Of a stretch of DNA of 45,207 bases, positions 1 to 45,207 are shown piece by piece. Made by a program: the position numbers and the translations under genes. The stretch comes from an uncultured Verrucomicrobiota bacterium (GTDB taxonomy: Bacteria > Verrucomicrobiota > Verrucomicrobiia > Limisphaerales > JADLHS01), in NCBI GenBank assembly GCA_903828255.1, contig CAIKLQ010000454.1, forward strand, positions 1 through 45,207. The letters are read 5' to 3'. Each line of letters starts with the position of its first letter. Within the stretch, counting starts at the first letter, position 1. Below the pieces are notes generated by a model. The model made no database searches, had not been told where the DNA came from, and worked only from the letters and a program-made list of their open reading frames with translations.

Positions 1-1
1 A

Positions 2-1756
2 CGCGAGGGCACCCGCCGCGCTGTCTGCCTGGCCAGCGATGTCTATTGGGCTTACGCTCGGAAAATCGTCACCGCGATGGCCACGGCGCTCGGTCAACAT
101 CCGCAAGTCGTCGCGTGGCAGATTGACAGCGGCATTGGCGGTCATCAAACGGAGCTTTCCTTCAACCCGGCCACGCGCGAGGAGTGGCAGCTCTGGCTCA
201 AACAGAAGTACACGACGATCGAACGGCTCAACGAGCAACTCGGCCTGTGTCACTGGGGGCAGGTCGTCTCGCAGTGGGACCAAGTGCCGATGCCGCTGGC
301 CGCGCCCACGATGCACAACCCGGCGCTCCTGCTCGACTGGAATCGTTTTTCGAGCGACACCATCGTGCAATTCATCCGGATGCAGGCCGATCTCTTGCAC
401 GAGCTTTGTCCCGACACGCCCGTCACCACCAGCCTCCGCGCGCTCCAGCGCAAGTTCGATCACTTCGACATGGCCGAGGTGGTGGACTTCGTTTCCGTGG
501 AAAGCAACGCGGCGATCAAGGCCAAATCCGCCGAGCTGGCCGGGGAGATTGACATGCTGCGTTCGCTCAAGAAGGAAAACATCCGCACGCCGGATGGCGA
601 CGCCGGCTTCTGGGTCATCGAGCAGAAGGCCGGGCAGGTGAACTGGCAGGAAGTGAATTCGCTCGTGCGGCCGGGCATCGTGCGGCTGTTCGTTTATCAA
701 TTGGTTTCGCGCGGCGCGAGCGGGGTGATGTTCTACCATTGGCGGCAACCCCGCATTGGCAACGAGAAATTCTACGGCGCGGTGCTCCCGCACAATCTTC
801 AGGGCAACGACCGCGCGTTTAAGGAAATCAGCCAGGTCGGCGAAGAACTGCGCCTGCTCGCCCCCGCGTTGCAAGGCACGACCGTCCGGGCCGAGGTCTG
901 CATTCTTTACAGCCATGACAATGACTGGGCGCTCCAGCAGCCGATGCAACCCACAAAGTTCTTCAGTCTCCGCGATCATATCCAACTCATCTACACCGCG
1001 CTGCACGATCGCAACCTCCCGGTGGATTTCGCGCGCCCGTCCGAAGACCTCTCGAAATACAAACTCGTCTTTGCGCCCTCGCTGCATCTGCTCTCGGACG
1101 GCGATGCGGACCGGCTTAAACTTTATGTGCAGAACGGCGGCACGCTCGTCAGCACGTTCAACACCGGCTTGGTGAACGAGCATCACATCGCGCCCAACTC
1201 CGGCTACCCCCACGACCTGACGGATTTGTTCGGCATGGAAGTGCTGGAGTTCGACCCGCTCCCGCCGGGCGAGGAAAACCATCTGATGTTCAAAGGCTCC
1301 TTCCCGACGAATCACATGCACCCGGCCCGGATGTGGTGCGACGTCATCGAACCGCGGGACTGCCAGGTGCTCGCCACCTACGCGAAGGACTTTTACGCCG
1401 GCCGCCCGGCGCTGACGATGAACAACTTCGGCCTGGGCAAGGCGATTTACATCGGCACGATGAGCCACCAGCATTTTTACTACGACCTCGTGACGTGGTT
1501 GCGGCAAATTTGCAATCTCCACCCGCTGCTCAAAGTGCCGGACACCGTCGAAGTCAGCCTGCGCGAGAAAGACGGCCTCAAGCTGTTCTTCCTGCTCAAC
1601 CACCAAAACTCGCCCGTGCGCATCCAGTTCTACCAACCGATGCACGATTACCTGAACGGCAACACGCTCACCGGGAGTTACGACTTACCAGAGCACGGCG
1701 TGCTGGTGCTGGATGAACAGGCCGAAACGAAAGCGGATGCCAACCCCGCCGCGTGA
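2..1756 (+). CDS. GH42 beta-galactosidase-like protein, 5'-truncated by window edge
   Basis: Frame is open from base 2 (REGTRRAVCLASDVYWAYARKIVTAMATALGQHPQVVAWQIDSGIGGH...), so the gene starts upstream. GH42-like WQID segment, nucleophile-region motif GFWVIEQKAGQVNW, trimerisation-like and C-terminal regions. Confidence 0.85.
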   Translation, partial: REGTRRAVCLASDVYWAYARKIVTAMATALGQHPQVVAWQIDSGIGGHQTELSFNPATREEWQLWLKQKYTTIERLNEQLGLCHWGQVVSQWDQVPMPLAAPTMHNPALLLDWNRFSSDTIVQFIRMQADLLHELCPDTPVTTSLRALQRKFDHFDMAEVVDFVSVESNAAIKAKSAELAGEIDMLRSLKKENIRTPDGDAGFWVIEQKAGQVNWQEVNSLVRPGIVRLFVYQLVSRGASGVMFYHWRQPRIGNEKFYGAVLPHNLQGNDRAFKEISQVGEELRLLAPALQGTTVRAEVCILYSHDNDWALQQPMQPTKFFSLRDHIQLIYTALHDRNLPVDFARPSEDLSKYKLVFAPSLHLLSDGDADRLKLYVQNGGTLVSTFNTGLVNEHHIAPNSGYPHDLTDLFGMEVLEFDPLPPGEENHLMFKGSFPTNHMHPARMWCDVIEPRDCQVLATYAKDFYAGRPALTMNNFGLGKAIYIGTMSHQHFYYDLVTWLRQICNLHPLLKVPDTVEVSLREKDGLKLFFLLNHQNSPVRIQFYQPMHDYLNGNTLTGSYDLPEHGVLVLDEQAETKADANPAA

Positions 1757-1770
1757 CGCTGCTTTCCCCT

Positions 1771-1845
1771 CTTACTCTTAATCGCAATCTTGCTCTTAAT
1801 CTGTTCGCAGAGATTAAGATTTAAGAAAAAGATTAAGCGTAAGAT
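1771..1845. repeat. AT-rich inverted/low-complexity repeat in intergenic gap
   Basis: Repeated CTTAATC/GATTAAG words; perfect 9-bp stem TCTTAATCT (1794-1802) / AGATTAAGA (1811-1819). Confidence 0.6.
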
Positions 1846-1857
1846 CAAAACCGAAGC

Positions 1858-2268
1858 ATGAGGCCTCCCTTCCCCAAACGTCTGCCGCCGCGCGGGCCGG
1901 GAAAAGCTTCCTCCCGCCAGCGCATCCTCGCCCAATGGCGCGGCGTGGACCTCGCTCCGCTGGAGGTGGCCCAAGCCGTCCGCGCCCGCAAAGCCGGCGA
2001 CGTGATGCCCAAACTTTTCGCGGACCTGCGCATTGACCAGCGCCAAGCCGAGGCGGAAATCGTGCGCGTCTGGCAAAGCCTGCTGGACCCGGCGCTCGTG
2101 GCCCACGCGCAACCGGTGGGCGTGCGCAAAGGCACGTTGTTCGTGGTCGTGGACAGCAGCGTCTGGCTCAGCGAAATCGTCCGCTACCGCCGCAAGGAAA
2201 TCCTGGATCGCCTCCAACACAGCTTCGGCCCGACGCTGATCAAGAAAATCTCTTTCCGCGTGGGGTGA
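1858..2268 (+). CDS. DUF721 (DciA-like) domain protein
   Basis: 136 aa; C-terminal pattern GTLFVVVDSSVWLSEIVRYRRKEILDRLQHSFGPTLIKKISFRVG typical of DUF721. Confidence 0.75.
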   Translation: MRPPFPKRLPPRGPGKASSRQRILAQWRGVDLAPLEVAQAVRARKAGDVMPKLFADLRIDQRQAEAEIVRVWQSLLDPALVAHAQPVGVRKGTLFVVVDSSVWLSEIVRYRRKEILDRLQHSFGPTLIKKISFRVG

Positions 2269-2358
2269 CTCCGCTCCCTTCCGACGGCGATTCGCTTGTG
2301 TCGCGAACGGAGAATCCCCATGCTTGTTCTCGCGATCACAGACTAAATTTGCACTGAG

Positions 2359-4866
<2,508 letters not shown>

Positions 4867-4881
4867 GCTTGGAAAAACTTT

Positions 4882-6978
4882 ATGAAAAAAACTTTAGCGG
4901 TTTGTGCTTTGGCGGTGTTGTGGTCAACCGCTCCACTTCTTGCCGCCCCGTCCATCAGTTCGTTCACTCCGGCGTTTGGCTCGGCGAGCGATCCGAGTTA
5001 CATCTTCATCAACGGGAACGGATTCTCTCCGGGAACGCTAGTGGTGCGGTTCAACGGGGTGCAGGATCCCGGGGCCTTTGCCACAGCGGGAACTTTGATC
5101 CAGGCACGCGTTCCGGCCGGGGCGACTAATGGCGCCAACCCGATTTTCGTCTCGGTGAACGGCGCTGGCGTCCTTAGCTCGCAGGATTTCACGGTGATTG
5201 GGCCGGGGCCGTACATTTCGGATTTTTCGCCGATCACCGGCAGCGGTAACACGCCGGTGACGATCAACGGGGCGCATTTCACCACGCCTTTGGCCGTCTA
5301 TTTCAACGGCCTGCTCGCGCCGGGAGCGAACGCGCCGGCCTTGACCCAGATTACCGTGAATGCCCCCAGCGGCGTGACCACCGGTCCGATTACCGTCCAG
5401 ACCACCCTTGGTTACTACACCTCGGCGACCAATTTTTACGTGCCGCCAATCGTCACTGGATTTTCTCCCGCCGCTGGCCGGTCGGGTACGAACGTGATCA
5501 TAACCGGCACCAATTTTCTCGGCACGAGCGCGGTGCGGTTCAACGGTCTGGATGCCACGAGCTTCAATGTTCTGAGCAACCGCGCGATCTCGGCGGTCGT
5601 GCCCGTCGGGGTTACGACAGGAACGCTGCGCATCATCGCGCCCGCCGCCTCGGCTCTTTCCAGCAGCAATTTTGTCGTGCAACCGACTATCACGGGCTTC
5701 GCGCCGATCTTCGGACCAGTAGGCTCCGGCGTCACGATCACCGGCGCGAATTTCAACGTCGGCACGCCCGTGGTGAAGTTCAGCGGCGCCCAGGCCGGCA
5801 CGCCCACCGGCGTGACGTTCGGACAGCTTTCCGCCATCGTGCCGGCAGGGGCCACCAACGGACCGGTTACCGTCACCACCACCGACGGGATTGCCACGAG
5901 TGCCAGCAACTTTTTCCTGCCCCCAACCATCAGCACCATCGCGCCCAGCAACAGTGCGCCCGGCACGCGCGTCTCCATCAAGGGCAACAATTACATCGGC
6001 ACCACGGCCGTGACTTTCAACGGCACGCCCGCGGCGGCGGTTGTCGTGACCAACAATACTTCCATCGGCGCGCTCGTGCCCCCGGGCGTCACCAGCGGCC
6101 CGATCCGCGTGACGACGCCAGGGGGCACGGCCACCAGCGCGGCCAATTTCTTTGGAGCCCCGGTCATCATCAGCTTCAATCCGACCCACGGGTTGCCCGG
6201 GAACAATGTCAGCCTCACCGGCCAGAATTTTCTCGGCACGGGCGCGGTGCGGTTCAACGGCTCGAACGCGACCTTCACCCTCCTCAACAACACCACGCTC
6301 AATGCCACCGTCCCGAACAATGCCCTGACCGGAACCATCAGCGTCACCGCGCCGGCGGGCACCGCCACGTCCGCGCAATCCTTCGCCCTCGATTACACCG
6401 CGAACCTGAGCCTGACCGTGAGCGACGATCCCGATCCGGTCGTGGTCGGCGATCCCCTCCTCTACACGATTACGGTGGTGAACAACGGCCCCTATGCCAC
6501 GCCGGGTGTGTTCCTGACCAACACGCTGCCAGCCACGGTCAACTTGCTCGCGGCCTCGACTTCGCAAGGCGCGCTGAATACCAACGCGAATCCGGTAATT
6601 GGCGACCTTGGCCAGCTCGAGGTTGGCGCGAGCGCCTCCGTCACGTTCGAGGTTGTGCCGCAAGCCGTCGGCAGCATCGCCAACACCGCGCAAGTCACCG
6701 CGCAATACCCCGACCCCGTGCTGGCGAACAATACCGTCACCATCGGCACGTTGGTACAACCGCTGCCGCTGCTCAGTGTCAGATTTGTGCCTCCGAATCA
6801 GGTGATCCTAGCGTGGGCTTCCACGTTGACCAACTATGCCTTGGAATTCAAATCGCCCATAACCTCCGCCGCCTGGTCGGCAGTGCTACCGCCGCCCGTA
6901 AACGAGGGCAATGAAAACCAGGTCACGGAAACCAACAATCTATCCCCGCGGTATTACCGGTTGCATCGGCGGCCTTGA
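4882..6978 (+). CDS. Secreted protein with six IPT/TIG-like repeats, DUF11-like domain and C-terminal F/YYR module
   Basis: Signal peptide MKKTLAVCALAVLWSTAPLLA; repeated ITGFxPxxGxxGTxVxITGxNFxGTxAVRFNG units; DUF11-like LSLTVSDDPDPVVVGDPLLYTITVVNNGP. Confidence 0.85.
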   Translation: MKKTLAVCALAVLWSTAPLLAAPSISSFTPAFGSASDPSYIFINGNGFSPGTLVVRFNGVQDPGAFATAGTLIQARVPAGATNGANPIFVSVNGAGVLSSQDFTVIGPGPYISDFSPITGSGNTPVTINGAHFTTPLAVYFNGLLAPGANAPALTQITVNAPSGVTTGPITVQTTLGYYTSATNFYVPPIVTGFSPAAGRSGTNVIITGTNFLGTSAVRFNGLDATSFNVLSNRAISAVVPVGVTTGTLRIIAPAASALSSSNFVVQPTITGFAPIFGPVGSGVTITGANFNVGTPVVKFSGAQAGTPTGVTFGQLSAIVPAGATNGPVTVTTTDGIATSASNFFLPPTISTIAPSNSAPGTRVSIKGNNYIGTTAVTFNGTPAAAVVVTNNTSIGALVPPGVTSGPIRVTTPGGTATSAANFFGAPVIISFNPTHGLPGNNVSLTGQNFLGTGAVRFNGSNATFTLLNNTTLNATVPNNALTGTISVTAPAGTATSAQSFALDYTANLSLTVSDDPDPVVVGDPLLYTITVVNNGPYATPGVFLTNTLPATVNLLAASTSQGALNTNANPVIGDLGQLEVGASASVTFEVVPQAVGSIANTAQVTAQYPDPVLANNTVTIGTLVQPLPLLSVRFVPPNQVILAWASTLTNYALEFKSPITSAAWSAVLPPPVNEGNENQVTETNNLSPRYYRLHRRP

Positions 6979-7094
6979 AAGTGCCCTTCGCCCGGCCGGC
7001 ACGATGCCCTGGGCGGCGCGGGCAGACACCGTCGGGGCGCAACCTTCCTGCCGCCGGGGCCCGGACCCGGTTTTAACCCGAACTGCCGAATTGG

Positions 7095-7223
7095 AAACCG
7101 CTAATCTGCGCTCATCACCGCTAATTCCCGAGGCCCGGAGGGGAAACCGCGCTGGGGAATTTTTCTCCGCAGCCAATTGAGAAAGGTCTGCCATCAGCGC
7201 AGATTAGCGCAGATTAGCGGTTT
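7095..7223. repeat. Intergenic inverted repeat
   Basis: AAACCGCTAATCTGCGCT (7095-7112) and exact reverse complement AGCGCAGATTAGCGGTTT (7206-7223); right arm preceded by another GCGCAGATTA copy. Confidence 0.85.
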
Positions 7224-7425
7224 GGAATCGGCGTTCGGGTTTAACCCGAACTGCGAATTGCAACTTCAGAAGGCTGAAGCACTGGCCGGCAGCCGCGTAT
7301 CCCTCAATGAGACTGACCACCGCAGAGCCGATCAAAAGGACCGGCAGCATTGATTGGCTTGCCTTTCCTCGGGCGGGTCTGTTATCGAAAGCCTAACTCA
7401 GCGAAGAAACACCGAAAGGTAGCCT

Positions 7426-10400
7426 ATGAAATTTGTGGTAAACGACTGTCGAACGCTCGGGCTGATCGCGGGCTTGGCCTGGCTCGTGGGTCTGGCCGGC
7501 ACCGCGCGCACGCTGGCCGCATCGGGCGCGGAAGGGACTAACGAAATCCGAATCGTGGAACTTCAGGGCACGGTGGAACTCTCGCCGGTAGGTGCCGCGA
7601 CCTGGGTGCTCACGCAGACCAATCAGGTGTTACATTCGTCCGACCGGCTGCGCGTTGGCCCCAGAAGCCGCGTCGCCGTCCGCTGGTCCGATCAAAGCAT
7701 CGTCAGTTTCGGCGCGCTCACCGAACTGGAGGTTCAGCCGCCGCCCGCGTCGGGGTCACAATCGGGACTGCGCCTGCTGCACGGGATTCTTTCTTTTTTC
7801 CACCGCGATGAACCGGGTCGTCTGCGCGTGGTCACGCGCGGGGCCACCGCCGGCGTGGAGGGAACGGAATTCGGCGCCAAGGTCGAAACCGTGGGCGGGG
7901 TGGAACAGACGACCTTTGCGGTGATTGATGGCAAGGTGAATTTTGGCAACGACCAGGGTGCGCTCGTCCTGACCAACGGCCAGCAAGCCACGGCCCAGTT
8001 GGGTCAGGTGCCCGTGCGCACCGCCGGCTTCGTTGCGAACAACCTGCTGCAATGGTGCTTCTATTATCCGGCTGTGCTCGATCTCCGCGACCTGTCGCTT
8101 AGCCGCGAAGCGGAGCAGGTTCTCAGCGAATCTCTGGCGGCCTACCGGGCCGGCGATGTGCTGGGCGCGCTGGACAAATTTCCCGCGCCGCGGCAACCCG
8201 CTTCCGAGGCCGAGCGGATTTACCACGCCGCGCTCCTGCTTTCCGTCGGTCAGGTCCAGGAGACGGAAGCCGCGCTCGCCACCTTGCCCGCCGCCGAGCC
8301 GATGGGGCGTCCGCAGCGGTTGGCCAACGCCCTGCGCCAACTCATCGCCGCCGTAAAGCGCGAGGACCGAGCCGCCACCCTCACCCCGCAACTCTCCACC
8401 GAACTGCTCGCCGCTTCCTACTACGAGCAATCGCGGGCCGGGGGCGAGACTTCGCTGCGAACCGCGCTCGATTTGGCGCGCCAAGCGGCGTCGCAATCGC
8501 CGGAGTTTGGTTTCGCTTGGGAACGGGTGGCGGAATTGGAATTCAGTTTCGGGCACACGAGCCGCGCGCTGGAAGCCTTGAACCAAAGCCTCGCACTCGC
8601 GCCGCGCAACGCCCAAGCAGTCGCTTTGCAGGGCTACCTGTTGGCCGCGCAAAACAAAATCCGGGCCGCCGGCGAACGGTTTGACCAAGCCATTGCCCTG
8701 GATTCCGCGCTCGGCAACGCCTGGCTCGGCCGCGGGCTTTGCCGCATCCGCCGCGGCGACGCCAGCGGCGGCCGGGAGGATTTGCTGGTCGCCGCCGCCA
8801 TCGAACCGCAGCGCGCCCTCTTGCGCAGCTATCTGGGCAAAGCCTACGCCAACGCCGGCGACCGTCCCCGCGCCCGGCACGAATTGGATTTGGCGAAAAA
8901 GCTCGATCCCGCCGATCCGACGGCGTGGCTTTACTCGGCGTTGCTGAGGGAGCAAGCCAACGGCTTGAACGCCAGCATCCGCGATTTGGAGAAGTCGCAG
9001 GAATTGAACGCGAATCGGCGCGTGTATCGCTCGCAACTGTTGCTCGATCAAGACCGCGCCGTGCGCAGCGCAAACCTGGCGCGCATTTATGACGAGGCGG
9101 GTTTGAGCGACGTGGCGGTGCGCGAGGCGGGCAGCGCGGTGGCGGCGGATTATGCCAATTTCAGCGCGCACCGTTTCCTCTCGGACGCTTACCAGTTGAA
9201 CCGGGGCGACACGCCATTTGGCCAGCGCTATGAAACGCCCGCGTTCAGCGAGCACTTGATCAGCACACTGCTCGGGCCGGCCGATGGGCGGTTGCTCTCA
9301 CAAACCGTCAGCCAGCAGGAGTATGGCCGCCTATTCGAGCGCGACAGCCTCGGTCTCAGTTCCACCACGGAGTATCTGAGCCGCGGCGCGGGGCGGGAAT
9401 CCGGGGCGCAATTCGGCACGTTTGGCGGCACGAGTTACTCGCTGGATGCCGATTATCTTTCCGACCCCGGCCAGGCGCCCAATGCCCAGTTGGAAACCCG
9501 CTTCCTATCCGTCAAGGTGAAGCAAATGCTGACGCCGCAGGATGGCGTGCTGTTGCAAGTGTACGACGCCCGCTGGGAAGGCGGTGACACTTCACAACAT
9601 TACGATCCGGCGGCCACCATCAAGAATTACCATTTCACGGAGAAGCAGTCGCCTGATGTGCTGCTCGGCTATCATCGGGAGTGGTCGCCTAACAGCCACA
9701 CGTTGATCCTGGCCAGCCGGTTTGATGATGCGACGCAGTTTTACCAGCCAGCCGGCCCAGCCGTCATGCTGTTGGCGGATCCGGATTACCCTGCGGCGGG
9801 GGTCACGGACCTGACCCGATCCTTCAATCGGCGCTACATCGCCAACACGATCGAGTTGCAGCAACTGCAAAAAATCGGCGCGCATTCTCTGATCCTCGGG
9901 ACCCGGCTGCAGCACAACCAGGAGGAAATCGCTAATCAGGATTCCGCGCGGCCAGTCCAGAACAACAATCTGGGGCCGGACGGCATGTTCACCATTCTTT
10001 TTCCCGACTTTCCCTTCTTCTTTCCCAGCGAAGCCGTGCAGGTGACCAATGAGCGCTTCACGCTTTACGGCTACGATTACTGGCAGCTCACGGAGCACTG
10101 GCTGTTGTTTGGCGGCTTGGACGCTGATTTCCTGAAGCTGGCCCGGAATACGATTGCCCCGCCGTTGAGCCAAGCGCACGACCCCGTCAACCAGGTTTCG
10201 CCCAAGGCGGGTCTGCTGTGGGAGCCGAGCAGCGCCGTGGCGGTGAAATTGGCTTACGCGCAGTCGCTCAACGGGCAGGATCTGGATCAAAGCGTGCGCC
10301 TCGAGCCGGCGAATTTCGCCGGGCTGCCCATCAGTTTCCGCACGGCGTTTCCGGATTCTTTGGTGGGCGGGCTATCCGGCGAACACATTGAAACCTGGCA

Positions 10401-11019
10401 AGCCGATGGCCGCTTTCGCCTGGGCGCGAACACTTACGCCGTGATCGGTCTGCAACGACTCGAATCCCATGTGGATCGCGAGGTCGGCACCTACACCTTC
10501 GCCACCGTTCTCGATCCCGCGCCGCAGCCCGCACATACCGGGGAGTCGCTCCGGTTTCAGGAAGAAAGTCTCCACGGCTCGCTGCGCCGGCTGTTCGGCG
10601 ACATCGTGAGTGCGGGCGTGGGGTACGATGTGGCGCACGCGAAACTGGAGGAAGCGCTGGCGATTGATCCGGCGTTGTTTGTTCCGCCCACCAGCGGCAG
10701 CCGGATGAACGAAGGGCTGCTGCACACGCTCTCGCTGGACGTGCTGGCCAATCTGCCCAACGGCTTGTTTGCGGGGGCGAAGGCGACCTGGCGACGGCAA
10801 ACCGATTTAACGGACCCAACCTTGGGTGGTCAGTTGCCGGCCGAGGATTTCTGGCAATGCGATATTTATGCGGGCTATCGCTCCCCGCGCCGCCACTTTG
10901 AACTCACGCTCGCCCTGCTTAACCTGGCGGGGCAAGATTACCGGCTGCATCCGATCAACGCCTACCAGGACCCACCGCGGGAACGGACGCTGGCCGTGAC
11001 CGCCAGGTTCAACTTTTAG
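7426..11019 (+). CDS. FecR-domain / TPR / outer-membrane beta-barrel (TonB-receptor-like) fusion protein
   Basis: N-terminal FecR-like (GTVELSPVGAATWV...TRGATAGVEGTEFGAKV), central TPR (NAWLGRGLCRIRRGDASGGREDLLVAA...), C-terminal barrel ending NLAGQDYRLHPINAYQDPPRERTLAVTARFNF with terminal Phe. Confidence 0.8.
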   Translation: MKFVVNDCRTLGLIAGLAWLVGLAGTARTLAASGAEGTNEIRIVELQGTVELSPVGAATWVLTQTNQVLHSSDRLRVGPRSRVAVRWSDQSIVSFGALTELEVQPPPASGSQSGLRLLHGILSFFHRDEPGRLRVVTRGATAGVEGTEFGAKVETVGGVEQTTFAVIDGKVNFGNDQGALVLTNGQQATAQLGQVPVRTAGFVANNLLQWCFYYPAVLDLRDLSLSREAEQVLSESLAAYRAGDVLGALDKFPAPRQPASEAERIYHAALLLSVGQVQETEAALATLPAAEPMGRPQRLANALRQLIAAVKREDRAATLTPQLSTELLAASYYEQSRAGGETSLRTALDLARQAASQSPEFGFAWERVAELEFSFGHTSRALEALNQSLALAPRNAQAVALQGYLLAAQNKIRAAGERFDQAIALDSALGNAWLGRGLCRIRRGDASGGREDLLVAAAIEPQRALLRSYLGKAYANAGDRPRARHELDLAKKLDPADPTAWLYSALLREQANGLNASIRDLEKSQELNANRRVYRSQLLLDQDRAVRSANLARIYDEAGLSDVAVREAGSAVAADYANFSAHRFLSDAYQLNRGDTPFGQRYETPAFSEHLISTLLGPADGRLLSQTVSQQEYGRLFERDSLGLSSTTEYLSRGAGRESGAQFGTFGGTSYSLDADYLSDPGQAPNAQLETRFLSVKVKQMLTPQDGVLLQVYDARWEGGDTSQHYDPAATIKNYHFTEKQSPDVLLGYHREWSPNSHTLILASRFDDATQFYQPAGPAVMLLADPDYPAAGVTDLTRSFNRRYIANTIELQQLQKIGAHSLILGTRLQHNQEEIANQDSARPVQNNNLGPDGMFTILFPDFPFFFPSEAVQVTNERFTLYGYDYWQLTEHWLLFGGLDADFLKLARNTIAPPLSQAHDPVNQVSPKAGLLWEPSSAVAVKLAYAQSLNGQDLDQSVRLEPANFAGLPISFRTAFPDSLVGGLSGEHIETWQADGRFRLGANTYAVIGLQRLESHVDREVGTYTFATVLDPAPQPAHTGESLRFQEESLHGSLRRLFGDIVSAGVGYDVAHAKLEEALAIDPALFVPPTSGSRMNEGLLHTLSLDVLANLPNGLFAGAKATWRRQTDLTDPTLGGQLPAEDFWQCDIYAGYRSPRRHFELTLALLNLAGQDYRLHPINAYQDPPRERTLAVTARFNF

Positions 11020-11060
11020 CGCGCGGTTTTTCGGCGGGGCCAAGCCAGGCTCTGTTTCTG

Positions 11061-11432
11061 TCAGAGGAACACGACGTTCAGCTTGTAAGTAGCCGTCGCC
11101 GTTGCGTTGGCGAGAAATACCGTGAAGGAATAATTCGCGTTTGCAAGGGCGCTGAACTGGCGGGTGTTCGCGTCCAGCTTGGTGAGCACACAAAAGGTAT
11201 TGAGTAGGACCCCGGCCCGCACCGTGTAATCTGCGGTGGTCAGGAGGGTGGTAACGCCGTTGTAAACCTGCTGCACCGTCAGATTGCACTTGGTCGGCGC
11301 GGCGACCCGAAAGTAGTTCCCGCCATCATCTTTTGCGAAGGTGTTGAGTCCGTTGTAACTGGTCAGGTCGCAAACTCCGGCAGGGTTGGGCGCTAAGCTT
11401 GGCAATTGGCGGCTGGCAACTTGAGTGGTCAT
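11061..11432 (-). CDS. Small hypothetical protein
   Basis: 123-aa ORF not overlapping a better candidate; no recognised family. Confidence 0.45.
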   Translation of the reverse strand: MTTQVASRQLPSLAPNPAGVCDLTSYNGLNTFAKDDGGNYFRVAAPTKCNLTVQQVYNGVTTLLTTADYTVRAGVLLNTFCVLTKLDANTRQFSALANANYSFTVFLANATATATYKLNVVFL

Positions 11433-11617
11433 GAGTTGATATGGGTTGGCTGTGGTTTGGTGTTTTCCCCGCCGTGGAGGCTTGTGGCGACCCTGGGCCG
11501 GGATGGTTGTGTTTCAACGGGCGTCATTTTTTGTCGCGGCGATGCGAACCCACGGCGGGCCGGGTTCTCCTGCCAGTGGTGCAATGCGAGGACTGATATT
11601 GAATTCCCCCTGCCAAG

Positions 11618-14600
11618 TCAAGTAACGGCCTCTTCTTTACTACTCGTAACGCTCCTGCTGGAAAGCCTCGCGGCGCGGCCAGAATCCCGGCCGAGAACAA
11701 TGTGCTGGTTCGGCTGCAAGAAAGGGTCGGGGACTCCGCAACCTGTGGATGACGGCCGCGGTGCAGGCAGGGAATCGCGTTCAAGAGTCACCTCAATACG
11801 AGTCACGGTCCCATCGCGATTGAAAACTGAGCCGCTGGTGTCGGCGTCGAGACGCAGCTCTTCGCATTGCAATGGCGGGGAGTTCTGCCTGAAAACCTTC
11901 AGCGAGTTTTTCGCGGCAAGCTGGTACACGATTGGCAACTGACAGTAGGTGAAAGCGAGCGAATTGGCTTTCAGGCGCAGTTTTCGCGGGTGACCGGCGA
12001 CATCAAAGAATTCAAAATCAGTTGGCGACGGAATGAACTCCTCCGGTCTCAGGAGCAACGGGCGGAAATGGATTCGTCCGCCAGACACAAGAACCCCCAA
12101 CTCGCCCAAACGGCACAGAATGTCCTCCTTCACCTGTCCAGTTAGTCCCGGTTGGCGGGCCCCGGCGTGACCGGGCGTGTGCGAATACGGATCCATCGGA
12201 AATGCCCCGTATTCTTCGGGCGACTTGCTGTCGCCCAACCCGGCGCGAATGTCATAGTAGCAGGTTGCGAGTTGCGGGAGGACTGCCTTCGCTGCGCCGG
12301 TGTTGGCGGCGTGGAAGAAGGTTTCCTGAACCGCCAGCAGGAGCTTGGAAACCATGTGCCAGTAGATCGAACCCAGCCCTTCGTAGCCGAAAAACGTACC
12401 GGAGCGGCCGGTGAAGGATTCGTGGTCGAACAACTGCTCGAACAGGTCCAGCACGAGTGGGGCGTCGCGCTTAACCAGTTGCGCATAACCAGAGGCGGCA
12501 AGCTGATCCAGGATGCGGCGAAGGTCGCGGGCGTTCGTCACCGCGCCGTTGAAGTGGACCTGACCGGCCACGTCGGGCTCGACGAGTTGGCGGTTGCCGT
12601 CGGTCACGAGTTTCCGCAGGAGCGCGGAGCGGTTGAGTTGCTTCGCCGGGATATTATTCCGCTCGACGAAGCGGGGAAGTTCACGGTTGGGATAGAGCAG
12701 ATAGCTGTGTTGATCGGCACGGTACATCGCGCTGCGCTTAAGGGCGGTTAGCACTTCCAGCGATTCCTCGGCTGACAACAGGCCCGAACTAAGCACTGCG
12801 ACCTGGCCTTCCAGCATCTCGTAAAGGCGGCGGATGGTAATCGCGCCCGGCTGGTCCAGGCGAATCAGGTTGTAGGCGTGATAAAGCCCGTCAGCGCGAC
12901 GATTGGCGCGAATGCTCGCGTCGGTGGCGTCGCGCGCGGCGGCGAGGAAGCTCAGCAGTAAGGTGCGTTTGATCTTGCGCCGCTGGCCGGAAAATCCTTT
13001 CGCGTAAATCTGTGCGCGATAGCGGCTGGCGGCTTGGCCAAGTTCATCGGTGAGGCGCTTCCGGTCTTGGTCGCTCAGGCGCTTGCCGAGCAACGCGCAA
13101 TGGCGCGTGAGGGTGCGGTTCACGGCGGCGAGGTGGGTGGCCACTTCCTCAGAGACGCTGAAATCGGTTTCCGTCGTCGAGCCGAGCAGTTCACAGCAGA
13201 ACGTGAGCATCCGACGCAGATAATACACCGTGACCATGGACGCGCCGTTGCCGACGAGGGCATTGTTGGCGTCGTTCCATTCGGGTCGCTGGGTGTTCAA
13301 CCAAATGCCGGCTTCGGGAATGAAGTTGGATAGCTTCGCGAGCAGCGAGACCAGCAGTTTTTCAGTCAGATTGACGAGCCGCACGTTGCCGCCCGGGTCG
13401 CAAACCAGTTTGCCATCCGAGCCGGTGGCGCAAACGCGGCGGGCGACCGTTTCTTCGGTGGCGTGATCGAAGACGACGGTGTCTTTCGGGTTTTGGAGGA
13501 GCTCGGCGTAGGGCTGGATGCGATAAGGGACGTTGGCGTAGCAAAAAATTTCCCGCGTGAGGAATTCGCGCAACGTGGCCGGTTCGTGGCGCTCCAGAAT
13601 TTCCAGGAGCTTCAGCAGGTAAATGATTTGGTGATCGCCCCAGTAGCCGATGTAAGACCACGGATCGTGCGGGTCCACGACCTCCCAATCAATGCCGGCG
13701 CGCGTGATGCGGTAGGGATTGTAGCCATCGGCGGTGGAGGCGTTGACGAACTTGGCAATCATGCTGGCGACGTAGCCGGGGAACGAAACCGCGAGCGCCT
13801 CCCAGTTCTGGAAAATGTCGCGCCAGTTGCCCTCGTATCCCAGCAAGCGCGTGCCGTTAGGATTTCGCGTGGCGATGGAAAACCGATTCCAGGGCCGGCT
13901 CGGGTCACCGTGCCGGCGGCTGAAGGTGAGGGGCAAATACTCATGGCAGAGCCGTTCTAATTGCGGATCGTTCGTCGCGGCAGCGAGATTAATGAGACAA
14001 CCTGCGGAACAAACTGCTCGCGAACGGAGTGCTCCTCCCTCTCCCCTTCGGAAGGGGAGAGGGTAGGGTGAGGGGCTGTCCGACAATGCAGCAGCGGGCG
14101 GGCGTTTCCCCCTAACCCCGACCTTCTCCCCCTCGGCGGGGGAGAGGGAGTGGCCAAGTTGGCGAAAGAACTTGGCGTGGCGCGTGGCGACGTCGCGGTT
14201 CGCGTGGCGGATGAAAACCTGAACGTCCGCCGCTTCAACTTGGTAGCCGTCGTTGAAGATGCCGCCGCGCATGACGTTGAACAGCACGTTGCCGAAATGG
14301 CGGGCGTCGCCCAGCGGGCGCGCGGATTTTTGGAGGCCGTCGGCGCTGGCGACAATCCGCTCCAGTTCCACTGTGCCTAGCGCGATGTCGGATTCGATCT
14401 CCCGCCGCAGTTGCGTTGGGCGGCGGAGCAGTTGTTGAAGCTCGGCGACCTCCGATGGCCCACGCGCAACATCAGCGACGAGCAGCCAGTTCGCGGTTTG
14501 GCCCGGTCGGAGCGTGAGTTTCGTCTGGACGAAATAAGCTCCCCGCTCGGCGCGGACATCCGTTTCCTCGCGCACCGGCTGCCCGCGGCGGAAGTGGTCG

Positions 14601-15364
14601 AGTTGGACAGAGGAGAGAAGCTTCAGACTGGGTGCGGGGCCGATGGAAAACACCGTCGTGGTCTTGAGCGCTTCGGCAGGCTCGGGGCGATCTATCGGAA
14701 TGGAACTGAGCCGGAACAAACCCAAGCCCGTTTCCGACAGCAGCTCATTGCGTTTGTAAGCGTCGAGCAGCGTACTTTTGTCGAGCTGGAACTGGCTGCC
14801 CACGCCGCAGGGCATGAGGTTTTGAATCCCATCGAGCAACGTGACACTGGCGGGGGCGGGGCCGGAATTCGCCAACCACGCTTTGCGCACGAAACCGAAA
14901 CGCTCGCTGTTGAACCAGCCGTAGCGGAAGGTCAGCCCGAGATCGTCATTGATTTCCTCGAAGACGAGTTTGTTGCCAAAAAAGTTCTTGTAGAGGTTGC
15001 GCCGGATCCGATGGACGCCAGGATAACGATTCGAAAATGGCTCCCAGAGTTGGTCGCGTCCCTGCTGGCGGACGATGAGCACGGTCTTGCTGCCGGTAAT
15101 TTCCGCCGAGTCGTGAATCTTGTCGTCGGTGTAATAGGGGAACAACGCGAGGTCGGGATTGCGGCGGCCCGCCGTGAGCGCGCCGGTGCTGGAGATGAAC
15201 ATCCAGTGGTCGCCACCGCTGACAATACTCATGAAGAACGGTCGCAGGCGATCGTAGTTGGCGATTTGGTAAAACGCTTCGCCTTCGAGAGTTACCTGTT
15301 GGCCCGCTACCGGAACGGCGGAGGCGTAGAGCGGGTTCTTGCCAAGATACAGATTGGTTTTCAT
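11618..15364 (-). CDS. Large GH94/GH36-like (glycoside phosphorylase-type) protein
   Basis: 1248 aa; AFYQIANYDRLRPFFMSIVSGGDHWMFISSTGALTAGRRNPDLALFPYYTDDKI, GYEGNWRDIFQNWEAL, PEWNDANNALVGNGASMVTVYYLRRML; no signal peptide. Family assignment by motif resemblance only. Confidence 0.65.
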   Translation of the reverse strand: MKTNLYLGKNPLYASAVPVAGQQVTLEGEAFYQIANYDRLRPFFMSIVSGGDHWMFISSTGALTAGRRNPDLALFPYYTDDKIHDSAEITGSKTVLIVRQQGRDQLWEPFSNRYPGVHRIRRNLYKNFFGNKLVFEEINDDLGLTFRYGWFNSERFGFVRKAWLANSGPAPASVTLLDGIQNLMPCGVGSQFQLDKSTLLDAYKRNELLSETGLGLFRLSSIPIDRPEPAEALKTTTVFSIGPAPSLKLLSSVQLDHFRRGQPVREETDVRAERGAYFVQTKLTLRPGQTANWLLVADVARGPSEVAELQQLLRRPTQLRREIESDIALGTVELERIVASADGLQKSARPLGDARHFGNVLFNVMRGGIFNDGYQVEAADVQVFIRHANRDVATRHAKFFRQLGHSLSPAEGEKVGVRGKRPPAAALSDSPSPYPLPFRRGEGGALRSRAVCSAGCLINLAAATNDPQLERLCHEYLPLTFSRRHGDPSRPWNRFSIATRNPNGTRLLGYEGNWRDIFQNWEALAVSFPGYVASMIAKFVNASTADGYNPYRITRAGIDWEVVDPHDPWSYIGYWGDHQIIYLLKLLEILERHEPATLREFLTREIFCYANVPYRIQPYAELLQNPKDTVVFDHATEETVARRVCATGSDGKLVCDPGGNVRLVNLTEKLLVSLLAKLSNFIPEAGIWLNTQRPEWNDANNALVGNGASMVTVYYLRRMLTFCCELLGSTTETDFSVSEEVATHLAAVNRTLTRHCALLGKRLSDQDRKRLTDELGQAASRYRAQIYAKGFSGQRRKIKRTLLLSFLAAARDATDASIRANRRADGLYHAYNLIRLDQPGAITIRRLYEMLEGQVAVLSSGLLSAEESLEVLTALKRSAMYRADQHSYLLYPNRELPRFVERNNIPAKQLNRSALLRKLVTDGNRQLVEPDVAGQVHFNGAVTNARDLRRILDQLAASGYAQLVKRDAPLVLDLFEQLFDHESFTGRSGTFFGYEGLGSIYWHMVSKLLLAVQETFFHAANTGAAKAVLPQLATCYYDIRAGLGDSKSPEEYGAFPMDPYSHTPGHAGARQPGLTGQVKEDILCRLGELGVLVSGGRIHFRPLLLRPEEFIPSPTDFEFFDVAGHPRKLRLKANSLAFTYCQLPIVYQLAAKNSLKVFRQNSPPLQCEELRLDADTSGSVFNRDGTVTRIEVTLERDSLPAPRPSSTGCGVPDPFLQPNQHIVLGRDSGRAARLSSRSVTSSKEEAVT
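14031..14150. repeat. Two-hairpin repeat element inside the GH94-like gene (copy 1)
   Basis: 12-bp perfect stem CCCTCTCCCCTT (14037-14048)/AAGGGGAGAGGG (14052-14063); second stem TCTCCCCC (14125-14132)/GGGGGAGA (14138-14145). Confidence 0.9.
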
Positions 15365-15391
15365 AGCGGAGGAATGAAGTTAGCCCGGATG

Positions 15392-15506
15392 TTTCACACT
15401 CCGCACGAAATCGCGACCGAGTGGAGCGCCGGTCTGGGGCCGGCTTTGGGCGTTGCGAGCGCGCAAAGCCGGTCACAGACCGGCGCTCCGCCCGATGAGT
15501 GTGAAA
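15392..15506. repeat. Long compound inverted repeat
   Basis: TTTCACACT (15392-15400)/AGTGTGAAA (15498-15506); GGAGCGCCGGTCTG (15423-15436)/CAGACCGGCGCTCC (15476-15489); CCGGCTTTG (15440-15448)/CAAAGCCGG (15464-15472). Confidence 0.9.
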
Positions 15507-15568
15507 TAGAGCGCATTGGTCAAATCGTTTGGGCCGGTTCTTCTTTCATCGGGTGCCGTGCTTGAATT

Positions 15569-15644
15569 CGCCAACGGATGAAAAGTGCCAGCGGGCAGGA
15601 AAGGGGTTTCCGAAAAATCCGTTGGCACTTTTCATCCGTTGGCG
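15569..15644. repeat. 22-bp perfect inverted repeat
   Basis: CGCCAACGGATGAAAAGTGCCA (15569-15590)/TGGCACTTTTCATCCGTTGGCG (15623-15644), 32-nt loop. Confidence 0.95.
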
Positions 15645-15674
15645 GGGCGCAACTGGGAACTCGCGGCGCGGCGT

Positions 15675-17033
15675 TCAGTTCTTGATATTCGGCGCCGCCG
15701 CCTGAGCGGCAGCTTCGACGTAGAACGGGATGTTCACATGCGCCGCGCCGCCTTTGCCGTCGAAAACGTAGGCGAACAAACGATACGCGCCGGGTTTCGC
15801 CGGAGCGGTCAGGGTGATTTCAGGTTTGTTCGGACTGGGGATCAGGCCCGCCAAACTTTGCGGCTTTGATTCCAGATCGCCGCCGTCTTTCAAGTCGCGG
15901 CTCTCTTCCAGAATTTCCCACGCGTAGGTCAGCGGGTCGCCGTCCTCATCGCGGGCGGTGATTTTGGCGGTGGCGGCTTGGCCGGGTTTCAGGCGGATGT
16001 TCTCGGGCGCGGTCTTGCCAGCCAGCCAGGCTCCGTCGAGGCGCGGGCTGCGGTTCGTCGGCCATTTGCCGTTCCACAAGTAGTGCATCACGTCCACCGT
16101 GGCGGTTTCTTCGCCAGATTCCAGGAACATGCCGTACCAGGTCGGCGTGCGTTCCTGTTTTTGACCCCACAGAAAAACGAACGAGCCGAGGCATTGCGTT
16201 TGATCGGGGCGAATGACCGCTTCGAAGCGCTTCTGGTAGAATTCCGCTTTCGTGGTGCTGTCGTTTTCAATGGGCGCGCCCCACTCGGTTTTGCCCACCT
16301 CCCAATGCCCGGTCGCGCCCCATTCGGTGACGAGGTAGGGGCGATCCCAGCCGGATTCCTTGAGGTAACGCGGCAGATTCATGATGTCCGCATACGACTG
16401 GATGCCGATCAGGTCGAGATCGGGCGCGCGGGTCTTGATGTCGTTCACCAGGTCTTTCCCGATGCCGGCCAACGCGGTCATCGTCAGATGGTTGGGGTCC
16501 ACCTGATGGATCATTTTGGAGATTTCGTTGACGGCATCCCAGACTTTCGGGTTGGTGGCGCGCAGGTTCAGCTCGTTGCCGATGATCCAAGAGATCAACG
16601 CCGGATGGTCTTTGTATTTCAACACCTCGGCTTTGACTTCCGCAAACTGGCGCGCGACGTCGGCGGGGTTGTTGTAATCAAACCCGTGCCGCTCGCGGGC
16701 GATCTCCAAACCCATCGCGACGTAAAGCCCGTTGGTCAACGCGCGATCCAAGACTTGTTGGCCGGTGGCCTGGCCGTTCTCGGTGCGCCAGGTGCGAAAG
16801 GTGTTGCCGCCATGCGCGGCCAATTTTTCGGGACTGCCGAATTCGAGGCCGGCGCCTTTGACGTAGAAGGGCTGGCTGTTGACGTAGAGTTGGAATTTTT
16901 CCGCTGTGTGTTTGATCGCGACTTTGGTTGGGCCGGCCGGTTTTCCGCGATTGACTGAGGGCGGGGTGTCGCTGCTGCAAGAGGTCAGGAGCGCAACAGC
17001 GGACAAAGCCATGAGCAGGGGGGCAATACTCAT
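15675..17033 (-). CDS. Secreted lipoprotein glycoside hydrolase, GH2-type TIM barrel
   Basis: Start at M(SIAPLLMALSAVALLTSC) with lipobox LTSC; WIIGNELNL and YLVTEWGATGHWE motifs fit acid/base and nucleophile Glu. The provided ORF extends to 17261 but that extension is repeat DNA. Confidence 0.75.
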   Translation of the reverse strand: MSIAPLLMALSAVALLTSCSSDTPPSVNRGKPAGPTKVAIKHTAEKFQLYVNSQPFYVKGAGLEFGSPEKLAAHGGNTFRTWRTENGQATGQQVLDRALTNGLYVAMGLEIARERHGFDYNNPADVARQFAEVKAEVLKYKDHPALISWIIGNELNLRATNPKVWDAVNEISKMIHQVDPNHLTMTALAGIGKDLVNDIKTRAPDLDLIGIQSYADIMNLPRYLKESGWDRPYLVTEWGATGHWEVGKTEWGAPIENDSTTKAEFYQKRFEAVIRPDQTQCLGSFVFLWGQKQERTPTWYGMFLESGEETATVDVMHYLWNGKWPTNRSPRLDGAWLAGKTAPENIRLKPGQAATAKITARDEDGDPLTYAWEILEESRDLKDGGDLESKPQSLAGLIPSPNKPEITLTAPAKPGAYRLFAYVFDGKGGAAHVNIPFYVEAAAQAAAPNIKN

Positions 17034-17067
17034 CAAACGACAGGAGGCATTACCAGCGCGCGAAGTG

Positions 17068-17187
17068 GTTCTCCCTCTCCCCTTCGGAAGGGGAGAGGGC
17101 AGGGTCAGGGGTTGCGTGGAAGCAATCGGACGGGTCCCGGTTTCCCCCTCACCCCGACCCTCTCCCCCTCGGCGGGGGCGAGGGAGA
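17068..17187. repeat. Two-hairpin repeat element (copy 2)
   Basis: CCCTCTCCCCTT (17073-17084)/AAGGGGAGAGGG (17088-17099), then tttccccctcaccccgaccctctccccctcggcggggg as in the 14031 copy. Confidence 0.9.
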
Positions 17188-17271
17188 ATTGCGCGCACGA
17201 TTCTTGGCTCTGTCGTCCATCTCACGGACTCCGCAGTGTCGAGTTTTAGGTTTTGTTTCATGGGAAAGTTC

Positions 17272-18813
17272 CTATTTGCGGACGAGGATGCCTTCGAGTT
17301 CTTCTAGCGTTTTGCCCTTGGTTTCGGGAATCCAGATCAGGACAAAGGCCAGCGCGGCCACTGCCATGAGGCCGTAGCCGAGAAACGTGCCGGCGGTGCC
17401 AAAGGTGGTCAACTCCCACGGAAAGATCATGGTGACCGTGGCGCTGATGACCGAGTTCCAGAATCCCACGAGCGAAATCGCCGCGCCGCGGTACTGGTTG
17501 GGGAAGATTTCCGAGAGCAGCACCCACATTACCGGGCCGAGCGAAATCGCAAACGAGGCGACAAAGCCGATGATGGCATACAGCACGAGCGAAGCGCGGA
17601 TGTTCAGCCCGGCGGTGACCAGCGAATCCTGGTGAGGTTTGATGCGCTCGGCCCCAAACCGCTTTTCCAAATCGGCGACGTATTCCTTGTCGGTGGTGAA
17701 AACTTTTTTCTCGGAAGCTTTCAGTTCGCCGATCAAATCCGCGGGCACTTTGCCCGTTTCCAGGATGGCGTAGGACTTTTCCGTGATCTGGTAAGTGGAA
17801 TCGTGAAAAGCCCAGGCACACGTCAACAGCGAAACCGCCATGCCGGCCGCTCCGATGACCAGTAGCGGTTTGCGGCCCAGACGGTCCACCCACCGGATCG
17901 CCACGAACGTCATGCCGAGATTCACGAGGCCGACGAGCACGGCTTGCTTGAACGCCGCGTTCACGCCCCCGCCGGCATGCACAAAGATCGTGGGGAGATA
18001 ATAGAAAATGGCGTTGATGCCGGTGATTTGTTGGAAGAAGGCGATGGCCAGCGCGATGAACATGATGAAGCGCATCCGCCGTCCCAGCAGACCGCCCAGG
18101 CCGACCCCGGTGGTTTTTTGAGCGAAGCTTTGTTGGATGTTGCGCAATTCTTCCTCAGCCTGCTCCGGTCCGCAGGCTTTGGTCAGGATTTCCCGAGCTG
18201 GTCCGGTCTGTCCTTTACCGAAGAGCCAGCGGGGACTTTCCGGCACGGCAAAAAGCAGAAAGAAATACAGCGCGGCGGGGATGGCTTCGACGCCCAGCAT
18301 CCAGCGCCAGTTGTTGTCGCCGATTTCGAGCAGGAAGTAGTTGGAGAAAAATGACGCCGAAATGCCGATGACGATCATGAGTTGGTTGAACGAGACCAGG
18401 CTGCCGCGCTGTTTGGAGGGCGAAATTTCCGCGATGTAAACCGGCGCGATGAGAATGGACCCGCCCACCGCCACGCCCGCAATGATCCGGGAAATCACGA
18501 ACACCGTGAAGTTGGTGGCGGTCGCCGAGAGTAGCGCCGAACCGGCGAACAAGAGCGCGGTGATAAAGAGCACTTTCTTCCGTCCGAAACGGTCGCTCAG
18601 CAGCCCGGCTACCGCATTCCCGCCCAACGCGCCCCACCCGAGGCAACTCACGGCCCAGCCGAGTTTCAAGTCGCCACTGACGCCGCTTAGATCAAAGTAC
18701 TTTTTGATGAACGGCACGGTTCCCGAAATAACCGTGGCGTCAAATCCCAGGAGAAAGCCTCCGATCGCGACGATCAGGGCCACGGAGATCATGTATTTTT
18801 TGCTGTGGGGCAT
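17272..18813 (-). CDS. Sugar-porter family MFS transporter
   Basis: GGFLLGFDATVISGTVPFIKKYF, DRFGRKKVLF, RIIAGVAVGGSILIAPVYIAEISPSKQRGSLVSFNQLMIVIG, PESPRWLF, FQQITGINAIFYYLPTIF, WIPETKGKTLEELE. Confidence 0.93.
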   Translation of the reverse strand: MPHSKKYMISVALIVAIGGFLLGFDATVISGTVPFIKKYFDLSGVSGDLKLGWAVSCLGWGALGGNAVAGLLSDRFGRKKVLFITALLFAGSALLSATATNFTVFVISRIIAGVAVGGSILIAPVYIAEISPSKQRGSLVSFNQLMIVIGISASFFSNYFLLEIGDNNWRWMLGVEAIPAALYFFLLFAVPESPRWLFGKGQTGPAREILTKACGPEQAEEELRNIQQSFAQKTTGVGLGGLLGRRMRFIMFIALAIAFFQQITGINAIFYYLPTIFVHAGGGVNAAFKQAVLVGLVNLGMTFVAIRWVDRLGRKPLLVIGAAGMAVSLLTCAWAFHDSTYQITEKSYAILETGKVPADLIGELKASEKKVFTTDKEYVADLEKRFGAERIKPHQDSLVTAGLNIRASLVLYAIIGFVASFAISLGPVMWVLLSEIFPNQYRGAAISLVGFWNSVISATVTMIFPWELTTFGTAGTFLGYGLMAVAALAFVLIWIPETKGKTLEELEGILVRK

Positions 18814-18922
18814 AGTTTGATTTTGGTTATTGCGCGGGGATATTGAAAGCCGCCAGGAAACGCAACCCGGGGGACTGTCGGTGGGTGGAAATATGGCAGA
18901 TACGTTTATACAACACGCGCGG

Positions 18923-18952
18923 TGTAATAAAAAACATTACAGCCGATGTCAA
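18923..18952 (-). promoter_or_regulatory. Candidate regulated promoter for MFS cluster with palindromic operator TGTAAT-N7-ATTACA
   Basis: On minus strand TTGACA (18952-18947), 17-nt spacer, TATTAC (18929-18924); operator TGTAAT (18923-18928)-aaaaaac-ATTACA (18936-18941). Confidence 0.55.
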
Positions 18953-19019
18953 ATCTTATTGGGGAATAAATTGCCCGCCGAAACTGGAAACTATCGCGAC
19001 CGGAACCGGCGCTCGAACT

Positions 19020-19088
19020 CCGTAGCCGCGGACTTGAGTCCGCGCAAATCAGATGAAAGTCAGCGCAGACTCACGTCCGCGGCTACGG
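19020..19088. repeat. Inverted repeat element
   Basis: CCGTAGCCGCGGAC (19020-19033)/GTCCGCGGCTACGG (19075-19088), with inner partial pairing GAGTCCGCGC/GCGCAGACTC. Confidence 0.85.
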
Positions 19089-19111
19089 TTCTAGCAGAAG
19101 CGCAGGGTTTG

Positions 19112-20017
19112 TTAGAACCTGCGAATCGTCATGTGAGACGTCATCCAGTCGGCATCCTTTTTCCCATTGGGTGGGTCGGAACTGAATGGGTAACCCGGAA
19201 ATCCGCCCGTCAATACTACTGGCAGAATGGTGACTTTGCTTTTCCATTTGTGGATTTCGGAATGGCCATCCGCGAACGAGAAGCCCGCGGCGCCACAGTG
19301 ATACGAAGCCGGTAAATCACCCCACTGGGTAAAAGTCGCTGGATCGCCATTGTTCAGGAAATAGCCGTCGTTGAGGCTGTCGGAATGCTCATCCAACATC
19401 ACAAAATAGTTCACCGGATTGGGGGTCGTGGTCAGTTTCAAGAACTGCCGGTAGGCCGGGAAGAAATTGTTTCCCTCGCTGGTCCAAGTGGGGTTATAGG
19501 GGCCAAAGTAAGCATTCATGGCACACGAACGAACGCGCGCCGTCCAACCGAGCGCCCGTTGGGGAGCACTCAGGTAGTTGTCGGCGGGACACTTGAAGAT
19601 CCCGACATTACCAGCGTAATACGAGTTCAGCGGGCCGGCTTTAAGAATGTTCACATTGGTGATGTCTTGAGCGGTGGTCCAATACATGTTGTTGTTCACC
19701 CAGTTGCGATACGTTTTGGCGGCGATCTCGGAGGAAGTCTCGAGTTGGCCGAAGTTGTTGACCACGCGATCTGCATTGTCGTTGGCGTACTGAAGCCAGC
19801 CGAGCAAGAGTTGCTTCGAGTTGCTCATGCACAAGATTCCCTGCGCCCGGCATTTGGCCCGGGCCAGAGCTGGCAACAACATAGCCGCCAGGATCGCGAT
19901 GATGGCGATCACCACCAAGAGTTCAATCAGCGTGAACGCCCGCCGGACGGGCGGCTGGGACTGACCGCGCGAAGAATTTGGGACGCGGTGAGAACGAAAA
20001 GGTCTTTTCATAGGCAT
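19112..20017 (-). CDS. Prepilin-type (type II pseudopilin-like) protein with H-X9-DG C-terminal motif
   Basis: [31 protein letters not shown] and [21 protein letters not shown]; start at MPMKRPF (20017) or MKRPF (20011), downstream of the ORF-track start 20197. Confidence 0.85.
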
Positions 20018-20281
20018 ATTAGGTTGAGCCGTTGTAAGAGAGTTACACGCAGGGCGCACAAAGGGAAAGAGGTTTTTACTGCGCATTTGACATTTTGTAG
20101 TCTTTTCAGTTATCCATTCGCGCCAGTCGCGCCAGTTATCCGAAAATAGCGATGTCCCATGCACTTGGTCCTGAGCAGAAATTCCTGTTGGCGGCATTGG
20201 TATCGGTTCGTCAATTTGACCCGTGCCGCGCTGTGCCCAGTCGCTTTGACAGTACTTGGCGAACAGCGGGTCATTATTTCC

Positions 20282-21355
20282 ATGCTTCGGCGAAGCTCAA
20301 ACCCCATTCCGCCGCACAATGACCGCCACTGGTGGAAGCAAACGAAACCCAAGCCGCCCCGGCACTTCGGGCTTGGTTTATCGGTTGGCGCGATTTGTTT
20401 GATGACGGGGCTGCACCCCGACATCGCCAAGGCGCAGGGCCCGCTCGGCTTGCAACTTTACTCCGATCTTACCGTCACCGGCGCAGTCGGAACTGTCTGC
20501 GCGATCCAGGCCGCGACCAACGCGGCCGATACCAACAGTTGGATGACCGTGGATTTCGTCCAACTCACCGCCGCAAACTATTTGTGGACGGACGTCTCGA
20601 CGCCGGCTACCGGGAGGCGGTTCTACCGGACGGTGGCAACGGCGCCGACTAACCTCGTTTTCATTCCACCGGGCACCTTCCGAATGGGCAGTCCGCAGAC
20701 GGAACTAAACCGTGGCGGCAACGAGGGTCCGCAAATGACGGTGACGCTTAAGAGAGGTTTCTTCATGGGGAAATACTTGGTGACGCAAGGGGAGTATCAG
20801 GTGGTGGTTGGCCACAATCCGAGCGGATTCCTCGGCGACCTGAACCGCCCGGTCGAAAAGGTGAGTTGGAATGATTCGACCAACTATTGTGCTTTGCGCA
20901 CGCAGCAGGAGTTGGCCACCGGAAAGATTCCGCTGGGGAGCAAATACCGTCTGCCGACGGAAGCCGAGTGGGAATATGCCTGCCGGGCGGGAACCGCCGA
21001 CCGGCGCTTTTTTTACGGCGATGACCCGGGTTTCACGAATCTCGCGAACTATGCTTGGTACAGCGACAACAGCGACTTCACGACGCAGCCGGTGGGGCAG
21101 AAGCTGCCTAACCAATGGGGTTTGTATGACATGATCGGAAACGTTTGGGCGTGGGTTCAGGACTGGGATGGAGTCTATCCCGGTGGGTCGTTGACCGATC
21201 CGCAAGGACCTTCGTCGGGTTTCAGCCGCATGATGCGTGGCGGTTGCTGGAACGGGGTCCCGCAGATTTGCCGGTCGGCCATGCGCGAAGGGGCCCCCGC
21301 ATCGCTTGCACTAAGCAATTTTGGTCTGCGGGTGGTTCTCGCTCCGGGTTCATGA
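20282..21355 (+). CDS. Secreted formylglycine-generating-enzyme (SUMF1/FGE-sulfatase) family protein with N-terminal F/YYR module
   Basis: [79 protein letters not shown]; start chosen at MLRRSSNP ahead of a hydrophobic segment. Confidence 0.85.
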
Positions 21356-21572
21356 GCCGTCTCGATCGCGAAAGTAATATGACATGTTGTTTCGGTGGAC
21401 CTCTTCTCGCAAAGGCCTGGCGACGCCCAGCATGGTGGTCGTTCTGTGAAGGGACAGGCTGGAAAGGTAATTCCACCATTGAGTCAGGCCTAGACATTCA
21501 TGTGCGGCTGGATCGGAAACATGCCTTGACGAGCGGCTACTGCGTGTCATTGTTGACTCACTTGGTCAACCA

Positions 21573-24500
21573 GTGCGCGAATTCATTCTGAAAACCATTT
21601 TGCGACGACACACCACCGCGACACACCACCGCGACATTGGGCGGATTGTTGGCGGGCTGTCTTTGATTTTTTCTGTTCTTGTTAATTCCCCGGCGCGAGC
21701 GCAATTGGCCGACAATCAAACCGCCGTTATGGAAACCGAGTTGCAGCCCGTTTCCCAGACCCTGCAAGCCGGCGAGAAAGACGCGGATTCCCAAGTGTGG
21801 CATCGCATTGACACTTTCCGGGATTCCAATGGCAACACGGTGATAAGAACGAATGTCGCCTACGTGGAATTGCAAACCGGAATGTTCTACCGCGAGGATG
21901 GAGAATGGAAAGTTTCCCGCGAAGTGATCGAGAGCTGTCCGGGCGGGGCCATCGCGCGTCAGGGCGGTCACAAAGTCATCTTTGCCGAGGATTTCCGCAG
22001 CGAGACAGTGGTTGATATGGAAACGACCGACGGAAAACGTCTGCAAAGCCGCGTGCTTGGATTGAGCTATGTGGATTCTGCAAGTGGCAAATCGGTTTTG
22101 CTGGCGGAAGCAACAAACTCCATTGGCCAGATCATCAATTCAAACCAGGTGCTGTATGCCGATGCTTTCAGCGGGGCAATAAAAGCCAGCATACGCTTCA
22201 CCTACACGAAAGCGGGGCTGGAGCAGGATGTCATTTTGGTCGAGCGCCCGCCCACGGCTGAAAGTTTCGGGTTGGTTTCCGAAACCACGACTTTGCGGGT
22301 GATGACTGAATTTCTTTCGCCGCCGCAGCCAATAGTCACAATCATCAAGTCTGGGGAGAAAGATGGCGAAGACGAGGATCAACTTTTGGATTTCGGCACG
22401 ATGCAAATGGGACAGGGAAAGGCATTCGCCGTTGGGTTGGAGGAGGCGAACCCGGATGAAGTTCCGATCAAGAAACAGTGGACCGTCATTGCCGGGCGCA
22501 CGATTCTGATTGAGCAGGTGGCTTTGGCCCGGATCGCGGATCAGTTGGAGGCTTTGCCCGCGAAGAAGCGGACGGCGTTTTTTTGGAACAAGCAAAAGAA
22601 GGCGGGGCAACAAACTGCGTCGTTGAAATTGAAGCTTCCCGCGCGCAAGCCGGCGAAGCCCGTGCAGCGGCAGATGCAGTTGGCGAAGCTCAGTGCTCCG
22701 TTGCGCGGGGTGGTTTTGGACTACTCGCTGCTTGCCAGTGCCCCCGATGTTACCCTCAAGGCGGACACGACGTACTACGTGAGCGGGTTGGTGAACCTGA
22801 GCGGGACTACGACGAACGAACGCGGCACTGTGGTGAAGTTCGACAACTCCAGCAGCGCAAAGATTTCCGTGGGGGGAAACGGACTGGTGTGCCAGACGGG
22901 GCCATATCGTCCAGCGGTGTTCACGAGCAAGTTTGACAGCAGCGTGGGGGAAACGGTGGCGACGGGCACGCCGGTCAATACGGGCGCGACCTATCTGGAA
23001 GTGACCGCTGGCACGAACGCCCTCAAGTATCTGCGCTTTCTATACGCGGGAACGGCTTTGGCCCAGAGCTATGTCCCACGCTCCATCTGGCATTCGCAAT
23101 TCCTCCTCTGTACTAACGCCATCAAAGACAATCCCCTGGCGTCCTCCGGTACCCAGGAGTTGCACAACGTGCTGCTGGCCCAATGTGCGGTCGGCGTCAA
23201 TGGCGTGAGTGGTACGGTTTCGGTGCAAGGCGAGCACGTGACCGCCGACCAGATCACCCAGTTTTGGATTGGCCCCGGCACGCCCGCCAACGCCCTCACC
23301 AATAGCGTACTCACGGCGATTGGGAACATGGGAGCGACGACCACCTACAATCACACCGAACCCCCGCTCGCCGGTACCGGCGTTTACCACGCTCCTGTCG
23401 GCGCGGGCAACTATTACCTGGCAGACGGGAGCATTTATCGCAGTGCCGGCACGCCCACGATCAACCCTGCGCTGCTCGTTGATCTCAAACAGAAAACCAC
23501 GTACCCGCCCGTGGTGCGGTCGGCCCATTTCACCAGTGACACAATTCTCAATCCGAGCAGTTCCCTTGTCCTGCGGGACAACAGTTGTTCTCCGGATCGT
23601 GGCTACCACTATGATGCCTTGGATTATTGCTGGACCGGGTTGAATCTCAACAACGCCACGCTCACGCTCGCGGACGGGGTGGCGGTCGGGTTTTACGGGC
23701 AATACGGGACGATTCTGCAAACCGGCTCCAGAATAATCAGCCAAGGCGCGCCGCAAAGGCACATTCAATTGGCACGGCACTCCTCGGTGCAGGAGCAGCC
23801 TTCTTCTGCGTGGGCAACCAGCTTTGCTTCGATGGCGCTGCTGCAGGGGAGTTGTGTCTTGGCTCAGTTCAACTTTACCGACGTTTCATTTCTGGCCGCG
23901 ACCTACTCCAAGCGATACTTCCTTTGGCAGACATCTTCTGCCGGGGCAAACCAGTGGTTCATGAAAGATTGCCAGTTGCGCGCCGCCTATCTGGTCCTCG
24001 CCGACCGCGCCTACGGCAATCCAACCATCGGATTCACCAACAACATTTTCGAGCGCTGCAAGGTTGAACTGTCCCGCTACTATTACGACTTCTCGCTTTC
24101 GCTCGTGAACAATTTATTCGCAGGCGGATCATTTAACGCCGCTGGTGCCAGCACCGGCTATTACTATTACTGGACCCTGGCCAACAACCTGTTTGACCGG
24201 GTGACGCTGACGTGGAGCGTGAATCCGCCAACACACACGCAAAACAACGCCTACTATCAGACGACCGCGTTACCCCCGATTCCCGGCCCATCCTACACAT
24301 TGAGCACGGTTGATTATCAAGCCGGCCCGCTGGGGGGCTATTACTACCCGAACCAATTGCTCACCAGCGGCGACTTGTTCACGCTGATTGACGCTGGCAA
24401 CGGGACCCCTGCGAGTCTCGGCCTGAACACTTATACCGTCCGGGCAGACCAGTTGCCGGACAACACCGACCCGGTGGACGTCGGGTTCCACTATTTTCCA

Positions 24501-26573
24501 TGCTCTATGCCGACTGCCTCTCCCCCCTCCGTGCAAACCTGCCGCAATTCTCCGGTGAGTATCGCTCTCGACGGAACAGACCCGAATGGTTTCTCCGTGT
24601 ATTTCTACGTTGTAGCGGGTCCGTCTCATGGAGTTTTGACCAGTTGCGGCCAGTACCGGACCTACACCCCAACCGCCGGCTATGTGGGTCCCGACAGTTT
24701 TACCTACATCGTGAGTGATGGCTATCTGAGTTCGGCTCCTGCCACGGTTTCCATCACTATTGCGTCAGCGCCGGACATCACGGTACAGCCAGTCAGTGTC
24801 ACCGTATGCGCCGGAGGCACCGCGACGTTCATGGTGACCGTCTCCGGATCCGGGCTAACCTACCGGTGGAGGAAGAATGGAGTGCGTCTTAATGACGATT
24901 CTCATGTTTCAGGTGCCAGCACCTCTCAGCTTACTATCAACTCAGTCGCATTTCCCGATGTCGGGTCATACGACGTCGTTGTGAGTGCTTGTGTGGGTTG
25001 TTGCACTACGATTTCTTCGCCAGCCACGCTGACGCTGGGTAACGCGACCATCATTGGCCAGACCCTTCAGCCGACCGTTACACCAGGCGCGGTCGGAAAA
25101 TTCTCCGTGACCGTGAGCGGCGGCGGCCCGAGTCTGGCCTACCAATGGCGGGAGAGCATCAACGGGGGCGCTTTTCAGAATGTGGCGGGGGCCACCTCCC
25201 GAGTTTACACCAGCCCTCAGGGGTCGCTGGGAACGGTCGCCCTGTATCATGTGGTCGTCACCGGTTCTTGTGGGCCACCGATGACGTCTCACGATGCGCC
25301 TCTGAACGTGCTGCCGTCCATCCCGGAAGGCACAGCGAAGTGGAGCCACAGTATGCAACCACAGGTCAGTCCGGAGATTGAGACCTACGTTGACTCTTCG
25401 CCCGCCATCGCGACTGATGGCACGATCTACGCGCAATCCACACATCGTAACTCCGCCTCTCAATACAACCGAGATGATCGAACAAGACTCCGATCGCTTA
25501 ATCCCGATGGAACGGAGAACTGGTTTTTTGAGATGGGGCCAGCCCAATTTGAAATAACAGCCTCTCCCGCGATTGCACCGGACGGAACCGTTTATGCTTC
25601 CTGCTTCAATCGTCTTTTTGCCGTTAACCCGAACGGTACGCAGAAATGGGTTTGCGACTTCGGCACTGCTGTTTCCGGTGAAGGTGGTGCATTTTCACCG
25701 GCAATCGCAGCCGATGGCACCATTTACATCACTTTGGATGACAGCGATGCAAACGACACAGGAGTTCTGTTTGCAATTGACCCAAACGATGGCCATGTGA
25801 AGTGGATGCTTCCCGTCGGACCTGGCATTGACATCGAATCCTCACCGGCGGTTGCGTCTGATGGGACGGTGTACTTCCTTGATGAGGGTATTCAACAGCT
25901 ACCACAACTACATGCCGCCTCCCCAGACGGTCAACCAAAGTGGAGCATCGCAGTTCCCATTCTGCCACTCCCATCAGCGCCGAGTATAGAGCCAGGGTCG
26001 TCACCAGCGGTGGATATTGACGGGACCGTTTATGTGGGCAACGTCGCGGTGACACCCCCGGCGACCGTTGGCGGTCAGCCCATTTTGAAGTGGCCCACCA
26101 TCGCCTCCCCCTCCCCCATAGCCACAGTTTGGGCGTCATCACCGTCCATTGGTCCTGTGCAGAATCCTGTCGCGCCCAACGGGGTGGTCTATGTGGTGGA
26201 CGGAGAGACCCCCTGCAACCTTTTTGCTCTCGACCGTATTGATGGTCACGAGTTGTGGCATTTCACAGCGCAGAACCCGGGAGGGGAGGCGACGTATTCG
26301 TCGCCCGCAGTTGGAGCTAACGGTACCGTCTATTTCGGTGCCAGCGACTCCAAACTATATGCCGTCGTTCCGCCGGCTACCGGCAACACCGCGCTCTGGA
26401 CACTGACAACGCTTGGGCCGATCCTTTCCTCGCCGGCAATCGACGGAGCAAACAACACGGTGTATGCTGGGTCTCAAGACGGGAATGTGTATGCTGTGGT
26501 GGAACACAATACCTTGGGTCCAACCGCATGGCCTATGTTTCGCAAAAATCTAAAGCACACTGCGAGTTACTAA
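21573..26573 (+). CDS. Large secreted multi-domain protein (beta-helix-like region, cadherin/Ig-like domains, PQQ-type beta-propeller)
   Basis: GTG start; signal peptide region; Ig-like domains (ITVQPVSVTVCAGGTATFMVTVSGSGLTYRWRKNG); repeated SSPAVxxDGTVYxG...LxAxxPxxGxxxW units. Confidence 0.8.
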   Translation: MREFILKTILRRHTTATHHRDIGRIVGGLSLIFSVLVNSPARAQLADNQTAVMETELQPVSQTLQAGEKDADSQVWHRIDTFRDSNGNTVIRTNVAYVELQTGMFYREDGEWKVSREVIESCPGGAIARQGGHKVIFAEDFRSETVVDMETTDGKRLQSRVLGLSYVDSASGKSVLLAEATNSIGQIINSNQVLYADAFSGAIKASIRFTYTKAGLEQDVILVERPPTAESFGLVSETTTLRVMTEFLSPPQPIVTIIKSGEKDGEDEDQLLDFGTMQMGQGKAFAVGLEEANPDEVPIKKQWTVIAGRTILIEQVALARIADQLEALPAKKRTAFFWNKQKKAGQQTASLKLKLPARKPAKPVQRQMQLAKLSAPLRGVVLDYSLLASAPDVTLKADTTYYVSGLVNLSGTTTNERGTVVKFDNSSSAKISVGGNGLVCQTGPYRPAVFTSKFDSSVGETVATGTPVNTGATYLEVTAGTNALKYLRFLYAGTALAQSYVPRSIWHSQFLLCTNAIKDNPLASSGTQELHNVLLAQCAVGVNGVSGTVSVQGEHVTADQITQFWIGPGTPANALTNSVLTAIGNMGATTTYNHTEPPLAGTGVYHAPVGAGNYYLADGSIYRSAGTPTINPALLVDLKQKTTYPPVVRSAHFTSDTILNPSSSLVLRDNSCSPDRGYHYDALDYCWTGLNLNNATLTLADGVAVGFYGQYGTILQTGSRIISQGAPQRHIQLARHSSVQEQPSSAWATSFASMALLQGSCVLAQFNFTDVSFLAATYSKRYFLWQTSSAGANQWFMKDCQLRAAYLVLADRAYGNPTIGFTNNIFERCKVELSRYYYDFSLSLVNNLFAGGSFNAAGASTGYYYYWTLANNLFDRVTLTWSVNPPTHTQNNAYYQTTALPPIPGPSYTLSTVDYQAGPLGGYYYPNQLLTSGDLFTLIDAGNGTPASLGLNTYTVRADQLPDNTDPVDVGFHYFPCSMPTASPPSVQTCRNSPVSIALDGTDPNGFSVYFYVVAGPSHGVLTSCGQYRTYTPTAGYVGPDSFTYIVSDGYLSSAPATVSITIASAPDITVQPVSVTVCAGGTATFMVTVSGSGLTYRWRKNGVRLNDDSHVSGASTSQLTINSVAFPDVGSYDVVVSACVGCCTTISSPATLTLGNATIIGQTLQPTVTPGAVGKFSVTVSGGGPSLAYQWRESINGGAFQNVAGATSRVYTSPQGSLGTVALYHVVVTGSCGPPMTSHDAPLNVLPSIPEGTAKWSHSMQPQVSPEIETYVDSSPAIATDGTIYAQSTHRNSASQYNRDDRTRLRSLNPDGTENWFFEMGPAQFEITASPAIAPDGTVYASCFNRLFAVNPNGTQKWVCDFGTAVSGEGGAFSPAIAADGTIYITLDDSDANDTGVLFAIDPNDGHVKWMLPVGPGIDIESSPAVASDGTVYFLDEGIQQLPQLHAASPDGQPKWSIAVPILPLPSAPSIEPGSSPAVDIDGTVYVGNVAVTPPATVGGQPILKWPTIASPSPIATVWASSPSIGPVQNPVAPNGVVYVVDGETPCNLFALDRIDGHELWHFTAQNPGGEATYSSPAVGANGTVYFGASDSKLYAVVPPATGNTALWTLTTLGPILSSPAIDGANNTVYAGSQDGNVYAVVEHNTLGPTAWPMFRKNLKHTASY

Positions 26574-26579
26574 CTTTCC

Positions 26580-27746
26580 ATGAAAAGCAGATTACCAATC
26601 CTGACGATTATTGTCTGTTGTTCGTTGCTAATTGTGGCCAACTCAGTGGTAGGCCAACACTGGACGGCGACTACCAACACATTTCGTGAAAATATGCACG
26701 TCGCCTCTTCTGCCGATGGACTCAAGCTAGTGGCGGGAGGCAGCGGCATACCCATCCACACTTCAACGAATGGAGGCGTCTCGTGGGCTTCAAATTATGC
26801 GACCACTTCGGGTTCACTATGGATGTCCTTCGCGTCCTCGGCGGACGGCAACAAATTGGTGGCAGCGGACTACCTCGGACGGATTTATACATCTACCAAT
26901 GCGGGGGCAGTATGGATTTCGAATAATCTACCCAATTTGACTTGGAGATCCGTCGCGTCTTCGGCTGATGGAAACAAATTGGCGGCGGTGGACGACCTCT
27001 ATGGCTCTGGGAGGATTTACACTTCCACCAACGCAGGCGGAACGTGGATTTCAAACAATGTGCCCAATAAGCAATGGCGGGCCGTCGCGTCTTCGGCGGA
27101 TGGCAACAAATTGGTGGCAGCGGAGAATTTCATTTACACTTCCACCAACGCAGGGGGCGCTTGGATATCAAACAGTGCGCCCCAAGCCGATTGGGTTTCC
27201 GTGGCGTCATCGGCAGATGGGAACAGATTGGTTGCGGCAAGCAACAATGGGGGATGGATTTACACTTCGACGAATGCTGGAGTTTCGTGGATTTCAAACA
27301 ATGTGCCCGCGTTCCTTTGGGTATCTGTCGCGTCCTCAGCGGACGGAAGCAAGTTCGTGGCAGCAGACAACGGGCCTGGACTGATCAGCACCTCAACCAA
27401 TGGAGGTGCAACCTGGGTCATAACTGACGCACCCTTCTTAAACTGGTTTTCTGTTGCGTCCTCGGCGGACGGGAACAGATTGGCAGCGGGTGGCATGCGC
27501 GCGGTTTATGTCCTCAAGACCACACCCACGCCGTCGGTGAGCATCACTTCTTCGACAAGCAATGTGGTCGTTTCCTGGCTCATCCCCTCGCTGCCTTTCA
27601 CCTTGCAACTAAACTCCGATTTGATGACGACGAATTGGACCGACGTCACCAACCCGCCCGTGCTCAACCTCAGGAATCTGTACAACGAGGTCACGCTGCC
27701 GTTGTCTTCCAGCAACACCTTCTATCGGCTAAAAAGCAGTCCTTGA
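26580..27746 (+). CDS. Secreted Asp-box/BNR-like beta-propeller with seven near-identical repeats and C-terminal F/YYR module
   Basis: Signal peptide; repeated WxSVASSADGNKLVAA...GxIYTSTNAGxxWISNN; C-terminus LPFTLQLNSDLMTTNWTDV...NTFYRLKSSP. Confidence 0.85.
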   Translation: MKSRLPILTIIVCCSLLIVANSVVGQHWTATTNTFRENMHVASSADGLKLVAGGSGIPIHTSTNGGVSWASNYATTSGSLWMSFASSADGNKLVAADYLGRIYTSTNAGAVWISNNLPNLTWRSVASSADGNKLAAVDDLYGSGRIYTSTNAGGTWISNNVPNKQWRAVASSADGNKLVAAENFIYTSTNAGGAWISNSAPQADWVSVASSADGNRLVAASNNGGWIYTSTNAGVSWISNNVPAFLWVSVASSADGSKFVAADNGPGLISTSTNGGATWVITDAPFLNWFSVASSADGNRLAAGGMRAVYVLKTTPTPSVSITSSTSNVVVSWLIPSLPFTLQLNSDLMTTNWTDVTNPPVLNLRNLYNEVTLPLSSSNTFYRLKSSP

Positions 27747-27751
27747 AGGTC

Positions 27752-27807
27752 GCCGCGACGTCGCGCCCTCCGTTAAGTTGAACATTGAAGTTCAACATTG
27801 TCGCGGC
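27752..27807. repeat. Hairpin at the 5' end of the SGNH-TPR gene
   Basis: GTTGAAC (27777-27783)/GTTCAAC (27790-27796), outer GCCGCGAC (27752-27759)/GTCGCGGC (27800-27807). Confidence 0.6.
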
Positions 27808-30156
27808 AATCGTGATCAAGTTACAGTCGCAACCTTGAAACGCCGGACCCATAACCCGAAACCCAAGCGCCAGGGGGAAGCCAAGCTCCGGGAAACCGCT
27901 CGGCCTTCGCTGAAACAAATCACTCCGGGCAAGAAGTGGCTTTTCCGTGTGGCCGCAGTGGTGCTTTTGCTGGTGGTGCCGCTTGTGGCGCTGGCGATTT
28001 TGGAAGCGGCCTTGCGAGTCGGTGGTTATGGCTACGCCACCGGGTTCTTCAAGCCGATGCGGATCGGCGGCCAGGAAATGCTCGTGGAAAACGACAGTTT
28101 TGGTTTCCGTTTTTTCCCGAGCGCGATTGCGCGGATGCCCGCGGCGCTGCGGATGCCCGCAAGAAAGCCGGCCGGCACTTATCGCATTTTTATCCTCGGT
28201 GAGTCGGCCGCCATGGGCGATCCGGAGCCGGCTTTCGGTGCGGGTCGTTATCTGGAGGTCTTGCTGCGCGAACGATTTCCAAAAGCAAAATTCGAAGTGG
28301 TCAATGTCGCGATGACGGCCATCAACTCGCACGCGATTGTGCCCATCGCCCGCGATTGTGCCCGGCGCGAAGGCGATTTGTGGATCGTGTACCTGGGCAA
28401 CAACGAGATGATCGGGCCCTTTGGCGTGGCGACGGCTGCCGGGCCGCAATCGCCGCCGCCCTGGCAGTTTGTGCGCTTGAACCTCGCCCTTCAGCGGACC
28501 CGAGTGGGGCAACTGCTGATGGCTGCCGCCCGGAAACTCAGCGGCAAGAGTTCGCGTCCGGAGTCGTGGAAAGGGATGCAGATGTTCGGCGGCAATCTGG
28601 TTGGCCCCGACGACATTCGCCGCCGCGCGGTCTATCGCAATTTCGAGCGAAACCTGCGGGACATTCTCCACGCCGGGCTTGATTCCGGAGCGCACGTTTT
28701 GCTGAGCACCGTCGCGGTGAACCTGAAGGACTGCCCGCCGTTCGGGTCGCAAATCAGCAGCGCGCTTTCGGTCGGCGACCGTGCGCGAGTGGAGCAGTTG
28801 CTGGCGGAAGGCAATGCGCTGGCCGCGCAAACCAATTGCGGAGAAGCCTTGCAACGCTACGAGCAGGCGGCCCGGTTCAACCCACGATCAGCCGATCTGG
28901 AATTTCGCTGGGGGAACTGCCTGCTGCAATTGACCAACCAGGCCGCCGCCGGACCGCATTTCCAGCGGGCTTGCGACTTGGACTGCTTGACGTTCCGGGC
29001 TGACACGCGCATCAACGCGCTCATCGGTGCCGCCGCCCGTGAGTTAGCTTCTCCCCAACTCACCTTGTTTGATGCCAGGGCCGCGCTGGGAACGGACATC
29101 GCCGGCGATATTATTCCAGGCCAGGAATATTTTTATGAACACGTGCATTTCAATTTCGATGGCAACTATCGCCTGGCCCGGAGGTGGGCGGAAGCGGTCG
29201 GCCGCCTTCTGCCGAGCGGCATAACGAATGTCGCCAGTCCGGACTGGGCGGGTCAGGAGGTTTGTGAGCGAGGGCTTGGGCTGACGGACTGGGATCGCGG
29301 CAACGTGCTCAAGGAAGTTCGCGGCCGATTCCAACAGCCACCGTTGAGCAGCCAGGCAAACAACCCGCAGCGGCTGCGGACGCTGACGGCGTGGCAGGCT
29401 GAGTTGCAGCGGCGCAGGGAAACCACCAATGCCACCGCGACGGCCCGCGAGGTTTATCTCACCACGTTGAAAAGTTCGCCGGACGATTACTATCTCCACG
29501 AAAACTTTGGGAATTTCCTTTGGGACACGGGCGAAATCACCCCGGCCGTTGAGCAATGGCAAAAGGTGCGCGACCTCATTCCGCAGGACCACGCGGCCTA
29601 CTTCGAGTTGGGGCGTTTGGCCGGGGTGCAGGGCAACTTTGCCGAGGCGAAAGCCTTGCTCGGCCAGGCACTGGCCATGCGGCCCAGTTTCGCGCCGGGC
29701 TGGTTCGAGTTGGGCAAAGTCCACGCCGCCGAGGCAAAATACGAACTGGCGGTTCAGGCGTATGACCGGGCTTTGGTTTATCAGCCGCAGGATTCAAAGG
29801 GTTGGTTTCACAGTGGCGTGGCGTTGGCGTTGCTGGGCCGGCGGGCCGACGCCATCATCCGCTACCAGCAGGCGCTCCGGTTCGATCCCGACGATTGGAA
29901 ATCTCATTTCGAACTGGGCAGTCTCTTGGGTCAGGAAGGAAAAATGGCTGAGGCGAAGGCGGAATCGGAGGCCGCCATCCGCCTGAATCCCAGCTTCCCG
30001 GCGGCTCACTTGAACTTGGGGATGGCGTTGGTACAACTGGGCCAGTTTGACGAAGCGGAGCAGCAGTTCGCCGAAACGCTGCGCCTGGACCCGACCAACT
30101 CCCGCGCGCCCGATTACCTGGCTCAGACCAAAGCTTTGAAAAGGAACAAACCGTGA
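27778..30156 (+). CDS. SGNH/GDSL-like hydrolase domain + TPR repeat protein, membrane anchored
   Basis: TM segment VAAVVLLLVVPLVALAILEAAL; FILGESAAMG, VYLGNNEM, EHVHFNFDGNYRLA; C-terminal TPRs. True start may be TTG 27835. Confidence 0.75.
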   Translation: MNIEVQHCRGNRDQVTVATLKRRTHNPKPKRQGEAKLRETARPSLKQITPGKKWLFRVAAVVLLLVVPLVALAILEAALRVGGYGYATGFFKPMRIGGQEMLVENDSFGFRFFPSAIARMPAALRMPARKPAGTYRIFILGESAAMGDPEPAFGAGRYLEVLLRERFPKAKFEVVNVAMTAINSHAIVPIARDCARREGDLWIVYLGNNEMIGPFGVATAAGPQSPPPWQFVRLNLALQRTRVGQLLMAAARKLSGKSSRPESWKGMQMFGGNLVGPDDIRRRAVYRNFERNLRDILHAGLDSGAHVLLSTVAVNLKDCPPFGSQISSALSVGDRARVEQLLAEGNALAAQTNCGEALQRYEQAARFNPRSADLEFRWGNCLLQLTNQAAAGPHFQRACDLDCLTFRADTRINALIGAAARELASPQLTLFDARAALGTDIAGDIIPGQEYFYEHVHFNFDGNYRLARRWAEAVGRLLPSGITNVASPDWAGQEVCERGLGLTDWDRGNVLKEVRGRFQQPPLSSQANNPQRLRTLTAWQAELQRRRETTNATATAREVYLTTLKSSPDDYYLHENFGNFLWDTGEITPAVEQWQKVRDLIPQDHAAYFELGRLAGVQGNFAEAKALLGQALAMRPSFAPGWFELGKVHAAEAKYELAVQAYDRALVYQPQDSKGWFHSGVALALLGRRADAIIRYQQALRFDPDDWKSHFELGSLLGQEGKMAEAKAESEAAIRLNPSFPAAHLNLGMALVQLGQFDEAEQQFAETLRLDPTNSRAPDYLAQTKALKRNKP

Positions 30157-30438
30157 GCGCGCTAAAACAACTGGCCGTTTGAGTTGCTTTAACCCGATTT
30201 CCGCAACGGAAGTCGGTTCCCTTCTGGCCGATGCACCGCCTCACTGGCGGCGGCGGAGTGCGCCCGGCCTCGGGCGCAGCAAGCCACCCACGCTTGCCGG
30301 TTTGGCGATGCCGCGGGCGCACCTCCGTCCCACGTTGCGGTGGCCGCGGACGGCCACATTCTGGGCCGCACTCGCTATTGCTCACAACCGCGCAACAACC
30401 TGCGGCCCCAAAAAAGTTCTCCATTTTTCAAAAACCTA

Positions 30439-30475
30439 TTGACACTTTAACCAGTATGTAACATAAATCATTACA
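30439..30475 (+). promoter_or_regulatory. Candidate promoter with palindromic operator TGTAAC-N7-ATTACA
   Basis: TTGACA (30439-30444)-17 nt-CATAAA (30462-30467); operator TGTAAC (30457-30462)-ataaatc-ATTACA (30470-30475) overlaps the -10. Confidence 0.6.
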
Positions 30476-30592
30476 CGGCCCTTGAAACAAAACATAAAAA
30501 CAGCAAGACAGCACCCGGATTGAGTGCCGTTTCCCAGTAACCATCCAGAACAAATCAAACACGAAACCAGAAACAGAAAAACAAAAGAAACT

Positions 30593-33325
30593 ATGCAAAC
30601 AACATCCTCTCTAACTGCGATGCCCGATCGCCGGCTCGACTTGAGCCGTAACCGCAAGCAATCCTCGTTCGCCAAACTGGCGGGATGCTTCATCATGCTC
30701 TGCGCTGTGGTGCTCCTCGCATCCCGAGCCAGTGCCGTCAACATTTTGGGCAACCCCGGCTTCGAAAGTCTAGGTAAGGCTTGGACCGTTTACACCCAAG
30801 GAGGCAACGGAGGCAATGTGTTTGAAAAGCAAAACCCTCCAGCTCACGGTGGGATTAACCTCTACAAGAACTGGGGTTCCTGGGGTGACCCAACCAATAC
30901 CCAATCCATTTACCAGGATAAGCCGTCTGGCGTGGGGGATACCTACGCTGCCAGCGGCTATATCCGCCGCCCCAATAACGACTATGCCGCCGATACCCAA
31001 AACGAAGGTTGGGTTCAGGTCGCGTTCCTGGACGCAGGCGGGGCGACGTTGAGCCTCTACGAATCCTTCCGCATTGGCGTCACTACGCCGGAGAGTGCGG
31101 ATTGGAGTTTTGTGGAAGTTACCAACCATGTTGATCCGGTCACGCGCGTGTCGCTGGGCTCGGTTACTTCACTGGTGGCCCCGGCTGGCACCAAAACGGT
31201 CCGCTTTTCGGCGATTCTTGAACAGCGCAATGGCGGCGGCGGCGCGTGGCATTACGACGACATGACCTTGGACCAAACTGCCGGCAACCGCCCGCCGAGC
31301 ATCGCCAGCCTCATCCCGGACGGAACGGCGCTGTTCAATCTTGCGGCAAATGGAATCACCTTCAATGCCACCTCGGCCACCACCAACATCAGCCCAGCCG
31401 GCATTAAACTGATCCTAAACGGCTTGGATGTATCGGCTGGACTGGTGTCCGTCCCAGGTGGACCGGTCCCCAGCCAGAGCGTTACCTACTCGGGGCTTAC
31501 TTCCAACCGGCTGTACTCGGCCGTCATCAATGTGACCGATGATGCGGGTTACCTCACGAGCGAGGCCATGAGCTTCGACACCTTTGTTGCTGGCAACTAC
31601 CAGTGGGAAGCGGAAGACTATGATTACAATGGCGGCAGCTATTTGAATAATCCCACGCCTACTTCGACTAACTACGCCAGCAGCTTCTTTGGCCGACCGG
31701 GCACGGCGGACATTGACTGGCACGAGACCGGCGGCTGGGGTGGCAACGGCGGCCAGGCGTACCGCGAAAGCGGCGTTGGTCCTGGGGTTGAGTGGACGAG
31801 CGATTTCAAACGGCAGAATTATGTTGCTGCCTATGCCGGAGGCGACACCAACGTCCAAGATTACAATGTGGGTTGGAACAGCGGGTTGGATGGCGACTGG
31901 ATGAACTATACCCGCGATATCCCGGCGGGGGTTTACAACGTCTATTGTCGGTTGGCTAGTGGAGATGGGGGCGTCAAGCGCTGCCAGGTGGGCACCGTAA
32001 CCTCGGGGGTTGGCACGACCACGCAAACCACGACTACTCTCGGTATCGCCTCCATCAACGGCGGCGCGGGTTGGCAAGCCTGGCTCTGGGCTCCCTTGTT
32101 GGACGCCAGTGGCAATCTCGTTAAAGTCACCTACGCCTCGGCTACCAAGGTGACCTATCGCGTGTCGTCTGATGGTTGCAACATGAATTTCTTCATGTTG
32201 GCCCCGGCGCGCACCGACTTGCCGCTGATTGACAACCTCTATCCCACCGGGACGAGACCGTTCGAGCCTAGCAGCACGCTGTCCTTTAATGCCAGTTCGG
32301 CCGTGGCCACCATCCCGACTGGGAACATTCACGTCACTTTGAACGGGAACAACGTAGATTCACTCCTGACGATCGGCAATAATGCCACCAACCGGACTGT
32401 GTCGTTGGCCGTGCTGGCCTCGAACGCGACCTACTCGGCCACCATCGGCGTGACTGACTCCGCCGGAACCTTCGTTTCGCGTTCCTTGGATTTCGACACC
32501 TTCAGTGAGTCGAACTTCTCCTTCGAAGCGGAAGACTACAACTTCAACAATGGCCAATACATCAACAACCCGCTGCTCTCGGTGAGTTGCGACCCCAACA
32601 ACTACTACCAAATGACCATCTGCAACGGTCTTTTGGCCATTCCAGGCGTTGACATCAGCACCAATAACCCCTCCGGTGGCTACGGACAGGCCTACCGTCC
32701 TGGTGACACTGTTGGTGCCGAAGTGACCGCAGATTACCTGCGGCAGAATCGCGTAGCGGCAGGCGTCCTCGATTACAACATCGGTTGGGATGGAGGCGGC
32801 TCATGGTTTAACTACACCCGGGACTTCCCGGCGGGCAATTACTGGGTTTACGCCCGGTTGGCCGGGAATGGCACCTTGAACGCCACCATGGAAACCGTCA
32901 CCGGGGCCACGTCCAGCAGTCAGGCCGCCTCGCCGCTTGGCACGCTCACAAGCTTCCGAGCCAACGGCGGTTATCAGTCTTGGGGCTGGGTGCCGTTGTT
33001 TGCCACCAGCGGCAATCCGGCTGTCTTGTCCGGAGGCAGCACCAAGACGTTGCGCTTCACGACCGGAGGCAACATGAACCACAACTACTTCATGCTCGCC
33101 CCGGCCAAGACCATTGTGGCCCTGGGCATCACCATGAGTGGAGCCAATCCGGTGATTGCCATCCCAACTCAAGCGGGTGCCAGCTACACCATTCAATACA
33201 AAGCCAGCGTCACGACGGGCACTTGGACTTACCTGACGATGGTGTTGGGTAACGGCACCACCAAGACGGTGACCGACTCAACGGCAGCGGGCAGTGGCCG
33301 AATCTACCGCGCCCTCATCCAATAA
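30593..33325 (+). CDS. Secreted CBM-only protein: CBM4/9-like + two (Ig-like + CBM6/35-like) units + C-terminal F/YYR module
   Basis: ATG 30593 (MQTTSSLTAMPDRR) with signal peptide; NPGFES...WHYDDMTL; duplicated EAEDYDYNGGSYLNNP.../EAEDYNFNNGQYINNP... units; no catalytic domain recognised. Confidence 0.8.
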   Translation: MQTTSSLTAMPDRRLDLSRNRKQSSFAKLAGCFIMLCAVVLLASRASAVNILGNPGFESLGKAWTVYTQGGNGGNVFEKQNPPAHGGINLYKNWGSWGDPTNTQSIYQDKPSGVGDTYAASGYIRRPNNDYAADTQNEGWVQVAFLDAGGATLSLYESFRIGVTTPESADWSFVEVTNHVDPVTRVSLGSVTSLVAPAGTKTVRFSAILEQRNGGGGAWHYDDMTLDQTAGNRPPSIASLIPDGTALFNLAANGITFNATSATTNISPAGIKLILNGLDVSAGLVSVPGGPVPSQSVTYSGLTSNRLYSAVINVTDDAGYLTSEAMSFDTFVAGNYQWEAEDYDYNGGSYLNNPTPTSTNYASSFFGRPGTADIDWHETGGWGGNGGQAYRESGVGPGVEWTSDFKRQNYVAAYAGGDTNVQDYNVGWNSGLDGDWMNYTRDIPAGVYNVYCRLASGDGGVKRCQVGTVTSGVGTTTQTTTTLGIASINGGAGWQAWLWAPLLDASGNLVKVTYASATKVTYRVSSDGCNMNFFMLAPARTDLPLIDNLYPTGTRPFEPSSTLSFNASSAVATIPTGNIHVTLNGNNVDSLLTIGNNATNRTVSLAVLASNATYSATIGVTDSAGTFVSRSLDFDTFSESNFSFEAEDYNFNNGQYINNPLLSVSCDPNNYYQMTICNGLLAIPGVDISTNNPSGGYGQAYRPGDTVGAEVTADYLRQNRVAAGVLDYNIGWDGGGSWFNYTRDFPAGNYWVYARLAGNGTLNATMETVTGATSSSQAASPLGTLTSFRANGGYQSWGWVPLFATSGNPAVLSGGSTKTLRFTTGGNMNHNYFMLAPAKTIVALGITMSGANPVIAIPTQAGASYTIQYKASVTTGTWTYLTMVLGNGTTKTVTDSTAAGSGRIYRALIQ

Positions 33326-33340
33326 TTAGTTCGGGGTCCC

Positions 33341-33377
33341 GGCCCGGCGGCAGCCTTCTGCTCGCCGGGCCTGTTTT
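33341..33377 (+). terminator. Rho-independent-like terminator
   Basis: GGCCCGGCG (33341-33349)/CGCCGGGCC (33363-33371) followed by tgtttt, 16 nt after the stop codon. Confidence 0.75.
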
Positions 33378-33391
33378 CCCGACCAAAACCT

Positions 33392-33428
33392 ACCCGACGG
33401 CGGCGTTCCTGCCCCGTCGGGTAATTTT
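33392..33428 (+). terminator. Second tandem terminator-like hairpin
   Basis: ACCCGACGG (33392-33400)/CCGTCGGGT (33414-33422) followed by aatttt. Confidence 0.6.
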
Positions 33429-33449
33429 CTAAAAACTATCAAAAACATT

Positions 33450-34358
33450 ATGGGTAATTCTCCATTTCAAAACCCGACTCCTGCGGGAAATTCACCACGT
33501 CGAGGCTTCGTATCTGGCTCGCGGGGTTTCACCCTCATCGAGCTGCTAGTCGTCATCGCGATCATCGCCATTCTCGCGGCAATGCTGCTGCCGGCGTTGA
33601 ACCAGGCCAAAATCAAGGCGCAAGGCATCTTGTGCATGAGCAACTCCCACCAAGTCATGCTCGCGTGGCAAATGTATAACGTGGACAATAACGATCGCAT
33701 TGTTATGAGCTACCATGGTGGGGATGCCCAGGGGGGCGCGGCGGCCAATGATCCCACAAAATCGCCGTGGGTGGTGGGGTGGCTCGATTGGACTCCTTCC
33801 TCCGACAACACGAACATCCTGTTCCTTATTGAGGAAAAGTATGCGAAACTCGGCAAGTACGTGGGAAAAAACAAGAATGTCTTCAAATGCCCGGCCGATA
33901 TTTACGTGAGCGCTGGGCAGAGAGTCCGGGGTTGGACGGCGCGCTGCCGGAGCATTTCCGGCAACATCGGCGTCGGCGAGGGGAATGCGGAAAGTGGACC
34001 GTGGGACGGCATTTACAAACACATTAAGAAAACATCCGAGTTTATTTATCCCGGAGCCTCCGAAACCTGGGTCTATCTGGATGAGCATCCGTCCAGCATC
34101 AATGACGCGGGTTTCTTTAATCCACATTCAAACTCGTGGATTGACCAACCGGCCTCCTACCACAATGGCGCGGCAGGCTTTTCCTTTGCCGACGGTCATT
34201 CGGAAGTCCACAAATGGAAAGCCTCGCTTAACACCGCCGCCGCGCGGAAGGTAGATACAATCAATAATGGCGTTACGGCTACGGTCGTCGGCGCAAATGA
34301 CGCGGACATCAAGTGGATGAGCTATCGCGCCGGGAGGCTCTCGGCCATCGCTTATTAA
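33450..34358 (+). CDS. Prepilin-type (type II pseudopilin-like) protein with H-X9-DG C-terminal motif
   Basis: [51 protein letters not shown]; paralogous to the minus-strand gene at 19112-20017. Confidence 0.88.
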
Positions 34359-34427
34359 GCGCCCTCAAGAGTGCGAATTCCCGGCAACGGGACATCGCAC
34401 CTTGCCCTCTGGACCGGCAAAGGTCAG

Positions 34428-34463
34428 GAGCGCGGACGAGGGCGTTCGCGCTCCCGGAGTTGC
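34428..34463. repeat. Short GC-rich hairpin upstream of GH16 gene
   Basis: ggagcgcg-gacgagggcgtt-cgcgctcc, perfect 8-bp stem. Confidence 0.5.
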
Positions 34464-34515
34464 ATGGGAAGCCGCCAATCCAGGCGGTGTCGGTTCTAAA
34501 TCCTTGAAGATCGTT

Positions 34516-36123
34516 ATGCAAATGAAATGGTTTTGGAGCGGGGTTCTCCGCCTCCTTCTCACAGGGACCGCCCTCGCGGTCACACTCCATCCGGCCCGGG
34601 CCGCCAACGCCTGGACGCTGGTGTGGGCCGACGAATTTCAGCAGGCCGACGGCAGTGTGCCAGACGCCACGAAATGGGGTTACGACATCGGCGGCAGTGG
34701 CTGGGGCAATAACGAACTGGAGTATTATACGTCGCGCACCAACAACGCCCGCATCGAAGGCGGCCAACTGGTAATCGAAGCGCGGCAGGAAAGTTTCGGC
34801 GGTAAGAATTACACGTCTGCCCGGCTGCTGACCAAGGGTAAATGGTCGGGGACTTATGCCCGCATCGAGGCCCGCATGAAGATTCCCCGCGGTCAGGGAA
34901 TCTGGCCCGCCTTCTGGATGCTGGGCACGAACATCACTTCCGTCAATTGGCCCACCTGCGGTGAAATTGACATCATGGAGAACATCGGTAAGGAGCCCGG
35001 CACAGTGCATGGCACGATTCACGGCCCGGGTTATTCCGGCGGCAGCGGAATCGGCGGGCCGTTTAATCTGCCAGGCAACGCGGAGTTCGCCGCCGACTTC
35101 CACGTTTTCGCGATTGAATGGGAAACCAATCGCATCCGTTGGTTCGTGGATAGCCAGCCGTTTTTCACCGTTACACCCACCAGTCTTCCGACCGGCACGC
35201 AATGGGTATTCACGCAGCCCCAGTTTCTGCTGCTGAATCTGGCCGTCGGCGGCAACTGGCCCGGCAACCCGGACGGCACGACAGTCTTTCCCCAGCGCCT
35301 AGTCGTAGATTATGTCCGCGTTTATGCCACGACGAATCGTCTGGCTTGTGGCGGTAACTCGCTTACCAACCCCGGCTTTGAATTCAGCGGTCTGGTGAAC
35401 TGGAACGTTTATGGCGCGGGCTTCAATACCTCGCTTGCCAGCGTCACCAATAACCAACCGGTGCCGGAAGGCTCGAACTCGTTCAAAGTTTTCGGACAGT
35501 TCACCGGCAACCAGAATTACTCCGGTCTCTATGAAGATGTTCCTTGCGTGCCGGGCCAGAGTTTCACCGCCGGCGGCCGGGCGTTCACTCCGGCCAATGA
35601 CCAGATAGCCGGCGGCAACAGCGCGTGGATCGAGGTTTCCTTTCGGGATGCCGCAGCGAACCTGCTGAGCCTCTATCGCACGGCGGCGATTACTCCCGCC
35701 ACGCCCGCCGGGGTCTGGATCAACCTCGCGGTCACGAATCAATTCAACCCCACGAACTATTCCCTGATCGGACCGGCTCCCAGCCTGATAGCACCCGTCG
35801 GCACGACGTTTGCCCGCTACCAAGTAGTTTTCCAACAACCCGGGAACGATGCCGGCGCGGTGTTTTTTGACGATTTGAATCTGGGGTCGCCGGGCGCGAC
35901 GGAAATTCCCGTCAGCGCCGCCGCGAGCAACCCCGGTGGCAACCTCAGCCTAGCGTTCCCGACTTTTCTGGGGCAGACCAGCCAGGTGCGTTTCAAAAGC
36001 GATTTGCGCGACGCCAACTGGCAGGTGCTGACTAACGTGATCGGCGACGGTAGTAAGCAAATCGTCTCGGACGCGGCCGGCGCGGCCCGCCGGTTCTACC
36101 AGGTGGCTTGTCTCTGCGATTAG
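34516..36123 (+). CDS. Secreted GH16 beta-glucanase (laminarinase-like) with CBM4/9-like domain and C-terminal F/YYR module
   Basis: WTLVWADEF, GEIDIMENIG catalytic motif, HVFAIEWETNRIRWFVD; start at MQMKWFWSG with signal peptide. Confidence 0.92.
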   Translation: MQMKWFWSGVLRLLLTGTALAVTLHPARAANAWTLVWADEFQQADGSVPDATKWGYDIGGSGWGNNELEYYTSRTNNARIEGGQLVIEARQESFGGKNYTSARLLTKGKWSGTYARIEARMKIPRGQGIWPAFWMLGTNITSVNWPTCGEIDIMENIGKEPGTVHGTIHGPGYSGGSGIGGPFNLPGNAEFAADFHVFAIEWETNRIRWFVDSQPFFTVTPTSLPTGTQWVFTQPQFLLLNLAVGGNWPGNPDGTTVFPQRLVVDYVRVYATTNRLACGGNSLTNPGFEFSGLVNWNVYGAGFNTSLASVTNNQPVPEGSNSFKVFGQFTGNQNYSGLYEDVPCVPGQSFTAGGRAFTPANDQIAGGNSAWIEVSFRDAAANLLSLYRTAAITPATPAGVWINLAVTNQFNPTNYSLIGPAPSLIAPVGTTFARYQVVFQQPGNDAGAVFFDDLNLGSPGATEIPVSAAASNPGGNLSLAFPTFLGQTSQVRFKSDLRDANWQVLTNVIGDGSKQIVSDAAGAARRFYQVACLCD

Positions 36124-36128
36124 AAGCT

Positions 36129-36251
36129 GGTTTGAAAACTCTCCCCCTCGGTCGTAGTAGCCGACGTAAGGAGGCTCAAGCCTTTTGGGTTTTTGGAACC
36201 GGCATGTGCAGATGTCAGAGCTTCCTTATGTTGGCTGCTACTTTTCAAACC
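36129..36251. repeat. Inverted-repeat element (MITE/REP-like)
   Basis: GGTTTGAAAA (36129-36138)/TTTTCAAACC (36242-36251); GTAGTAGCCGACGTAAGGAGGCTC (36154-36177) vs GAGCTTCCTTATGTTGGCTGCTAC (36218-36241), 4 mismatched pairs of 24. Confidence 0.8.
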
Positions 36252-36355
36252 GGCGCCAAGGCTTTCGCCCCGCCGCGCCCCGCTCGCCGGGCGGGCCGGG
36301 CGAATTCCCTTTCATGCTCGTCACTGCACCGGGATACTCGCTCCCAGGCACAACT

Positions 36356-38833
36356 ATGAAAGTTGCCGATCTCAAGCCTAAAGCCCTATTCCGCTTAGTC
36401 CTGGCTTTGCTCTGCGTCCTGATTTTCGCGCCGCCGCTCGCTGCGGAGGACGTGCCGGACAAGGTGCTGCGCTGCGCCGAACAGGTGCGTCGTTTGACCC
36501 CGGAACAGGCCGAGCAACATCTCGAAGTGCAGTTCAATGCCGTGGTGACATTCAATGACGAGGCGCTTTACGCGCGATTTTTTCAAGATGAAACGGCCGG
36601 CATTTATTTGCGCGAGATGACCAACATGCCGGCGTTGCACCCTGGCCAACGGGTGGAAATCAAGGGGCAGACCGGGGCGGGTGAATACGCTCCCATCGTG
36701 ATTCCCACTTCCGTGAAAGTGCTGGGCGAGGGAGTCCTGCCGGCGGCGAAACCGGTTTCCCTCGAGCAGTTGATCAGCGGTCGCGAGGATAGTCAGTTCG
36801 TCGAAGCCATCGGCACGGTTCGCGCGGTGCGGTTTGAGCCAGAGTCGCAGAATTATTTGCTGGATGTGATGCTCGGCGGCGAACGGTTCACCGCCTACGC
36901 ACGGCAATTACCCGTCACCAACATCGAAGATCTGGTCGAGAGTGTCGTCCGGGTGCGGGGGGTCTGCACCACCCTCTTCAATCGGTCGCGGCAGTTGTTC
37001 GGCTTCCGGTTGCTGGTTCCGCGCGCGACCGATCTGGTCGTGGAGCAACCTGCGCCAACGAATCCGTTTGCGGTTCCGACGCAGAGAATCAGCAGCTTGC
37101 TCCAGTTCACCGCGGCGGGCACTTTCGGCCATCGGGTGAAAGTCACCGGCACTGTGGTTTATCAGCAACCCGGCACCGCCCTGTATATCGAGGATGAGAA
37201 AGAGGGATTGCGCTGCCAGACGCGCGAGCAGGTGCCGTTGCAAGCCGGCGACCGGGTGGAAGTCCTGGGCTTCCCGGCCAAGGGAGAATACACCCCGGTT
37301 TTTCAGGATGCGACCTATCGCAAGATCGGCACGGGCGTTCCCGCGCAACCTCCGACGGTCGGGTTGGTGGAAGCACTCGCCGGCACGCATGATTGCCGGC
37401 TGGTCCGCATCACGGCCTCGCTGCTCGAACACTCCCAGCGCGGACGGGATATTTTCCTAGTGCTCGAGAAGGACGGTTTTATTTTTTCCGCCATCCTCGG
37501 CCAGGAAGACGGCGGGGCGGGATATAGCCCCGTGCCCGTCGGCAGCGAGGTGGCGGTCACCGGCATCTGTTTGATCGAGCGCGGCAGCAGTTGGCAGGCG
37601 GGCGGAAGTTGGCGGGCCAAGTCATTCCGCCTATTGCTTCGCTCGCTCGGGGAGGTCGTCGTGCTGCGCTCGCCGCCCTGGTGGAATGTGCGGCGGCTGC
37701 TATGGATGGCGGCCACCCTCGGCCTGCTGGCGCTGGCGGCCTCGGCCTGGGTCGCGGTCTTGCGGCGGCGGGTGCAACAGCAGACGAAGATTATCGGCGA
37801 ACGCCTGCAATTGGAAGCCGCCTTGAAGGAGCGTTACGAGGATTTGTTCGAGAACGCGAATGACATGGTGTTCACCCACGATTTGAACGGAACTATCACT
37901 TCCATCAACAAGGCTGGCGAACGGCTCTTGCAACGCAGCCGCGAAACCACCGAGTCCCGAAGCCTCATTGACCTCATGGCGGAAGACCACCGGGCGCCCG
38001 CCCGCGAGTGGCTCGCCCAAGTCGTCCAAGGCGTGGATGTGCCCACGGCGGAATGGGACTTCCTCAACGCCGCCGGGCAGCGCATCAAGCTGGAGATCAG
38101 TTCGCGTTTGATCGAGCAACAAGGACGCATCGTGGAAGTCGAGGGCATCGCGCGCGACATCACCGAGCGCCGCCGCTTGGAACGCGAAATCTTGGAGATC
38201 AGCACCCGCGAGCAACGCCGCATTGGCCACGACCTGCATGACGGCGTCTGCCAGCAACTAGCCGCCATCACCTATCTCGTGGACATTCTCGGCGACCGTT
38301 TGCAAGAGGCGGCCGCTCCCGAGGCCGCCGAAGCGGAACGCATTGGCAACCTGATCAACGAAACCAACGCCCAAGCGCGCAGTGTGGCGCGGGGGCTGTT
38401 TCCCGTGCGCCTGGAGGAACACGGATTGGTGCTGGCGCTGGAGGAACTGGCCGCGAGCGCGAGTAGCCGGTATCGGATCACTTGCCGCTTTGCTTGCGAG
38501 TCAGCCCCGCTCAAGGTGGACAGCGAATTGGAGTTACACCTCTATTACATCGTGCAAGAAGCCTTGTTGAACGCCGTCAATCATGGTAAAGCAAGCACGG
38601 TCATGGTGACCTTGGCCCCGGACGCAGACCGCTTCAAACTGGCCGTGCAGGACAATGGAGCGGGCTTTAACTACTCCGGTCAGAACCGCAGCGGCATGGG
38701 CATCCGGATCATGCGCTACCGCGCCAAAGTCATCGGGGCGACGTTGGATCTGCAAAGCCAGATGGGTCACGGGACGCAAATCACCTGCGTCTTCAGTCCG
38801 GCCGCGCGGGAATCCGCGCGCCACAACCAATAA
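36356..38833 (+). CDS. Sensor histidine kinase: periplasmic OB-fold-like repeats, TM, PAS, HisKA_3-type kinase
   Basis: Start MKVADLKPKALFR with signal peptide; TM LLWMAATLGLLALAASAWVAVL; PAS YEDLFENANDMVFTHDLNGTITSINKAGERLL; EQRRIGHDLHDGVCQQLAA; ATPase GMGIRIMRYRAKVIGATLDLQSQMGHGTQI. Confidence 0.88.
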   Translation: MKVADLKPKALFRLVLALLCVLIFAPPLAAEDVPDKVLRCAEQVRRLTPEQAEQHLEVQFNAVVTFNDEALYARFFQDETAGIYLREMTNMPALHPGQRVEIKGQTGAGEYAPIVIPTSVKVLGEGVLPAAKPVSLEQLISGREDSQFVEAIGTVRAVRFEPESQNYLLDVMLGGERFTAYARQLPVTNIEDLVESVVRVRGVCTTLFNRSRQLFGFRLLVPRATDLVVEQPAPTNPFAVPTQRISSLLQFTAAGTFGHRVKVTGTVVYQQPGTALYIEDEKEGLRCQTREQVPLQAGDRVEVLGFPAKGEYTPVFQDATYRKIGTGVPAQPPTVGLVEALAGTHDCRLVRITASLLEHSQRGRDIFLVLEKDGFIFSAILGQEDGGAGYSPVPVGSEVAVTGICLIERGSSWQAGGSWRAKSFRLLLRSLGEVVVLRSPPWWNVRRLLWMAATLGLLALAASAWVAVLRRRVQQQTKIIGERLQLEAALKERYEDLFENANDMVFTHDLNGTITSINKAGERLLQRSRETTESRSLIDLMAEDHRAPAREWLAQVVQGVDVPTAEWDFLNAAGQRIKLEISSRLIEQQGRIVEVEGIARDITERRRLEREILEISTREQRRIGHDLHDGVCQQLAAITYLVDILGDRLQEAAAPEAAEAERIGNLINETNAQARSVARGLFPVRLEEHGLVLALEELAASASSRYRITCRFACESAPLKVDSELELHLYYIVQEALLNAVNHGKASTVMVTLAPDADRFKLAVQDNGAGFNYSGQNRSGMGIRIMRYRAKVIGATLDLQSQMGHGTQITCVFSPAARESARHNQ

Positions 38834-38838
38834 CCAGT

Positions 38839-39570
38839 ATGTCTGAATCAGCACCAAACCGGGCCCGGGGAAAAACCGCGCCGCCCGCCAAGCCCCCGGC
38901 CGCCAGTGCGCCGCCGGAGAAAAGCCGCGTCTTTATCGTGGACGACCACACTATGTTCCGCGAAGGTCTGCGCCAGTTGATCGAACGCGAATCCACCATC
39001 ACCGTTTGTGGCGACGCGCCCGATGCGGCGGAGGCGCTGATTGGCATCCGCACCACCAATCCCGATGTCGTCATTGTGGACATTTCGCTTGCCGGGGCCA
39101 GCGGCCTTGACCTCATCAAGGACATCAAGGTGGAGTTCGGCGATTTGCCGGTGCTGGTGGTTTCCATGCACGACGAGTCCCTCCATGCGGAACGCGCGTT
39201 GCGCGCTGGGGCCATGGGCTACGTGATGAAACACGAGCCGGCCAAGACCGTGAAGGCCGCGATCCAAAAAGTCCTGGGCGGCGACATGTACCTCAGTGAA
39301 AAAATGTCCAGCCTGGTCCTTAACCGGCTCCTCCGCGGCCAGGTTGAACCCGCCAAGTCCCCGATCGAAACCTTAAGCGACCGCGAGTTGGAAGTCTTTC
39401 GCCTGCTCGGTCAGGGCAAGGGCGTCCGGCAGATTGGCGAAGAACTCGGCGTCACGATTCCGACGGTGAATTCCTTTCGCAATCGCATCAAAGAAAAGCT
39501 GCAATTGAAATCCTCCACCGAAGTCATGCTCCATGCCATCCATTGGGTGCGGGAAGAGTCGCCGACATAG
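38839..39570 (+). CDS. NarL/FixJ-family response regulator (REC + LuxR HTH)
   Basis: VFIVDDHTMFREGLRQLIE, PDVVIVDISL, C-terminal LSDRELEVFRLLGQGKGVRQIGEELGVTIPTVNSFRNRIKEKL; 5-nt gap from the kinase. Confidence 0.95.
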   Translation: MSESAPNRARGKTAPPAKPPAASAPPEKSRVFIVDDHTMFREGLRQLIERESTITVCGDAPDAAEALIGIRTTNPDVVIVDISLAGASGLDLIKDIKVEFGDLPVLVVSMHDESLHAERALRAGAMGYVMKHEPAKTVKAAIQKVLGGDMYLSEKMSSLVLNRLLRGQVEPAKSPIETLSDRELEVFRLLGQGKGVRQIGEELGVTIPTVNSFRNRIKEKLQLKSSTEVMLHAIHWVREESPT

Positions 39571-39723
39571 GGGACTGTCTGAATATCCCGACTACCGACT
39601 CCCGCAGTTGAGTGCTGTGGTAGGGGGTCACGGCGAACTTCACCAGCGCGCTTGTTCGCGCAGTTATTCGCGGTTTGCTTTGGCCAGCGCGGGATGGGAA
39701 GCTGTCCAAGCTTGGCTGCGACC

Positions 39724-42123
39724 ATGAAAATTTTAGTTCACCTATGCTGGCTCGGGATGTTGGTTTGCCTGGCCTTCGCATCCTACCCTGCCCAATCGCA
39801 ACCAGACGTGGTCGTCTTTGATGAAGATGACGCGGCGGGGGTGGGTTACTACGACGCCTCTGTGCCCAGCCTCACCGCGCCCAGTCAGTTGACGACGTTC
39901 CCGTCGCCTTTCGGCGGTAAGCTGCCCATTCTCACTAACCAGGCTTTCACCGGCAGCCAATGCGCGCTGCTCGAATGGAAATCCGCGCCGGGGGGCAACT
40001 GGACTTTCTTCATCGCCAGCCCGGCCTTTCAAACCCGCGATCTCACCGGACTGTCCAACGTGGTCCTATTCGTCAACGGCTCGGCCGCCATCCCCGCCGC
40101 CAGCCTGCCGAAGCTGGGCTTGGAGAGCAGTGCGAATCAAAGAACCCCGAGCGCCAGCCTCGCCAGTTTTCTGCCGGAAGGAATGGACGGCGATACGAAT
40201 ACCTGGCAACGCGTTGTGGTCCCGTTGACCGCCTTCCAGCCTTATGGGCTGTTTGCGCCGAGCCAATTCAAGGACGGGTTTTTTAGTCAGGACGCGGCGG
40301 ACAATGTGACCCGAACCGTGTGGCTCGACGATATTCGCGTCACGGATGGCCGCGTCCCCGGCGCTCCCACCGACGTGACCACGGGTGCGGGTGACCGGAG
40401 TGTCGTGCTGCATTGGGTGCGCAATACCGAGGCGAACCTCGCTGGCTACCGCATCTATCGCGGTAGCGGCCCGAGTGGCCCTTTCGCTTTGTTGAATTCA
40501 ACCCCGGTGGTCCTACCGAGCTTTGCCGACTTCGCCGTGACCAACGGGCAGAGTTATTTCTACGCCGTCCGCGCCCTTACCACCGGCTACGATGAAAGCT
40601 CCGACTCAACTATCGTGAGCGCGACCCCGCACGCGTTCGCCAACGACGCGGACTTCCTCGAATACGTGCAGCAAACGACGTTCGATTACTTCTGGTACGA
40701 GGCCAACCCGACTAACGGTTTGATTCGCGATCGCAGCCAGCCGAATTCGGTCGTGAGCGTCGCGGGAGTTGGCTTCGGACTTACCGGCATTGGCATTGCG
40801 ATTGATCACGGCTGGATTACGCGCGCCCAAGGACGCCAGCGCGTGCTGAAAACCTTGCGCACCTTTCGCGACGGCCCACAGGGTACCAACGCTACCGGCA
40901 TGGTCGGCTATAAAGGCTGGTTTTATCACATGCTCGGACTGAACAGCGCTACCCGTGACGGCACTTCGGAGCTTTCCTCGATTGACACGGGACTGCTGCT
41001 GGCCGGAGTGCTCGACGCGAAGCAATACTTCGACGCAAACCAACCGGACGAGAATGAAATCCGCTCTGCTGCCGACACGCTCTTTAACCGGGTGGACTGG
41101 CAGTGGATGGCCAACGGCGCAAACTCACTCACTATGGGCTGGAAGCCGGAGAGTGGCTTCCTGCCCTGGCGCTGGATCGGCTACAACGAAGCGATGGTGC
41201 TCTATATCATGGGACTGGGCGCGGCCACGAATCCGGTGCCGGCGGTCCAGTGGAGCAGTTGGACCAGCGGCTACACTTGGCGCACGAATTACGGCTCCGC
41301 CTATGTCGAGTTTCCGCCGCTGTTCGGCCACCAGTATTCGCATTGCTGGATTGATTTCCGTCACATCGCCGACGCCTACATGAACGCCCGCGGGATCAGT
41401 TACTTTGAGAATTCCCGCCGGGCGACACTAGCCCAGCGCGCCTATTGCATCGCCAACCCTGGCGGGTTCACCGGCTATGGCTCGAACGCGTGGGGTATCA
41501 CCGCGTGCGATGGGCCGGGCTATGGCCGCTTCGCGGGTTACAACGCTCGCGGCGCGCCGCCGGCTCAAAATGACGACGGCACGCTCGCGCCCACCGCGGT
41601 CGGCGGCTCGCTGGCCTTCGCGCCGGAAGTCTGCCTGCCAACGCTCCGCAATCTCTACGATCAATTCCGCACGAACATCTGGACCGGCTATGGGTTTTGC
41701 GACGCGTTCAACCGCACCGCGAACTGGTGGGACGTGGACGTGCTCAGCATTGATCAGGGAGCGATCCTTTTGATGATCGAAAACTATCGCACGCAAAAAG
41801 TCTGGCGCCGCTTCATGCGCATCCCGGAAATCCAGCGCGGCTTACAAGCGGCTGGTTTCACGAATCTGACCTTTGTGTCTCCCACCATCGAGCGTGGACC
41901 GGTCCCGGGAGGCATGAAGCTGAACTGGGCCAGCGTGAATAGCCGGTCCTATCAAGTGGAATACTCGGCCGAACTCTCCAACTGGGTCCTATCGCCAGCC
42001 GGCTTTCTGACGGCCTCCGGCCCGGTCTTGAGCTGGCAGGACAACGGCCCGCCCGCGACCGACAGCCGCCCCGCCGACACTAGCCAGCGTTTCTATCGCA
42101 CGTTCCAATTCGGCCCGCCGTGA
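39724..42123 (+). CDS. Secreted glucoamylase-family / GH144-like beta-1,2-glucanase with FnIII and C-terminal F/YYR module
   Basis: Signal peptide MKILVHLCWLGMLVCLAFA; FLEYVQQTTFDYFWYEANPTNGLIRDRS, YKGWFYHMLGL, GLLLAGVLDAKQYF, GYNEAMVLYIMGLG, FGHQYSHCWIDFRHIADAYM, SIDQGAILLMIENYRT. Confidence 0.85.
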   Translation: MKILVHLCWLGMLVCLAFASYPAQSQPDVVVFDEDDAAGVGYYDASVPSLTAPSQLTTFPSPFGGKLPILTNQAFTGSQCALLEWKSAPGGNWTFFIASPAFQTRDLTGLSNVVLFVNGSAAIPAASLPKLGLESSANQRTPSASLASFLPEGMDGDTNTWQRVVVPLTAFQPYGLFAPSQFKDGFFSQDAADNVTRTVWLDDIRVTDGRVPGAPTDVTTGAGDRSVVLHWVRNTEANLAGYRIYRGSGPSGPFALLNSTPVVLPSFADFAVTNGQSYFYAVRALTTGYDESSDSTIVSATPHAFANDADFLEYVQQTTFDYFWYEANPTNGLIRDRSQPNSVVSVAGVGFGLTGIGIAIDHGWITRAQGRQRVLKTLRTFRDGPQGTNATGMVGYKGWFYHMLGLNSATRDGTSELSSIDTGLLLAGVLDAKQYFDANQPDENEIRSAADTLFNRVDWQWMANGANSLTMGWKPESGFLPWRWIGYNEAMVLYIMGLGAATNPVPAVQWSSWTSGYTWRTNYGSAYVEFPPLFGHQYSHCWIDFRHIADAYMNARGISYFENSRRATLAQRAYCIANPGGFTGYGSNAWGITACDGPGYGRFAGYNARGAPPAQNDDGTLAPTAVGGSLAFAPEVCLPTLRNLYDQFRTNIWTGYGFCDAFNRTANWWDVDVLSIDQGAILLMIENYRTQKVWRRFMRIPEIQRGLQAAGFTNLTFVSPTIERGPVPGGMKLNWASVNSRSYQVEYSAELSNWVLSPAGFLTASGPVLSWQDNGPPATDSRPADTSQRFYRTFQFGPP

Positions 42124-42242
42124 AGACCGGGACCTTATGATTCAAGCAGAGTCGAGAGGCCGCCATTGTCTCCCTCTCCCCCGCGATGGGAGCGGGAAAC
42201 GACCGCCGAAATCGGGTTTGCCCCACGGACCTGACAGTGAGT

Positions 42243-45207
42243 TCATTTCTTTTGTCCCGACGGCGCGTTCAGAATGAAGCTGATCAGATTGCGAAAATCC
42301 GCATCCGGCATTTGCTCCAAGCCTTCCGGCATCACTGACAATTCACTTGCGCGCATGGTTGCGATGTTGCTTCTTGCCACGCTTTCCTCCTTCGGGCCGG
42401 AGGACAAGAGCTTAACATGCGACGGCGTGTCCTCGACGAGTCGCCCGCTCAAGGAACGATCATCCTTCGTCTCGATCAGCACGTTCTCGTAGCCCTTGCC
42501 GACGATCTGGTTCGGATCAATCACGTTTGCCAGCAGCGCGTCGAGACTGGATCGGCCGGAGCCGGTGAGGTCCGGGCCAACTTCAGCGCCATCGCCGTTG
42601 AGTTTGTGGCAGACGAAACAGGTTTTCTTCGCGAGTTCGTGTCCAGCGGCGAGGTCCGCCGTGCCGTCCAGAATCATTTGCTTCTTGGCGGCGATGATTT
42701 TCTGTTTATCCGCGTTCGCTGGTCGGACGCGGCCAATCGCCAGCGCGGCGCGATTGCGGATGAGGTCGTCCTTCGACTCCGCTAGCGAACGCGCGGCGGA
42801 AACCGGCAGTTCGCCCGCAGCGATGGCTTTGGTCTCGATGGCCAAGAGCAAGGCCATGGCCCAGCGGCGGCGCGAAACCAAAACGTCCGCTGTCGCTGAC
42901 TTCACCGTCGGGCTGAAGCGCCGCCAGTTTGCGAGGAGCGGATGGGCCACGTCGTCGCCGCCGAGTTCGCCCAGCGCGCGGATGGCTTCCAAGGTCAGCG
43001 ACTCCGGGGTTTCGGTCGCGAGCAACTTTATCAGCGTGTCCCGTGCGGCGTCGCTTTTGAAGGAGCGGGCGGTTTGAATGGCCTTGATCCGCTCCGCCAC
43101 CGGCGCGCTCCCGTCGCTCACGAGCTTGAGGGTGAGTTCCATGGCGGAAGGGTCGCTCCAGAGCGCGCCCAATTGGCGGGCCCGGCTTTTCACTTCGGCG
43201 TTGTCGCTGCCGTTTAGTTTGGCGAAGAGCGGTTTCGTATCAGCGGTCGGCGCGAGCGGACGGGCCTGTTGACCTTCGATCAATCCGTCCAGCGCGGCGA
43301 GCGTGAGGCGGGCGTCCTTCTCCAGAATTCCGGCGAGGAACTCCGCCGCCTGATTTACTTTGGCCGCGTCGCCGGTGTCGCAGAGACGGCGCATGGATTT
43401 ACGGACGAGAATTCCGCTGAGCGGCATTGTGGCCGTGCCATTTTCGGTGTACCAGCGCAAGTCCGACTCGGGATGCCGCGCCAGCAACGGTTCTCTGGCC
43501 AGCCAGATCATGTAATTCACCAGCGGGTCTTTGCCGTCAGCCGCCGACCTGGTGAGCTTGGCCAGAACCGCATCCACCAGCGCGGTGTCGTTGATTTCAA
43601 AATCAGTCACCAGCCGGCTGGACACGACCCGGCGCACGGCGGTGGCGACGGCGAACTGCACGCGAGGATCGGCATCGGCGGCGAGGAATTCCAGTTCTCC
43701 GATCTCTTCGGTGGAGGAAGTGCCATCCAGGGCCACGCGCCAGGCGCCCATGCAGCGGCGCAACCATTCGTCCGCGTGGGCGGTGGTCGGCCCCCAAGCC
43801 ACCCAGCGCGGAATCGGGTTGCCCAATTCCTCATTCAGCCAAAACGCGGCGATGCGCGCCGAGAGAGAGGTTTTGCCGTCCAGCATGTTGACCAACGTGT
43901 TGATGAAGTCCGGCTCGTCTATGGGCGATGGGTATCGCTGGTTGAGTTGTTGGTATCTCGTGATTCGGTCACGCAAGACTCGTTGCGCCATGCGGCGTTG
44001 CCAAACGTTCGGGTGATCAAACCGTTTCACCAGTTCGGTTCCGGTCAGTTTAGACAAATCCCAATTTGCATCGGGTCGCGGCGGCATCTTCCGGCCCTTC
44101 TCCTCGCCGACGTAAACCACCCGCCAAATTCGTCCGCGCTCGCGATCCACGCCTTCCGGGTCGGCGTTGGCGTTTTGGTAGCAGGGATATTTGTCATACC
44201 AATCCGCAATCCAAAGCGCGCCGTCGGGGCCGACTTGCTCGCTCACCGGCATGAACCAGCCGTCGCTCGTCGTGAGAAAATCCTTTTCCGCGACGGCTTT
44301 GAAGCTCGCGCCGTTCGGGATGAGCCGGTCGTGATTGATCGCGTTCTGGTGAATGTTGCCCATGAACACGCGGCCCTGATACTCCGCCGGAAATTGATCG
44401 CCCTGATAAACGCAGATGCCGCAGTAAGCCGCCATGTGATGCTTGTGCTCCACGATGGACGGCAGGATTTCGTAGGCGTAAGGATTCGACGGCGTGCCCG
44501 CCTGCCGCTGATACGTGCCGCCGGGCGCGATGTGAAACAGATGATCAATCACGCACGCGCTGACGAACGCGTTGCCCGCGGCGTCGAAGTCCACGCCCCA
44601 CGGATTGCTCGTGCCCTCGGCGAATACCTCGAACTTCTTCGTGCGCGGATGATAGCGCGCGACGGCGGCGGTGACTTCCACGCCCGGCTCGCTGGCTTCG
44701 GGAATTTTCACCTTTGAGCGCGTGAAGATGCCGTGCGTCAGGTAAAGCCAGCCGTCCGGTCCCCAGGTGAAACCGTTCAGCAATTCGTGACGATCCTCCA
44801 TGCCGAAGCCCGTCAGCAAAACTTTCCGCGTGTCGGCGTGGTCGTCGTCGTTCGTGTCCTGCAAGAACAACAAGTCCGGCGCTTGCCCGACGTAAACGCC
44901 GTGGTTGCCCAACGCCAGTCCGGTGGCGAGATTCAGACCGTCGGCGAAGATCGTGATCTTGTCGGCGCGGCCGTCGTTGTCGGTGTCTTCGAGAATCTTA
45001 ATGCGATCGCGGCCCTTTTGTCCGGGAGGCGCGCCGAGCGGATATTCATAAAGTTCCAAAACCCAAAGCCGCCCGCGCTCGTCCCAAGTCATCGCGACGG
45101 GATTGACCACGTCCGGCTCGGCGGCGAAGAGGCGGACTTCAAATCCCTCCGGCACGACGAATTTCTTTTCCGCCTCGGCGGGCGCTAGTGCGGGCGTGGC
45201 GGCGGGC
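42243..45207 (-). CDS. PVC-type heme-binding membrane dehydrogenase with HEAT repeats and C-terminal cytochrome c domain, 5'-truncated by window edge
   Basis: VPEGFEVRLFAAEPDVVNPVAMTWDERGRLWVLELYEYP; HEAT-like middle; heme motif TCFVCHKLNGDGAEVGPDLTGSG. Frame stays open past the called GTG at 45155 to the window end. Confidence 0.9.
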   Translation of the reverse strand, partial: PAATPALAPAEAEKKFVVPEGFEVRLFAAEPDVVNPVAMTWDERGRLWVLELYEYPLGAPPGQKGRDRIKILEDTDNDGRADKITIFADGLNLATGLALGNHGVYVGQAPDLLFLQDTNDDDHADTRKVLLTGFGMEDRHELLNGFTWGPDGWLYLTHGIFTRSKVKIPEASEPGVEVTAAVARYHPRTKKFEVFAEGTSNPWGVDFDAAGNAFVSACVIDHLFHIAPGGTYQRQAGTPSNPYAYEILPSIVEHKHHMAAYCGICVYQGDQFPAEYQGRVFMGNIHQNAINHDRLIPNGASFKAVAEKDFLTTSDGWFMPVSEQVGPDGALWIADWYDKYPCYQNANADPEGVDRERGRIWRVVYVGEEKGRKMPPRPDANWDLSKLTGTELVKRFDHPNVWQRRMAQRVLRDRITRYQQLNQRYPSPIDEPDFINTLVNMLDGKTSLSARIAAFWLNEELGNPIPRWVAWGPTTAHADEWLRRCMGAWRVALDGTSSTEEIGELEFLAADADPRVQFAVATAVRRVVSSRLVTDFEINDTALVDAVLAKLTRSAADGKDPLVNYMIWLAREPLLARHPESDLRWYTENGTATMPLSGILVRKSMRRLCDTGDAAKVNQAAEFLAGILEKDARLTLAALDGLIEGQQARPLAPTADTKPLFAKLNGSDNAEVKSRARQLGALWSDPSAMELTLKLVSDGSAPVAERIKAIQTARSFKSDAARDTLIKLLATETPESLTLEAIRALGELGGDDVAHPLLANWRRFSPTVKSATADVLVSRRRWAMALLLAIETKAIAAGELPVSAARSLAESKDDLIRNRAALAIGRVRPANADKQKIIAAKKQMILDGTADLAAGHELAKKTCFVCHKLNGDGAEVGPDLTGSGRSSLDALLANVIDPNQIVGKGYENVLIETKDDRSLSGRLVEDTPSHVKLLSSGPKEESVARSNIATMRASELSVMPEGLEQMPDADFRNLISFILNAPSGQKK

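Follow-up and report, generated by a model that had tools for sequence, protein, structure and literature searches.

The window, by which we mean the whole 45,207-nucleotide stretch of DNA analysed, holds two operons that are each preceded by a short palindrome lying across a promoter-like sequence (Table 1). The minus-strand operon encodes an MFS transporter, a putative glycosidase and a large phosphorylase, the latter announced as GH94-like in the first-pass annotation and now assigned to GH149 instead. The plus-strand operon leads from a secreted CBM-like protein and a pilin-like protein through a GH16 beta-glucanase to a sensor histidine kinase (HK), with a PF10091 glycosidase downstream. 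The HisKA_3 kinase adjoins a response regulator (RR) that combines a receiver with a GerE HTH domain, and the pair thus qualifies as a two-component system of the LuxR/NarL type. On the strength of the gene content of both operons (MFS, GH149, GH16, HK-RR and PF10091), the locus appears to serve the utilisation of beta-1,3-glucan (laminarin-type) and to bring its own two-component system. At the window's end (42243-45155) a DUF7133/HEAT/cytochrome c protein is encoded, apparently unrelated to the regulon.

Table 1. Positions of the operators, promoter elements and genes in the window.
Feature	Position	Strand	Remarks
GH149 beta-1,3-glucan phosphorylase	11618..15364	-	NF058639, 1643 bits against a curated cut-off of 1150
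Putative glycosidase	15675..17261	-	Weak GH2 TIM-barrel similarity, under the Pfam cut-off; adjoins the MFS gene in relatives too
MFS sugar-porter transporter	17272..18813	-	Pfam Sugar_tr 3e-101; TIGR00879 above cut-off; first gene behind operator 1
Operator 1	18923..18941	none	TGTAATAAAAAACATTACA; upstream of the MFS-glycosidase-GH149 operon
Predicted -10 of promoter 1, TATTAC	18924..18929	-	In the operator's right arm; N17; placed by the spacing rule
-35 hexamer of promoter 1, TTGACA	18947..18952	-	5 nt before operator 1
-35 hexamer of promoter 2, TTGACA	30439..30444	+	12 nt before operator 2
Operator 2	30457..30475	none	TGTAACATAAATCATTACA; upstream of the GH16/HK-RR operon
Predicted -10 of promoter 2, CATAAA	30462..30467	+	At the operator centre, 17 nt after TTGACA; class A consensus gTTGAC-N12-TGTAATAnAAAntACTACA
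Secreted CBM-like protein	30593..33325	+	First gene behind operator 2; likely ATG at 30593, ORF listing begins at GTG 30524
Pilin-like protein	33450..34358	+	N-terminal methylation motif
GH16 beta-glucanase, laminarinase type	34402..36123	+	PF00722 6.5e-27
Sensor histidine kinase	36185..38833	+	PAS, HisKA_3, HATPase_c
LuxR/NarL-type response regulator, probable operator binder	38839..39570	+	Response_reg and GerE; recognition helix TVNSFRNRIKEKL
PF10091 'putative glucoamylase' glycosidase	39652..42123	+	PF10091 2.6e-76; downstream, same operon orientation

Two operators and their rarity

Operator 1 reads TGTAAT-N7-ATTACA, with perfect 6-bp arms and a 7-nt spacer, and the minus strand from 18952 to 18923 reads TTGACA-TCGGCTGTAATGTTTTT-TATTAC-A, hence TTGACA-N17-TATTAC, so that the arrangement of palindrome over promoter first noticed there was confirmed letter by letter. 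Counted from the start of the palindrome, the MFS start codon lies 128 bp away. Operator 2 reads TGTAAC-N7-ATTACA and carries one arm mismatch. The first-pass annotation had proposed the same geometry for both sites, and this holds for the combination of a palindrome with an N17 promoter; the distance from TTGACA to the palindrome differs, being 5 nt at operator 1 and 12 nt at operator 2. Both operators overlap their TTGACA-N17 promoters 110-140 bp ahead of the two beta-1,3-glucan operons. Beside operator 1, at 19020-19088, lies a REP- or MITE-like inverted repeat of 26 nt (CCGTAGCCGCGGACTTGAGTCCGCGC; 92% complementary, 17-nt loop), and a similar GCGGACAAGGCTGTCCGCG element is found near the MFS gene of genome G011 (L024).

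In the window the pattern has two matches at up to two mismatches, against 0.34 expected, and because 6 of 100 shuffles also reach two matches the window taken by itself is merely suggestive. The genome as a whole is more telling. Across its 8.9 Mb, TGTAAY-N7-RTTACA occurs exactly twice, both times in the window (reversed control, one site), a frequency that is not chance-like, and a search for TTGAC-N4..15-palindrome again returns just these two places. When one mismatch is allowed, twelve scattered sites are added, giving 14 against 31 in the reversed control. A wide regulon in the organism's own genome is rejected on this count, and since the one-mismatch matches are fewer than those of the control we treat the element as local in this genome and claim no further members. 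A matrix built from the relatives' sites only ranks the window operators first and second, at 28.3 and 23.8 bits with the next window place at 2.9, a test with some circularity, the window's pattern having served to find the relatives' sites.

Occurrence in related genomes

Those relatives that carry names are MAGs from Limisphaerales, Pedosphaera and Verrucomicrobia subdivision 3, and orthologues of the histidine kinase at E ≤ 1e-150 are present in 44 of the 321 genomes of the order. An unbiased scan for TGTART-N7-AYTACA in all 321 genomes was then compared with this list of kinase carriers. The palindrome with 7-bp arms is found in 15 of the 44 carriers and in 1 of the 277 others (p = 1.5e-13). 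In the same scan TTGAC stands exactly 5, 12 or 13 nt upstream of 20 of 36 carrier matches, against 1 of 36 elsewhere (Fisher 7e-7), and with the TTGAC-N4..15-palindrome pattern 27 of 36 carrier matches have the 5- or 12-nt spacing (binomial 2e-14), against 3 of 19 in the remaining genomes. As the genomes are related, these p-values are optimistic and should be taken as strong, not literal. The strict site is absent from about half of the carriers, and in 24 of the 44 not even the one-sided TA form is present.

In 604 kb around the kinase orthologues, the palindrome (≤2 mismatches) occurs 34 times against 4 in the reversed control, many of the inspected loci having been chosen through HK orthology. 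Most of these 34 are intergenic and precede operons for GH16, pilin, MFS and HK. Genes right behind TTGAC-palindrome promoters in the carriers include those for GH16 (G142, G033), GH3 (G129), MFS (G277), CBM-like secreted proteins (G279, G129), a DUF1559 pilin (G257) and the kinase itself (G129); a palindrome directly precedes HK in G084, G129, G261 and G271. The predicted regulon genes are GH16, GH3, MFS-GH-GH149, HK and the DUF1559 pilin, and the linkage to glycan genes suspected at first pass extends to MFS, GH16 and GH3 operons of relatives.

Comparison of the regions upstream of orthologous MFS genes likewise bore out conservation: the palindrome is kept in six genomes, our own included (the others being G003, G011, G157, G278 and G277), some 116-146 bp before the ATG, and in all five relatives TTGAC stands 5-6 nt before it. 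Identity of the MFS orthologue is 89% in G157, 88% in G003 and about 50% in G011. The MFS orthologues of G183, G271, G134, G167, G029 and G142 have no palindrome in their upstream regions. Nor was the palindrome found beside distant response regulators from other phyla (L181-L184), whose recognition helices differ, and a scan of viral contigs gave unspecific matches only. A second kinase of the genome under study (G000:C445:1183-2556), 58% identical to the sensor part of the window kinase, represents a paralogous system that may have an operator of its own.

Taken with the genome-wide rarity of the sites, ortholog conservation and glycan-gene linkage support the original proposal of a shared operator over two promoters and hence of one regulon, and we regard this assignment of operator and regulon, predicted from sequence, as well supported.

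Promoter geometry

The palindrome has the 19-bp consensus TGTARTA-N5-TAYTACA, and its two TA steps lie 7 bases apart, which is the difference between the 12- and 5-nt TTGAC spacings. With TTGAC at 12 nt (class A) the first TA begins the -10, 17 bp past the -35, and with TTGAC at 5 nt the second TA does; TTGAC is kept 17-18 bp upstream of whichever TA opens the -10. Both spacings are thus accounted for by a single rule, that the promoter spacer stays at 17 bp. That either TA can start the -10 at a fixed spacer argues for TTGAC and TA as elements of the promoter, and indicates that the operator sits on the predicted -10 of sigma-70-type promoters. Single palindromes with two overlapping divergent promoters, one having TTGAC at 12 nt and its opposite-strand partner at 5 nt, are found in G003 (L063), G011 (L054/L143) and G129 (L219). 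Sixteen aligned class A promoters conform to the consensus given in Table 1 and share no conserved element downstream of the palindrome. A promoter placed downstream, with the palindrome in a class II activator position, was therefore rejected, a downstream -10 not being conserved in these 16 sites.

About 9 of 24 class A promoters have an additional TGTRA- or TGTAG-type half-site some 13 nt before TTGAC, with a peak at -30 to -32 and at most one occurrence at other offsets. The half-site, TGTRAA located some 31 bp before the palindrome (for example in L054, L057, L102, L126 and L150), makes TGTAAW-N7-TTGACA together with the -35, a possible second regulator site that would cover the -35. In G094, G256 and G265 such palindromes, TGTAAT-N7-TTGACA with the centre near -40, stand alone.

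The candidate regulator and known systems

A Pfam scan of 20 window proteins recognised an HTH domain in the response regulator alone. Its recognition helix TVNSFRNRIKEKL is nearly invariant among orthologues, and TVNSFRNR is unique to it among those LuxR-type regulators of its genome from which helices were extracted. The recognition helix of E. coli UvrY is TVNSYRYRM, and the UvrY box is TGTAAG-N6-CTTACA (PMC4682653). The operators described here share with that of the BarA-UvrY system (UvrY/SirA/GacA) the TGTAA half-sites and an inverted repeat of 18-19 bp, and the proteins share the LuxR-type response regulator architecture and a helix TVNS(Y/F)RxR. They depart from the UvrY box in having one more base between the half-sites (19 bp) and T/A, not G/C, as sixth base, so that neither operator conforms to the box itself. 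The UvrY box moreover lies far upstream and serves the csrB/csrC sRNAs, whereas the present operator lies on the predicted -10 and serves glycan operons. Against the UvrY/GacA equivalog NF007018 the response regulator scores 124 bits, below the cut-off of 280, and the likeness is therefore one of DNA reading and not of membership. From these features, it is most likely the locus's own response regulator that reads the operator.

Sites of LuxR-type response regulators can overlap promoter elements and repress, as in the NarL type, and the site considered here resembles such promoter occlusion in overlapping a promoter element. The window regulator is, however, no NarL orthologue (124.5 bits, cut-off 250), and the NarL heptamer, TACYYMT, differs in sequence from this operator. 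Bacteroidetes polysaccharide utilisation loci use hybrid two-component or SusR-type local regulators. The present locus is like these in that a glycan locus would be controlled by a local sensor that it encodes itself, and unlike them in that the kinase is separate from a LuxR-type regulator and the operator lies on the -10. A SusC/D pair was not identified in the window.

Mechanism and alternatives

On balance we think it probable that the two palindromes are the operators of one beta-1,3-glucan regulon, in which the response regulator of the locus itself would block the -10 for as long as the kinase gives no signal. The response regulator encoded in operon 2 would bind the palindrome as a dimer, its UvrY/GacA-like helix reading TGTAA, and would keep RNA polymerase off the -10, by which the transporter/GH149 operon and the GH16/HK-RR operon, the regulator's own, would both be held down. 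Detection of a glucan-derived signal by the sensor kinase would then change the regulator's binding and release the operons. The identity of the binder and the choice of repression over activation are what we infer here. A repressor sign would accord with the TTGAC-operator spacings (5, 12 and 13), which do not stay on a single face of the helix: with variable rotation and a constant N17, the operator would need only to cover the -10.

The upstream half-site in about 9 of 24 promoters gives room for a dual role, and the response regulator could be an activator or dual regulator, activating at low occupancy from a half-site by the -35 and using the -10 palindrome for feedback repression. The sharp offset of that half-site and the lone palindromes centred near -40 fit such a scheme, and LuxR/NarL-type regulators are more often activators. 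Yet neither of the two window promoters has the half-site, nor do class B promoters, and the -10-covering site is the strongest and most widespread, so that we find this scheme unlikely, if worth keeping in mind. The repressor-like position of the operator would also suit an unlinked repressor (e.g. of LacI, GntR or TetR type), the HK-RR pair co-occurring merely as a member of the same pathway, and G157, a MAG about 83% complete, has operators with no clear response-regulator orthologue found. We consider this improbable: no other DNA-binding family was seen in common among the site-bearing loci, where, in part owing to how the loci were selected, 18 of 21 genomes have HK and 17 have RR; several genomes have a site immediately ahead of HK-RR; and the UvrY-like helix fits the TGTAA half-site. 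Chance palindromes with no operator function, as the shuffles of the window alone might allow, are very improbable and are refuted at any reasonable level by comparative data, namely conservation between species, the geometry of the promoters and the association with HK-RR. Least credible of all is an RNA hairpin or terminator in place of a DNA site, rejected since operator 1 RNA folds (-11.6 kcal/mol, z -1.7) but operator 2 does not (z +1.1), promoter geometry places the greater part of each palindrome upstream of the TSS, and the DNA motif is kept through G/A and C/T variants.

Conclusions

A description of this operator was not found in the open-access literature, which is weak evidence of novelty. 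With blocking of the -10 by the response regulator as the preferred reading, we tentatively propose, as a possibility a little short of even, an undescribed two-component beta-1,3-glucan regulon across this Verrucomicrobiota order, in which a UvrY-like repressor would act at an operator that itself supplies the -10 from either TA and so could serve two overlapping divergent promoters. Verrucomicrobiota have an important part in the breakdown of algal and plant polysaccharides, and to our knowledge few regulator-operator pairs are known from them. The analysis offers a concrete operator, a regulon (MFS, GH149, GH16, GH3 and HK-RR) and a candidate regulator open to tests with the purified protein, for which the organism need not be cultured, and the operator could mark beta-glucan genes in metagenomes.
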